Notes under the pieces: model-generated
Seen by the model: the letters and a program-made list of their open reading frames with translations, nothing else
Database searches by the model: none
Told to the model about the DNA's origin: nothing
Made by a program: the position numbers and the translations under genes
Shown here: positions 1 through 64,000 of the stretch, piece after piece
Position numbering within the stretch: position 1 is the first letter of the stretch
Layout: the number at the start of each line of letters is the position of its first letter
Assembly: GCA_921293015.1 (NCBI GenBank)
Contig: OV121084.1
Location: 20,960,960-21,024,959 of the forward strand
DNA: 64,000 bases
Direction: 5' to 3'
DNA from: Phorcus lineatus
Taxonomy: Eukaryota; Mollusca; Gastropoda; Trochida; Trochidae

Positions 1-2518
1 TTTATGGGTGTTGTACAAGTTTGGACAGGTATATATATATATATCCCTCTTAAATTCATAATCTTTAATTAAGATATCTTAAACTTAAGAGTGTTTAAAA
101 AATCGCCAAAACCAAAGCCAGAAATTACTACCTACAAGGTAACAAAAATCTTAGCGCTAAGAGAGCCTAAAAACTCTGAATCCTTGTGACTATAAGCCAG
201 TGCCAGAATATGGTCTTGTCATCATAATCATTTATCTTCATCAGCTTTATCTATCAATCATTTAGACAGAAAAAAACCGAACAGGTGGTCATGATAAACA
301 TCACTCAATGCCATATAGTGACTTTCTATTAAAATGAATCAATTGCCATTATTAAACCTATAAGAATCATTTAGTAGGCATTAATTCTCAGTTTTCTTAT
401 CATATAACAAATAGCCGAAGATAAAATTTTGCAATTGATTATTGCATAGGGGAGTGGCAACCGATCAAGCATCGATTACAATCAATCATCAGAACACCAC
501 AGTCTGAATAATATCGACCATGTTCCGAGGAATAATTATTTTTAAATAGTGACTATCAGGATTCCAACACATTCTATCAAGCGTTTTCTTTCTTCACAAC
601 AGTCTGAAAGTAGCCTCCTTGCGCACATGTTCTGACACCAGTTTAGCACTGGGAAAAACCTAGTCATTAGCGCACCAAGCCACCAACCACATCATTGCGT
701 TTAAAGAAGGGTGGCCGAGATTAAATTCAATTAATGGTTAACAGGAGTTTCTTGCAACAAACTACTAACAACAAAGTGTTTCGCCTTTGTTATTGGCAAG
801 TTGCATTTACGTCAGAACTGACAACAGGTCTGAAATGTTTTCGCTTTCAAACACTTAATGTAATATTTGTCTATTATTCATGAATAAGAAGTAAATTAAC
901 TTAAAAGCATACGTGTAAAAATGAAGGATTGGTATTTCAAACAGTTCATGAATTGTACCCAAGTTGGCAAAAGACTAGTGCCTGACTAATGAGTTTTGTA
1001 AATGTTAATTTTGGACATATAGCTGATTATATTGATGGGGTTTCAGTGATTTGTAGTTTACTTAGTTCCTTAAATTTATGCTCTGCCATTGCTTCTGCCT
1101 ACCACTCGAAATTAGGCCTATACATTTAGGTCAGTAAAACATTCATCACGAGAATTTTATGGTGAGGGATTCTAAAGGTGCTCCAAAATTCAATAACCTA
1201 CATATAATACGCGCTTTAGTATTTCAAATCAAACACACCCACTCTCAAAATACTCATCAACTTCAATACAACTTCCGTGCCTGTGACGTTCTTTTAACTC
1301 AGGTCTAGAATACGATATATAGGCCTGGTGCAGGAATATACAACTTAAGTACTAACTTTTTATATGACAGCCATAATATATAAAAAATATCAATCAATTG
1401 CGTTATAAGATTTCTCATATAAGCTGTTTTAGAAAACAATAGTAAATGCAAAGAAAGTGGACTAACTTTTCGTGTACATACGTCATACGAAACTACTCTC
1501 TCGTTATCCGTTCTATTTATAACTCAACCAGTCTCACAAACTCACGATGAATAAACCCGACTTGTCTGTAACCATGACTTGTCAAACCTTTCTAATCATA
1601 ATAAACACGTGTTATACAACACACATTTTGTTTTGTTATGTATTCGTGAAAAATGGAAAATACAAACGAGATCCATCGTTCTTAGTATGAATCTATTTAT
1701 AAGCGATCAAGGTGTCATTTGGTTTGCTAATATTTTCAGGCCTCATTCGTGTTCGTCACTAAATGTTAAACTCTATCTAAAATAAATACAATTTGTTACC
1801 AAGTTCACACTCACTTTATAACTTCATGCAAAACAGTCTCCCTGCTAACATTTTGTCATTCGACAGCAATCAGGACAACTCTCCTTAATCCCACATGTTG
1901 AGCAAAATGATAATGTATGACGTCACATTGCATGGCGGGCAATGACGAAGCGGTGCAGCCGACTTTTGGTACCTGTAAATAATGCTCAAGCTTGAACTAA
2001 ATAGATTAAGACCAGATTGGCATAATTCTCCAAAGAAGACAATCTTTCTTGCAATTGGTGAGCCTGTTTTGACATATTTAATGCATAAAACAACAAATCA
2101 AAAATGAATATTAAATATTAATGTTTATGTTGTCTGAACTCAACTGAACCATATTTCCACACCCGAAGCCGCAAGCAGCGTCATATGAAGATACATACCA
2201 TACAGAAAAGCAAAGTATACCAACTATTTGATTTGATATACCAAAATTCGAAGGACGTCTATACAAATGAATTGATGATATACAAATGATATGCCAATAT
2301 ATAAACAAACATGTGCATGATGTCTACAGGAAATTCCCGGCTTTAAACGCACTAGTGCACACCACTTTCGTAAACACGACGACTGCACAGATACAGCATA
2401 TCTCTCGATTTTACTAATGAAACGCACTAGGGCAATCCATCTTGTAAGTTATTAAGCAAATGTGTACGTTTTCAGTTAATAAAACTGATTTTAAAAGGCC
2501 GTATGTAGGCCCTATTTA
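1..2518. other. Noncoding, AT-rich stretch
   Basis: I see no conserved protein, RNA gene or clear repeat structure here. A short (TA)n run lies near 31-45. The few open frames are under 70 codons, overlap in opposite strands and have no recognisable motif. Confidence 0.6.
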
Positions 2519-4034
2519 ATGCAACGTTGCATTAAATCCGCATGAACCACGATATCGGAAATATTAAAATTTAGCTTACAACCAGAAAAAGCGGAAATAG
2601 CAAACACTTAGGTCAATCTAATACCAATGCTAATACTATATTATTAAATCGGTGTATTTAAAAATTTGCTTTAATAAGCTATATTTCATCCTTTGTTCAG
2701 AGTTTAGGTAAATTCAATAGTTGCACGCATTACTAGTTAAGCGTTTTCATCTGTCCATAATTTATCCGTTTTGTCCACAGCTGATCATAGATTTTATATA
2801 TGTCCAAGCCGACAGCGGCTGTCTTGACATTTTCATTTTTAATTGTAAAATATGATAAGTATTTAATTGCATCGATAGAAATCTAAAGTGAATGCGTATG
2901 TCCTAATATACCTGAAAATTGCTTATTTGAACCGAAAAAACGTGCAATCACGCCTTTAAAGCAGGAAAACAACTGTTCTAGTGATGGTAAATTTTCCTAT
3001 CTTTATTTGCCAGGGCTGAAATTCGAAGAACGCAAAATATTTTGATGATAAGGTAAATATACGTATTTAAGATATATAATCATAAATATAAAAATGAGAA
3101 TACATCAGCAAAGATCAAGTTTTCTGAATATGTTTATCACAATGAATATTTCAATTGTGATGGTGAAATTGTTTATTAACAAAAATTACGAACATCATCT
3201 AATATGATGTAAAAGTAAAAGTAACAATAATCTTTTCTCGGAATCAAATGGATTATCCGAACATTTAAAACGTTTAAAACGTAAAACCTGTCCACACAAT
3301 TTGAAAAGGACATGACTCAACCCGCCAAGAATCAAATCCAAATTTTGGCCCATGGTCTAATGAAATAGAATGCATATTAAAGCCCAATGGCTAAAGTTCG
3401 CGTGGGGCCTAAATATAATTCCTAGCGGCATATTCGAAAAACACTTGTGATATATATCAACCTGTTGAGCTAACATCTTTAGCAATGAAGTCTCTGGAAC
3501 ACATTGTGCCTTCAGATCAAGGCGAGGAGTTGTTGATGCCACATTGTCCCTCCTAAATAATCTCCATACTCATTAGAGACACCAAAGTCCTGCATCAGAA
3601 TCCTTTTTGTTGACTTTTCATCTGCCTTCAACACCATTCAGCATCATATCATGATACAGAAACTGGTACACATGGGCGTCAATTCCAATCTCATTAGATG
3701 GATTGAGAATGTTCTTATGGAGAGGAAGCAGTTTGTGAAAGTTGACGGAGTCGTTTCAAGTACACGATGCATTTACAACGGATCCATGCCGTAAAATAAA
3801 AGGCCTTTATGCGTATTACTGCCAAATTTCTTTCTATTCTGTCTACGGACAAAAAACCCAATGTCTTGCCACGACAAACTGTCCGTCAAAATATTTGAAT
3901 CTTACAAACTTTTAGGTATCTTTGATAAATAAAGAAAAATCTAAACACACCGACATTAAGAATATGTATCAAACTATCTTCATGCCATATTAGAAGTCTC
4001 AAATGTGTGCCGTTTTCGAGCTGTCATATTTGAA
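2519..4034 (+). repeat. Left arm of a large inverted repeat
   Basis: This segment is repeated in reverse complement at 10279-11883, with about 6.2 kb between the arms. The outer boundary is clear: here 'gcattaaatcc' follows the 16-bp palindrome 'aatgcaacgttgcatt', and the right arm ends with the matching 'ggatttaatgcaatgttg'. The inner boundary is the block around 'ctgtcatatttga' at about 4018-4034. This arm lacks roughly 130 bp that the right arm has opposite about 3780. It contains a broken CR1-like RT fragment at 3500-3780. A diverged partial third copy lies at 20880-21295, so the arms belong to a dispersed family. Confidence 0.85.
3500..3780 (+). pseudogene. CR1-like LINE reverse transcriptase fragment
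   Basis: Conceptual translation gives the RT block preceding and including the first catalytic aspartate: 'GVVDATLSLLNNLHTH', a stop and frameshift, then 'LFVDFSSAFNTIQ', followed by a stretch ending 'NLIRWIENVLMERKQ' at about 3606-3760. 'DFSSAFNTIQ' is typical of CR1-type non-LTR retrotransposons. The remaining RT motifs are missing or scrambled. A 61-codon open frame on the opposite strand here is only the antisense shadow. The same fragment occurs on the minus strand in the other repeat arm. Confidence 0.75.
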
Positions 4035-4464
4035 ACAACAACAACATCAAACTCTCAGTGAACGATTTCATAACATCATGGTGAACTATTTAATGTCAAA
4101 GTGGTAATTGTGTAGTGTACGCTTTAATGTCACCATTCAATGCGTTTTCTAGTCAGAAGGGGCGTTCTACCCTGCATGATTGATGTATTTACATCTTGTA
4201 TGTGGTAATCATGTAAATCCTGATCACCTTGATTCTATTTACTCATATTTGTTTACCGCATAGTGATTATAATTCTTACCTATGGGCCTTCCATATCCAA
4301 AAGTTTTAACTTGAATAAAAAAAAGTGCCATTCCTTCGAATTCAAAACTATTGTTTTATCATACTATCATATCATAGTAGTTATGTTAGTCGTAATCTCT
4401 TTGCAGATGGAGATGCTAGAGGTGAGTGGAATTACTTTGGACGGGTCATTACATGAGACAAGTG

Positions 4465-4640
4465 CTCATTCCCCTGTAAAGAATCTACTCCTGTTAAAAG
4501 CTGCTCCCTGAAAAAAAACTTCCTTTGTAGTACTTTCGACCAGCCATATACGTCTCAGAATGGTTTAAGCAGCCATACGCGACTTGTACATGAGAAACAT
4601 GCAACTTATCGCACGTTACATTGGCGACATGAACACTCAT
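4465..4640 (+). pseudogene. Degenerate C2H2 zinc-finger remnant
   Basis: One frame reads through 'DKCSFPCKESTPVKSCSLKK' and then about 4520-4603 encodes 'FLCSTFDQPYTSQNGLSSH' followed by 'TRLVHEKH'. The spacing fits C-x2-[C]-x12-H-x4-H, with the second Cys replaced by Phe. The first half is also a decayed finger lacking its histidines. A stop follows soon after. It could be a relic of a host zinc-finger gene or a processed copy. I see no surrounding gene, and a zinc-knuckle coincidence cannot be excluded, though the finger spacing is good. Confidence 0.45.
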
Positions 4641-5459
4641 TCTAAATTGAAGTCATATAAAGGATGAGAATGTAAAACCAAGTTTTGTTATTACGCGGCA
4701 CTTAAAACACGCAGGTTTGGTTTCCTCACCATACTCCTTTATGATTATACAACTGAGATTCTACAATAATTCCTGGTTTTATCTCATTTGCAAGGATGTT
4801 TTCGCTTGTACTGTCTAGAGTTTTAAAGGAACACGGAGTATGTTGTTTGCGTCAAATATAAATGAAATAAATAATCGTAAATTAATGTCTGTCTCTGAAA
4901 ATCCCCATTGCTGATCAGTTCTGTAGGGAGACAATAAACAGGTTCAAGTTGTCGTTTATGATCGAAAACCGGACAATGACGCGCTAATGACTCAAACCTA
5001 ATTCTGGACATTTATTTACATCAGATAGAAGTAACACTTTTTGTTGATAGTACATCATTCATTTTTTATTGTTCTTTATTCCTGTTCATTAGATGAAAAA
5101 AATGGGCTTATGATAGGTTTTATGGCGTTTTATCTATTGCCATTGAAAACGATAAAATATCCTAAATTTTGGCATTTAGAGGGAAACAAATGCAAGTTAA
5201 GGGATATATTTGATTGAACTCAAGACAAATTGTATTTTGGATCATATTTCAGCCAAATGAAAATTTATGAAACTCTGTGTCACTTGAATATCTGGAACCA
5301 CAAAAGTTTTGTTTGAGTCAAGTCGGTCGAGAGAAAGTTCCCCCTCTAAAACTAAATTTACCAATAGTTACTCCATCCTTTAATCAAAGGAATTTGGCAT
5401 GGGAAATTCTAAATGGAGTTAACCAAAACATTTTCACAGTGTCACTGTAACGCATTTGA

Positions 5460-5514
5460 GTGAGTGAGTTATTGTTTAACGCCGCTTGGGCAATATTTCA
5501 GCCATTAGCGGCGT
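5460..5514 (+). mobile_element. Short SINE-like retroposon with 14-bp target duplication
   Basis: The 55-bp insert begins 'gtgagtgagttattgttta' and contains 'aacgccgcttgggcaatat'. It is flanked by perfect 14-bp direct repeats 'tgtaacgcatttga' at 5446-5459 and 5515-5528. The head resembles a widespread molluscan retroposon whose longer relative is seen at 25988-26145. The insert is probably a severely truncated copy. Confidence 0.75.
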
Positions 5515-5528
5515 TGTAACGCATTTGA

Positions 5529-8500
5529 CACGCGGGTCCTGCTGCTGTAGAACGCCACAACATCATTGAAAAGAAGAAAAGCTATACTCTCAAGCGGAAA
5601 CCGTTTTTTAATATTAGGATGTTTACTTGACGAAAAGATCAGACATGGCATGTTTCTGTAACTCTGACAGAACTGATGGAAGCATGTCACTTAGCATTAT
5701 AAGTTCATTTTTGTTGCCTTAATTGTTGTCATCCATCAATTCATTATTCATAATTTCCCTGATGGTCATCATGATGCTTTATCCTTTGTTACCAAAAACT
5801 GTTACTCTGGTTCCACGGAGACAACAATATCTTTATCAGTATCTTTTGGGACATATTTAAAATCTTTTTCTACATACGTATGTTTGCCTGTTTTGTCACA
5901 TAAACGATTTTTAATGATAATCGTCATATCTCTATGATTATCAATGTACTGATATATCACCCCTCAAAAGTTTTCCAAATGTTCCTAACAATAGTAACAC
6001 TGATATGGTGTCGTTTCTATCGTTTAAAGAGCGCGTCTGAAGTATAAAAACCTGAAATTAGCTAGAATGCTACAAAATAAAATAAGATGACGAGTTAAGG
6101 TTGACAACAAATCGTTCACTACCAGAAAATGAAATCGTTCACCAAGTTAATAGCACACCCCCTGAATAGAGTTGTACCACTGTTACAGACAATTCTATTC
6201 AGGGGATGTTCTGAAAAGTATGGGGTTTTTTTTATTTAAAATTTTATTTTTTAGAAATAAATTTTCTTAATGATCCAAGGGCCTGTGGTTAAACGTGCCT
6301 TTGTTATGAAATCGTTCGCTAAGAGTTCGATGGTGTTGTTGTGCATACCCAAGAATTAGGGACATTCGCAGGGGAGGTAATTTCAAAGTACTTGAAGAGT
6401 AAAAGCATTTAAAATCTCTTGGTATCACACACTTCAAGGGAACATAACTCTGCTTGGTATCTCGCGCCGCCTTAAGATTTTAATTACCAAGACGTTTCAC
6501 ACACACTGCATAAAAAACAATTAATGATCGCGATTGTTAACGTTTGTAAATTTAAAAACATAAATCTTTGATTATAATCTCTTTTAAGTATTGAGTTTTA
6601 AATGTATTGATTCTATTTGATTAAGAAAATACATTTATATAGTAGGTCTGTGACATTTATTCCTCACATTCTAGTTGTTATGTAGTATAGTTTATCTGCA
6701 ACAACTAAAATCTCATATTAATCTATTGATTTTAACCCTTTGAATTTATTTTTTAAGATATATAACCAATTTGATCGTGTACAAATTTTTGGTTTCTATC
6801 AATTAAGATAATATCTATCTATAATAGGGATTTACAGTGGCCTGTATATTCGATTTACCTTGTTATATTTCGAATTCCTATATATGCATTTTATATGACA
6901 TCGGAATAACTGTAATATATGTCTTTTGAATTTGCTTGAAACGTCAACTTTGGTAAATGCGACTGTCGCATTTATTGCTTTTTATTTGAAGATAATGTTT
7001 GCTAGAAACAGCAGCTTTGATGTTTAATGTAATGCCTCGATATAAAGTCAGGGTTATGTTTAACAATCAGTTACCAGCTCAAGGGAGCGTTGTTTCCTAA
7101 ATAATAAGAAGAAACAAGGACATTAAAGAGCATTTTTCAGTATTTATTTGTCAAAAATCGAAAAAACAACAACTTACAGATAACAATGATTAATGATTTA
7201 AATATACGAAGATAAATATACTTTGGAGAAATGAGATTTCTAGAGACTAATATTATCTGCATTGTGACAACATCATTCAGTAAGAACATTTCTACTTAGA
7301 GTCGTCAGATAAACGCTTTAAATAACAGGAAAATTTATTGCCCCTCATGTTCGATACTGACCCTCCCCAACCGTGGACCAGGCGGAGAGCATCTGTCAGG
7401 TCTCACCCTTGCCTCATTGACTGTTTTCAGTTTCCTAATTATGTGGAAATCCCTTTATCACAGTAATTAAGGTCTTCTATTTGCTGTATTAAAGAAAGTC
7501 TATATTTGACCTACATTTGGTATTTTTCACAAAATAACTGAGAATCGCTCGACTCCCTGATAAATGTTTATTAAATCAATTGCAAGAAAGAAATCTCAAG
7601 GATCATGAATTGGTATAGTTCTAATCTTTTCTTTGTCCTTTAGCAAATCAGAAAACAAAATTTTTAAAGGCAAAGCCAAACTCATTTGGTAATGTCTATA
7701 CATATTAAAAAGAGAAGCTTTCGTCATTTCAAATTTTGGTATCAATGGATTAAATCAGAAATTGAACTTTAAATTCCATTTAGTTAGGAGCCAACCGGGA
7801 TAATATAAGACTTAAATCTTAAATCTAGACTTGCCTTTCAAAAGAATAAGTACCCAACAATACTTTATTTCATTTCAGACTGAGGCAACTAATCTTGCAA
7901 ACATTTTCTGGACTTAAGACGATTACTTTCATTGTTTTCCATTTAAGTATGGATGACAGACTGTAGAAGGGCGAGAAGTGCTGGTAGTCCTGTCCATGAC
8001 TGTAGAATATTGGAGCCTATATTACAGTCTAGGTCTTCATTTACCAAGTAATCCAAGTATAGTGTTAAATGTTTAAAGCGGTGCACCATCAATTCTAAAC
8101 AAATATTAAATACATGAAAATTTTGCCTAGACAGATTTGCGGTGACTGATTGGATATGAGGGACCGAAACTTGTGATATTTAGGTTGAGGTCAAATGAGT
8201 ATCATCTTATATTATGTCAATTGAACTAGGGCATAACTGAAAAATTTCTTTCCTTGTGATGTTCATATTTAATTCACTGTTAAAATTTGATTCCATTCAG
8301 GATTGATGGTAGAAACTATAGTCTACAATATTTACTCATCCGAAGAAGTTTGTTATAAAATCTAAAGTTTGTTCATTTGCAATATAAATCCGACTCGGAT
8401 TAGTATGTTTTAAAAAGAGCTCATGTCGTGTATCAATCTCCTCTTAGCGTCCTTTGCGTAGGCACGGTAAAATAAACTCTGGAAAAGTTAAGTGAACTCG

Positions 8501-8733
8501 ACAAATTACAATTCGAGTTTTGCATCAGTTAAAACGAGATAATATTTTGATATGTAAAAAATCTGTAATTAAATCAAGATTGTGGATTACGTAGATATAG
8601 AGGGTTTTTTAAGTATTAAGTATTAGCAACACCGAGCATGACTTAAACATTGGTTTTTACTTTTTACAATACAAAGGGTTCATCAACCTATATTGAATTG
8701 TTTCAGTGGCATTCTAGAAGTTGATAGTATGAG
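5529..8733. other. Noncoding, AT-rich stretch
   Basis: No protein or RNA gene is recognisable. The only structures I see are the hairpin at 6158-6206 and simple A/T runs near 6225-6260. Confidence 0.55.
6158..6206. repeat. Hairpin, about 17-bp arms
   Basis: The arms 'ccctgaatagagttgt' and 'acaattctattcaggg' are inverted complements with one mismatch, separated by about 13 bases. It may be a remnant of a small inverted-repeat element; no target duplication is evident. Confidence 0.7.
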
Positions 8734-8860
8734 GACGACAATGAAATATGGATATACAACTTCTTTATTTCACAGTGGCGAAATAGTATAAGGAGCTATA
8801 CCGAAACGTCGCCACTGTGAAATAATTAAAGAACTTGTATATCCATATGTCATTGTCGTC
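8734..8860. repeat. Foldback (MITE-like) repeat
   Basis: Long inverted arms of about 48-52 bp run from 'gacgacaatg' at the left edge to 'cattgtcgtc' at the right edge. Each includes the block 'ggatatacaa' and 'cacagtggcga', with a loop of about 28 bases. A similar 15-bp direct repeat ('catcaacctatattg' and 'cattaacctacattg') sits outside each edge and may be an old target duplication. Confidence 0.75.
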
Positions 8861-10278
8861 ATTAACCTACATTGTAAAAAGATGACTGCGAATCCTATCT
8901 ATCTCAGTAAACTTTATGCGATAGTTAGTACCGAGCAAGTACATGTGGTCGTAATCATTATGTAAGCATTTTAAAAACCGACACCCACAGTTGCCCCCTA
9001 CTGTCAATTGCTTTGAATAGTGTGCTCCACTGAACAGTAGGGTCTCAAATTACAAGATATCATCAGTTTGAGAATGTATCAAATGATATAACCGGATGTG
9101 ACGTAATAAGATTCGCCAACTAATGTTATCGTGAAGGCTCGATTGTAGCAAATATACGAAAGTGCACCCAATAAATATTTCTTAAATTTCCAGAGCACTT
9201 AATGTTTATCTTCTGAATATGAACATTTAACATCCGCTTAGTAATATTTGATGTTTGCACGTGCTCATTGATTTTGAGAACTTCTTAGTATGCTGCTGAT
9301 ATATGTGGTGGTCAACGTTTTGATTGTAAAGCTTGGTGTAAAATATAACCCTTTTGTTCATTATTGTTCATATCATTAATTAAGTACGTTTCTAACACGC
9401 ATATTAACCATGATTAAACACATTCCTCCACATTATCTTCCTTTTGGTGTATCATAAAAAAACGTGAGACAAAAGATGAATTCGAGATAAAACCAAAATT
9501 TGGTCAACAACAAATGAAACATTCTTGTAGATAATATGACATTTGTTCTGAGAACAATTGACGCCCTAACAAGTAATTTTTTTGTAAAATTATAGTGAAA
9601 ATAGTTCATTAGTAACTATCGTTTTTTCATTTTACAAATATATTGCAAAATGTTAATTTATGTTCAATAAGTATTATATTTTCCAAAAAATATGAATTGC
9701 TAAACGTAAGACCAAGCATAATCAACCAAAAGCTCTAAACCTTAAGCTGACCAGCAAACCCGCTTGAAGTCCCAGCTAAGTAAAGGGGAGCAACTCGCCT
9801 TGTTTCTAAGAATTTTAGTTAATTTTTCTGTACCAATTTTTGACTGGAAAGCGCACCATGGTGCATCTTTTGAAATGCAATGTTTTTAGATTTTACTGTC
9901 CATAAATATATGTAGATTAGAAATCAATGCTGGCACGCATGCACAACGCTTTAGTTTTGTCACAAATCAAGTTTAAAAATGGTGAAAAGCGCATATTTCT
10001 CTGAAATAGCATGGCGTTGCACAGAGCTGACATAGGTGTTTTGTATTTCAAATGGCACCATGGGTATTTGCAGTAAAAATATGGAAAAAATATCTTCTTA
10101 TTGGTAATTGAATGCTCTTTCACAATTGAAGCTGGCACGGTTTATCATATGAATGGTAAAGCAGTTACATGGCTCTAAAAAAACTGGTCCTACAGAAAGC
10201 ATCACCATTTCACGGTTCACTGGTTCGAGCGCTTCACTCACTGCGTCGGCTCTGAATGTCCCTGATTCTTGGACATGC
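8861..10278. other. Noncoding stretch
   Basis: Nothing recognisable apart from the possible flanking direct repeat just after the foldback element. Small minus-strand frames at the right edge run into the inverted repeat arm and show no motif. Confidence 0.5.
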
Positions 10279-11883
10279 TTCAAATATGACAGCTCGAAAA
10301 CGGCACACATTTGAGACTTCTAATTTGGCATGAAGATAGTTTGATACATATTCTTAATGTTGGTGTGTTTAGATTTTTCTTTATTTATCAAAGATACCTA
10401 AAAGTTTGTAAAATTCAAATATTTTGACGGACAGTTTGTCGTGGCAAGGCATTGTTTTTCAGGCCTATAGGCTAATCTGTAGACGGAAAACAAAGAGATT
10501 TGGCGATAACACGCACACAGGCCTTTTATTTCACAGCATGAATTTTGGTGGAAGTGTGGCTTATAAATATATACATATTGACAATTTTCCTACACTTAAA
10601 ACACAAAAAGATCTGACCTCTCGTTCATCAAAAAATTCACTTTCAGTTGTTAAATATTGCCTGCCGTTCACCACTCCGGTGTTAATCGTGTACTTGAAAC
10701 GACCCCGTCAACTATCACAAACTGCTTCCTCTCCATAAGAACAATCTCAATCCAATGAATGAGATTGGAATTGACGCCCATGTGTACCAGTTTCTGTATC
10801 ATGATATGAGGCTGAATGGTGTTGAAGGCAGATGAAAAGTCAACAAAAAGGATTCTGATGCAGGACTTTGGTATCTCTAATGAGTATGGAGATTATTTAG
10901 GAGGGACAATGTGGCATCAACAACTCCTCGCCTTGATCTGAAGGCACAATGTGTTCCAGAGACTTCATTGCTAAAGATGTTAGCTCAACAGGTTGATATA
11001 TATCACAAGTGTTTTTCGAATATGCCGCTAGGAATTATATTTAGGCCCCACGCGAACTTTAGCCATTGGGCTTTAATATGCATTCTATTTCTTTAGACCA
11101 TGGGCCAAAATTTGGATTTGATTCTTGGCGGGTTGAGTCATGTCCTTTTCAAATTGTGTGGACAGGTTTTACATTTTAAACGTTTTAAATGTTCGGATTA
11201 TCCATTTGATTCCGAGAAGAGATTATTGTTGCATCTTACTGTGAAAAGTGACAGTACAGACCTTCATATTAGATGATGTTCGTAATTTTTGTTAATAAAC
11301 CATTTCACCATCACAATTGAAATATTCATTGTGATAAACATATTCAGAAATCTTAAATACGTATATTTACCTTATTATCAAAATATTTTGCGTTCCTCGA
11401 ATTTCAGCCCTGGCAAATAAAGATAGGAAAATTTACCATCACTAGAACAGTGGTTTTCCTGCTTTAAAGGCGCGATTGCACGTTTTTTCGGTTCAAATAA
11501 GCAATTTTAAGGTATATTAGGACATACTTATCATATTTTACAATTCACCTGCAATCAAAAATGAAAATGTTAAGACAGCCGCTGTCGGCTTGGACATATA
11601 TAAAATCTATGATCAGCTGTGGACAAAACGGATAAATTATGGACAGATGAAAACAGCTGAACTAGTAATGTGTGCAACTATTGAATTTACCTAAACTATT
11701 AACTCTGAACAAAGGATGAAATATAGCTTATTAAAGCAAATTTTTAGATACACCGATTTAATAATATAGTATTAGCATTGGTATTAGATTGACCTAAGTG
11801 TTTGCTATTTGCTATAAATATTCTGGTTGTAAGCAAAATTTTAATATTTCTGATATCGTGGTTAGTTTGGATTTAATGCAATG
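10279..11883 (-). repeat. Right arm of a large inverted repeat
   Basis: Reverse complement of 2519-4034, nearly full length, and longer by roughly 130 bp in the RT-related part (about 10545-10690). It abuts a Tx1-like LINE fragment at its outer end, so the copy probably landed next to or in that LINE. Its open frames on the plus strand (10424-10738 and 10911-11096) are antisense to the RT remnant and are not genes. Confidence 0.85.
10425..10960 (-). pseudogene. CR1-like LINE reverse transcriptase fragment
   Basis: Read on the minus strand this carries the same 'DFSSAFNTIQ'-type block as the left arm (about 10745-10860), preceded by 'GVVDATLSLLN'. It continues for a few hundred further bases toward lower coordinates, where frames are broken. 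No complete catalytic core remains. Confidence 0.65.
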
Positions 11884-12157
11884 TTGTAACGTTCAATCGC
11901 GAACGTATTTTCCGGGACAGGACACGCCTTCTCGATAATTTGACTGACGATTTTGCCAAATCTTTCCACACTTTCCTTGAATGGATACAATCACATAAGA
12001 AATGGAGTACACTCTCAGGCACCTGTTTACAGAAAGAACACAAAGGAGAATCAATGTATCCAATCTTATACAGATACTTATTTGTTGTCAAACTATTCTG
12101 ATTTATCTTGTACTGAAACCATTTTAAGTTAACGCTTTGAGTACATCCACAAGACAT
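11873..12157 (-). pseudogene. Tx1/L1-like LINE C-terminal zinc-binding (zf-RVT) segment
   Basis: The minus-strand frame reads 'VNLKWFQYKINQNSLTTNKY' followed by 'LYKIGYIDSPLCSFC' and a 'HFLCDC' block. This is the W-x-QYKI...C-x2-C...H-x4-C arrangement of the C-terminal zinc-binding region after the RT of L1/Tx1-type LINEs. The two Cys pairs and the His are visible. The frame is detached from its RT, which appears in pieces at 12732-13012 on the same strand. Confidence 0.8.
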
Positions 12158-12463
12158 CAGATTGATGTTTTCCCATTCATTCTGTTGGAGATATCTTTTA
12201 AATATTTCTTCCCATATCAGTTATTTATGAATATTACCGCACCTGTGTTTATGTCATAAATGAAACGAATATATGCATAATTTAAAGTTGGTTTTAAGAT
12301 ATGAGGAAGCACTTACTTCGATGCAATGTTTTCCCAGACTGGATCCTTCGCCTTCTTGGTAATTCTGGGTCCAAACGCCGCGGACAGAATGCTGCTATGT
12401 TGAACCTCTTCATCAGTGAGGATTGATATTTCCTCGGGAGAAAAATTACTTTTCCTGGCATGA

Positions 12464-12842
12464 GGTTTTTTTTCTTGCTATAAAGCTGGATCCATCGTCT
12501 GCTAAATTTCACGAAGGGAGATAACTCGTGTCTCGCATGTCTCTACCTCTCTCGTTCATATTCCATAACATCATACACTTGTCTTGTTACTTCTCCCAGA
12601 TATCTACCTTTAATATAACCCTTCTGTTCTTTGCTAATAAACGAAGCGAGAGTGGTTTTTTTCTTGCTATAAAGCTGGATCCATCGTCTGCTAAATTTCA
12701 TGAAGGGGGATAACTCGTGTCTCGCATGTCTCTACCTCTCTCGTTCATATTCAATAACATCATACACTTGTCTTGTTGCTTCTCCCATATATATACCTTT
12801 AATAAAACCCTTCTGTTCTTTGCCAATAAACGAAGCGAGAGT
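12464..12842. repeat. Tandem duplication, two units of about 190 bp
   Basis: Unit 1 (12464-12653) and unit 2 (12654-12842) both begin with a T-run and 'cttgctataaagctggatcc', continue through 'ggagataactcg' or 'gggataactcg', and end 'acgaagcgagagt'. The duplication copies part of the minus-strand LINE RT (the 'FIGKEQKGFIKG' region) together with a noncoding piece, so it arose after the LINE inserted. Confidence 0.85.
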
Positions 12843-13012
12843 AGGTTTTATCCTCTGAGCTATAGCCGAAGAAGCAAGTTTGTAGATAATATTGAGCAAT
12901 GATATTGGTCTCCAATTTTTAAGAAATTTATTTGGTTTATCTTCTTTTGGAATACATGTTATAATTCCTTGCACTTGCGTAACTGAGAGGGCGTTATAGG
13001 GGATTCTTAATA
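12732..13012 (-). pseudogene. Tx1-like LINE reverse transcriptase, N-terminal motifs
   Basis: The minus frame encodes 'LSVTQVQGIITCIPKEDKPN' and then 'FLKNWRPISLLNIIYKLASS', followed by 'AIAQRIKPTLASFIGKEQKG'. These are RT motifs 1-2 of L1/Tx1-type LINEs (QGIITCIPK, NWRPISLLN, AIAxRI). The frame ends where the tandem duplication begins, and the catalytic DFxKAFD and FADD blocks are absent. A further RT-upstream piece of the same family lies at 23145-23640, same strand. Confidence 0.85.
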
Positions 13013-13064
13013 TTACCTTATGAATATCTATGAGGTATCAGAAACCAAGTGCACGTACTCAAAA

Positions 13065-15020
13065 CGAGGCTAAGGCCGCTTCGAAACCCGGAAGTTACGT
13101 TCCTACAGCATTGTCAAGTCAGTATCCTTTCGAAATTATGCTTTGTTTGTACAACATTTCGCTAAATTCAACTGCAGAAAGACCATAATCGGATAAGCTT
13201 CTACATTTCTTGGTGTAGCAGAGATTAGAATATCATTTTACTTGCAGATAGAATTCTTTCGACCGATATTCGGGGGGTATTCCCATGCTGGGTTTACCGT
13301 CATTTTGCGCCGTCTGTTGAAATATTTCAGTGGTTAGCAAAATATGGATATGAAATACACACAATAATTTTTACATTTCCGAATAAAAATCAAGAGGTAT
13401 TTTCATTACACACACTCGTTTACAGCTCGAAAATGATAAAGATTTAGCGATTCCTGAATTCAGCCGTTTCTATTGGGTCATTCAGTACAGGCCTTAATTA
13501 ATGTAAACAAACCAGAATTTCAATTCAGGGGGCTAAAATAGAGATACAAACAAGAGCAAATGTGAAATGTTACTATTCCTTTGAATATAATTAAAATACA
13601 TAATTTTGTTAGTTTCTGATGAGGTCGCAAATAATTTTTAATTTAGCTGAAAAATAAATACAATTTTCTAGCTTTAATAACTCCCAAAGTTCTCTATTTT
13701 TTGGGCCTTATAAGATTATTTGTAAAACAAGCTATACATAAAAGCAGTAGCCAAATATTTCTAATAAAAAAGATTAGCTTTCCTTTTCATGATAAATACA
13801 AAAGATATATACAGCAAATAAAATCACATTATTAGTTTAAATTAATATACTGTTAATCATTCAATAAAATAATCACTGTGATATTATTCTGAATTTAAGA
13901 GCTTCAAATACTTATTACAGGGTCATATGAGGGTATTCATTGAATGTATGTACAAACAATTTATTGTTTAAATTGAATAAGAAATTCCTATTACATGTAG
14001 GCCTATTTTGTTTTTATAAAATGCCGATTAGTTAAATTTATTAAAATAAGTAGGAAAATGAGGGACTTCTTTATAAGGTATAGGAAATAAGTAGATTAAA
14101 GAAATTAAGCCATTGAATACAGGAATAGTATTTACATTATAATTATCTAAACTCTATTTCAAAATGACAGAAATTTATGATTATGACTAAAAAGACAGGA
14201 CAATTTGAAAGTTTTGATACATATTTCACTCCATGTATATTGTCAATGAAAAAGCTGAAAGTAAGTTTTGAAAACTGACAGTCAATCATTAGGATTTATT
14301 GAATTCAAGACATTTTTAATACTCATGATTATATTTTCCTATTCAATACGATTATAATTAAAATTAATTCTAGCCTATATTAAATTCGTTTTGTGATTTA
14401 TAAATTTATAATTTCTGAAAATTTTTGCAAGGAAAATATTCTTTAAAATACACCTATGTATTAATATATAATTTTTCTTCCAATCAGTTGGTGTCTTTGA
14501 GAAGTTCGGTAAATATTCATTTTGGTTTCTTTATTATATTGTTACAGTACTGTACCATTTTTTGTAAACATGCCGGTCCCACTACTTGATTCTTCATTGT
14601 TTTGATTTACCAGTTTTGCGCTCCTTGAGTTAAAACTCCTGAAATTTCGGGTAAAAATAATTTTATGAAGATTTTTTTAAGCGTAACAATTAAGAGAAAT
14701 TGGCACTGTGATTATTATAAGTGCACTTGTGCCTATTACGGACCAAATGCGAAGGCAAAACTCACGTAATATATCTTTGAATTTACCACAAATACAACTA
14801 TCAAAAACAAAGTTTTGAGGCTATCCCTGGATGAATTTCCCTTCATTTTGCCGTTTTATTATCACTCAACATGTTTTCATGTCTAAAATTGACTGATTTT
14901 CTTTTAATTCATGCTTATACACTCGTGTACAGCCGAAGGAAATTCAAATTATACAACGAATCGTACTATCAAAATGCAGCCATTACGCTATCCAGGAAGT
15001 AGGAAGCGGCCTTAGCCTCG
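13065..15020. mobile_element. Putative non-autonomous TIR element
   Basis: A perfect 18-bp inverted repeat, CGAGGCTAAGGCCGCTTC at 13065-13082 and its complement at 15003-15020, bounds about 2 kb of AT-rich DNA with no coding potential. Weak inverted similarity continues inward ('acagcatt' against 'ctgcattt'). I found no clear target duplication, so the inverted repeat may have another origin. Confidence 0.4.
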
Positions 15021-15058
15021 GTTTGGATTTGAGGAGGTCATAGGTCGTATGCATGCAT

Positions 15059-15183
15059 AATTTCATTTCATAACCTCCGGCAAGATATTCCAGTGTTATC
15101 TCCCTAGATTCCAGCTGGTTTCAAAGTCTAGCAAGATTCTCGCCACTTTTCCGTTCTAGCTCATGGCCGACGGTCGTTGCAAC
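15059..15183 (+). repeat. Left inverted terminal repeat of the DIRS-like element
   Basis: It starts 'aatttcatttcataacctcc'. The inner part (about 15105-15180, 'ccagctggtttcaaagtct' to 'ctcatggcc') is the reverse complement of 22990-23060 with a few mismatches. The outer 45 bp are complementary to 18924-18964 in the internal complementary region. Confidence 0.85.
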
Positions 15184-15297
15184 TCACGTTGTTTAAACTT
15201 TTGAGCTTTTGACTGTTCAAGTGGTGAGTTTTTAATCAAATTAGCGCTTTTTGTGTATGCTTAGTTTGATTTTGTAAGGGCATAAGTCAACAGCAAG

Positions 15298-16758
15298 ATG
15301 GCTAGCCCTTTGCCGTGCCAACAAACAAATGACAGTGGGCAAAAACACGTGGGCGAAAAGGTCGATATGAATTCGAACCAAATCGCATCTCAATCCGAGG
15401 AACAAATACAAAGTTCCGATTCGGAGGTTAATGTAGATGATTTGGAATCAGATGATGAACCTGATAGGCGATCTTTTTTGACCGACAGAAGGGTCAATCA
15501 TAACGCTGCTTCTACATCGGGGTCAACCAGTACACCTTCGCACAGTCGCTTTGACCCGACTATGTTAACCAATGCGAACAAATGCACTTTCAATGATGAA
15601 ATGTACAAGTATATTGAAAGGCAATTTAATATCTTCATTGAAGATAAAGTCATTCAGGACAGTATTCTAGATGATTGTCCAATACCTGAAGGTACTACTT
15701 TTCAAATCAAAGAAATGGATGGTATCATTCACAGTCTTTTGGAACAAAGGGGAATTAGTATGGAAAAAGGTCCAGATAAAGGACTTCAGTCAATCCAGTC
15801 CCGACTCATGCGAGTTATGGGCCCCCTAGGTTCCCTTTACAATTTACTTGAACATAGTAGGGTAAATGGAGCAGACATTGATTTTGATTTGGTCTCTCAA
15901 CTTGTTGAAAAGGCTATCTGTTGCACTGGTCAGGTGAATGTTGCAATCAATTATAACACAAGACTGGCCATTCTCAGCAAACTTACCAAAGATGTTAAAA
16001 AGAGTAAGTCCATTCTCAGAAAGAATGCAGCTGCCATTGAGCAGTCAGATGACCAATTGTTTGGAAATGGCTTCCGCAAAACTCTTAAAGAGATGGGAAA
16101 AAATCGTCGTGCGGCTAAAGATGTGGTTGATGCTTTGCAACCTCCGCGTAAAAAGCCAAAATTTGTCCTCAAACCAAAGTTTACGATTCAAATTCAAGCC
16201 CAACCTCAGAAAACACAGTTTTTGGGAGGCAACTTCAAGACCCAGACACCGCCCTTTCGTGGCGGGCCCTCGGGAGGAAAGTTCAGCGCCGGGGGCCACA
16301 ATTCCAACCCAAAAGGCAACTTTGGACAGAACAAGTTTGTCAAAAGGTATGTATCAGATGAGCTTTGTTCAGGATCTTGTAGAATCAAATTTGTAAGGAG
16401 AAATCCTGCAGCCAGTAATAGCCCTGAATTTACTACCAATTCAGCCAGTTGCCCCTCAAGCAGGGAGAATTCAGTTTTTTCTAGAAAACTGGGAAAAAAT
16501 CACCCAGGATCCAGTTGTTCTGGAGATAGTGAGAGGGGAAAAGTTAGATTGGATATCACATCCACAACAAGATGCACCCCCTTTACAGCCCTCTTTCTCT
16601 ATGACAGAAATAAACTCAATAAACCAGGAAATTCTGGAGTTACTAGACAAAGGGGCGATTTCTCAAGTAAACGAATCCAGACCCCAATTCCTGAGCCACA
16701 TCTTCCTCGTCCCAAAGAAGGATGGAGGAAACAGACCGGTGATAAAGGGATCTATTGA
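15298..16758 (+). CDS. DIRS-like element gag-like protein (ORF1)
   Basis: An uninterrupted 486-codon frame beginning at the first ATG after the left terminal repeat and a leader of about 115 bases. The N-terminal 80 residues are acidic and Ser/Asp rich ('SSDSEVNVDDLESDDEPD'). A central alpha-helical region (about 95-230) is followed by a basic segment ('PPRKKPKF', about 282-289) and a Gly/Phe-rich tail (about 300-345), an arrangement usual for DIRS ORF1 nucleocapsid-like proteins. No CCHC knuckle is visible. The last 110 codons or so overlap the pol frame and look out-of-frame in character, so the authentic C-terminus may be nearer residue 350-370. It presumably binds element RNA. Assignment rests on position and composition rather than a catalytic motif. 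Confidence 0.75.
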   Translation: MASPLPCQQTNDSGQKHVGEKVDMNSNQIASQSEEQIQSSDSEVNVDDLESDDEPDRRSFLTDRRVNHNAASTSGSTSTPSHSRFDPTMLTNANKCTFNDEMYKYIERQFNIFIEDKVIQDSILDDCPIPEGTTFQIKEMDGIIHSLLEQRGISMEKGPDKGLQSIQSRLMRVMGPLGSLYNLLEHSRVNGADIDFDLVSQLVEKAICCTGQVNVAINYNTRLAILSKLTKDVKKSKSILRKNAAAIEQSDDQLFGNGFRKTLKEMGKNRRAAKDVVDALQPPRKKPKFVLKPKFTIQIQAQPQKTQFLGGNFKTQTPPFRGGPSGGKFSAGGHNSNPKGNFGQNKFVKRYVSDELCSGSCRIKFVRRNPAASNSPEFTTNSASCPSSRENSVFSRKLGKNHPGSSCSGDSERGKVRLDITSTTRCTPFTALFLYDRNKLNKPGNSGVTRQRGDFSSKRIQTPIPEPHLPRPKEGWRKQTGDKGIY

Positions 16759-18310
16759 CAAAAGGGGACTTCATGTGCAAAATAGATCTCAAAGACGCTT
16801 ATTTGCAGTCCCAATGAACAATCAATTTCACAAGTATCTGAGATTTCGGTGTGAAGGGAAGACATTTCAGTTCAAATGTCTCCCTTTCGGGCTTGCCACA
16901 GCACCACGGACGTTTACGAAATTGTTGAAACCAGTGGTGGGATTCCTACGCCGGATAGGTATGAGATTGATTATCTACCTAGACGACATTTGGTTGGTGA
17001 GCTCAACTCAGGAGGGCCTAAAAAATTGCAGGGTCTCCTTACTCTACCTCCTTCAGCGTCTGGGATTCACAATCAATTGGAAAAAATCCCACCTTGTCCC
17101 AACCCAGAGAATAGAATTTCTTGGGTTTGTGATAGACTCAAGAGAAATGATGTTCTACCTCCCTATGACAAAGATAGATCAGATCAAAAAACAATGCAGG
17201 GAGGTAATGAAATGTCAGTAGGTGTCTGTTTGACGCCTCTCCCAATTGATAGGCAAACTTCTGTCCTCTGTGCAGGCGATTCTGCCAGCATCAATTCAAT
17301 GCAGATTCTTGCAAATGAATCAGATTCGAGGCTTACTTCAGGGCAAATCATACGAAAGTTTGGTATCTCTGGATCAGAATGCTCGAGCCGAGGTCTCATG
17401 GTGGTTGAACCAAATAGAGACCAGCAATGGGCGGGCAATAATATCGCCCATCCCAGACATGACGATACCCTCGGATGCCTCCAACTCCGGTTGGGGTGCT
17501 GTTTGCCAGGGTCAAGTGACTCAGGGCGTGTGGAGTGCGACAGAGTCAACATACCACATCAATGTAAAGGAGCTTCTTGCAGCTCAGTTTGCCCTCAAAT
17601 CATTTGCCAAAGAGAGAAAGTCAATATGTGTGCATCTGCGGATAGACAATCAGACCGCAATAGCACACATAGTGAGGGGAGGGGGCACAAAATCCCATCT
17701 GCTGAACATGGTAACAAAGGAGATTTGGGATTGGTGTCAGAGCAGACAAATCACTTTGACAGCAGAACACCTTCCAGGTGTGCTGAACACAATAGCAGAT
17801 TGGCAGTCGAGGAATTACATAGACTCGAGCGACTGGAAATTGAATCTTTCAATATTCAAACAAATAGCCAAGATTTACGGACCTCTGTCGATAGATCTGT
17901 TTGCATCTCGACTGAACACACAGCTGACCCGGTATGTCAGTTGGTAACCGGATCCAGAGGCAGTGGCCTCCGATGCTTTCCTGATGAAGTGGACAGCCAA
18001 TCAGGGGATTCTCTATGCATTCCCACCATTCATATTGGTGGGGAGATGCCTTGCGAAATTGAAAAAAGAGGGGGGAGAGATGGTGTTGGTAGCTCCTCTG
18101 TGGCAGGCACAAACTTGGTACCCACTTCTGTTGGAGATGGCGAGTGCTCCTCCAATCCGGTTACCAATAACTCCGAATCTACTGACATCCCATCAAGGGG
18201 AGAGACACCCTATGATAGAGCAAAAATCACTCTCCCTGGCTGCTTGGAGAATATCCGGAAACCCTAAAAAACAAGCGAGCTTTCGAGACGAGCTGCAGAC
18301 CTTCATGAGA
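16397..18310 (+). pseudogene. DIRS-like RT, RNase H and methyltransferase-like region
   Basis: The frame (+1 relative to gag) opens at about 16397. It shows 'FLENWEKITQDP', the RT entry motif 'HIFLVPKKDGGNRPVI', the substrate loop 'FQFKCLPFGLATAPRTFTK' and the catalytic 'YLDDIW' (about 16975-16992). RNase H follows (17246-17947; 'DASNSGWGA', 'NVKELLAAQFA', 'LRIDNQTAIAHI'). Then comes the conserved DIRS segment 'IDLFASRLNTQLTRYVSW' and 'LYAFPPF', where FPPF resembles the DPPY-type motif of the Dam-like methyltransferase region described in DIRS elements. Damage: RT residues between 'RPVI' and 'DFMCKIDLKDAY' are missing and that block is in another frame; a one-base frameshift lies near 16800; in-frame stops occur at about 17219, 17231 and 17945. 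Confidence 0.85.
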
Positions 18311-18314
18311 TCAG

Positions 18315-18917
18315 GTGCTTAACACCATGAAAGATTGGGGAGAAAATGAAAACCTGTCCGACAAAGCGCTAACCCAAAAGTTAGCAATGTTGCTTGCACT
18401 GACCTCTGCAGGTAGATCCTCAGAAATACAGCAACTAGACGTCAGGTTTATGTCTAAAAGAGTTGACAAAATCACTTTTGAGTTGACAAAGAGAACCAAA
18501 ACATGTAAACCTGGTAAGTATAGAAAAGATATGGAATTCTCCAGATTCCCTGACGATCAAACCTTGTGTGTTGTTCAGTGCATAGAGACTTATCTCAAAA
18601 GAACGAGATTATGGGGAGAAATGTCTGACGGAGTTTCTCGGCATAATTTACTCATTAGCTTTGTGAAACCACATGCACAAGTGAAACCTTGCTCTGTGGC
18701 AAGATGGTTGAGAGAGGTTCTGACAGAGTCAGGTGTGGATACTGATTTCACACCTCATTCTACAAGAGCAGCCTCAACCTCGAAAGCCTTGAGGCAAGGG
18801 GTGTCTGTTCAAGACATACTGAAACAAGCAAATTGGTCAAACCAATCTACTTTTGGTAAATTTTATTATAGACCCATCAAAGGCAGTTCATTCCAATCAG
18901 CAGTTTTATCAAGGTAA
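18315..18917 (+). pseudogene. DIRS-like tyrosine recombinase catalytic domain (N-terminus deleted)
   Basis: The 200-codon frame holds the full catalytic set of a tyrosine recombinase: Arg34 in 'LTSAGRSSEI', His148-x2-Arg151 in 'TPHSTRAAS', Trp174 in 'QANWSNQ' and Tyr184 in 'STFGKFYYRP'. In DIRS elements this enzyme integrates the circular cDNA in place of a DDE integrase. The preceding frame ends 'AAWRISGNPKKQASF', which looks like the start of a recombinase ORF, but the N-terminal SAM-like DNA-binding domain expected next is absent. An internal deletion of a few hundred bases has therefore joined two frames. The catalytic core itself reads clean. Confidence 0.85.
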
Positions 18918-18923
18918 GCTTTA

Positions 18924-19046
18924 AACTAACACTGGAATATCTTGCCGGAGGTTATGAAATGAAATTGTGGCTTTCATCAGCACACGGAGTGTGTGCAATG
19001 AAAGCTTGATTTTATGATTAACCGAAGGCAAGATATGAAAGTGTTC
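18924..19046. repeat. Internal complementary region of the DIRS-like element
   Basis: Bases 18924-18964 are the complement of the left end (15059-15100), and 18971-19046 are a perfect 76-base complement of the right end (23063-23138). They are separated by only a few bases around 'gtg'. This is the composite template that DIRS elements use to join their ends into a circle. Confidence 0.85.
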
Positions 19047-19299
19047 CCACCAACCCCCCCTCCCCCCTTAAGCAATTCATAATATACCTAATAGATTGTA
19101 TATACATTTAATTGCCTTCGGTAATCTCAATTCAGAATACTAATGATGTGTTCTGTTATTTCCAGATAAGGCCAAAGGAATATGTGACTGCTGACTCTTG
19201 GGTTAGAGGAAGATTGAGCCAGTAGAAATCATGAAAAACCCGGACATTTTCGATAACAAACAAATTTTGTTTTTAAATGGCCCTTAGCGCAGTGCTGAT

Positions 19300-19870
19300 G
19301 AACCATGAAAAACCCAACCAAAATCAACCATGGGCAACATGCATTTTTGGGGCAAAAACCTTAAAAAATTAAGGAAATTAGGAATTATTTATTAAAAAAT
19401 ATATGTAGTGCAGAACAAACTTTTGAATTGGCTAGAATTATATATCATGCAACATTACATAATTCCTAAGTTCATTTCTATTGTAGGTTTAACGCCATGT
19501 CTGGTTTGGGGTGAAAAAGCATAAAAAATGAAAGAAAATTGGAATAATTTATGAAAGGTGTTTACGTTGAAAAATAAAATGTTATAATGATTAGAATGAT
19601 AGATCATGCAATATTACAGACTTTTAAGGTTGATTTATGCTAATGGCTGAACATCATGCCTGTTTTTTGGTGAAAAATAGGAAAATCAAAGAAAATTGGA
19701 GTATTTTATAAAACGTTTATTAGTTGCACTAAACTCTTATGCAGCAATTACAATTTTAATTCATGCAACAGAACATACTTCTAAAGGCTATTATTACTCT
19801 TGACTGAATAACATGTCTTTTTTAGGGGGGGGGGGGGGGATTAATATAGAAAATCGGAATCCTTTTATGA
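19300..19870. repeat. Degenerate tandem repeat of about 160 bp, 3-4 units
   Basis: Recurring blocks include 'gaaagaaaattggaataatt' and 'caaagaaaattggagtattt', 'atcatgcaacattacat' and 'atcatgcaatattacag', and 'aacgccatgtctg' and 'aacatcatgcctg'. The units are about 60-80% alike by eye. A run of about 14 G ends the block near 19828-19840. It lies in the noncoding tail of the DIRS-like element. Confidence 0.7.
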
Positions 19871-20879
19871 AATATATATTTGATGAAAAATATACTCCGT
19901 ATTGACATATCTAGAGTACAGGAATATGCATTTGACTTGTATATCTAAGATAACAAGTAAATCTAATGATGTAATTTTTTATTCCTGATGAAAATACTAA
20001 TTAAATCAACTATGGGCGAATAGTTTTTATTTTATTTTAGGGGGGTATAATCCTTGTGAATGTGAAATGTGAAATACGACAAGGCCTATCTTAGCAAGGC
20101 ATTGGGACTGGTGCAAATATAGGCAATGCGTGGGAAGATGGATACAGGGTACAAAATTTAAATTTCTATTCATTTTCTTAGTTTTTATATTGGCAGTATT
20201 CTTATAATGGAGTAAGAAGTGGTGGTCCATTTGTTGTCCACACTAACATTGGTCATTTTACTACATCCTCGGTGATTAAGTGTTCTCACACTCTACACTA
20301 TATCACCCCTGGGACTTTGAGTCAGAAATATGTTTTCTTGAATTCACTGCCCCTGATTGCTCTTCAAAATGTCTGACTTACAGATCATCAGCCACTTTTC
20401 TCGATCTCTAGATATATCTTATCAAATACTTTTTTAATTTGTAAAGATATAATTAAAGCTCTCCATATGCACATTTTAGATTGAAGCACTGATAAATGTG
20501 ATTATCCTTCCCAAACCACCAGCATGACAGTTTTCTGGTTCAGATTTCTAAGTCTTTACCTGAATTTGAATCTGTTTTAACTATTTTCAGATGTTGTAGA
20601 TAACTGATGATAACGAAATCGCTATATAGATATACTTGTTATCTACCCCTTGCTACAAAATACTTGTCTTTCATAAAACACATAAAACAGTTTCATCAGG
20701 TACAGATTATTAATTATTCTAACAAGGTTAATAACATTGCACTTTCAATAATGTTTTTTGAAGAATGAAATATTCTAACTTCTTTTCCTGAATCCATTGA
20801 AATTTCATATAATGTTCAAGACAATGACGATTGTCCAGCATCTGCAGAGAATCATGCACTTAAAGATACTATAGCACGC

Positions 20880-21295
20880 TTTTAAGGTCCAAATTGGCTA
20901 TCTCAAGGCATATGATTTACTCTCTTTAGCTTTCAATCGATACAGTAAAATACTTAGGCTATTATTCTTTGCAACTGACCTGTAATCAACAATGACAAAA
21001 TTTAAGACAGTCGGCTTAGAGATATATAATTTTATGGTAAGTTGTGCACTAAAACATATGAACAGTTTAAAACGGATAAATGTGATGTGCGCAGCTTTTG
21101 AAATTACATTAACTCTGAACTGATAATAAGGGATGAAATGTTGTATATTAAAGCACTCTTATAACATAATAAAAAAATGTAGTATAAGCATTGTTATTGA
21201 ATTATGAAAGCGGTTGCCGTTTTTTCTCTTTTCTCTTCTCTTATAAATATTTTTATATCGTAGTTCATATTGATTTAATGCAAGGTAGATTATCC
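20880..21295 (-). repeat. Third, diverged partial copy of the 2519/10279 repeat family
   Basis: The blocks 'aaaacggataaat', 'attaactctgaac', 'gggatgaaat' and 'gatttaatgcaa' appear in the same order as at 11640-11883. The copy corresponds to the outer 400 bp of the arms and ends at the same 'ttaatgcaa' boundary. Being inside the DIRS-like tail, it argues that at least part of that tail is secondary insertion. Confidence 0.7.
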
Positions 21296-21299
21296 GAGT

Positions 21300-22700
21300 G
21301 CGGATTGTTAGTAATCGAGAGATATGCATTATCTGGGCCTTCGTTGTTTGTATGAAATATTGGTCTGCAATTTAGCCTTTATCCTCCCTTAGATGCGAAG
21401 TGCTGAGCACACCGGAGAAAGTATCTCCTTGTTTGTTAGATTGACAAATGATGCAGAGAGATGTCTGAAGAATCAAACAAAAAACCTGATATGCGTCTCA
21501 AATTATCAGTCAAACTATCGTACCTTTTCAAATTATTTGAGTGATACTCAGTCAACCATGCGTGCTTGAATTTTATTTAATTTGAGTTCAGCTGTTAGGT
21601 CTTGTTTTATGATATATGTCATTGAAAGAGGCTTTTGAGATTAATGTTTCTGTAAAAAGCATTTAAGATTTGAGAACATTTTATATGGGAAAATTTATTG
21701 ACATAATGTATTTTTCATCTAAATAATATGTTCAACATAGAATATTTGATGGTAAGTTCTTAGTGTTAGATAGAAACTGATAGCATTTTTATTATATATC
21801 TGAAGGGATTTGTGTATTTATTAGCAGAACCTTATTTGCTTTTGAGATGAAGAGGGCCCTGGGCCCATGAGTTTTCCAATTAGTGGGACATTTGTCATTG
21901 TAGGTTGGTCATTATAAAATACAAGGGAGATAATTTACAGTTAAATAAAAATAATCAAATTTCTGTTTATATTAATATATATATATATTTGTAACTTTGC
22001 ATGAATAACCCAAATTGGTATTTTCTAATGCCAAAATTGACTGATAGAAACATAATGAAGTTAAAATAAAACAAATTGATGTATGGTCTAGTAAGGAAAA
22101 CTATTTTTAGTATTGAAAAGATTAATAAGTTCATTATCATATTTAAAATTGAGTTGATGTTAACTTTAAATGGCCGTACAAAAATACTGATCAACAGACG
22201 CTTTCTTCATAAGAAATAAGTTGGCGAGAAAGTAGTATCAGTAGGATTGCATGCTTAGCTCTTTAGAGGTGTGTGAACTTTTCCCCCCTAACTTATCTTT
22301 ACAATTTTTCAAATGAAATTGAATGTAATTCATCTCCTTTAACATTTTCCTTATCATAACATTAGTAGTTCATAATAATTTCTTATAGAAAAGGCTTTTA
22401 TGAAGAAGAAGTTGTCAATTTAGAAAGCTAAACTATAGATAAAACAAACACTAAAGATCTGATTATCTGATGTTATCTGCATACACTAAACCTGTTATAT
22501 AATTATTAAAATACTTTCCCATAAAAAATATTCACAATTTTCATTTTAAAAGTCATAATATACCGCTTCCAAACTTATGTTGTCAACAACAATGTCAGCC
22601 ATTTTGGCAGTTGCTATGAAGGGAGATAACTCAGGCGATAGTAGTCACACAACTGATCTTATATGGAGAGGCTTCTGCACAACTTTTAGGTACATTTTCA
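21300..22700. other. Noncoding part of the DIRS-like tail
   Basis: No recognisable gene. A short (TA)n lies near 21973-21988. The motif 'gaagggagataactcag' near 22618 is a common molluscan repeat core. Confidence 0.5.
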
Positions 22701-22721
22701 AGTGGCCATAACTATTTTTGC

Positions 22722-23138
22722 CCATGGTTGATTTTGGTTGGGTTTTTTTCTGAGGTTAAGGGACATGATATCTTTCATTTTTTCAAGTCATTTGTCTGTT
22801 ATCGAAAATGTCCGGGTTCACTTAAATTTGGGTAAATTTCTACTGGCCTATGAAGCTTCCTGTTGCTCTGAAGCTTTTTCGGGTTCTGTTGATTTGAAGC
22901 CTTTTTCGTGTTCTGTCGATTTGTATTCCTCAGGGAATAAATTTAGAAATTACATGATATTTTGTTTTCTCTCTCTCGCTGCTCTCCCTCTGGCCATGAG
23001 CTGGAACGGGAAAGTGGCGAGAATCTCGCGAGACTTTGAAACCAGCTGGAATCAAGGGAGATAACACTTTCATATCTTGCCTTCGGTTAATCATAAAATC
23101 AAGCTTTCATTGCACACACTCCGTGTGCTGATGAAAGC
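22722..23138 (-). repeat. Right terminal repeat region of the DIRS-like element
   Basis: 22990-23060 pairs with the left terminal repeat, and 23063-23138 pairs perfectly with 18971-19046. 22722-22860 also pairs, with gaps, with 19203-19345 ('catgggcaa', 'cggacattttcgataac'). The inverted repetition therefore extends well beyond the classical terminal repeat. The 108-codon frame over 22738-23064 is not a gene. Confidence 0.75.
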
Positions 23139-23144
23139 GACAAA

Positions 23145-23640
23145 TATTGCGAATCCCCTATTTCTATCAACAAAATTTAATGATTTGATAAGGTATTTAT
23201 TTAAATCACGCCAGAAGAATTAAAAAAATTCTGCGGTAAAACCATCTGGGCCTTTATCGTCTTTCATACGTTTTAAGGCATTGAAGGTAAGTAAGTTCTC
23301 CTTCCATAATTTCTGCCAAATCGTCAGTAATTTTAGAATGTTCATTTGGTAATATATCATCTAAATTAACTTGGGAGATATGTTTTTTTCCAAAAAAAGG
23401 GTTTCGTAAAATGTTTTTGTCTCACTTACGATATCGGAAACGTTTGAAATAGTTTGCAGTTTCTCCAGAGTTTTTTTCAAGTTGAATAAATGATTTATTA
23501 AGAAATTAAAATTTCTCTTTTCCAAATTCAAAAAGAATTTTGTTGGTTTTTCCCCCTTTTCAATCCATTTAGCTTTGGCTCTAATAAAACACCCCCTAGC
23601 CTTGATTTCGCTAATATGCTCCAATTCGGAATTGACTTTT
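23145..23640 (-). pseudogene. Tx1-like LINE endonuclease-RT linker and RT start
   Basis: The minus frame 23361-23624 has 'CFIRAKAKWIEKGEKPTKFF' and then 'LNLEKRN', the signature preceding the RT of L1/Tx1 LINEs. Downstream (lower coordinates) 'KDDKGPDGFTAEFF' is RT motif 0, with a stop after it. Further on 'WRDLNKYLIKSLNF' is read up to the edge of the DIRS-like element. It may be the 5' part of the LINE whose later motifs lie at 13012-11873. Confidence 0.8.
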
Positions 23641-23649
23641 TCAATTTCT

Positions 23650-24110
23650 TCAATTTTTTTTCTTTGTCCTCAAGAGTTCCTAATAAACCAATTTCCAGTT
23701 TCGCGAATGAGTCAGTTTAGAGTGACGTCCCTTTGAAAAGTCACGTGACCACGGGCAAGCTGTCCACGCTTACGTTTACTTGAACGTTATTTTGGTCTAC
23801 TATTCAAGCTTCCCTATACCTCAACTTTCATTCCATCAAACTATAGCAGGTCTCAAACGATTGTCCACCATATAAGCTAATATTAAAAATTAACTGAAGG
23901 CGATTATTTTCGTTATGATTATTAGATGATAAATTGATATTTATAGTTGTACTAACATATGTGGAATCACACATGTAACATGTTAAATTAAACTAATGGT
24001 TTAAAATTTAGAATTCTATTTTCAAAGAAGACATGATATGGTAAAGATTAAAAATTCAATAACCTGACCATGAGTGACACGTGTATGAAGATAAACCAAA
24101 TAATTCCTCG
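23650..24110. other. Noncoding gap before the BEL/Pao remnant
   Basis: No gene and no sequence resembling the candidate 3' LTR of the BEL element is seen, so the element appears to lack its 5' LTR. The palindrome 'gtcacgtgac' occurs near 23741. Confidence 0.5.
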
Positions 24111-24121
24111 GCAATTAAGTT

Positions 24122-24545
24122 ATGCCGTTTCTTCTAATTTTTGGTTCATATTTTGAATGGATTTATGAAACTCAACGACAGGAATCTGTTGAAGCTTTAC
24201 GTGAGTGGGTTTTAATGGAAGCAGAGTTTGGTACTATTGCTTCAGAGACAGTTTATGGGGTGTCTAAAATGGTAAGACCGATGAATAGAGATGTACGAAA
24301 ATGTGGGTCATTCTTTGGTAAGCAAGCTGAGTTCAATCAGAGATGTAGGATATGCCAAACTTACCACAACATCTAACGATGTGTCAAGTTCAGGTCTATG
24401 CCAGTACCAAAAGGATGGGAAATGGCAAAACTGTAAAGTCTTTGCTTCAGATGTTAGGGATCAGATCATATAAGTAAGAGATGCAATAGGAAATCCCAAT
24501 GTGGTATTGACAGTTGTGTAGCTCTTCACAATCAGCTTCTTCATT
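24122..24545 (+). pseudogene. BEL/Pao gag C-terminal fragment
   Basis: 'ALREWVLMEAEFGTIASETV' matches the conserved BEL/Pao motif preceding the nucleocapsid knuckle region. A second frame from 24291 continues with 'CQYQKDGKWQNCKVF'. A frameshift near 24330 and a stop end it. Confidence 0.75.
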
Positions 24546-24550
24546 CAGAT

Positions 24551-24940
24551 ATGCGTGGCAATGGTAATTACAATGATAAAGGTGGCTCTGTCAAGTTGAC
24601 CAATGATACTTGCCATGAACAGCAAGGTTCAATGAGTCATCAAGGTCAAGATTCTAAGGTCACAACAATGTCATCTACACAGTGTCACATGACAGACCTT
24701 GTGTCATTGCGCACTGTTACTGTTGTCTTGAAAAATTGGACCAAACGGATAGTTGTTAATGCATTGTTAGACGATGCAAGTACACAAACTTATATCAACG
24801 AGGATGTGTCTTCACATTTAGTTTTGATTGGTGAAAAACAGACGGTCTCTGTAAATGTGCTCATTGGTCAAAGTTCTCTTCACAATGTGTTCAGTTTGGT
24901 ATTGAGAGTTCAGACGGCGTTGTTGTTCAATGCTTCATAA
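24551..24940 (+). pseudogene. BEL/Pao aspartic protease fragment
   Basis: 'VVNALLDDASTQTYINEDV' contains the DDAST-type active site loop of BEL/Pao proteases (peptidase family A17). The ORF closes soon after the first lobe ('VLIGQSS'). It is followed in another frame by 'KFWEVEKFKSDG' (24930-25124), the linker before RT. Confidence 0.8.
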
Positions 24941-25139
24941 GTTCTGGGAAGTAGAAAAGTTTAAGTCTGATGGTCCAAATTTCACTAAACAAGATGAGTC
25001 AGTCCTTTCTTTGGTACAAGATACAATCAAGTATGAAAATGACAGGTATGAAATTGGCATACCATGGAAGACTAATCCACAGTCTCTCCCACAAAACTAT
25101 GAAATGACCTATAAATGCCTATGAAGTACTTAAAAAAAG

Positions 25140-25987
25140 TTGTTGAAAGACCAAGTTGTGGTGAGTTGCATGAGAAAACCATCACAGATTATATCAAAAA
25201 AGGTTACATCAATGAACACTGTAGATACGACTGAGAATCAGTGGTTGCTGACCCATTTTCCTGTGGTGCGACCAGACCGCACTATCACAAAGGTGAGAGT
25301 GATCTTTGACGCTTCTGCAAAGTGCCATGGTATATCTTTGAATGACGCAATACACCAGGGTCCAAAACTTCAAGGTGATTTGTTTGAGATCCTCCTTCGT
25401 TTCAGACGGTATCCAATAGCATTGGTATGTGACATTGCTGAAATGTACTTACAGATAGGGATACTAAAAGTAGATCGTTCCTTCTTCAGGTTCTTGTGGC
25501 GGTCTTTGGATCAATCAAAATCACCACAAATTTATGAATTCACAAGAGTTGTGTTTGGTATGAATGCTTCACCTTTCCTTGCTCATGAAGACTTACACCC
25601 GAAAGCTTTCGAAACAGTCTATAAATCTACCTACATGGACGATGGCATGGATTCAGTAAAAAATATAGAGGATGGTGAAGCATTGTACAATCAGCTCACA
25701 GAACTTTGGGGTAAGGCTGGGATGAAATCTCGGAAGTGGTTATCAAATTCTCCTGAGGTTTTGGAGGTTATTCCTGAAGAAGATAGAGCATCGGAGGTCA
25801 ACTTGGCCAAAGATGAACTGCCGTCTGTTAAGACAGTTGGTCTAGTTTGGATTGCTCAAGATGATAACTTTTGCTTTCGCAATTCGATCTCAGGTTAAAA
25901 TATCAAAAGGCCAACTTGCCAAAAGGGGGTTTCTACGTGAAATCGCAAAGTTGTTTGATCCTATGGGGTTTCTTTCTCCATTCCATG
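25140..25987 (+). pseudogene. BEL/Pao reverse transcriptase
   Basis: A 252-codon frame carries '[20 protein letters not shown]', '[20 protein letters not shown]', '[12 protein letters not shown]' with the first Asp, '[15 protein letters not shown]' and the catalytic 'YMDDGMDSV' (about 25633-25660). All catalytic aspartates are visible. The frame stops at 25898; a shifted frame then reads 'LFDPMGFLSPFHG', the usual start of the connection domain, where a retroposon interrupts it. Confidence 0.9.
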
Positions 25988-26145
25988 GGGTGAGTTGGTG
26001 AGGTGAGTTGTTGTTTAACTCCACTTTCAAGATTATTTCACTTATTTCGCGGCTGCTAGTATTAGTGATGGGAGAAAGCCTGCAACACTATTGTGACTAT
26101 GCATTGCGGTGAAACCTGCTGGCATCGCCTGGAACTAGCGAACCA
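25988..26145 (+). mobile_element. SINE-like retroposon inserted in BEL/Pao pol
   Basis: The sequence 'gtgagttgttgtttaactcc' and 'actttcaagattatttca' through 'cctgctggcatcgcctgg' interrupts the pol frames and shares its head with the 55-bp insert at 5460. Flanks 'ccatgggg' and 'ccatgggt' may be a short target duplication. The pol residues on the two sides are not contiguous, so a deletion also occurred. Confidence 0.6.
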
Positions 26146-26630
26146 TGGGTGGTACTACACTGAATTTCAGTGTAGCATTGCACCCAAACCTGACTGCGTG
26201 TAGAACAGTTCTCTACTGCAGACAAAGTTGCCGAGATGTTACAAGTAGCTTTGTTGCATCCAAGCATAGGATTGCTCCTTTGAAGTCTGTTTCGATTTCT
26301 CGACTTGAGTTAATGGCTGCAGTGCTTGGAGGTAGATTACTGCTCACTGTTGATCATGCACTAGAGGTAGGGATTTCATCAGCAATTCTGTGGACTGACA
26401 GTTTGAATGTTTTATGCTGAATATCCAATCATAGTCGCTATTTCAAAACTTTCAAAGCAAATCGCATCGGATTCATCCAGGAAAATACCGAACCATCACA
26501 GTGGAAACATGTACCTACTGATCTCAATGCTGCAGATATACTTACCAGAGGCACAGCAGTTTCAAACTTGACATCAGATATCTGGAAATGTGGTCCGAGT
26601 TTTCTTAAGCTGAAAGAAAGTGATTGACCA
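26145..26630 (+). pseudogene. BEL/Pao RNase H-like fragment
   Basis: 'FVASKHRIAPLKSVSISRLE' and 'LMAAVLGGRLL', then 'SSAILWTDSLNVL', match the conserved BEL RNase H block. After a stop at 26418 a further reading continues 'QWKHVPTDLNAADILTRG', a hallmark of the region before integrase. The N-terminal residues of RNase H are missing. Confidence 0.85.
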
Positions 26631-26639
26631 GAACAGTTA

Positions 26640-28233
26640 GTGAAGTTAGAGTCAAGGAATATGACTGAATCAAAACAAATAAAAGAAACTCGGTCTTTGG
26701 TTACATACACAAATTCAGTTTGCTTGTTCGAACCTTCACCTTTTTCAAGCTGGAACAAGCTTGTTCGAATTACGGCCTGGGTGCAAAGTGTTTTCAACAT
26801 TTCCTCCAATTCTACTAAAAGAATGACTGGTTGTCTTTCGGCTGAAGAAATTCTTGATGCTGAAACTCACATCATATGTTCAATGCAAAAGGAAGTCTTT
26901 CTGATGAGTACCATGCACTAAAAGCTTCCAATCCATTGGCTAAAAGTAGCAAACTTGTAGAGTTGAATCCTTTCATCTACGATGACGGTATGATTAGATC
27001 AAGTGGTAGACTTGAGCGTGCAGAGTTTTTGCCATTCAAAACAAGATTTCCTATCATCTTACCAAGAAAAAACTGGGTCACAAAGTTGATTGTCAAAAAA
27101 CATCACGACGATGGGAACAAATCAGTTGCTGTCAACACTGTCTTCACGTTTTTGTATCATAGCTGGTCGTGAAGAAATTTGGGAATGGGAACATGAATGT
27201 GCATATTGTCGACGTGGAAAAGCAAAAACCAGCAACACAGGTCATGGCTCCACTCCCAAAAGTCCGTTTGAGATGTTCTCTTCGTGCCTTTGATCAAACT
27301 GGAATAGACTTTGCAGGCCCATTCCTTACAATTCAGGGTCGAGGAAAGTCAAGAAATAAAGGTTATCTTTGCCGCTTCATCTGTTTGGCAACCAGGGCTG
27401 TTCATCTTAATTAGGCTTATGGTCTTGATACAGATTCTTTCCTGAATGCTTTCTACAGAATGACAAGCAGACGGGGATTGCCATCAGATATGATATCTGA
27501 CAATGGTGTCAATTTTGTTGGGCAGCAAATGAATTGAAACAGCTTGTTGAGAATTTAGACTTGCATAAAGTACAATCTTCTTTGGCAAACCGGGGTGTTC
27601 GATGGTTGTTCAACCCTCCTCGTGCTCCACATTTCGGTGGTGTGTTTGAGTCGATGATAAAGTCTGCTAAGAGAGCTATTTTTGCAGTTCTTGGATCTGA
27701 TGACTTAACAGATGAAGAACTTATGACTGCCTTTGTTGATGCAGAAGGTCTTATCAATTCGCTTCCTCTTACTTATCAGAGTGCACATCCTGTGGATAAC
27801 GTTCCCTTAACACCTAATCATTTCCTACATGGCCAGAGTGGAGGAAGTTTTGCACCTGATTCGGTCGATGAAACTGTTTTCAGTCCAAGGAAGCGATGGA
27901 GAAGGGTACAAGAACTTGTACGTCACGTGTGGAGGTGATGGATGAAGGAGTGGTTACCATCTCTACAAGAGAGAGAAGTGGTTCGTTCCCAGTAGAGATT
28001 TACCAGTTGACGACGTGGTAATTGTCATTTCGCCTGATGCTCCACGTGGTACATGGAACCTCGGTGTCATCATCAAAACATATCCAGGTTCTGATGGACA
28101 TGTTAGCCTAGTGGACATCAAAACTGAAAAGACCATTTTGACAAGGCCAGTGTCTAAAGTATGTCCCCTCGAAGTTTCGACGATAAAGACAGATAAAGAA
28201 GAACAGTACAGCGGCACAAGACAGATGGACTAG
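26640..28233 (+). pseudogene. BEL/Pao integrase with C-terminal domain
   Basis: In overlapping frames: 'GMIRSSGRLERAEFLPF' and 'LIVKKHH' (damaged zinc-binding region), then core Asp in '[14 protein letters not shown]' (about 27290), '[10 protein letters not shown]' and a stop, '[15 protein letters not shown]' (second Asp, about 27500) and 'GGVFESMIKSAKRAIF' (Glu, about 27640-27680). The C-terminal 'WFVPSRDLPVDDVVIVISPD' and 'APRGTWNLGVI' (about 27975-28070) is the small domain closing BEL/Pao pol. Several frameshifts inactivate it. Confidence 0.9.
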
Positions 28234-28455
28234 ATATAAGGACACACTGGACACAGGATGAAGATGACGTACTGGACACAAGATGAAGAGGACACAATGG
28301 ACACAAGATGAAGAGGACATACTAGACACAAGATGAAGAGGACGTATTGGACACACAAGACGAAGAGAACATAATGGACACAAGATGAAGAAGACGTATT
28401 GGACACTACAACATGAAGAGGACAAAATGGACACAGCAAGATGAAGAGGAAGGAC
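28233..28455. repeat. 25-bp minisatellite, about 8 copies
   Basis: The unit is close to 'gatgaagaggacacaatgg' plus 'acacaa', with small length changes in later copies. It starts at the stop of the BEL pol remnant. Long minus-strand frames rich in Ser, Cys, Leu and Val here are products of the repeat, not genes. Confidence 0.85.
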
Positions 28456-29346
28456 AAGAACAGAATGAAATGGAGATGCATTCTTTTGGATGTGAGTGTT
28501 CCTATATGAAAATGAAATTTTGTAAAAGTGAGGATTCGTGAATTTCAAGGATAACAGGAAAGTGAGTGTTTATTTATCTATAAAAGTGAAATGTGTGAAT
28601 ATCAGAATGGAAAGTGTTTTCTTTTCAGATATGGAATTCTTAGAAAAATTCGTGGAATTCATTTGAGGAATACAGTGTTATTTATTTCAGATTGTTTTCA
28701 ATTCTTTGTGGAAAAGTGACTTATTTTTAAAAGTGTTTTATATCCATGTGATGTTTCATGGAAAAATGTATTCTTGAATGTGAAAATTGAATGATGAAGT
28801 GTTTTGCACCATATGTGAATTGTTGATGACAATCGATTTTGTATTTCAGTGAAAGAACATTATATGAACATATGTTACCATAATGATAGCTATAGTTCTA
28901 TCATGGAGGGGGGAATGGATTGGAGGGTTCAGTGTTTTTAAAAACGATCGCCAAAACGCAACTGATATTGACATATTTTGTAGCTCCCCATGCTGAGAAG
29001 CACGTGGTAGCTTCACTTTGAATTTTGACTTGGTTGAGGGCAGTCGCATATTTCGGGGGCTGTCTCTCAACAGGATTTTGATTATGACAAACAAGTAAAT
29101 TGAAATTTGTTGGTAGGCATATGATATGCCACTGTTTAAATTGATATTTGTATATATTGTAAAAGAGTTCATACTTTTTCGGTTGCTCTTCTCAAATTGA
29201 TATACATTCGTGACAAAATTGAGTATCCTTCGAAGCTCTATTTACATAGGAATTTCTGACACTAAGTAAGTCATAATCGTACATTTGTGTCTTAAAAACA
29301 TTGTCTTGTAAATAACATTGTATATAGTTGGGGTATATTTTTTATT
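28456..29346. other. Noncoding; possible BEL/Pao polypurine tract and 3' LTR
   Basis: 'ggaggggggaatgg' at about 28904-28917 looks like a polypurine tract. The following 'tggattggaggg...' to about 29330 could be a 3' LTR, but no second copy is present to prove it. The rest is featureless. Confidence 0.35.
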
Positions 29347-29347
29347 A

Positions 29348-30274
29348 GGTCTTCAGACGAAAGTCGTGAAGACCTATTGTTATTATCCTGATTATTAATA
29401 TCATTATTTTCCACGATTTTGTGGCTCAAATTGCTCGAAAACTACTCATGCAAATTCAACGAAACTTTCAGGCATGATAGCCTCTGAGCTGAAAATCATA
29501 CAATTGAAATCGATTTTGCACTTCCTGTCTCCATTGCAGAGTTACAGCCCCTTGAAATTTCGAAAATTAACATGGGCTAAATTTTCAAAATGCACTTAGA
29601 GACTTGCAACTTGCTTTAAAAGATGGGCATTTGCATTTACAACAAAAAAGTAAATCATGACAAAGTTGTAGGTCACGTGCTTTAGACGCCATCTTGCTTT
29701 TACTGCATTTTTCAGCATTTCGGACCCCACCCATCTTTGAAAATCTTCTCCTCTGAAGATACTTGCACGAAAGAGCTGAAACTTGTACATAATGCAGCTG
29801 ATGCATTGTCCTATTCAGTGCGTAACCTTAATACTTTTTTCACAGTGACCATTCGAAAATGTCAAAAACTGCAAAATCGCCAACTTCAAGGGCACATAAC
29901 TCTAAAACCTAGGACAGGAAATGCATGATTTTTACAGGACAGCAACACCTCATTGAGATCTACAAGAATCAATAATAAAATCGATCGCGAACAGTCATTT
30001 CAATTTTCAACAAATTAACATGGGTCATTTTTCAAAATGAACCTAGAGACTTGCAAATAGATTCAAAAGATGCGCATTTACACACAGCCAAAAAAGTCAA
30101 TCATGACGACTTCGTAGATCACGTGCTTTAACCGCCATTTTCCTTTTTTGTGTGACTTTGCAGTTCTGACATTAAAAACAGTAGTCAGAATGCTCTTTGA
30201 GACTAGACAATTGATTCAGACAGAGCAGAGTACGAGTCAGACAGCATCTTACGACAACGTGCGGTCTGAAGACC
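29348..30274. mobile_element. TIR repeat element, about 0.93 kb
   Basis: An 11-bp inverted repeat 'ggtcttcagac' at 29348-29358 is matched by 'gtctgaagacc' at 30264-30274. The left end forms a near-perfect hairpin with a GAAA loop (29347-29375). Inside are two related direct subunits, at about 29420-29670 and 29890-30140, sharing 'aaattaacatggg', 'agagacttgcaa' and 'tcacgtgctttag' or 'tcacgtgctttaa'. An inverted copy of about 29480-29900 lies at 35000-35575. No transposase is encoded. Confidence 0.55.
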
Positions 30275-30429
30275 GTCAGTATTGCCTGGGCAATCCTAGT
30301 TTTTTATTTTCATATTTTTCGTATTTTACAATAGATCAATTTGACACAAAGTGTGTGCAAAATACAATAAGGAAAAACAAGGGAAAATAGTTGTCCCATA
30401 GAAAGAAATACATATAACATACATTCATG

Positions 30430-30503
30430 ATATAAGTGACCGTTAGCATGTTATAGACAGAGTGATAAGTAGCCTTACATAAACAAAGACATTATTGAAA
30501 GTT
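30430..30503. repeat. Tandem repeat unit upstream of the LINE insertion
   Basis: The order 'catgatataagtgacc', 'ttagcatgttatagacag' and 'attattgaaagtt' matches the units at 32518-32840. The LINE at 30504-32517 therefore split a pre-existing tandem array. Confidence 0.7.
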
Positions 30504-32441
30504 ACTTACTTTAATTTTGGTCCGTCAGTACGTAAATGGATTAGAATACTGTACGAAAACTCTGAATCATGTGTATTAGTCAACGGTTTCGCAAGTTCCT
30601 TTTTCAAGCTTAGTCGGAGCTGTCGCCAAGGGGACCCAATTTCACCATATATTTTTATCATATGTACCGAAATATTAACCAGATTGATTAAGGGTAATAA
30701 ACTTATCAAGGGGATAAAGATTGGTACCATTGAACATCTTCTAGCTCAGTTTGCAGACGACACATCTATGATGCTGGATGGCACAAAAACTTGTCTACAA
30801 GCAGTTATAAACACTCTGAACATGTTTGAACGTTTTTCAGGACTACGAGTAAATATTGATAAAACAAAGTTGATTTGGATTGGTTCGAAAAAACGCTGTC
30901 GAATGAAACTTTTACAGGACAGTAAAATGGATTGGACTGAAACTTTTAAACTATTGGGTATAAAATTTGACACTCATCTTGAAAATATGGTTGATCTTAA
31001 TTATAATGATAAATTTAAAGAAATAGAAAATTCGATGCATCTCTGGAAAAGTAGAATCCTGACACCATTTGGACGTAATACAGTATTGAAATCACTATTC
31101 TTGCCAAAATTGAATCATTTGTTTTCTACTCTCCCAGCACCATCTGAAGATATTATACAATCCTTTCAAACTAACTGCTTTAGATTTATTTGGAACGAAA
31201 AGCCAGATAAGATTAAAAGAGACCGAGTAACGAGTAATATTCCAGATGGAGGTTTTAAGGTTCCAATTATAAAAGATATCATTGCTTCACAGAAAATTTC
31301 CTGGCTTCGCCGTATACAACTCTCAGATACTGCTTTTAAAACAATTCTTATGGAAGCGAAGATTGTTCCACCAACTTTTTTGGAAAAAGATGCAAAATAT
31401 ATCAAAGACCATATTATAGATACCATAAGAAACCCTTTCTGGCGGGAGGTGTTATCATGTTGGAGTACCTTCTTGGATACATATAAGAAAACACGAAAGG
31501 ATGCCTATTCCCAATTCTTATGGTATAATGACAATTTACAGGTTGATAATAAATACATTTACATTAGGAACTGGGAAGAAGCGGGAATAAGATATATCAA
31601 TGATTTGGTAGATAATGAAGGCAAACTCCTCTTTCACGAACAATTCATGAATATATATAATATTTCCTGTAATTTTTTAACGTACTACGGTGTGTATAAA
31701 GCCGTAGATGCGTATCTAAAAACTCTAGAATCCGATGAAAATACCCCTTTGATGTCCCCAATACTCCCTTTCAACCACTCCTTACTCATTAATAACCAAA
31801 AGGGATCAAAATATTATTATAATGTTTTATTACTATCAAAATTTCAGAGGACATCGGCCAATCAGCAATGGGAAACTGACATCACTAATTTCACTGATCA
31901 AGAATGGAGAAATATAAATGAAATTCCCTTTCGAGCTACTGATAGTGTGCAATTGCGTTGGCTTCAGTATAGAATCATTAACCAAATCCTGCCTGTTAGT
32001 AAATATCTCTTTAAGATAGGCTATAAGAATTCTCCTTTATGTACAAGCTGTTACGGCTCTGATGCTGATATATGTCATGTATTATGGAATTGTGAACATG
32101 CTCACTCTCTCTGGAATGAAGTTGAAAACTGTATAAATACGCAGGCGGAAATAAATATCTCCTTCACTAAGAGAAATGTTCTTCTAGGTTTTCTTTCAAA
32201 AAGTAATGATCCATTAAATGCAATATGTCTTGTGATTAAAGATGTTATTTTCAGAAGTTACCTTAATAAGAGGACATTATCATTTACGCACATTCAGAGA
32301 GAGTTGGCAAATTACTATAATGTAACAAAAACTATAGCCTTTTCTAATTGTAACCCTAACAAATTTGTAAAATTCTGGTCTAGTTGTCATAACTTGTTCA
32401 TTGACCATTCCGAATCAACTGTGCTGTTCAGTGTTTCGTGA
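30504..32441 (+). CDS. Tx1-like LINE ORF2 C-terminal part (RT palm to zf-RVT)
   Basis: The frame is open for about 645 codons from the insertion edge to a TGA. It begins at 'YFNFGPSVRKWIRILY', just past the first catalytic block. It then shows 'SRSCRQGDPISPYIFIICTE' and 'LLAQFADDTSMML' with the two catalytic Asp (about 30748-30765). 'RVNIDKTKLIWIG' and 'FKLLGIKFD' are the next RT motifs. The long C-terminal region includes 'GGFKVPIIKDIIASQKISWL' and ends with zinc-binding 'SPLCTSC' and 'CHVLWNCEHAHSLW' (about 32030-32115). Endonuclease, ORF1 and the first RT motifs are missing, and there is no native start codon, so it is a dead but well-preserved fragment. Confidence 0.92.
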   Translation, partial: TYFNFGPSVRKWIRILYENSESCVLVNGFASSFFKLSRSCRQGDPISPYIFIICTEILTRLIKGNKLIKGIKIGTIEHLLAQFADDTSMMLDGTKTCLQAVINTLNMFERFSGLRVNIDKTKLIWIGSKKRCRMKLLQDSKMDWTETFKLLGIKFDTHLENMVDLNYNDKFKEIENSMHLWKSRILTPFGRNTVLKSLFLPKLNHLFSTLPAPSEDIIQSFQTNCFRFIWNEKPDKIKRDRVTSNIPDGGFKVPIIKDIIASQKISWLRRIQLSDTAFKTILMEAKIVPPTFLEKDAKYIKDHIIDTIRNPFWREVLSCWSTFLDTYKKTRKDAYSQFLWYNDNLQVDNKYIYIRNWEEAGIRYINDLVDNEGKLLFHEQFMNIYNISCNFLTYYGVYKAVDAYLKTLESDENTPLMSPILPFNHSLLINNQKGSKYYYNVLLLSKFQRTSANQQWETDITNFTDQEWRNINEIPFRATDSVQLRWLQYRIINQILPVSKYLFKIGYKNSPLCTSCYGSDADICHVLWNCEHAHSLWNEVENCINTQAEINISFTKRNVLLGFLSKSNDPLNAICLVIKDVIFRSYLNKRTLSFTHIQRELANYYNVTKTIAFSNCNPNKFVKFWSSCHNLFIDHSESTVLFSVS

Positions 32442-32517
32442 CAATGCTAAAAATGTTTTATATGATTTGCTGTACTTCAAAAAAAGTGGAATAAAAAAAT
32501 AAAAAAAAAAATAAAAA
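30504..32517 (+). mobile_element. 5'-truncated Tx1-like LINE with 13-bp target duplication
   Basis: Perfect direct repeats 'attattgaaagtt' at 30491-30503 and 32518-32530 flank it. The 3' end is an A-rich tail ('ggaataaaaaaataaaaaaa', about 32490-32517). Truncation falls inside the RT, as expected for target-primed reverse transcription that stopped early. Sharp target duplication and an open frame suggest a relatively recent insertion. Confidence 0.92.
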
Positions 32518-32845
32518 ATTATTGAAAGTTGACTTCTATAAATCTGTCTCTCAGTATATATGTATCTCAGTATGTGCTGGTGACAGACATGCAGGGTTTT
32601 TAGTGGCCTTTAGCACTTTACAGACATAGTAATAAATGTTATACCAATATAGACAATGTTGAAAGTTAACTATTATAAATAAATTTCTCAGTATAGCATT
32701 TATACTGACATATATGCAGGATTTAAGTGACTTTTAGTACTTTACAGACATAATAATAATAATTGCTACTTTGACAACGACAATTTTGAAAAGTAAACTT
32801 CTATAAATCAATTCTCAGTACAGTATGTAATGAGGACCAGAAACT
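32518..32845. repeat. Tandem repeat of about 120 bp, roughly 2.7 units
   Basis: Units repeat 'ttgaaagttgacttctataa', 'ctcagtata', 'acatgcaggg' or 'atatgcagga', 'acttttagtactttacagac' and 'ataataa'. The array continues upstream of the LINE at 30430-30503. Confidence 0.75.
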
Positions 32846-33029
32846 AAATAAATGCATTTTGTTATATCGCAATATTGCTTAATCTGGCCCAGTATATAAT
32901 CAAAGTTGGGTATATTAATTTTTTGAGCGCTTGTGAAAATTATTTCTTTTACAAGCAGAATAATTGTGTTAATAGGATTGTTGTTTTTCCCTTTGATTCC
33001 GAGTATTATCTTTGTAATTGTGAAGTTTA

Positions 33030-34460
33030 CATATATTTAGGGGGTTTGTAACCATTTTTCTAATCTTTTCCATAAATTGAGTACCGGATTACAATACCAA
33101 AAAAGATGTTCCAAAGTTTCTAGTTCTCTATTACAAAAACGACAAAGGGGTGACTCAGATATTTTTATCCGAAATAGGAAACAATTTGTAGGGAGAATAT
33201 GATGAATAATCCTATCCTTAAAAGGGATAAATGGGGCTTGGGATAATATTTCGAGTTTTTTCTATACCAAACTTTGCGATATATTATATAACAGCCCTTT
33301 CTATACCTTCAAAAGTTAAAAAATTAGTTTTTATGTTATGTATACTTTTAAATTCCTCGAGATTGAACAGTCTACCCTCATGGTGAATTAGATCATTGAT
33401 AAATATAACACCTTTCTTGTACCACGATTTGTACATTATAGGTTTTCCATCCACTTTAACTCCATCATTATTCCACAAGGACTGACTAAGAAGTTCAATT
33501 TCTGATTTTTTTTGTGTTTTGCACGTATTAAGAAAATTGGAATATGCCATTAGAACATCCTTCCAAAAGGCATTTGTAACAACTGGAATTAACATTTTTC
33601 TAATACATGTATAGCCGCTATCTGAAAGCCAAAGTTTATTTATATCATTTAGTCTATTTGCGAAAATAGTACCCCATTTCTTTTCTCTACTTTGCAATCT
33701 ACCTTTTCACCTCAACTTTTGGGATGCTATAATTTCTTTAATATTTGGTGCTTTTATTCCGCCATGCTCAGGTTTAAGAACTACTCTGAACTAGTACATT
33801 TTTTAAAGTTTTATTTTATCGGGCTTACCTCTCCAGATAAATCGAAAGCATTTCTTCTGGAATGTTTTAATAGTTTCTTTGGGTGGATCAGGCACTGGAG
33901 AAAACAGATGATTCAACTTTGGAAGAAAGAGGGATTTAAGGATAGTGTTTTACCTATAGGGATGAGGTGTCGGGCTGACCAAATATTCATTTGGTTTTTC
34001 AATATAGGAAAAATTTTCCTCATAATTTATTTTAACCATGTTGTCAAGATCAATGTCAAAATTGATTCCCAAAAGAGAAAAGCTCGTGTGGGTCCAATCA
34101 AATTTTCATTCTTTACAAAGTTTGTATCTAGATCTTTTTTTGGATCCGATCCATATTAATTTAGTTTTTTTACGTTTATTTTCAAACTAGAAAAACGTTG
34201 GAAGAGTTGGAGAGTATTTAGCGTTGAATAAAGGCATTTTTCAGATCCATTTAAACTAAGAGTGGTATCGTCTGCAAATTGTGCTAATAGTTATTCAATA
34301 TTTCCCAAGTTTATCCCTTTAATGTCGTTATTGTTTTTTTTTTATCATAATGCCTAAAATCTCTACGCAAAGTATGAACAGGTACGGGGCAATCGGGTCA
34401 TCTTGACGACAGCCACGTCCAATCTTGAAAGGCTCTGAGGCAAAGCCTCTAACGTCATAA
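33030..34460 (-). pseudogene. Older Tx1-like LINE RT/zf-RVT relic
   Basis: Read on the minus strand from high to low coordinates: 'GCRQDDPIAPYLFILCVEIL' (about 34430-34370), 'LLAQFADDTTLSLNGSEKC' (about 34295-34235), 'FRFIWRGKPDKIK' (about 33855-33815), 'GGIKAPNIKEIIASQKLR' (about 33765-33710). Next is the open 137-codon frame 33697-33284 ('FWKDVLMAYSNFLNTC', 'YKSWYKKGVIFINDLIHHEG'), and then the zinc-binding 'SPLCRFC' and 'HLFWYC' at about 33160-33090. It is collinear with the 30504 element but with stops and frameshifts, so it is an older family relative in opposite orientation. The plus-strand frame at 33692-34159 is its antisense. Confidence 0.88.
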
Positions 34461-34815
34461 TCCTTATTCCGACGTCATAGTGGTTTACTGTTCGAGTCAT
34501 CTATTTGCTTCATAGGAATGTTGCGGTCTTTGATTGCTAGCAAAACAAGAAAAAAGTCTTTTGAAACGATTCGATATCTACATTTGTAGTACGTACTATG
34601 ACAAAACCATTTCTTGAAAATGCATTATTAGGATTAACTCTGTAAATGGTTTAATTTATTTTCAATAGTTAGATGCAACATCCCCGATACAGACGAGTTC
34701 ATTTTTGTCTCCTGAAGTCGGAACCATTTACACTGTGCATTTCGCTAGGAAAAAGAGTTCAGCATTATCGTCATGGTAGAATGGAGATAAACCTAGTGTG
34801 TTTGAAACGCGCACT

Positions 34816-34923
34816 AGGTTTGAAAATCAGAGACATGTTATACTGGATTGATAGCGCTGCTCGTTCGGTTTCAATTTAAAATTTACTCGCTATCAATCCA
34901 GTATGTCTCTGATTTTCAAACCT
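34816..34923. repeat. Long hairpin, arms of 41 and 36 bases
   Basis: The left arm 'aggtttgaaaatcagagaca...' and right arm '...tgtctctgattttcaaacct' pair almost perfectly around a 31-base loop. A smaller stem 'cctagtg...cactagg' precedes and overlaps it (about 34791-34818). It may be a MITE or a transcribed hairpin. Confidence 0.8.
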
Positions 34924-34999
34924 AAAAAACCATGACACTTATGAAGCACTTTAAAAGTACATTCAATACAAACACAGTGATGTTAGCAATAAACCCTGA

Positions 35000-35575
35000 A
35001 AGTTTCATGAAAATTGGCTGATGCATTAAGCTTCAACAGCATGTCGTATGTGACCAAATCTCCTAACAAAAACTGTGATTATTGCAAAGAAGTTGATAAT
35101 GCAAAAACACATGACACCAACGAATTAGTCATGATTTACTTTTTTGTTTGTACTGTAATAACGCTTCTTTCAAAACAAGTTTCAAGTCTCTGAGTGCATT
35201 TTGAAAATTACCCCATGTTAATTTTTGAAAACGTATTTTTCCCGATTTCGATCATTTATTGTGAACGAGAATGACTGTTCGCGAGCAATGTTTTATTGAA
35301 TTGTAAAGTGTAGATAGTGGTCTTACAATCCTGTAAAAATCGTACAATTATGAGTTAAATGTTTTGAGTTACCGCTCTTTGAATAAGGTCTCACGAGCAA
35401 AGTTGCCCAACTTTGAAGTGTTGCAGAAAAAAATAAGTATTGAGAAATTTGCAAACATCGAAAAATCACATTACTCCACAATGCTTTAAGTACAACATAG
35501 GCCCGTTTCAGCTCTTAATTACAAGTATCTTCAGAGAAGAAGTTTCTCAAAGGTACATGGGGTCCAGAAAACGCT
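35000..35575 (-). repeat. Inverted copy of the 29480-29900 repeat
   Basis: Its reverse complement shares 'ttctctgaagatacttg', 'aagagctgaaac', 'taacatgggg' against 'taacatggg', and the 'agagacttg' region with the earlier copy. The end coincides with the start of the LINE RT at about 35576. The initial 45 codons of the frame beginning at 35440 are this repeat, not protein. Confidence 0.7.
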
Positions 35576-36594
35576 TTCAACATTACTTAAAAACCAATAG
35601 GCTTATTGCACCCAATCAATCAGGATACAGAAAGTCGTATAGCACAACTGATAACTTAGTAAGACTACAACACTCAATAAGAGAAGCACAGCACAACAAA
35701 AAATACACAGTTGCAGTCTTTCTAGATTTCAGCAAAGCATTTGACAGGCTTAATACAAAAAGTTAAAAAAGAGTATAAAAGGCCAAATGCTCAACTTCAT
35801 CAATGACTTTATGTCAGATAGAAACTTCTGCCCTAAAACAGAAGACATAGTATCAGATAATTATGATCTAGAAAATGGAACCCCACAGGGTAGCATAATA
35901 TCTCCAACACTCTTTAATATCATGATAGACGGTCTCTTTAGCAAAACACCAAAGCAAGTAAACACATCACAATTTGCTGATGAGGGAGCCCTCTGGGTCA
36001 GTCATAAACATCAACATGTAGCAGCGGAACAACTACAAAAAGCACTAGATAAAGTAAATCAATGGACCCAAGATTGGGGATTTACATTATCAACCAGTAA
36101 AACATTATCAATCCTCTTTAAACCTTCACCAAAGGCTGATTGCCGACCAGTTAAACTATATATTAATGAGGAAAAATTAGACCAAGTGACACAAGTTAAA
36201 TTCCTGGGCATTATCTTTGATGAATGCCTAACATAAAACCAAAACATTAATGAACTAGCACAAAGATGTAAAAAAGACCTTAATATACTAAAACTGCTCT
36301 CACACACCAGATGGAGCAGTGGTAAAGAAATGCTACTTGTTTTATATAAATCACTTATAAAATCTAAACTACATTATGGAGCTGAAGCCTGGTACGACAC
36401 CAGCAAAACCAATGTACAAAAGCTAATTAGTATACAAAACCAAGCTTATAAACTCATAACGGTTTGCCTCAGTGGCACACCAATGGACTTAGTAAGACAT
36501 GAGCTAGGGGAACTCCCCCTAGAACAAGAATGGGAAGAAAACATTACAAACTACATTGTAAGATCCCAACACAAATCTTGTTTAAGGGAATCTT
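35576..36594 (+). pseudogene. I/Nimb-like LINE reverse transcriptase
   Basis: 'RLIAPNQSGYRKSYSTTDNL', 'VAVFLDFSKAFDRL' (first catalytic Asp), then after a stop and frameshift near 35765 'LENGTPQGSIISPTLFNIMI' and 'TSQFADEGALWV'. The catalytic pair reads D-E instead of D-D. 'FTLSTSKTLSILF', 'VKFLGIIFDECLT', a stop, and the thumb 'LLVLYKSLIKSKLHYGAEAW' follow in frame. At least three stops or frameshifts plus the Asp-to-Glu change make it inactive. Confidence 0.9.
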
Positions 36595-36839
36595 AACCAA
36601 TAAAAAACAAGCACTTAATAAACAAGCCAAACAAATACCACCACCATTCGGGGAAACTGTCAAAAACACATAGACAAACATGAGCTTGAAGAATTTGACA
36701 TATCAACTGACCCTTATACATGTCATATTCTCAAACCACCTTACATACCAGACATCCAAGTAGATGTAAAATTAACACAACTTATAGATAAAAGCAATCC
36801 CAACCCAAGTGATCTCATTAACACCCAAGCTTATATTGA

Positions 36840-37305
36840 TCTGAATTATAACCAAAGTGATTATATACAAATATTCACAGACGGCCCCAAAGATGATAAA
36901 GGTCAAGTGGGGTCAGGAATAGCCTTCACACACACGGGGGATCAAGTAATAGCCTTCAAACTGCCAAACAAAGTATCAATTTTTACTGCTGAACTAACAG
37001 CAATCTTACAAGGCCTTAAGCTCTGCATTGGGTATGAAAACAGAAATATAGCCTTATTTACTGATTCACTCAGTTCATTACAAGCAATACAGAATAAAAC
37101 AGATAAAAATCGACATGAATTACTAAACCAAATATACTATCTATACAATTATCTATTAAAGGATAATAACCAAATCAGCTTCATCTGGGTACCATCACAT
37201 ATAGGACTTCTTGGAAACGAACGAGCAGACCAGGCTGCCAAAGCCGGTCTCACACACAACCACGAGGTTGATATACCTTATACCGTAAAGGAAATAAAAG
37301 CATAA
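36840..37305 (+). pseudogene. LINE-encoded RNase H domain
   Basis: The frame keeps the classical RNase H I residues: Asp in 'IQIFTDGPKDD', Glu in 'SIFTAELTAILQGL', Asp in 'ALFTDSLSSLQAI' and Asp in 'GNERADQAAKAG', with 'FIWVPSHIGLLGN' between. All four catalytic positions look intact although the flanking ORF is broken. RNase H downstream of RT places the LINE in the I superfamily (I, Nimb, Ingi and relatives). Confidence 0.92.
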
Positions 37306-37379
37306 ACAAAGATAAAAGCATAAAACAATACATGCAAACATATAGGGAAAATTGGGAACATACCAAATACTACCAAATA

Positions 37380-37620
37380 CAACCTAAAAAAAATCAATAA
37401 GTTAAAAATTTTCACGAATTCAGAAGAGTTGATGTCGCCATAACGAGATTAAGACTTCATAATGTCACCAATCAAGTCTATCTCCACAAAATAGGCAGAG
37501 CAGCGGATAATCTATGCAAACAATGCAAAACTAAAGATACAATCCAACACATTCTTATAGAATGTGACAAGTATCAACAACACAGGAGAAAACTGTTTAA
37601 CAATGCTAAGGCCAGCTAAG
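37380..37620 (+). pseudogene. LINE C-terminal zinc knuckle region
   Basis: 'AITRLRLHNVTNQVYLHKIG' then 'CKQCKTKDTIQHILIECDKY' gives C-x2-C-x7-H-x4-C, the zinc-binding motif after RNase H in these LINEs. A stop follows at about 37618. Confidence 0.85.
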
Positions 37621-38475
37621 CTAAAACAAACAATTATCAATATCTAGCAACATTCCTATTAAAAACTAAACTTTACAACCAGCTATAATAGCAATACCAA
37701 TTCCTGGCAATACAAATAAGTGCTAACAATATCCCTACCTATTCTTTACATTTTTTATAGGCTTTTTGCCCCCATTATTTTCTTTTACTGATTATCTCAG
37801 CTACCCACCCCCCACCCCCCACCCCCCACCCCCACCCCTTTTTTCTTGTTATGCTTTTGTTATCATCTTTGTTTCTTTTCTTTTTTGTTTTTGTTATTCT
37901 TTATCATTTTTTTGTTAAGCCCCACCTGTCGTCTATTATAGGAATACCCAAATAAATTGTTAGCCAAACAGTAATATATCCCACCATAAAGTCCGTACAA
38001 CACTCCGTAGTGCTCACCAACCTCTTTATATTAGATTAACACTTCTTACTGCGTAGTCCCTTCATAGGGAAAATGCAAGAACTAACATTCCACAAGAACT
38101 GTTAGAAATAGAATCTAATAAAGAGCCAACTAAACAAACCAAAAAACTAACATCCCACAGGAACTGTTAGACATAACATAGAGGATAGCACAACCACAAG
38201 AACTGATAGCCTATAGCAATACATAGCATAATCACTACTAATAAATAAAATCCTTGCTACGTAGTCCCCTTAAGCGCCAAATGCAAGCGAAATAAACATA
38301 CGCCAATAATATAATTTAATCCCTTGATACGAAGTCCATACAAAGAGCAAATGAAAGGAATTAACATCAAAATTAACATCCCACAAGAACTGTTAGATAA
38401 CACTATCTTGCTATGCAGTCCCTACATGGGCAAATGCAAGACAATGATAAAGCTAACATTACACAAGAACTGTTA
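37621..38475. repeat. Repetitive LINE tail with degenerate short units
   Basis: A C-rich 'acccccc' array lies at about 37803-37838. From about 38040 the phrases 'aacatcccacaagaactgtt', 'gtagtccct' and 'gcaaatgcaag' recur three to five times at intervals of roughly 70-110 bases. No protein is encoded. Confidence 0.65.
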
Positions 38476-39011
38476 GGCCAGACTTTTTTTTTTTTTTTGG
38501 TTTACGGAATTTAGAGTAAAAAAAAAAGTTCGGTAGGTAGGAAAAAAATAAATAAAAAAAATCAGTTTTCAAATTATTGTTTACAGTTTGTATTAAGTGA
38601 AAGTCGGAAGGCAAAACAAAAAAAATAATAAAATTTTTCAATTGTTTTTATTCATAATGGCACACTGCTCACCATCCTGATAAATTGTCAAACATGTATT
38701 TTTACATTACCGCGTGGTTACAGTCCAACAAACTTAGAGTTACCTCCCTTCCCTAATTCTCGGAATGGGGGATATTCTGAAACGAATCGGACGCGTTTCG
38801 ATATATTGTATATTTCTATCTGTTTTTTTTTTACAGATACAGATCGTGAAATTGGATTTGGATTTATATGATATGATATATTTATTTTTTTTACACGCTT
38901 TCGAGTCGGCGGTTAAAAAATAATACCGTTATTTTAACTATATTTTTTTTCCACATTTCCACTTTTTAAGGTCGGCGGATGCGTAAACCAATTTTTTAAA
39001 AAAGTCTGGCC
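38476..39011. mobile_element. PIF/Harbinger-like MITE with TTA target duplication
   Basis: The left end 'ggccagacttttttt...' with 'ttggtttacg' is mirrored at the right end by 'cgtaaaccaa' and 'aaaaaagtctggcc'. The trinucleotide TTA flanks both sides (38473-38475 and 39012-39014), matching the TWA preference of PIF/Harbinger. The 536-bp interior has long A/T runs and no transposase. Confidence 0.8.
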
Positions 39012-39014
39012 TTA

Positions 39015-40417
39015 GCCAAATTTAATGCGCTAGTAAACCACAAGAACTGCTCGCCAAGCCAAATTATATAATAAGATATAAGATATTCTATAACAAACTA
39101 ATAACTGTACTAAATAAGGACCGTTATAAGACCATGGATACTACACCAGCCAACTGCTAAAAGGAGAAGCGAACCCACGGGGGATCTCCTATAACAGCTT
39201 CCAGTTAACTAACAACAACCGCTAATAAACTCCACCCATTACGGGGGGAGTTAACTAACAACACTAATAGAACTCCACCCATTACGGGAAGAGTTCACAA
39301 CCAATCAAAAGCTCGAGGACAGGAGAAACGAAGGCACGGGGGATCCCCGCTCTTCACCCCTCCTGTGGGAGGAAGGGAATGGTAACACCAAGGAGAAAAA
39401 GATACCTTCGCTCTAAAAACAGAATAATGGAACAACCACGAACAAGATGATTATTAATTTGATTTTCTATACAATTTATATAAATATCCATCATCCCAAA
39501 ACTCTTACACAATAAATTTATATAAAATTTAATAATATAATAAAAAAAATTTAATATCATAATTTAAAAATTCTACTTAAAAAACTTTACTTAACTTAAA
39601 AGTTCAACTATGATTTACCTAAATCTACAAATTACTCCTAAATATAACTCACAATCAATTTTTTTATAAACTATAAATAAATTTTTTATAAATTTTTTAT
39701 AACTTCCAAATCATTTAACCCATCATAAATAACTATTACAAACTAATTTTCCCATACGCTTTAAAATGTTTTTGTATCTTTTGCAGGTACGACGCCATAT
39801 CACAAAGTGAGACAGTAAATTATTAATTACTATTATTATATTACTTTATCATTATATTATCATTTTTCATTTTCTATATCTATATTTTATATCTCTCTCT
39901 TTTCCCCCTATTATCCAAATTCAAAATTATTTATTTATCCTCTGGCACTCATTCAAAATTATTATCTATTTAAAAACTCTATTAAATACCATTCTTTTTG
40001 GAATCCCATAACTTATTCCAAATTTTACTCCTTATATTTGGCTATAACCAAGTATGGGCCCCACGTCGGCGACATCACCAAAAGGTGGAAGCAGAAGCTT
40101 TAACACCAACCCAACAACAACAACAACATATTTTTCTCATAAGCACGCCATTATTGTAAAAGTGTGATGGCTGGATGTAGAGATTGTGTCGTTTTTCTGT
40201 TTTATCACTGATCAGTGATGGGTTTATTATATTCTTAAGCTAAAAAGGACTATGATATTTATGTTCTTGTGGATACATTCACTAAAAAGGTACGTTTCAC
40301 ATGTTTAACCGATCAACTAACACATCCTTTATTGATTTTAGATTTATGAAATGAAGTATGCAAGGCAGCTTTTCACTTTAACTTTAAGTAAGCACTTTGC
40401 AAATTCGCTACTTTCAG
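39015..40417. other. Noncoding; continuation of LINE tail, then AT-rich DNA
   Basis: Paired motifs 'aactccacccattacgg' occur near 39228 and 39268, and 'ggagaa(a/g)cgaa...acgggggat' twice (about 39162 and 39323). Both are hairpin-prone. A run 'caacaacaacaacaac' ends at 40129. No gene is seen. Confidence 0.5.
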
Positions 40418-40426
40418 GGTAATGCG

Positions 40427-40510
40427 CATCTTCCTACGCAAAGCTTAACTATTGCCAGTCTCGAACTGTCCAAGTTAACCCTTGCTGCCGACATAAGACT
40501 TTCCTGTGCT
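40427..40510 (+). repeat. Left TIR of the Mutator-like element
   Basis: Begins 'catcttcctacgcaaagc' and ends 'actttcctgtgct'. It pairs with 41979-42062. Confidence 0.9.
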
Positions 40511-40606
40511 GATACCAGCGCCCCCTCTGGCGATTTTTAGTAATCTCCAGTTACCTCCCTTACCCTAACCAATCGGTGACGCCGTATCATTTGCGTGATA
40601 ATCAAA

Positions 40607-40755
40607 ATGGCTGCGCCCATAGAAAGTGACCTGATCGATCAGATTACTGAGAAGTTTGCATTGCAAACCTTTCAAAGAAGAAGATTCAGTTTATAAATGT
40701 ATTGATGGACGGAAAAGATGTTTTTGTTGTTATTAGGACCGGTTTTGGTACATAA
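40607..40755 (+). pseudogene. RecQ-type helicase N-terminal fragment inside the MULE
   Basis: An ATG in good context ('atcaaaATGG', with a CCAAT box about 38 bases upstream) starts 'MAAPIESDLIDQITEKFALQ', resembling the region before the Q/0 motif. After a frameshift near 40675 the reading is 'IQFINVLMDGKDVFVVIRTG' then 'FG', followed by a stop. This resembles the 'dGkDVfvvlpTGfGKS' Walker A region of RecQ-family helicases, but Pro is Arg and the Gly-Lys-Ser end is cut off. No other helicase motif is found in the element. It could be a captured host exon or a decayed piece of a gene native to a larger autonomous relative. Confidence 0.55.
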
Positions 40756-41000
40756 ATAACATATGACTGCGCCCCTTATATTTTTTCAAATGGAAGTATG
40801 TAGGCCCATTTATCGTGGTCGTTACCATTATATAATTGTATTTGTTCATCAAATAAGTACAGTAGCTGAAAAAATTTCCTGGAAAATATGTGAAAATCAA
40901 ATATATAGGGGAGAAATATCTTTAGACATACAATGAATAGTATACAGGCCCGTAGCACCAATTTCGATAGTGGGGGGCTGAAATTAGAGATTTGCTAGCT

Positions 41001-41004
<4 letters not shown>

Positions 41005-41033
<29 letters not shown>

Positions 41034-41158
41034 AATCTGCAGAAAAGGGTCAGATGCCTCAAGAAACTTAAAATATTCTATTTTTTCATTCAAACATTGA
41101 AATAAAGAGCAAAAAAAGTTGTTTTTACCCCTAAAATTAGTGGGGGGGGGGGGGGGGG
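41005..41158. repeat. Two poly(G) tracts
   Basis: Runs of about 29 G (41005-41033) and 17 G (41142-41158) lie 108 bases apart inside the Mutator-like element. They are strong candidates for G-quadruplex formation. Proline-run frames on the minus strand are artefacts of these tracts. Confidence 0.9.
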
Positions 41159-41569
41159 AGCTATCTTTGTCATGTGCACAAGTCTCATTTTTTATTATCC
41201 AACTGTTCACAAACACACGTACAAGCCAAACGGGAAACATTTCATGGAGAGAGAATAATTTTTATATCAAGGCACATACGTAGTAACCAAAGTAATATTT
41301 TCAAAAATGAAATTGACCCAATCAAATCAGTGAAAATGGAAGTAAATATAACAATTGTTTTACTTTTTTAAATTTTTTTTATTGACGACATGATATTTAA
41401 ATGGTACACGTCAACATACCTGGTGTTTGACTGCAAGAAGTAAAGTTTTATGAGAGTAACGTTTACTACCGCGATACAACGAGGTCACAGGCTACTACAT
41501 TTCGAGTGTTATGACATCGCGAGATGTTCAAATTTTATCGGTTCATTTATGTAAAATTTAATCAATGTT

Positions 41570-41827
41570 TCAGTTCAATGGGTATTCAATAAAGGTTTTG
41601 CAAGCACAAAAGATAAAACAATTGTACGATGACAGGAAATAAAGTCTTGCCGGGCGTAGTGCATCGAGTCCATGCTTCAAATCAGGGTCAAGTTTATCGA
41701 TTTTGATTAGTTTACCGAAGCAATTTAAGAATAAATTCTTTGACAGGCCGCTGTCCGCTATAGGGTTGTAGTAAAATAATAACGCAAATTGACTATAACC
41801 ATAAATGAACTTGAATATATTGTTCAT
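41570..41827 (-). CDS. Uncharacterised 85-codon ORF near the right TIR
   Basis: It starts at an ATG reading inward from the right TIR, with an inverted CCAAT box about 105 bases upstream ('ctgattgg', 41929-41936). I recognise no domain; it has hydrophobic and basic patches ('GYSQFALLFYYNP', 'LDALRPARLYFLSS'). It may be chance, or a second captured fragment facing the helicase piece. Confidence 0.25.
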   Translation of the reverse strand: MNNIFKFIYGYSQFALLFYYNPIADSGLSKNLFLNCFGKLIKIDKLDPDLKHGLDALRPARLYFLSSYNCFIFCACKTFIEYPLN

Positions 41828-41978
41828 CGCTTTGGAGGCGGCACTTTCTCTTTACAAATCTTTCAGTCGACGGACTGCGACATGGGCGCATCTATGTTTG
41901 TTCGAGTGCCCGGATTTAGCTTTTGCTAGGAGCTTTCTGATTGGACTATCTAATTCCTTTGCAGTGAGTTAGAGAGCT

Positions 41979-42062
41979 AGCACAGGAAAGTCGTATGTCG
42001 GCAGCAAGGGTTAACTTGGACAGTTCGAGACTGGCAATAGTTAAGCTTTGCGTAGGAAGATG
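41979..42062 (-). repeat. Right TIR of the Mutator-like element
   Basis: Reverse complement of the left TIR with one visible mismatch, abutting the second 'ggtaatgcg'. Confidence 0.9.
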
Positions 42063-42515
42063 GGTAATGCGCTATGAGCGTGCATTAGTACGTGGAAAAG
42101 CGCCAAATAACTATCCACAAAATTATATAAAATCAAATTGCATCAATTAACTATATACTAAATACCTTAAATGACCTTTATAGACGTGTCAACTATGTTA
42201 TCCAATTAAATATGATACTGTTTCTTTTTAAATGCCACTCAACCACTCCATTTGTTGAATTACTACCTTAATTCATAACGACTTCTTAACAGCTTTTCAC
42301 CTAGTTATGAATTTTAAAGTAATTATTGAGAAATATCTTTCCCTGTCCAGGATTATCACAGTTTCGTGATCTTGTAATTTCATGAAATCAACTTCATATT
42401 TCAAATAAAAAATGGAGAAAAAAACCTTCTAAACCATTCTGCTTAGAATTGCTAAAACATAAAGTGTGATTTTATGCACGCTTCGTTGACTTATTCGATT
42501 TGGAAAGGTAGGCAA

Positions 42516-42581
42516 TGGAAAGGCGACCTTTCCATACTGTGGAAAGGATGCCTTTCAGTTTTTGGCAAGAACACTTGCCAA
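42516..42581. repeat. Cluster of short hairpins
   Basis: 'tggaaaggcgacctttcca' (8-bp stem, 3-base loop) and 'ttggcaagaacacttgccaa' (8-bp stem) lie close together, with extra 'ggaaagg/cctttc' blocks between. Function unknown. Confidence 0.6.
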
Positions 42582-42619
42582 ATGTGGAAAGTTGTGGAAT
42601 GAACGCGCGTTACTCCAGT

Positions 42620-42962
42620 GAAAACTCAATCGTGCGAACTATGTATGTAGAACGGCGACATATTCCAGGTCGTTTGTATCCGATACAATAAAATTATGGA
42701 ATTCTTTAACTCCCGACATCAGAAACAACGAGACATTATCCGGTTTCAAAAATTCGATTAGTGGATCTAAAAATACAACTAATTATCTTCGATTTTAATT
42801 TTTGGTCAAGAATTTGTCAGATTATTCATTCTCGCCTCAGGCTCCATTGTAGTGATTTGAATGCCGATAAATTTAACAGACATATTATTGACAGCCCTGC
42901 GTGCTAATGCTGTCACCCGATCGAAAATGCAGTACACTATTTTTTCACATGCAAAAAGTATA
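42620..42962 (+). pseudogene. LINE ORF C-terminus, upstream part (split by Tc1)
   Basis: Frames read 'RTATYSRSFVSDTIKLWNSL' then 'TPDIRNNETLSGFKNSI', the 'tIkLWNsLp..iRn..tlssFK' motif at the end of many LINE ORF2 proteins. A decayed zinc-knuckle region follows and is cut by the Tc1 element. It continues at 44501. Confidence 0.75.
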
Positions 42963-42964
42963 TA

Positions 42965-44498
42965 AACTAGTGCTCAAAAGAAAGTATACAGCTGTTTGAT
43001 TGGGCATAAAATGTAAACAAATAAAGGTATTTGTGAAAAAGTTATTTATTCTTATAAAGTGTTCACTTTTACGCTAGAGTATGGTACATACAGTTGTTTG
43101 TCCATATAACAGAACATTCAATATTCAATCGAAGATCATTGGTGTCAAATTGTAAATTTACACATGGACAGAGATCACATCAAGTGTCATTCATCTTGCA
43201 CAAGAGACCAATACCGAACTCAATAGCGTATATGACCTCCATTGGCAATAATACAGGCCATAACCCGTCGACGCATTGATGACGTCAGGCGGCGAAGGCG
43301 GTCAGGGGTGATCCTTTACCATTCCTGTTGGAGATATCGTTCCAGTTCTTGAACTGTCATAGGCGGCACTGGTAGTCTTCTTACTTGTCTATCCAGGTGG
43401 TCCCACATGTGCTTAATCGGATTCATGTCGGGAGAGCATGCTGGCCATGGTAAAACAACAATATTAGCATTGTGCAAGAAGTCGTTTGTCAGTCTGGCGG
43501 GGTGAGGACGTGCATTGTCATGTTGGAAAACGTTGCGTCTTTGCTGTTGGTGGATGAATGGAACGGCGACTGGTTGTAAAACTTCATCCCTGTATCTCCG
43601 AGCATTCATGTTGCCATGAATAACGACTAGCCTGGTCTTCGTATCCCGGCAGATCACACCCCTAACCATCCCGCTACCGCCTCCAAATGCTCGCACTTGC
43701 TGAACGCAATTGGGCGCCATACGTTCGCCAACTCGCCTGTACACCCGTCTCGGCCATCATTTCTGCATAGGCAAAACCGATTCTCATCAGTAAACATCAC
43801 AAGTGACCGGTCAATCACGCCCCTTCCACCGTCGAACCCGCCTGGCCCACATCAGTCAACGGCGTCGGTTTTGAAGGGTGAGAAGTACTCCACAATAGGG
43901 TCGACGTGCTCGAATGCCGTATTGCCGTAGTCTACGGTACACAGTGTGTCGACTGATACGATGACCTAACGCCGTAGCAGCCGTTGACGTCGCCGTAACC
44001 AACCGGTTTCTCAGGGGGATAGTCCGTATGTGTCGGTCTTCGGCGGGGGTTGTGACGCGTGGTCGACCGCTCCTAGGCCTGTCAGATGTGCTGCCTGTCT
44101 GCCTTAAGCGTTGCATCTATGTCACGACAGTTGCTCTAGTGCAGCCGAAGGTTCTGGCAATGGCAGTGTTCGTCGCTCCTTGTTCTGACATTTCGACAGC
44201 TCTCTCTCTTTCAATCTGACTCAAACGTGGCATACTTTTGGTGTTTTTCTTACTACAGTACCCCTAACGCTTCGCTTTGGCTGTTTTATACAGTACATGT
44301 GTACGTGCATTTTGTGCTACATGAGATTATGTCATTTTTCGATCTCAAGCAACGTTCGTGCGATTTGTATTTTTTGTTGCCGCAAATAATGGGTCTACAT
44401 GTATGTCAAATAGCTCAATATGAATCATTTGTTAATTACTAAGTTTAGAAGATATTTTTGTATTTTCATGGGTGTAAACTTTCTTTTGAGCACTAGTT
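42965..44498 (-). mobile_element. Tc1-like DNA transposon with TA duplication
   Basis: Ends 'aactagtgctcaaaagaaag' and its complement 'ctttcttttgagcactagtt' form the TIRs, with TA at 42963-42964 and 44499-44500. The 1,534-bp length fits Tc1. The transposase gene is on the minus strand and broken. Confidence 0.93.
43222..44235 (-). pseudogene. Tc1-like transposase (DD34E type, catalytic Glu replaced by Lys)
   Basis: Starts 'MPRLSQIERERAVEMSEQGA' (first helix-turn-helix) and hits a stop after about 38 codons. It continues 'DRPRSGRPRVTTPAEDRHIR' (second HTH and GRPR-type hook), then 'VMFTDENRFCL' with the first catalytic Asp in a shifted frame. An open 142-codon frame (43744-43316) has 'FQHDNARPHPARLTNDFL' (second Asp) and 'CSPDMNPIKHMWDHL', where the third catalytic residue, 34 residues on, is Lys instead of Glu. 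A stop replaces a residue near 43312, before the C-terminal 'RLRRLTSSMRRRVMACI'. It would cut and paste the element in the nucleus if intact. Sense mutations and stops show it is dead. Confidence 0.92.
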
Positions 44499-44500
44499 TA

Positions 44501-44653
44501 GACTTAAGAAATCAATCATTCTTCTATTCAAAAGGATTTTCTATCAACACGGTACTACGGGGATGTGCATCACTCACAATCAATGAACAAACTTTATTAT
44601 TAAAGTCTATTCATAATTCTGTCACTAAATCCGACCGATTTGAAATTTCTTAA
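44501..44653 (+). pseudogene. LINE ORF C-terminus, downstream part
   Basis: 'DLRNQSFFYSKGFSINTVLR' and 'LLLKSIHNSVTKSDRF' followed by a TAA continue, in the same frame across the excised TA, the LINE fragment ending at 42962. It is therefore the target gene of the Tc1 insertion. Confidence 0.75.
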
Positions 44654-45274
44654 TCACACTTTAGAATAATGACTGCCAAATTGGTAGACATGCATTATCA
44701 CTGTATATATCTTTGAATTTGAATTATGATTTGATGTATATCTAACATCTGTTTGTATATCTGTATAAATGAAGTTGTTAAGCGGCCTTAATAAGCTCTT
44801 CGGAGCTTGTTGGCCAATCCGTTCATGTATTATTTCATCAACAGAATATGTTTAAATTAAAGTGGACATGTTCGGTCTTCACGTGGTATGCTCAACCATC
44901 GACCGATCGTCTCGATTGGTAACTGGTGATTAGTTGTTCTGAATTTTAAGATGGGATAATAGACGTTTTTTGGGGGAAGGAGGTACTTTTCTAAGTTTCA
45001 TTCGTTTTTCATGTATTTGTAACAAATTCCTTTAGGATTGGATAAAACTTGAGCTCTCCAATTTTGAAGAAACTGTGATCTATAAACATTGTCAACCATT
45101 GAGACAAGCCAATGCGTTGAGCATACCGACGGGTTTACAAAGACATAGGATAGACCGCAGTTATCTTAGATATGTTTTGCAAAACGTAACCATGGGATTT
45201 TATTTGTACTATCAGCGATGTGGATCATTAAATAATATATATATACATGTACAGCTGTGATGGTTAGAAATGGG
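44654..45274. other. Noncoding stretch
   Basis: Likely 3' flank of the LINE fragment; 'cggccttaataagctcttcggagctt' forms a short hairpin near 44785-44810. Nothing else is recognised. Confidence 0.45.
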
Positions 45275-46172
45275 TACTATCAGAGGCTAATTTATGCCAG
45301 TGTGATATAAATCGTTTGAATTTTTTGATATTCAGCGGTTCTCTTCCAAATTCACCGTAAATCATAAAATTAAATATTATTTTCTACGACGTGGAGATTC
45401 TCATGTCCCCACATCTCTGAACCATACAAGAGAATAGGAACAACCATATCATCAAAAGCGTCTAAAAGGCAATATAGAGGTAAATTGATATTTCTAGACT
45501 TTTTAAATAGACAATTATATGGCTTTTGTAGCACCTTCTACGAGTGATTTTATTCCTTGGACAAAGTGGCCATTTCTATGAAATTTTATTCCCAGGTAGT
45601 CATATGTGTCTACAATATTTATAGTTTCGTTTCCTTACTTAAAGTGAAGTTTTGAGGATTTCGCAGGGTCGCTACCAAAAGTCACTACGTTTGTTTTAGA
45701 CAAATTTACTTGAAGTTTTCATTTTTTACAGTAATGAGCGAAGACATTCAGAGATTTTTGTAGATCTTTTCCATTTTCACTGAACAACACATCATCATCT
45801 GCGTGAAGCAGTAGAATGAAATGATATGAAATATCAATATAATCCGCTTGTGATTCATATTTGAAGCCATTATAACCACTATTAAGGTTTTGTTCAAGAT
45901 CGTTTCAGTATATGGAAAATGAAAGAGGTGAGAGATTTTCACCTTGTCTCACACCTTCGTAACACTGAAATTCCTCTGAAATGCTATTTCCAATAATAAT
46001 TCTAGATTTAATATCATGATACACATTTTCTATGAGAGTGAAAAATCTCCCAGCTTTTCCACATTTTGCTAGCTTATGCCACAGTCCAATGCTATATACT
46101 TTATCAAATGCTTTTGAGAAGTCTATAAATATAGTGTAGAGTTTCTTTTTAGATTCGGTTCGGTGCACCGTA
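45275..46172 (-). pseudogene. LINE reverse transcriptase relic
   Basis: On the minus strand the frame 46168-45905 has 'LYTIFIDFSKAFDKV' (first Asp) and 'CYEGVRQGENLSPLSFSIY'. Further down, in broken frames: 'HADDDVLFSENGKDLQ' (catalytic block), 'LQVNLSKTNVVTFG', 'VDTYDYLGIKFHRNGHF', 'PILLYGSEMWG' and 'MIYGEFGREPLNI', the last two being typical of the C-terminal region of this LINE group. It is 5'-truncated at the RT and has several stops. Confidence 0.85.
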
Positions 46173-48555
46173 CATTAACATGGATTTTCGGTTCGTACCG
46201 CATATTTAATTGTGCCCAAAATATCATTTTAATAACTTAGAAAAACAATAATATTTATTCACACAGTCAATGATCAAATTTTTTTTTTATTATCATTAAA
46301 CTTCTTCAAGTTTCGAAGTGGTAACGGTACCTGTCGAAATAAACATTCGGAAGTGTTCCAGATTTACGGTGCGACCGAGACATTCTAGCATGATTTCTAA
46401 AACATTTCCCATGTGTTTTAAGCCTTAAGCGCATTTATTTGTTTAATTGCACAATTGAATTTTGATAAAGCAGTCAACTTATCTTCATATGGGATACAAT
46501 AATTAACTGTCAGGAAATCGCAAGTCGTCATTGTTTACATGCTGTTACTATAACCTCCCTCCAGTAACTTCAAGTTCCAGTTACAAGCTCCATGCTTCGA
46601 CTGAGCACGATATATAACAAGCCCACAGTGTTTGGACCTTGCACAAAAGGGGGTGCACAAAGGAACAGCGACATACATCATATCCGAAGTGAAATTTTGT
46701 CACTGTCGGTTTCTTGTAGGGTAAAAAAATAACGTGGTGTGTGTCAAGTAGTTTGTATGCATCATAACTCTACTTAATGATGTTTAAAAAGAACTTGAGT
46801 GCTTTTAGTTTACTCAATGTAATGTATTGTCAGTATTTTACCACGGCACGGTTTCACGTCTATACATCGTCTAGTTTGCTGTTATGATAAAATTTTAACT
46901 CGTAAGCACCCAGCAGTGATTAACTGAATGAATGAGTATTGAAGCTTGCTCTTATACATTGAAATTTTAAGCAAATACATGTAGTTAAAAACTATTAAGA
47001 AAATTACTGAATCAGAATGGTTTGCGTAACTGAATTAAAATTAAATTTTAGACACCTGCTGCATGGTTCCCATATGTTAGGCCTATTTTCAATATATATC
47101 TTTAGGTGACAGGCATTAATATGGATTATGGAAATTGAAATGTTTATGTCATAAATATCAGATCAAAATATTTGACTTTTTGTTTGTTTTAATGCTTGAC
47201 TCATTGTTTTTTTAAAGTGTCTCATAAATATATAGCTTCATGAGACATTTGTTTCACTCTGACTGAAAAAAATCTGAAACACTGAAATTTTAGTTTTATC
47301 TTGAACTCTCAACAATAGTGTTTAAATGACGTGACTTTTCAAGATCTCGATCAAAGAAATATGGCGATTATTGGTTTCATACGGGTGAGGGCAAAGTCTA
47401 ACACGTTGTTGGTGATTTTTAACTGGGTTCATTATTCCCGGGAATACTGTATGTTAGACGCGAGTATTTTACGCTGCGCTGCGTCCTAATAAATATTTAA
47501 GGGTTACAGCCGTAAAGATATGCAGAGGTTAAAAATACGAACTCGCACAAAACTTAACCTAATAAATCAGGATGAGTGGTAGCAATTGTCAATGGAAACC
47601 AAAGTATTGATCTAACTTTCGGCTTATCGTTACCTTAACTTCAGAAAAAAGTTTTAAACTCCATCAAAATCATAATTGAAATGTTACCTGCATTCAAACC
47701 CTGCCTGCGTATCTTTAGCCTACACATGGCTACTTAATAAAATAGTCGTTTTAAAACCTTCAGAATCGCTGATAAAAACCTTTCAACATATATATTTTAC
47801 ATTAATGTTAGTAATGAAGCTCTAAACTTTGTTTTTATCCCATAGAGGGCAAACTGACAGAGGTTCGGACACCACCCGAAGTCGCCCGAACTTCGGACAC
47901 TTTTTACTTGGAGCGGACGCAATGATACGTGCGACTCCTGCGATCTGTTTATTGTAGAATGTATCTTCTCAATGTGTTATTTTAGTTTTTTCCTTTGAAA
48001 GTTCGCATAGCATCGCATTAAAACACTGTCTTACGTTTGGAACAATACAAATAACTAAAGACATATTAGATATCAATTTATCGAAGGTTGGAGTTGTTTG
48101 GATGACTTTAAATTCAAGTCACTGGCAAATTGGAATACATTTTAATAAATTACGAAAGTTGCCATGGGTAATTTCAGTCGATCTTTAAAAAAATTGAATT
48201 TAAGTCTTTTCATGATGTATACCTGCATTTATTTCTGTATCTCTATGATGAATTTGAACTTTAACAAGCGAAAAAAGACAAAGTTCTATCTATGATCCAC
48301 GACTCATTACAATATCCTTCCAAACGCTTTTCTCAAAACCAGAAAATTTTACACAAATATTTCATAAATTGCCAACAATGACACATCTTCATGTATTCAG
48401 CATCTGAAACCAACTTTGATCAAAATCAGATGATTAGTTTAGAAGTTATGAGTCGGACTGGGTTTGAAACAGTTTTCTAATAGTTACCAATATCAGTATC
48501 AAAGACGCCATTTCTGTTTCATAAGGGGGCAATAAAGGTAGTAAATTCATCGTTT
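46173..48555. other. Noncoding stretch
   Basis: No protein, RNA gene or repeat that I can delimit in 2.4 kb. Composition is ordinary, apart from short GC-richer islands near 46320-46390 and 47845-47945. Confidence 0.5.
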
Positions 48556-48703
48556 GCAGCCCACGATGTCTGGGGCACTTTCTCAGCGAATATTTTGTCG
48601 ACGTTGATAAATGCGCTTCTGCCTTGTCTCTTCGCTTCCTTTAAAGCAGGTATCAGGACCTCTCGGCGGTATTGGCTTACTTCGTTAGGAAATTGCTCAT
48701 AAA
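48556..48703 (-). pseudogene. LINE ORF1p C-terminal domain remnant
   Basis: The minus-strand reading 'YEQFPNEVSQYRREVLIPAL' then 'KEAKRQGRSAFINVDKIF' matches the C-terminal domain of L1/Tx1-type ORF1 proteins ('yEqfP.ev..rR..L.p.lkeAk..g..a.l..DkL'). No flanking ORF is left. Confidence 0.65.
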
Positions 48704-49835
48704 TGGAGTACGGTCTATTTCGTAACCTCTTCCCTGCCGATTTAACTCATTATAACGCCTGGACACTGTTTACGGCACAACACCTGAACACCACTGAAGC
48801 TGTTCACTCTAGTGAGACTGATTAACTCAAAGCACCGCTCATTTAGTGATAGGTTTAGGGGGCGGATATGAATGGAAAGTATAATTAAAAGTATATGCGT
48901 GGTTGTTATAAGTAAAAAATTCATATCAGCTTGGGTCAATCTTAATGTTAGAAAATGTCTTTTTCAATTTACCTTTCGAGTGATTTGATGACAGCATATT
49001 GTTTACTCTTTTGTAAGTACAAACTATATTTTATTTCATTATGATTTGACACGCGTTTTCATTTGAAAATAGGATTACGACATGTCTTTAGGACTGACTG
49101 AACCGTGAACCTGTGTTTATATGAGTGTTTGTCATTTACTTTGAGATAAGTAGATGTAAGTATTAATGAGTGTATCTGGGTGAGGAAAGGGAAGCCTTGA
49201 TATGCACGTGTAGGTGCAAGTGAGATGCATGGGCACAAGAGTTAAATATTTATCAGTGTTTTGTGTGGAATGAATGTGTGTGTGATAGTGCGTTTGTGTT
49301 GTATTTTGCAAAGTGGTGGTTAAATATACTTTTGAAACCTTTCAAGTGTTCTGATTTGTGACACTATGTGTAGCAAATATAACGTTTGGTATACCAGCTA
49401 TGTAAATGATAATTTAGCCATCTAAACAGTACCATGATTTCAGAGATTGAACGCAAGTAAGAGTAACGAACATATTTATTTAATCCAAATCTCTTTCCCA
49501 CGAGGATGTGGCCTATGTTGGGCGAGACCAGATTATCATCATTGAACAATCGATATGATTTGTTGGTGCGGTATCAATAAATATGATATCTGCTTTAACT
49601 ATGATGTTACAAAATGTTGTAAATAAAACGAAAATTAACGTCTTTTGAGCTCCTTCACGAAAATCAAAGAAAACCAAGGGGATTTCAAATCATCCACTTA
49701 TAACAAAGGTATCATTGCGTTATATGAAGATTTGGCAAAGATTTTATTGACATTTTTTTTAGATTTTTGCATAAATTTGTCGATATTTCGACAAGTCAGT
49801 CAAGTGCTGACGCGGATAGTTACGCTGAGGCAGTA
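48704..49835. other. Noncoding stretch
   Basis: Only short unsupported frames; a GT-rich patch lies near 49130-49330. Nothing else is recognised before the LINE ORF1 start. Confidence 0.5.
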
Positions 49836-50807
49836 ATGGCACATCAACTGGTCACAGATGAACGCGTTGATAATATGTGTGAACCATCTTCTGCCAAAAA
49901 ACAAAGACTAAACACTAGTTAAATCACTGACATCTCTGCCAAAACGACAGAAGTAACACCGGTCTCATAGCGCATCGTCTGCAGATATTCTGGCCGCAAT
50001 AAAACACATGCACGAACATTTCTCACAGCAATTAACCGACAATGAAGATAGGGCCGCACGTAAACTTGCTGTCGCTCTAAAACAGGAGACTGAAGTTAGT
50101 TCGATTCACAAGTAACTATATTAATGGACAAACTTAAGCGAATGGAAGATCATAAGCACGTATTGTAATCTGAACAAAAAGATCATATGAAGAAAACTGA
50201 CAATAAGATACAAAATTTGGAATTAAATTTTCGGAAGTCGAGCTCGGTACCTGATCATGAACACTTAGTAGTTATACAAAACCTACCACTGTCAGACCGG
50301 GAGCTCGAGGAGCGGAAAGTGACATGCCATAATGTAAACAAATTGATTTTGGAGGGATTGAAATTAACATCAGCCCGCGTGGCTCGTGCGACGCGGAAAA
50401 AGCGGGCAGATGGAAAACCGGGTGTTATTGTGGTATTGTTAGAATCAAAACAACAACAGCAGCAGTCGATACTGGATTGTATGAAGAAGCTGAAATGGAC
50501 GCATGCTTAAGGGAAAGCGTATATCGACGCAGCGATTTCCAAAAAAGAATTGCTGTCAAGATCTAACTGGTACAAAATGATAAGTGAATGTGGACATAGT
50601 AATAAACTACGTCTCCATGGAAACAGATTGGTTTCGAAAAAGGAATAGGGTAGGGTGCGCCTCGGGTTATGGAATTCATGTGGATGGACGGTAACAATAA
50701 TAAGATTTTCAGGGAGTCAACAGCAATTTTGATATTTTCAGTTTATGTGAAACGTTTTTAAAGAAAAATGAGTCTATTTATGTAGAAGGTTACCAGTGGT
50801 ATGGTAA
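49836..50807 (+). pseudogene. LINE ORF1 and start of ORF2 endonuclease (5' of the Gypsy insertion)
   Basis: An ATG at 49836 begins 'MAHQLVTDERVDNMCEPSSA' and is stopped after about 28 codons. The open frame 50187-50510 has 'HLVVIQNLPLSDRELEERKV' and 'SARVARATRKKRADGKPGVI', the RRM-like nucleic-acid-binding part of LINE ORF1 proteins. After further stops 'FDIFSLCETFLKKNESIYVE' and 'GYQWYG' is the beginning of an APE-type endonuclease. That motif is cut by the Gypsy LTR at 50808 and resumes at 60842. Confidence 0.75.
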
Positions 50808-51023
50808 TGTGGTAAAACTGAGTTTCTCAGTAGTACTTACGTATTTCCATACGAATTTCCACTCGCTTATATATTCGGTTACGTTGGTTTATGCAGTTAT
50901 CCTAGATCCGTTAGTCAGTTAGTCAGTCAGTCAGTCCGGCATGGTTTAGTCGCCATGTTTTTAGTTGCTAGTCGGAGTCGTATGCTAGGAGTTCTCCGAT
51001 TGGATAGGTGTCGGGATTGCTGG

Positions 51024-51072
51024 CCAATCACCGGTCTCCTTACATTGCTCAACCTATAATCGTGTATATAAG
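51024..51072 (+). promoter_or_regulatory. Gypsy LTR core promoter (CCAAT and TATA)
   Basis: CCAAT at 51024-51028 and TATATAAG at 51065-51072. Transcription probably starts about 25-30 bases later, near 'tcattcaggcagttcattc'. The same elements are at +8335 in the 3' LTR. Confidence 0.65.
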
Positions 51073-51192
51073 CGACGTGCTATCAATCATTCAGGCAGTT
51101 CATTCGAATAGCGCCTATTCGGAGGTGAGAGCTCCCTCTTGCCAACTTGTTCTGCACCAGGACAATGTTAACATAATTATTATTGATATCTA

Positions 51193-51198
51193 AATAAA
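51193..51198 (+). terminator. LTR polyadenylation signal AATAAA
   Basis: AATAAA about 100 bases after the predicted start, followed by 'gagtattttctgttagg'. The functional copy for full-length RNA is the equivalent at 59528-59533. R would then be only about 110-120 bases, leaving a U5 of about 1.3 kb. Confidence 0.6.
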
Positions 51199-51459
51199 GA
51201 GTATTTTCTGTTAGGTAAGGTTAGACGGGGTGGGTAGATTCGGGGAATTTAGTCGACGCTTCGAGTCTATGCACCTTGTATGTTATTCTAGAAAGATTAG
51301 TGGGTAGGAACAAATAGGATGTAGGGTAATAGAATAGTTTAGACAATTTAAGACATAAGTTTAACTGCAATACTGTGGTGAAATATAATCACTACAATTT
51401 CTGACATGGAGGCATTTGTATGATGTGAGCCGTGTCTGGTCGTAGTATATTTCAGTGTA

Positions 51460-51718
51460 AGGTCAAGGTCAGTTACGGTAGCAGCTTTGTTATGTTGTGA
51501 GCCGTGTCTGGTCGTAGTACATTTCAGTGTAAGGTCAAGGTCAGTTACGGTAGACGTTTTGTTTTGTTGTGAGCCGTGATAGGACTGTTAGCTCTTTCTT
51601 GTAGTGAATTATGTTTACTACCGTTTCAGTTTGATGAACGCGTAGCATCTTTTAGGGTGTGACAACAGTTTGCAGTCATTGTAGTAAATTATTATTATTT
51701 GCTGCAAGGTCAGGGTCA
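51460..51718 (+). promoter_or_regulatory. Three AGGTCA direct-repeat motifs in the LTR
   Basis: AGGTCAAGGTCA at 51460-51471 and 51532-51543, and AGGTCAGGGTCA at 51707-51718. These are tandem nuclear-receptor half-sites with no spacer; TCAAGGTCA is also an extended half-site of the ERR/SF-1 kind. They lie downstream of the predicted start and two are in a tandem repeat, so a regulatory role is only a possibility. Confidence 0.35.
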
Positions 51719-52510
51719 GGTTATGGACTATGTAGCTTTCTTGGTGACATACTAAGTTGTGAAATATTGCATTTATAATATCTTCGTAAGTGCTTTCCGT
51801 TGTATGGAGATTTTGTGGCTGTTGCACTTCTTCAATGTAACTAAGTGAGATTGTAAACACTGAGTGATATATTTTTGTATTTATTCCCTCTTTGAGGTAA
51901 TTACGGGTGTTTAGCAAACACTATTATTGTAGTATACACTTTGATGTTTACACTTCTTTGATATTACCAGGTGCTATTGATAGTTTGTACATCTTTATAT
52001 TTTGCACTTGTCGTTTATAAGTGCTACCGTTGTCAGGGAATATATCATTGACCTTTACCCTTGTTGAAACTTACCCGGTGCTATTGATAGTTTGTACAAC
52101 TCTATATTCTGCACTTGTTGTTTATAAGTGCTATCTTTTGTCAGGGCATATATTATTGATAATTTACCCTTGTTGAAACTTACCTAGGTGCTATTTTAGG
52201 GAGTGCTAGTTATCGCTAGGGCCGTTCAAAATCCACCTTTAGTTATTGAGGAAAGCTGAATTGTCTAGAAGGAGTCGCGAAGTGTTTTGACCATTATTAC
52301 ACTATTCTATCGTTTTTGTTATTAAATAAACTTCTTGTTGGATCCACATCACTTGTCTGTTTTTCATCCCGCTTCATGTCTGGAAAGAACTCGGGGGTTA
52401 ATAGAGCGAGTTTGGCCAATGTCTGTTAACATCTTTCCCCTAAAAAAACTACACAACGCAAAGTCCCTATTGACGAATGTACAATGGCCGAACTCGCACT
52501 ATTACAGATT

Positions 52511-52528
52511 TGGTGCCGTGACCCGGAT
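52511..52528 (+). other. Primer binding site, tRNA-His type
   Basis: 'tggtgccgtgacccggat' begins 4 bases after the 5' LTR. It is complementary to the 3' end of animal tRNA-His (ending ...TCACGGCACCA) apart from one position, as I recall that tRNA. Confidence 0.75.
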
Positions 52529-52660
52529 GAAGTGTGTTGATGATGGTCAGTGGTAGCGTAGTCTCGGATGAGGAGTGTGTTGATGATGGTCAGTGGTAGC
52601 GTAGTCTCGGATGAAGTGTGTTGATGATGGTCAGTGGTAGTGTATTCTCAGATGATAGTT
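52524..52660 (+). repeat. Leader tandem repeat, three copies of 41-43 bp
   Basis: Each unit reads 'ggatgaagtgtgttgatgat' then 'ggtcagtggtagcgtagtct', starting within the primer site and filling most of the leader. It might be involved in packaging or translation; that is speculation. Confidence 0.85.
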
Positions 52661-52753
52661 GATAGCCTTTATTTGGTAGTTTGTGCTAGTTGTCTATTTC
52701 GCTGATAGTCATAGTTGGTCTAACTTTTCTGGTCTTAAAGCCTACACGGATCT

Positions 52754-54127
52754 GTGTCAGATTCTAACATGGCTATGTCTAACTTAGATTTGCTTTCTGT
52801 AAGTCCCCATTCTAGAGATTATGAGCTTTTATCTAGTGAGGATGAAGGTTTCAGTAGGTTGTTTTTGTCTCCTCGAGGTTGGATAAAGGAAGAAGTTGAA
52901 GGTTCCTCTACCCCTAAACGTGATGCCACTACTTCTGTTGATCCTGAGGATTTAGGTATTCAGACTCCTGGTAGTATGGATGTAGGTTTTCTCGATAAGA
53001 GTGGTCCAGGGCATAGTGCTACTTCCCGTCATTCTTCGCCGAAGGGTGCTAGACCAAAACTAAGACAGGATACTCCTCATGTTGGTAGTGGCAGGGCTAA
53101 TAAGGTGAAATTTTGTCCAGAGTTAGATACCGAGTTCTCGTTGGCGGAAAGTAGTTACGTGGAGTTGCCTTCCCGGGATAGTTATAAGTTACAGAGGTCG
53201 CCTTTCGATATGTCTGGTTATGAGGTTAGAGGCAATGCTAGGGCCACAGGGGGACATCAAAGTGGAGTAGTGCCTACTTCATCTGGCGTTGATAGACCAA
53301 GGCCAAAGGTTTCTAGAAGGGAGAGACAACCTGATCCATTTGATGGGAAGAGTAGTGAATGGCAGGACTATGTTATCCATTTTGAGCAGGTAGCTTCTTG
53401 GAATGGTTGGACAGAGGCCGAGAAGGCTCAACAGTTGTCTATGAGTTTACGAGGTACAGCTCAGAAACTTTTGAGTAATCTCACATATGGTCAGTTGTCA
53501 GATTATCATGTTATCAAATCAGTGTTAAGTCAGAGGTTTAATCCTAAGGAGCGCTCAGTGGCCTATAGGTGCGAGTATCGGAATAAACGTCAGGGTAGGG
53601 ATGAAACTGCGGCCGATTATGGGTATCAGTTGAGGAGGTTAGCATTATCAGCTTATCCTGAGGTGCCTTTTCCATCATTAGAGTTACAGGTTATTGATCA
53701 GTTTGTGTCCGGGCTCTCAAACTTCGAAATGAAGAAAAAGGTTACCTTTAGTCATCCTAACACTTTAGAGGAAGCTATTGCTTCAGCTGTTGAGTTCGAA
53801 GCTCTCGAAGGTAGTCGGAGTAGGAAGCCGCATGAGTCTCAGTTTGCTCAGGTTAATGTAGTTAGCACACCAGCAGTCTCTTGTGAGCAATCTCCGAGTC
53901 CTTCTGTTTCGGAAATAGTTACTCAGTTTTCCAAGTTGATAGATGATAAGCTGTCAAAGTTTAAACAGGAGTTGCAACAGGGAAAGTCAAGTTCTGTAGG
54001 CCCCAATGAGTGTTTCTATTGTAGGCTTGAGGGACACAGGATAATTTCATGTCCGACTCGTCTTGCGAGGCATAATCGGCTAAAAGATGCAGGGGTTGTC
54101 GATGATGTTAGCAAACAGGGAAACTAG
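52754..54127 (+). CDS. gag: Gypsy Gag polyprotein
   Basis: An intact 457-codon frame. The N-terminal 190 residues are polar and probably matrix-like. A Retrotrans_gag-type capsid region spans about 200-330 ('PDPFDGKSSEWQDYVIHFEQ', 'LSMSLRGTAQKLLSNL', 'DYGYQLRRLALSAYP'). A single CCHC knuckle (C420-x2-C423-x4-H428-x4-C433, 'CFYCRLEGHRIISC') binds RNA. The alternative start 27 bases upstream of other in-frame Met codons is not needed; this is the first ATG in frame after the leader. The stop TAG lies directly after a slippery heptamer used to make Gag-Pol. Gag assembles the cytoplasmic particle in which reverse transcription occurs. Confidence 0.96.
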   Translation: MSDSNMAMSNLDLLSVSPHSRDYELLSSEDEGFSRLFLSPRGWIKEEVEGSSTPKRDATTSVDPEDLGIQTPGSMDVGFLDKSGPGHSATSRHSSPKGARPKLRQDTPHVGSGRANKVKFCPELDTEFSLAESSYVELPSRDSYKLQRSPFDMSGYEVRGNARATGGHQSGVVPTSSGVDRPRPKVSRRERQPDPFDGKSSEWQDYVIHFEQVASWNGWTEAEKAQQLSMSLRGTAQKLLSNLTYGQLSDYHVIKSVLSQRFNPKERSVAYRCEYRNKRQGRDETAADYGYQLRRLALSAYPEVPFPSLELQVIDQFVSGLSNFEMKKKVTFSHPNTLEEAIASAVEFEALEGSRSRKPHESQFAQVNVVSTPAVSCEQSPSPSVSEIVTQFSKLIDDKLSKFKQELQQGKSSSVGPNECFYCRLEGHRIISCPTRLARHNRLKDAGVVDDVSKQGN

Positions 54128-57100
54128 ATCAGGCTGAGATCGAGGCCAAGACCTCAGCCTGTGAGTCGTCAATGTTTCCAGAAGTAGGCCAACAGGATGA
54201 TGAGCATTCGTCCAAGGGCACTGTTCATGGTAGTGTTAGTTCTCTGAAACACAAGGTGGTTAGACTCAGGGTAGGTGGTGTCAACATGGACCAAGGTTGT
54301 TTATATTTAGACGCAGAAATTGCTTCCGGGCGGAATAACATGTTAATTGACACAGGTTCCCCTATCTCGTTCCTGAGGTATGAAGATTTTGTTAGACTTG
54401 GCTTTGAGGTAACCTCCCTTGAATCAGTGGACATGACTCTTTTGTCTGTAGACGGGAAGCAGTTGAGCTTGTACGGGAAATTTTCGTTGGACTTTAGAGT
54501 TAAGCATTTTCGTTTTACTCATGACTTTGTAGTTGCTGAGTTAGAGCAGGTTCCTGGAATTTTAGGTATGGATTTCCTAGAGGCAAATGATGCTGACATT
54601 TTTGTCCGACGTCAAATGCTTGATCTTCCCGAGGGTAGAGTGCAGTTGTTCAAGTTTCAGAGTTACACCTGTTCTAGAATTAGACTCATGGAGAAAACTA
54701 AGGTGCCAGCACAATCTGAGATGTTCATAGAGTGTAAGGCTGATAAGGTACTTTCGGGCCGCTGTGGACTTGTAGAACCCAACTCAACGTGGCGAAAGCA
54801 GGGTTTGTTGGTAGCGAAAGCTCTAGTCGATCCGCAACTGGATAAAATAGTGGTGTCGGTTCTTAACCTTAGCAATAAAGGTATTACCTTAGGGTCAGAT
54901 TCCGTCCTGGGTACTGTCAATACCGTAGATAAGGTGGTGGCTGAGGAGACTGAGTGTCGAGTACCTCGATTGCCTGTCGACTTACCTCCGCAGTTGCAGA
55001 AATTAGTTGATGATAGCTCTGTCGAACTTACTTCCAATCAGAGACATGAGGTGGCTTCTTTAGTTAGTGAGTTTGGAGATGTCTTTGTTGGGGAGGACGG
55101 AATAATTGGTCAAACCGAGATTGTCACACATAACATAGAGACAGGGGATTCCAAACCTATAAAGTTGCCATGTCGTAGGGCCCCTCTTGCCCGAAAGAAA
55201 GTTGTTGAGGAGGAGGTAGACAAGATGTTAGCCCAGGGTATAATAGAGCCCAGCGAAAGTCCATGGTCTGCTCCTGTTTGTCTAGTTGAGAAAAAGGATG
55301 GAAGTGTACGCTTTTGTGTTGATTTTCGTCGGCTCAACGAAGTCACGATTCGTGATGCGTATCCTCTTCCCAGAATAGACGAGTTGCTAGAAACATTAGG
55401 TGGCGCTAAGTGGTTCTCGACTCTGGATTTGGCAAGTGGCTATTGGCAGGTTAAGATGACCCAAAAAGATAAGCATAAAACCGCATTCACCACTCACATG
55501 GGTTTATTTCATTTTAACGTTATGCCTTTTGGTTTGACCAATGCTCCTGCCACGTTTGAGCGGTTGATGGATAGGGTGTTAGGGTCTTTACGTTGGAAGA
55601 AGTGTTTGTGCTACCTCGATGATGTGATTGTTTTTGGTCACGACTTCTCGTCTGCTCTCCTAAACCTTAGGCTTGTCTTTCTACAACTCCGGTCGGCTAA
55701 GTTGAAGCTAAAGCCGAAGAAGTGCTCGTTGTTTCAGAATAAAGTAGTGTATTTGGGTCATGTCGTGTCGAAGGAGGGTTTGGCTTGCGATCCTAGTAAA
55801 ACCGAGGCTGTGAGCACATGGCCAAGACCCACAGATAGTACTGAGATCCGTAGCTTCCTTGGGTTAGTTGGTTATTATCGGCACTTTGTCCCCAACTTCT
55901 CTGAGATAGCATTTCCTCTGGTACGACTTACTAGGAAGAAGGTGTCTTTCCGTTGGAGTAATGATTGTGAGCAGGCATTTACCAGGTTGAAAGAGTGTTT
56001 GTTAACCTCTCCAATACTAGCTTTTCCTAACAGTTCAGGTAGCTATGTTCTCGATACCGATGCTAGCGCAAACGGGATAGGAGCTGTGTTATCACAGGTG
56101 CAGGATGGACGTGAAGTAGTCATAGCCTATGGGAGTAAAGTTCTGAATAGGGCTCAGCAAAACTACTGTACTACTCGTCGAGAACTGTTCGCAGTTGTTC
56201 ATTTTCTTAGGCACTTTAGACACTATCTTTTCGGACAGAAGTTCTTGTTGCGGACCGATCATGCTCCTTTAATCTGGCTTAAAAACTTCAAGGATCCAGA
56301 GGGAATGTTAGCCAGGTGGTTGAGCGTTATCGAGACATATGACTTTAGCATCCAATATCGCCCTGGGGTTAAGCATCGTAATGCTGATGGCATGTCTAGG
56401 AGGGTGGTTCGAAAGTGTAGCAATGAGTCTTGTGAGGATTGTTTTGTCCCTCGAAGTGTTCAGTCTTGTGTAGATAAGGCCCAAGAGAGCTATGAACAGC
56501 TCTTTGACTCTCAGAATCCCTCTTTTGTATGTCCCGTTGTGGTTAGTCCGGCAGATACCGAGGAGATTGGACAGGATAGCTCGGATACACTTCCGAATTG
56601 GCTTGATGCATGGTCTAACAGGGAGATGGTAGAATTGCAGGAGAAAGATAGTCATGTTGGTCCTGTGCTTAAGAGAATGTTGGAATCTGCCACCAAACCC
56701 TTAAAGACGGAGGTTATTGAATTTAGCGCAGAGTCTAAAAGTTTGTGGGGACAGTGGGACCAGTTAGTTATTAAGGACAATTTACTCTTCCGTAGGCATC
56801 AGTCTGACAAGGGCACACTTTTTCAGTTGTTAGCTCCTGTAGCCATAAGAAACACCATCTTTGAGCATCTCCATAGACAGCGTACCGCTGGTCATTTTGG
56901 TAGGGACAGGACATATGAGGCTATTAGACAGAGATTTTATTGGCCAGGAATGTCAGAGACTGTTAAACGTTGGTGTCAAACTTGCGATTTGTGTGCAAGA
57001 TGTAAACCAGGTCCTGGTCATGGGAAATCACCGTTACGTCAGTTCCAAGTTAGAGCTCCTCTGGACTGTGTTGGCATAGACATAGTTGGTCCTCTACCAG

Positions 57101-58098
57101 TTACTAGGCATGGTAATGAGTATATCATAGTTCTTGGTGATTACTACACAAAATGGAAGGAGGCCTTTGCTGTCAAGGACCATACTGCTCTTACGGTCGC
57201 TGACAAGATCGTCACTGAGGTCTTTTGTAGGTTAGGGTGTCCGCGGCAGATCCACACGGATCAGGGGCGTGAGTTTGAGTCCGCTCTTTTTCGGGAAGTT
57301 TGTAATCTCTTAGGTATCCACAAAACTCGAACCACTCCTTACCACCCTCAATCTGACGGTCTGGTAGAACGATTCAATCGCACGTTACGTCAGATGCTGT
57401 CAGTCTTTGTAGATCAAGAGAAACTAGATTGGGATGATCAATTACCTTTTCTCATGATGGCTTACAGGGCAGGGGTCCATAAGAGTACCAGTTGTACACC
57501 AAACCTTCTTATGTTAGGGAGGGAAGTTCAGTGTCCGTTGGATGTTATGGTGGGTGCCCCGCCAAATAATGACTCCCTGATGTGCCCAGTAGAGTATGTC
57601 AATTGGTTACAACAGTCCATGCAGGATAACTTTGAGTTTGCAAATCAGCACTTGCAGGTAGCCGCCCAGACTCAAAAAAGGAATTATGACACCAAATTAC
57701 GGATCAGATCTTACGATGTTGGCAGTTGGGTGTGGCGTTGGTATCCGCCAACTGCAGGGAAAAAGTTAGGTTTAGGATGGACAGGGCCATTTCTAGTGGT
57801 GGAGAAACTCACTTCGTTAGTCTATAGGATTCAGAAGGGTGAGGGGACTAGGGTCTTCAGTGTCCATGTTGATCAACTTAAACCCTACGAGGGTGAGCAG
57901 TTTCCAGAGAGCTGGCTTGGGCTTGCAGTTCAATCTTTTCCGGAGCCTAGGGAAGAAGTTGACGAGGTTTTTGACACAAATCAGAGTAGAGGCGAGGTAG
58001 ATGAAGATAGGGTCTTGGACAATGAGGAAACCTTGTGCAGGTTTTCGAGAAGCAGATATGGGAGGGTTGTACGCCCTAGGGAAATCTACTCCCCATAA
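54110..58098 (+). CDS. pol: Gypsy Pol polyprotein (protease, RT, RNase H, integrase)
   Basis: An open frame of about 1,330 codons, in -1 phase to gag; the first ATG is at 54172 and residue numbers count from it. Protease: 'LIDTGSPISFL' (Asp60). RT: 'VCLVEKKDGSVRFCVDFRRL', 'LDLASGYWQV', 'GLTNAPATFERLMD' and the active site 'CYLDDVIVFG' (Asp483, Asp484). RNase H: 'LDTDASANGIGAVLSQ' (Asp630). Integrase: H-x-H-type zinc region about 898-945 ('HLHRQRTAGHFGRD', 'WCQTCDLCARCK'), then DD35E core Asp970 ('GIDIVGPLP'), Asp1030 ('IHTDQGREFE'), Glu1066 ('DGLVERFNRTL'). The C-terminus ends 'SVHVDQLKPYEG' plus an acidic tail; I see no chromodomain. Every catalytic residue is present and no stop interrupts it. 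It is translated by frameshifting from gag. Confidence 0.97.
54118..54161 (+). promoter_or_regulatory. Programmed -1 ribosomal frameshift signal
   Basis: The heptamer G_GGA_AAC (54118-54124, gag frame) is followed at once by the gag stop TAG. After a 5-base spacer comes a perfect 9-bp stem, CAGGCTGAG (54130-54138) and CTCAGCCTG (54153-54161), with a 14-base loop. Slipping back one base enters the pol frame, which is open from about 54110. This is the canonical retroviral type of signal. Confidence 0.92.
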
Positions 58099-58203
58099 GT
58101 TGGAGAAATAGACGTTGAACTGCGTGTAAATACTTTAGTTATTTTGTAAACAAATTTTAGTTTTGTTTCTTGACATTGACCTTACAAGTACTTCAGTTTC
58201 AGC

Positions 58204-58680
58204 ATGGAGTTAGAGATATATGACCAGGAATTTCGAAAATTCCAAGAAGAGCATCTGCGGGAGGCCTGGCCGACGGAGGGGATGAAGTGCCGGGTGTCCA
58301 GTTGCGGCGGCAGATGGTACGCAACCCTGAGGTCCTATCAGCAGCACTGGACCCGGGTGCACAAGCCGGAGACCAGGCTCTTTCTCTGTTCTCACTGCAG
58401 GACCGCCTTTAAGACCCGTGTCCGGGTGAAGAGACACCTGAAGACTCACCGTACTCCAGGGACTTACAGTGAGGAGACCCGAAGGAACAGGGAGTACATC
58501 GACCCCGGGGACGTCCTGCCACCTTCAGTGGACCGTACTGACCAGTTGGTCGAGAGGGAGGTAGCTCGCCAGCAGGAACAGGATCGTCGCCATAGTCTTC
58601 CTAGCCGGAGGAAGAGTCGAGAGGAGGAGAACAGGGACGAGATGCTGTGGCTGGAGGGAGAGGTGTCTGGAACTGATTAA
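58204..58680 (+). CDS. Gypsy ORF3: two C2H2 zinc fingers, unknown function
   Basis: A 158-codon frame in the position where some Gypsy elements carry env. An acidic N-terminus precedes finger 1 (C29-x4-C34-x13-H48-x4-H53) and a canonical finger 2 (C62-x2-C65-x12-H78-x3-H82; 'CSHCRTAFKTRVRVKRHLKT'). The tail from 85 on is highly charged and Arg/Glu-rich and may form a coiled or disordered region. The coding sequence is visibly GC-richer than gag and pol, with different codon habit, suggesting a separate origin. The ATG follows 'cttcagtttcag', which could be a 3' splice site, so a spliced subgenomic mRNA is plausible. No signal peptide or membrane segment is seen, so it is not an envelope protein. 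It may bind nucleic acid or tether the element; I do not recognise a named family. Confidence 0.85.
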   Translation: MELEIYDQEFRKFQEEHLREAWPTEGMKCRVSSCGGRWYATLRSYQQHWTRVHKPETRLFLCSHCRTAFKTRVRVKRHLKTHRTPGTYSEETRRNREYIDPGDVLPPSVDRTDQLVEREVARQQEQDRRHSLPSRRKSREEENRDEMLWLEGEVSGTD

Positions 58681-59130
58681 GGAATATGTTTTGTTATGAT
58701 TTGTTATATTATTTATATGTCAGATTTTGCCATTTTTGTGTGATAACTGGTAGTTATTATAAGGATATATTATGTTGCTTTGGTCATGCAAACAGAACAA
58801 TCAGCTTAAGGCATTTTTAAGCACTTCTTTCATAATATAGTTTTAATATTAGATAGGTTTGTTTTTTTTACAGGAATTTATTGAAGTAACCTTGCGTATG
58901 GTGTTTCGAGCCCCTAAACCAAATAGCAATAATTGTTATAGAATAAATATCTTTTACAGTTAATTCTTATCTACACATTATAAACAGTTATTTTCTTATT
59001 GAATACGTAATTCGATACAATTTACCCTTGTTTATATTGCAAGAAAATCTCCGAATTTCGAAAACACGTGACGCTCGGAAACAGGTAACACAGTATATTT
59101 TTGATAAAGTTAGGAGTAACTTTAATCTGT
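58681..59130 (+). other. Gypsy 3' untranslated region
   Basis: AT-rich, no ORF, between ORF3 and the polypurine tract. Confidence 0.7.
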
Positions 59131-59140
59131 AGGGGGGAGG
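59131..59140 (+). other. Polypurine tract
   Basis: 'aggggggagg' lies two bases ahead of the 3' LTR and would prime plus-strand synthesis. Confidence 0.85.
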
Positions 59141-59142
59141 TA

Positions 59143-60841
59143 TGTGGTAAAACTGAGTTTCTCAGTAGTACTTACGTATTTCCATACGAATTTCCACTCG
59201 CTTATATATTCGGTTACGTTGGTTTATGCAGTTATCCTAGATCCGTTAGTCAGTTAGTCAGTCAGTCAGTCCGGCATGGTTTAGTCGCCATGTTTTTAGT
59301 TGCTAGTCGGAGTCGTATGCTAGGAGTTCTCCGATTGGATAGGTGTCGGGATTGCTGGCCAATCACCGGTCTCCTTACATTGCTCAACCTATAATCGTGT
59401 ATATAAGCGACGTGCTATCAATCATTCAGGCAGTTCATTCGAATAGCGCCTATTCGGAGGTGAGAGCTCCCTCTTGCCAACTTGTTCTGCACCAGGACAA
59501 TGTTAACATAATTATTATTGATATCTAAATAAAGAGTATTTTCTGTTAGGTAAGGTTAGACGGGGTGGGTAGATTCGGGGAATTTAGTCGACGCTTCGAG
59601 TCTATGCACCTTGTATGTTATTCTAGAAAGATTAGTGGGTAGGAACAAATAGGATGTAGGGTAATAGAATAGTTTAGACAATTTAAGACATAAGTTTAAC
59701 TGCAATACTGTGGTGAAATATAATCACTACAATTTCTGACATGGAGGCATTTGTATGATGTGAGCCGTGTCTGGTCGTAGTATATTTCAGTGTAAGGTCA
59801 AGGTCAGTTACGGTAGCAGCTTTGTTATGTTGTGAGCCGTGTCTGGTCGTAGTACATTTCAGTGTAAGGTCAAGGTCAGTTACGGTAGACGTTTTGTTTT
59901 GTTGTGAGCCGTGATAGGACTGTTAGCTCTTTCTTGTAGTGAATTATGTTTACTACCGTTTCAGTTTGATGAACGCGTAGCATCTTTTAGGGTGTGACAA
60001 CAGTTTGCAGTCATTGTAGTAAATTATTATTATTTGCTGCAAGGTCAGGGTCAGGTTATGGACTATGTAGCTTTCTTGGTGACATACTAAGTTGTGAAAT
60101 ATTGCATTTATAATATCTTCGTAAGTGCTTTCCGTTGTATGGAGATTTTGTGGCTGTTGCACTTCTTCAATGTAACTAAGTGAGATTGTAAACACTGAGT
60201 GATATATTTTTGTATTTATTCCCTCTTTGAGGTAATTACGGGTGCTTAGCAAACACTATTATTGTAGTATACACTTTGATGTTTACACTTCTTTGATATT
60301 ACCAGGTGCTATTGATAGTTTGTACATCTTTATATTTTGCACTTGTCGTTTATAAGTGCTACCGTTGTCAGGGAATATATCATTGACCTTTACCCTTGTT
60401 GAAACTTACCCGGTGCTATTGATAGTTTGTACAACTCTATATTCTGCACTTGTTGTTTATAAGTGCTATCTTTTGTCAGGGCATATATTATTGATAATTT
60501 ACCCTTGTTGAAACTTACCTAGGTGCTATTTTAGGGAGTGCTAGTTATCGCTAGGGCCGTTCAAAATCCACCTTTAGTTATTGAGGAAAGCTGAATTGTC
60601 TAGAAGGAGTCGCGAAGTGTTTTGACCATTATTACACTATTCTATCGTTTTTGTTATTAAATAAACTTCTTGTTGGATCCACATCACTTGTCTGTTTTTC
60701 ATCCCGCTTCATGTCTGGAAAGAACTCGGGGGTTAATAGAGCGAGTTTGGCCAATGTCTGTTAACATCTTTCCCCTAAAAAAACTACACAACGCAAAGTC
60801 CCTATTGACGAATGTACAATGGCCGAACTCGCACTATTACA
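59143..60841 (+). repeat. 3' LTR of the Gypsy element
   Basis: The same length as the 5' LTR (1,699 bp). I found one substitution, at 60245. TATA is at 59400-59407 and AATAAA at 59528-59533. Confidence 0.97.
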
Positions 60842-61155
60842 GTAACAATCGACGTACTCTCGACCCACGTGCCAGGAGGGGTTCAGGGGGTGTTGGTGCT
60901 CTTTTATGTATTAATGTTCTTAAATGTTTTAGCGTTGATGTTTTGGATGATAGCACGGAGGACATGATATGACTTAAGATATCACCAAATGCGCAAGATG
61001 ACTTTAACTTGGTGTTGTGTGTGTGCTGCCTCACTCCTGCTGGCTCGACAAGGGCTACTGATGTGGACACTTTCTTCAACGAACTTATTGAGAAGTATCT
61101 TATGTTCCAAAACCACGGAATACCGTGTATACTTGGAGAAGTTGGAAGCTTTTAG
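60842..61155 (+). pseudogene. LINE APE-type endonuclease (3' of the Gypsy insertion)
   Basis: Continues the split motif: 'NNRRTLDPRARRGSGGVGAL' then 'LCINVLKCFSVDVL' and, after a stop, 'LVLCVCCLTPAGSTRAT' and 'DVDTFFNELIEKYLM'. RGSGGVG with NRR is characteristic of LINE endonucleases. One in-frame stop and a frameshift near 61090 show that the target LINE was already dead or decayed later. Confidence 0.8.
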
Positions 61156-61160
61156 AATGT

Positions 61161-61620
61161 TAGTTAGTGATTAACAGATCTGATGGTCCAATGGGGACAA
61201 GTTTTCTCAGACAATATCACACTTATGTATGTGAATGAAATTTTGGTTTTGTACACACCTGTTGATGCTCTTGATTGAGTTCGAAAGCCATTTCCTCAAT
61301 GTCATATTTGACAGACTTATGGCCCTTGATTGCGCAATTGGACTTATAGTGATTAATAGATCGGTTGCTCCGATCTGTTAATCACTACAAGTCAAATTGT
61401 TGCGCAATTGGACTTATAGTGATTAATAGATCGGTTGCTCCGATCTGTTAATCACTACAAGTCAAATTGCGCATTCATAACTTTGCTCCAAGAGTATCAT
61501 CAGGTGTATCCAAAACCAAAATGTCACTCCTCTAGGTGTAATAGTTTCTGAGAAAATCTGTCCCCATTGGAGCAACAGATCTGTTAATCGCTCCATGTCC
61601 AATTGAGCAATCAAGGTTAT
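61161..61620. repeat. Large imperfect palindrome with tandemly duplicated hairpin
   Basis: Outer arms 61161-61330 and 61475-61620 pair ('gattaacagatctg', 'ccaatggggaca', 'ttttctcaga'). The centre is a 70-bp hairpin unit present twice in tandem (61331-61400 and 61401-61470), each with 'gcgcaattggacttatagtg' and 'cactacaagtcaaattg'. It interrupts the LINE endonuclease. It is probably a foldback or MITE-type element. Confidence 0.85.
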
Positions 61621-61639
61621 GGTTTAAAGGATCATTCGG

Positions 61640-61805
61640 TCACTTGGGGTAAAAAAACAGTCAGTATCGCACAATGCACTTCAATGACAGCTTGTCTTCG
61701 CCTCATACCTCTCACCAGACGTCGAAATTGCTCTTGTGGCAATCGCTGCCAGATAGCAGATTCATGGGTACAAACAACATCAACGGGGGTTTGGTATGTG
61801 CTGAA
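61640..61805 (-). pseudogene. Tc1-like transposase C-terminal fragment
   Basis: Minus-strand 'ESAIWQRLPQEQFRRLVRGM' then 'RRRQAVIEV' is the usual C-terminal end of Tc1 transposases. It pairs with the N-terminal and central parts at 62764-63220, with a LINE fragment between. Confidence 0.8.
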
Positions 61806-61809
61806 ATAA

Positions 61810-62750
61810 CTAAACCTTTTTTATTATGACATCATCTGCAAATAGTAACAGCATCAAATCTTCAATATCATGAGAAATAAAGACACCATTTTGACAATTT
61901 TTATACATTTCAGTGACAAGATCGTTAATGAAGAAAATGAATAAGATAGGGTTTAACATACAGCCTTGTCTAACACTAGTAGTTGTTTCAAACAAATCTG
62001 TTTTACCAGAATCTAATTTGACACACGCTTTAATAGAGTTGAACATACTTATGAGAATAACATACATTTTACCATGACAACCTTTTTGAAGAAGGGAATA
62101 CAGTAATTTCTTTCTGTCGACAAAATCAAAAGCTTTTTTGAAGTCTATAAATGCAGCATAGAATCTTCCTTTTGGTTTACATAAATATTTTGAAACTAGA
62201 GCTTGTAAAGTAAAAATGTTGTCCGTAGTTGAATAGTCCTGTCTAAATCCAGGCTGAACTTCAGTTATCTTATCATTAATTTCCATCCACAATCTTAGTC
62301 TTTGCTCCAATATTGCGGTAAAGAGTTTGCCAGTCATATTAAAAAGAGATATTCTACTGTAACTTGTTGTATCATCCACATTTCCAGATTTATGCAATTG
62401 GATAATCATACCAATATTCCAGTTATCTGGGAACACCCCACTATCTAAAATCTTATTAAATAACAAATTCAGATATGGTGCAAAAAATGGTTGAGAAAAT
62501 TTATAGAACGAATTCGATATACCATCTTCGCCTGGACTCTTGCCTCCCTTGTATCTGTGATGACACTTGATAACAATTCTTCATTAAATGGAAAATGTTC
62601 ACAATGTTCACAAGAATGGCTTTCAATGAAATCGTTAACAGTTTCCCCAAATTCACATGTTTCATTTAATTCTGGATTTAACAAATTTTTGAAATATGAG
62701 AACCATTTATCTGGAGGAATGGATGATTTATAAGAATGTCTGTTGCAATA
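61810..62750 (-). pseudogene. LINE reverse transcriptase fragment inside a Tc1 relic
   Basis: From high to low coordinates: 'FGETVNDFIESHSCEHCEHF' linker, then the 218-codon frame with 'SGVFPDNWNIGMIIQLHKSG', 'GFRQDYSTTDNIFTLQALV', 'FYAAFIDFKKAFDFV' (first Asp), 'TSVRQGCMLNPILFIFFIND' and 'LLLFADDVIIKKV' (catalytic pair). It ends abruptly after FADD, so it is truncated at both ends. The family resembles the RT at 45275-46172. One frameshift is visible near 62466. Confidence 0.88.
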
Positions 62751-62763
62751 TCAGTCTTCTTGG

Positions 62764-63225
62764 CTAATTGTTGGATGAAAGAAACAAGGATCCCCACACC
62801 ATTGTTCCTCCACCTCCAAATGGGTGCACCTCTCTAATGCAGTTTGGCGCAAACGCTCGCCTCGTCGAACCCTGCCTCGCGCCTGAATAGGAAAAACCTG
62901 CTTCCGTCTGTAAACAGCACCCCCTCCAAGTCACGTTGGCGTACAGTATCGTAATCTGAGTTGACAGTGTAAACAGGTCAAAGCCATTAAATAGAAGGGG
63001 CGATAGGCAGCCAACCAGATACCAGCCAACCGAGTGCTGTCGCCACTTTTGATATCGCATTGACAAATCGGTTTTGGAAGTGAATCTGCCTGAATTCGGC
63101 CACAGTTGTTACTCTCGGTCTTCCCGGTCTTAGTCTGTCCTGTCTGCTGGGAGTGTATTCACAGCCTTCTGATGTTGGTTTGGCTGCAGTTGAAGGTTCT
63201 TACCATTTGACTCTGGGAGCCCCCA
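62764..63225 (-). pseudogene. Tc1-like transposase N-terminal and central fragment
   Basis: The minus strand shows 'DRLRPGRPRVTTVAEFRQIH' (hinge region, about 63150-63085), 'VATALGW', then 'DLEGVLFTDGSRFFLFR' in one frame (first catalytic Asp; the usual Glu after Asp is Gly) and 'APNCIREVHPFGGGGTMVWG' in another. The rest of the catalytic core is missing where the LINE piece sits. Confidence 0.85.
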
Positions 63226-63348
63226 TAGAGGAGACACTGATCGCTTGGTCATGTTGCGCTTGCGTAAGTCTTGATATACTTTTGGTGTTCTATATGTCAC
63301 TGAATGTCTGCTCTTTCCAACAAGGGTATTTATGCAACATTGCTACAC

Positions 63349-63414
63349 GTGCATCACAAATCATGCTTCAATGCACATTTTGCACATGTTTGTGAAGCAT
63401 GATTTGTGATGCAC
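63349..63414. repeat. Perfect hairpin, 22-bp arms
   Basis: Arms 'gtgcatcacaaatcatgctt' plus 'ca' (63349-63370) and its exact complement (63393-63414) enclose a 22-base loop that itself contains 'tgcacattttgca'. It lies beyond the Tc1 relic and could be its TIR rearranged, or an unrelated foldback. Confidence 0.85.
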
Positions 63415-64000
63415 CGTTCGATGATGTTTTGCACCAAATGGAATCAAAAAGTGATAATATAGCAAGTATTATGATGAAGACTAAGAGACCACAAGTCATC
63501 TTTTTTTACTGTCACTTAGACAAAAATATGTGGAACAAAGTTGAATAATGGATAGCTATGCAAACACAAGCAAACATAAACTTATCGCAACGTCACATGG
63601 TCTTGACTATCCAAATACAGAAACATAGTACTGAACACCATAATCACCTTCGTAAATACACAATATTTTTAAAAAACTATACCGACTGAAACAAAACATT
63701 AACTTCCTTATGAATGACTTTCCGAAAACATACAATATCGGCAAATATAACACATACTCAACTTGCCAATAATCGATTTTATGAAATTCTAGTCAACTTG
63801 TCATACTGTCAAATGAATAGCAAGCTCTCTTTGAATATACCTTTGTCTTTGCTGTACAGAAACTTTGGGTTTGAATAGTAAAAATGTTTTTTTTTTCTTT
63901 TTGAATTCTGATGTTTCTTGAATGGGGCAGTTGTTTTCATGAATTGTTGAAGACAAAATGATCATGTTTGGTGTACGGCTTCATATACTGTTCAAGCTTA
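63415..64000. other. Noncoding end of window
   Basis: No gene or repeat recognised. Confidence 0.5.

Follow-up and report, generated by a model that had tools for sequence, protein, structure and literature searches.

Several LTR retrotransposons carry genes in addition to gag and pol. In Caenorhabditis elegans, the Cer1 element encodes CERV, a nuclear protein made from a spliced mRNA, and experiments have demonstrated that this extra protein is needed for export of the element RNA (PMC10309623). LTR retrotransposons of bdelloid rotifers are described as having an ORF3 beside gag and pol that is typically expressed from spliced messages and is common to element lineages (PMC5408684), and plant LTR retrotransposons as having an accessory ORF (aORF) between pol and the 3′ LTR that is kept in most family copies (PMC7264820). 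Gypsy elements of the Drosophila MDG1 group contain two small accessory ORFs, sORF1 and sORF2, for which a role or localization has been shown (subnuclear for sORF1), and in some Lepidoptera sORF2 is located downstream of pol (PMC11952523).

Here, we describe a Gypsy-type element of the gastropod Phorcus lineatus with a third ORF (ORF3) for a protein with two C2H2 zinc fingers. The element lies at positions 50808–60841 of the window, i.e. the whole 64,000-nt stretch of DNA that was analysed, and is a single, intact copy. We consider it fairly probable that ORF3 is a genuine, anciently acquired third gene of one Gypsy clade, which would be expressed from a spliced mRNA and whose product would be a nuclear protein binding the element's own nucleic acid.

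Structure of the element and of the ORF3 product

The features of the element are listed in Table 1. Both LTRs begin with TG and end with CA, and the pair is bordered by the target-site duplication GTAA, as is characteristic of Ty3/Gypsy ends. The two LTRs differ by a single substitution (T at 51910 and C at 60245), which agrees with the very young age assigned to the element in an earlier, sequence-only reading. In Pfam, the protease (PR), reverse transcriptase (RT), RNase H, and integrase domains appear in the Gypsy order, and gag precedes pol, which is the gene order of Ty3/Gypsy elements. The primer-binding-site-like stretch is presumably of the tRNA-His type. At least 5,162 pol relatives reach E ≤ 1e-20 among the 7,981 database proteins scored; the nearest of those scored are 66 and 63% identical in the RT–integrase region, and named relatives include proteins of Pinctada imbricata (57%) and Pecten maximus (61% over half). 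Two Gypsy pol proteins (P0007 and P0038) are filed under Candidatus Thiodiazotropha MAGs, perhaps owing to contamination from an animal host.

Other repeats are present in and around the element: LTR-internal tandem duplications at 51412–51578 and 51941–52138 (spacing of 72 and 107 nt, respectively), a short leader segment repeated in tandem between the primer-binding site and gag (52524–52659), and a perfect 70-nt tandem duplicate just 3′ of the element (61330–61469). Elsewhere in the window, the ORFs at 15286–18917 have, by eye, a DIRS-type appearance (gag, RT, and tyrosine recombinase), and the segments at 24458–27938, 30483–32441, 35754–37305, and 43316–43756 (minus) resemble, by eye, remnants of BEL/Pao, LINE, and Tc1/mariner elements.

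Table 1. Features of the Gypsy-type element and its immediate flanks (window positions)
Feature	Position	Strand	Remarks
5′ target-site duplication GTAA	50804..50807	.	flank of 5′ LTR
5′ LTR, 1,699 bp, TG..CA	50808..52506	+	one substitution relative to 3′ LTR
Primer-binding-site-like stretch, adjoining 5′ LTR	52511..52528	+	sequence
gag ORF, CCHC knuckle (by eye)	52769..54127	+	Pfam Retrotrans_gag, 23.2 bits (cut-off 24.1)
pol ORF, PR–RT–RNase H–integrase, frame differs from gag	54112..58098	+	ORF list, Pfam
A+T-rich spacer, ATG-free; candidate 3′ splice site with its end at 58202 (weak in window copy)	58099..58203	+	
ORF3, two-finger C2H2 protein, 158 aa, DPGDVLPP and RRHSLPSRRKS motifs	58204..58680	+	
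Finger 1, C-x4-C-x13-H-x4-H, residues 29–53	58288..58362	+	
Finger 2, C-x2-C-x12-H-x3-H, residues 62–82	58387..58449	+	
Polypurine tract AGGGGGGAGG	59131..59140	+	upstream of 3′ LTR
3′ LTR, 1,699 bp	59143..60841	+	one substitution relative to 5′ LTR
3′ target-site duplication GTAA	60842..60845	.	flank of 3′ LTR

The intact 158-codon ORF (ATG to TAA) that the sequence-only reading had placed between pol and the 3′ LTR is indeed present; it starts 105 nt past the pol stop codon, with no intervening ATG, and ends 462 nt before the 3′ LTR. ORFs of this length arose in none of 5,000 Markov sequences with the composition of ORF3 and in none of 5,000 with that of the spacer. The two fingers were likewise recovered as proposed, one unusual (C29-x4-C34-x13-H48-x4-H53) and one canonical (C62-x2-C65-x12-H78-x3-H82), and all four cysteines of the protein occupy zinc-ligand positions, as assigned by pattern. 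Both fingers follow the C2H2 family consensus (C-x2-4-C-x12-H-x3-5-H, with a hydrophobic core), finger 1 having one extra residue. The strict two-finger pattern was absent from 200,000 shuffles of the ORF3 residues, nine of which contained a single finger. The Pfam family zf-C2H2_4 matched ORF3 with an E-value of 1.5e-5 and 25.7 bits, slightly below the curated cut-off of 27, and a profile of 12 ORF3 sequences matched solved C2H2 arrays (PRDM9 and Zif268; best E 2e-11). AlphaFold models from single sequences, structure prediction having been proposed as a check in the sequence-only reading, were of low confidence (pLDDT 48 and 51).

Charged residues account for 59 of the 158 positions, and the finger region (residues 27–84) contains 15 K/R and one D/E. 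The RRHS and RRKS sites of the Arg-rich tail are of a kind that we take to fit basophilic kinases. The fingers, the basic finger region, and the tail with these sites argue for a nuclear, nucleic acid-binding protein. Neither an env family in Pfam nor membrane character was found in ORF3, as would be expected of a membrane glycoprotein, and an env remnant was therefore rejected.

No relative of ORF3 was found at E ≤ 10 among 5.8 billion database proteins, of which 12 candidates shared words with it, so the gene is demonstrated in one genome only. Scans of IMG/VR with ORF3, integrase, a pol profile, and an ORF3 profile returned no relative; ORF3 had no match in phage records, Rfam gave no match, and NCBIfam and PHROGs gave weak matches only.

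Distribution and selection of ORF3 in the Phorcus lineatus genome

The genome (957.8 Mb in 74 contigs) was searched with ORF3 and pol, and 150 of 215 ORF3 candidates and 112 of 1,415 pol candidates were scored. At least 68 ORF3 matches were identified among the scored candidates. They include a copy on contig C9 with an ORF3 identical to that of the window (three mismatches in 3,474 nt), a copy on contig C17 with 83% identity in ORF3, many further matches that are approximately 30–40% identical and free of internal stops, and many decayed copies. Pol was present upstream, within 1.5 kb and on the same strand, in 25 of the 30 ORF3 loci returned, and a similar polypurine tract lies approximately 100–460 nt 3′ of ORF3 in six of nine loci tested, including the window copy. 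When the two lists of scored candidates were matched by position, an ORF3 match was found within 4 kb downstream of 38 of the 51 listed pol places with at least 52% identity, versus none of the 58 less similar places. Thirteen of the 51 close places have no listed ORF3; the pol match ends before the end of integrase in 12 of them, and ORF3 remnants adjoin two (L063 and L068). The census, the polypurine tract, and the upstream pol identify ORF3 as the third gene of one Gypsy clade. The search for related elements suggested in the sequence-only reading has thus turned up ORF3 in many relatives, and the gene is neither private to the window copy nor a fragment absent from its family, which were outcomes that would have spoken against that reading. 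Being present in the majority of copies (38 of the 51 listed) and under selection, it has the properties of a conserved aORF.

Trees of integrase and ORF3 (FastTree) contain the same terminal subclades; the L022/L023 group is placed differently, with a support of 0.33 in the ORF3 tree and 0.99 in the integrase tree. The elements of this genome cluster apart (support 0.82) from 19 database relatives. ORF3 was acquired before the subfamilies of the clade split, has been kept by selection, and has been inherited together with pol.

Conservation was assessed in an alignment of the window copy and 11 relatives (32–83% identical) chosen for largely open frames, from which L010 (identical), L013–L016, L024, L025, L027–L031, and six of the seven loci L032–L038 were left out. 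Of the zinc ligands, C29, C34, H48, C62, C65, and H78 are invariant and H53 and H82 are conserved in at least 90% of the rows; R19, W49, G102, and P107 are also invariant, and G26, M27, D100, and P101 reach at least 90%; the DPG motif is conserved to the same degree. At E ≤ 0.1, zf-C2H2_4 is matched by only five of the 12 rows. One young subfamily includes eight copies whose ORF3 proteins are identical, and six of these copies differ from L034 by two to three nucleotides in ORF3.

The dN/dS ratios (NG86) of the six closest ORF3 pairs are 0.097, 0.109, 0.117, 0.182, 0.252, and 0.143, i.e. approximately 0.10–0.25 and far from the value near 1 that the sequence-only reading had regarded as fatal to its proposal. 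Summed over six subfamily pairs, a subset of the ten computed, the differences at codon positions 1, 2, and 3 number 77, 71, and 185, respectively (333 in total; p 7.6e-17), and the third-position excess has p < 0.05 in nine of the ten pairs (exception, L044/L045; p 0.24). Judging from these substitution patterns, ORF3 is under purifying selection. In five of the six closest pairs, the pol dN/dS is 0.24–0.74, based on few changes, and the dS of ORF3 is several-fold that of pol in the same pairs; the absolute ratios are therefore unsafe. A useless host fragment, captured and still carried because the elements are young, would agree with the age of the window copy (1 of 1,699 LTR sites differs) and with the abundance of decayed copies among the scored candidates, but the open frames and zinc ligands kept over deep subfamilies, together with the third-position excess, make it very improbable.

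The high dS is part of a wider pattern. Pol sequences differ by 1–5% at the nucleotide level versus 2–16% in the spacer, in ORF3, and in 400 nt of following sequence, mostly a 2.5- to 4-fold step, in the pairs L009/L011, L022/L023, L018/L026, L044/L045, and L044/L046, and the rise starts in approximately the last 200–350 nt of pol. There are two exceptions: L018/L020, in which divergence in the 400 nt past ORF3 does not exceed that of pol, and the L044 pairs, whose sequences become nearly identical again after these 400 nt. The likeliest explanation is recombination, by which pol cassettes would pass between elements whose 3′ modules are older, generating mosaic elements, and greater mutability of the GC-rich ORF3 may add to the divergence. 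This peculiarity weakens the absolute dN/dS values, but not the third-position excess.

Between subfamilies, ORF3 is 32–47% identical to that of the window, versus approximately 59–75% for the integrase of the same elements. Such quick amino acid change would suit a factor that counters silencing or immunity, i.e. host piRNAs or zinc-finger repressors, as would the sister-clade C2H2 ORFs, for which no relation to ORF3 was detected (see below). This role is nevertheless rather unlikely, as no excess of amino acid change is seen and purifying selection prevails.

Origin of ORF3 and C2H2 ORFs of sister clades

As the sequence-only reading had stated, ORF3 is richer in GC than the rest of the element: its GC content is 0.577 versus 0.457 in pol, and its GC3 is 0.696, whereas pol has 0.447 and gag 0.367 (z 5.8 and 8.3 relative to synonymous expectation). 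The GC-rich segment (58257–58670) nearly coincides with ORF3, and no other 420-nt stretch of the window is as rich in GC. The inference of capture that had been drawn from this composition fails, since all 12 relatives measured are GC-rich as well; in the window copy and these 12, the GC content of ORF3 is 0.51–0.60 and its GC3 is 0.50–0.70, versus 0.35–0.47 in the pol end. The composition thus predates the subfamily split and does not date a capture to the window copy, and a recent capture deduced from GC content was rejected. A direct repeat flanking ORF3, GAATTTCGAAAA (58228 and 59053), was also rejected as an insertion scar, as 104 of 1,000 simulated sequences reach it.

Thirty ORF3 hits do not lie beside a listed pol place, and five of these were fetched. 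Pol is present upstream in L081 and L082, L085 has one weak match on the opposite strand, and no pol was found in the 2.5 kb of L084. At L083 (C17:47839800–47842400, minus strand), no match to the pol of the window, the only query used, was found within 9.1 kb. L083 encodes two ORF3-homologous modules that lie in different frames; both contain a first finger bearing an HW pair, plus a second finger and the motif IDPGN. When L083 was left out of the ORF3 profile, its modules scored 61.5 and 29.8 bits; the highest score among 2,000 shuffles was 8.6 bits, and five C2H2 ORFs of sister clades reached ≤8.4 bits for the best domain. The last module is preceded by an acceptor-like site (ttgtttcag), has an AATAAA signal approximately 30 nt past its stop codon, and shows a strong codon-position bias, with GC contents of 0.54, 0.31, and 0.75 at the three positions. 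L083 has the appearance of a host gene, apparently containing introns, that either supplied ORF3 or arose by domestication of it.

The source of ORF3 is probably a host C2H2 exon module like that at C17:47.84 Mb, the two tandem modules and the GC3 of 0.75 in the last one being what an older host gene acting as donor would show. The reverse direction, in which L083 was domesticated from ORF3 and ORF3 itself had another origin, bears on origin and not on function; we regard it as a serious, if lesser, possibility. It can draw on the same arrangement of L083 (two modules whose frames differ, a poly(A) signal and an acceptor-like site, with pol undetected in 9.1 kb) and on the core tree, in which the two modules do not form a joint outgroup and which is uninformative on direction, but only one pol-less locus of this kind is found among the five fetched of 30 hits. 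The idea of capture as such is therefore upheld in part: the genome contains a pol-less homologue that is apparently interrupted by an intron, and transfer may have run either way.

Twelve stretches of 2.5–3.0 kb downstream of less similar pol sequences were read with one uniform finger pattern. A C2H2 ORF with one or two fingers was found in the sense orientation in six of them and in the antisense orientation in none; the six belong to the eight stretches with a pol identity of 42–48%, and none of the four with 33–40% contains one. As background, the remaining 54 kb of the window, without the element, contain no such finger segment in sense and two in antisense orientation. The six loci, each with its ORF a short way past pol, are L079, L072, L073, L069, L070, and L075, L069 and L070 being near-copies. 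The clearest is L079, with two fingers (Pfam E 3.4e-8) and an ATG right behind tttatgatag; L073 has a Pfam E-value of 2.3e-4, L070 a weak Pfam match, and L072 none, and L072 and L073 are 50% identical. In the acceptor test described below, four sister loci gave a Fisher p of 0.048 (L070 was left out as a near-copy of L069, and L079 was scored apart, 0.098). Homology of these ORFs to ORF3 was rejected, as hhalign of the 12-row ORF3 alignment against L072/L073 gave a probability of 1.3, five of these ORFs reached ≤10.7 bits against the ORF3 profile, and no relation beyond the finger was detected; weak, finger-only tblastn matches of ORF3 were found in L075 (E 0.003–0.005). The C2H2 genes of the sister clades reflect either several acquisitions or one early acquisition followed by divergence past recognition. 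In eight distant relatives from prokaryote assemblies (L001–L008; 34–43% best-segment pol identity), no C2H2 pattern was found in ORFs of at least 60 aa downstream of pol, three of the eight having less than 420 nt of sequence there.

A bolder and less probable reading is that a broad Gypsy lineage of this genome habitually carries a spliced C2H2 third gene, which would have been gained repeatedly from finger genes of the host and used as a DNA- or RNA-binding regulator, forming a counterpart of the host zinc-finger repressors that has been turned to the benefit of the element.

Expression, function, and comparison with known systems

Splice acceptors were scored with a rough matrix, and the top-scoring one in the 60 nt preceding each ATG was taken. 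Its distance from the ATG is 0–32 nt in all 16 ORF3-clade loci, and in 13 of the 16 the acceptor beats 90% of the background windows; the three exceptions, for which background windows were as good in the given proportion, are the window copy (72%), L041 (24%), and L021 (15%). The excess is significant over 11 chosen representatives (Fisher p 1.2e-6; L020, L021, L045, L065, and L067 were left out as near-relatives). The site proposed in the sequence-only reading, at about 58202, is weak in the window copy (score −1.31; 128th among the 595 internal AGs), and the internal acceptor with the highest score in this element, at 58400, falls inside ORF3; the proposal gains its support from the 13 related loci. 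Good-scoring candidate donors are present in the LTR at 51125 and 51215. With acceptor-like sites preceding the ATG in relatives, ORF3 is most likely made from a spliced, env-like mRNA.

The proposed mechanism would proceed as follows. A donor in the LTR or leader would be joined to an acceptor just 5′ of the ORF3 ATG, as for retroviral env, yielding a subgenomic mRNA. Its product would be a small protein that combines a pair of C2H2 fingers, of which finger 1 is of an expanded C-x4-C type, with a DPG motif and, at the C-terminus, a charged tail rich in Arg. This protein would enter the nucleus and bind LTR DNA or genomic RNA, thereby promoting expression or export. Binding of the element's own DNA or RNA in this way appears to be the most likely role, ahead of integration tethering and anti-silencing; the sequence-only reading had named integration, transcription, and silencing escape as processes that such a protein could steer.

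As an integration-targeting factor, ORF3 would tether integrase through fingers that bind target DNA or a chromatin protein. The ORF3 profile matches DNA-binding C2H2 arrays (PRDM9 and Zif268), and the gene is kept beside the integrase end of pol. There is also a precedent for finger-guided integration in R2 retrotransposons, which are guided to their target by N-terminal fingers. Two fingers confer little specificity, and we consider this role unlikely. For the preferred role in expression or export of the element's own nucleic acid, CERV of Cer1 is the nearest precedent for how ORF3 could work.

Extra genes in LTR elements are thus already known, and a C2H2 finger protein as the third gene of such an element was not met in the largely open-access literature covered here, Repbase being outside its scope. 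The R2 non-LTR retrotransposons have N-terminal C2H2 fingers that serve their own mobility; the likeness lies in the use of fingers for the mobility of a retroelement, but in R2 they are part of the RT protein, and the element belongs to an unrelated class. Plant aORFs are env-like or antisense and mostly of unknown origin, with no C2H2 finger protein mentioned in the part of the source covered here (PMC7264820). The ORF3s of bdelloid rotifers encode env, GDSL esterase, DEDDy exonuclease, coiled-coil, or transmembrane proteins, and the main text of the report refers to neither zinc nor C2H2 (PMC5408684). Unlike ORF3, the MDG1 sORFs lie upstream of gag and encode HTH-like or transmembrane proteins, with no splicing seen and no zinc fingers in the published account (PMC11952523). 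Cer1 resembles the present element in being an LTR element with a non-env extra protein from a spliced mRNA, as we infer for ORF3; compared by its description, CERV differs in its size (517 aa), in its five exons, some of which are in the gag frame, and in its possible finger, which is of the C4 and not of the C2H2 type (PMC10309623). With a gene conserved throughout a clade, and with a candidate homologue of it in the host genome, the idea that retrotransposons capture and employ host regulators can be tested directly, and the ORF3 elements would join Cer1 of C. elegans as a place to study the regulatory genes of Gypsy-type elements.
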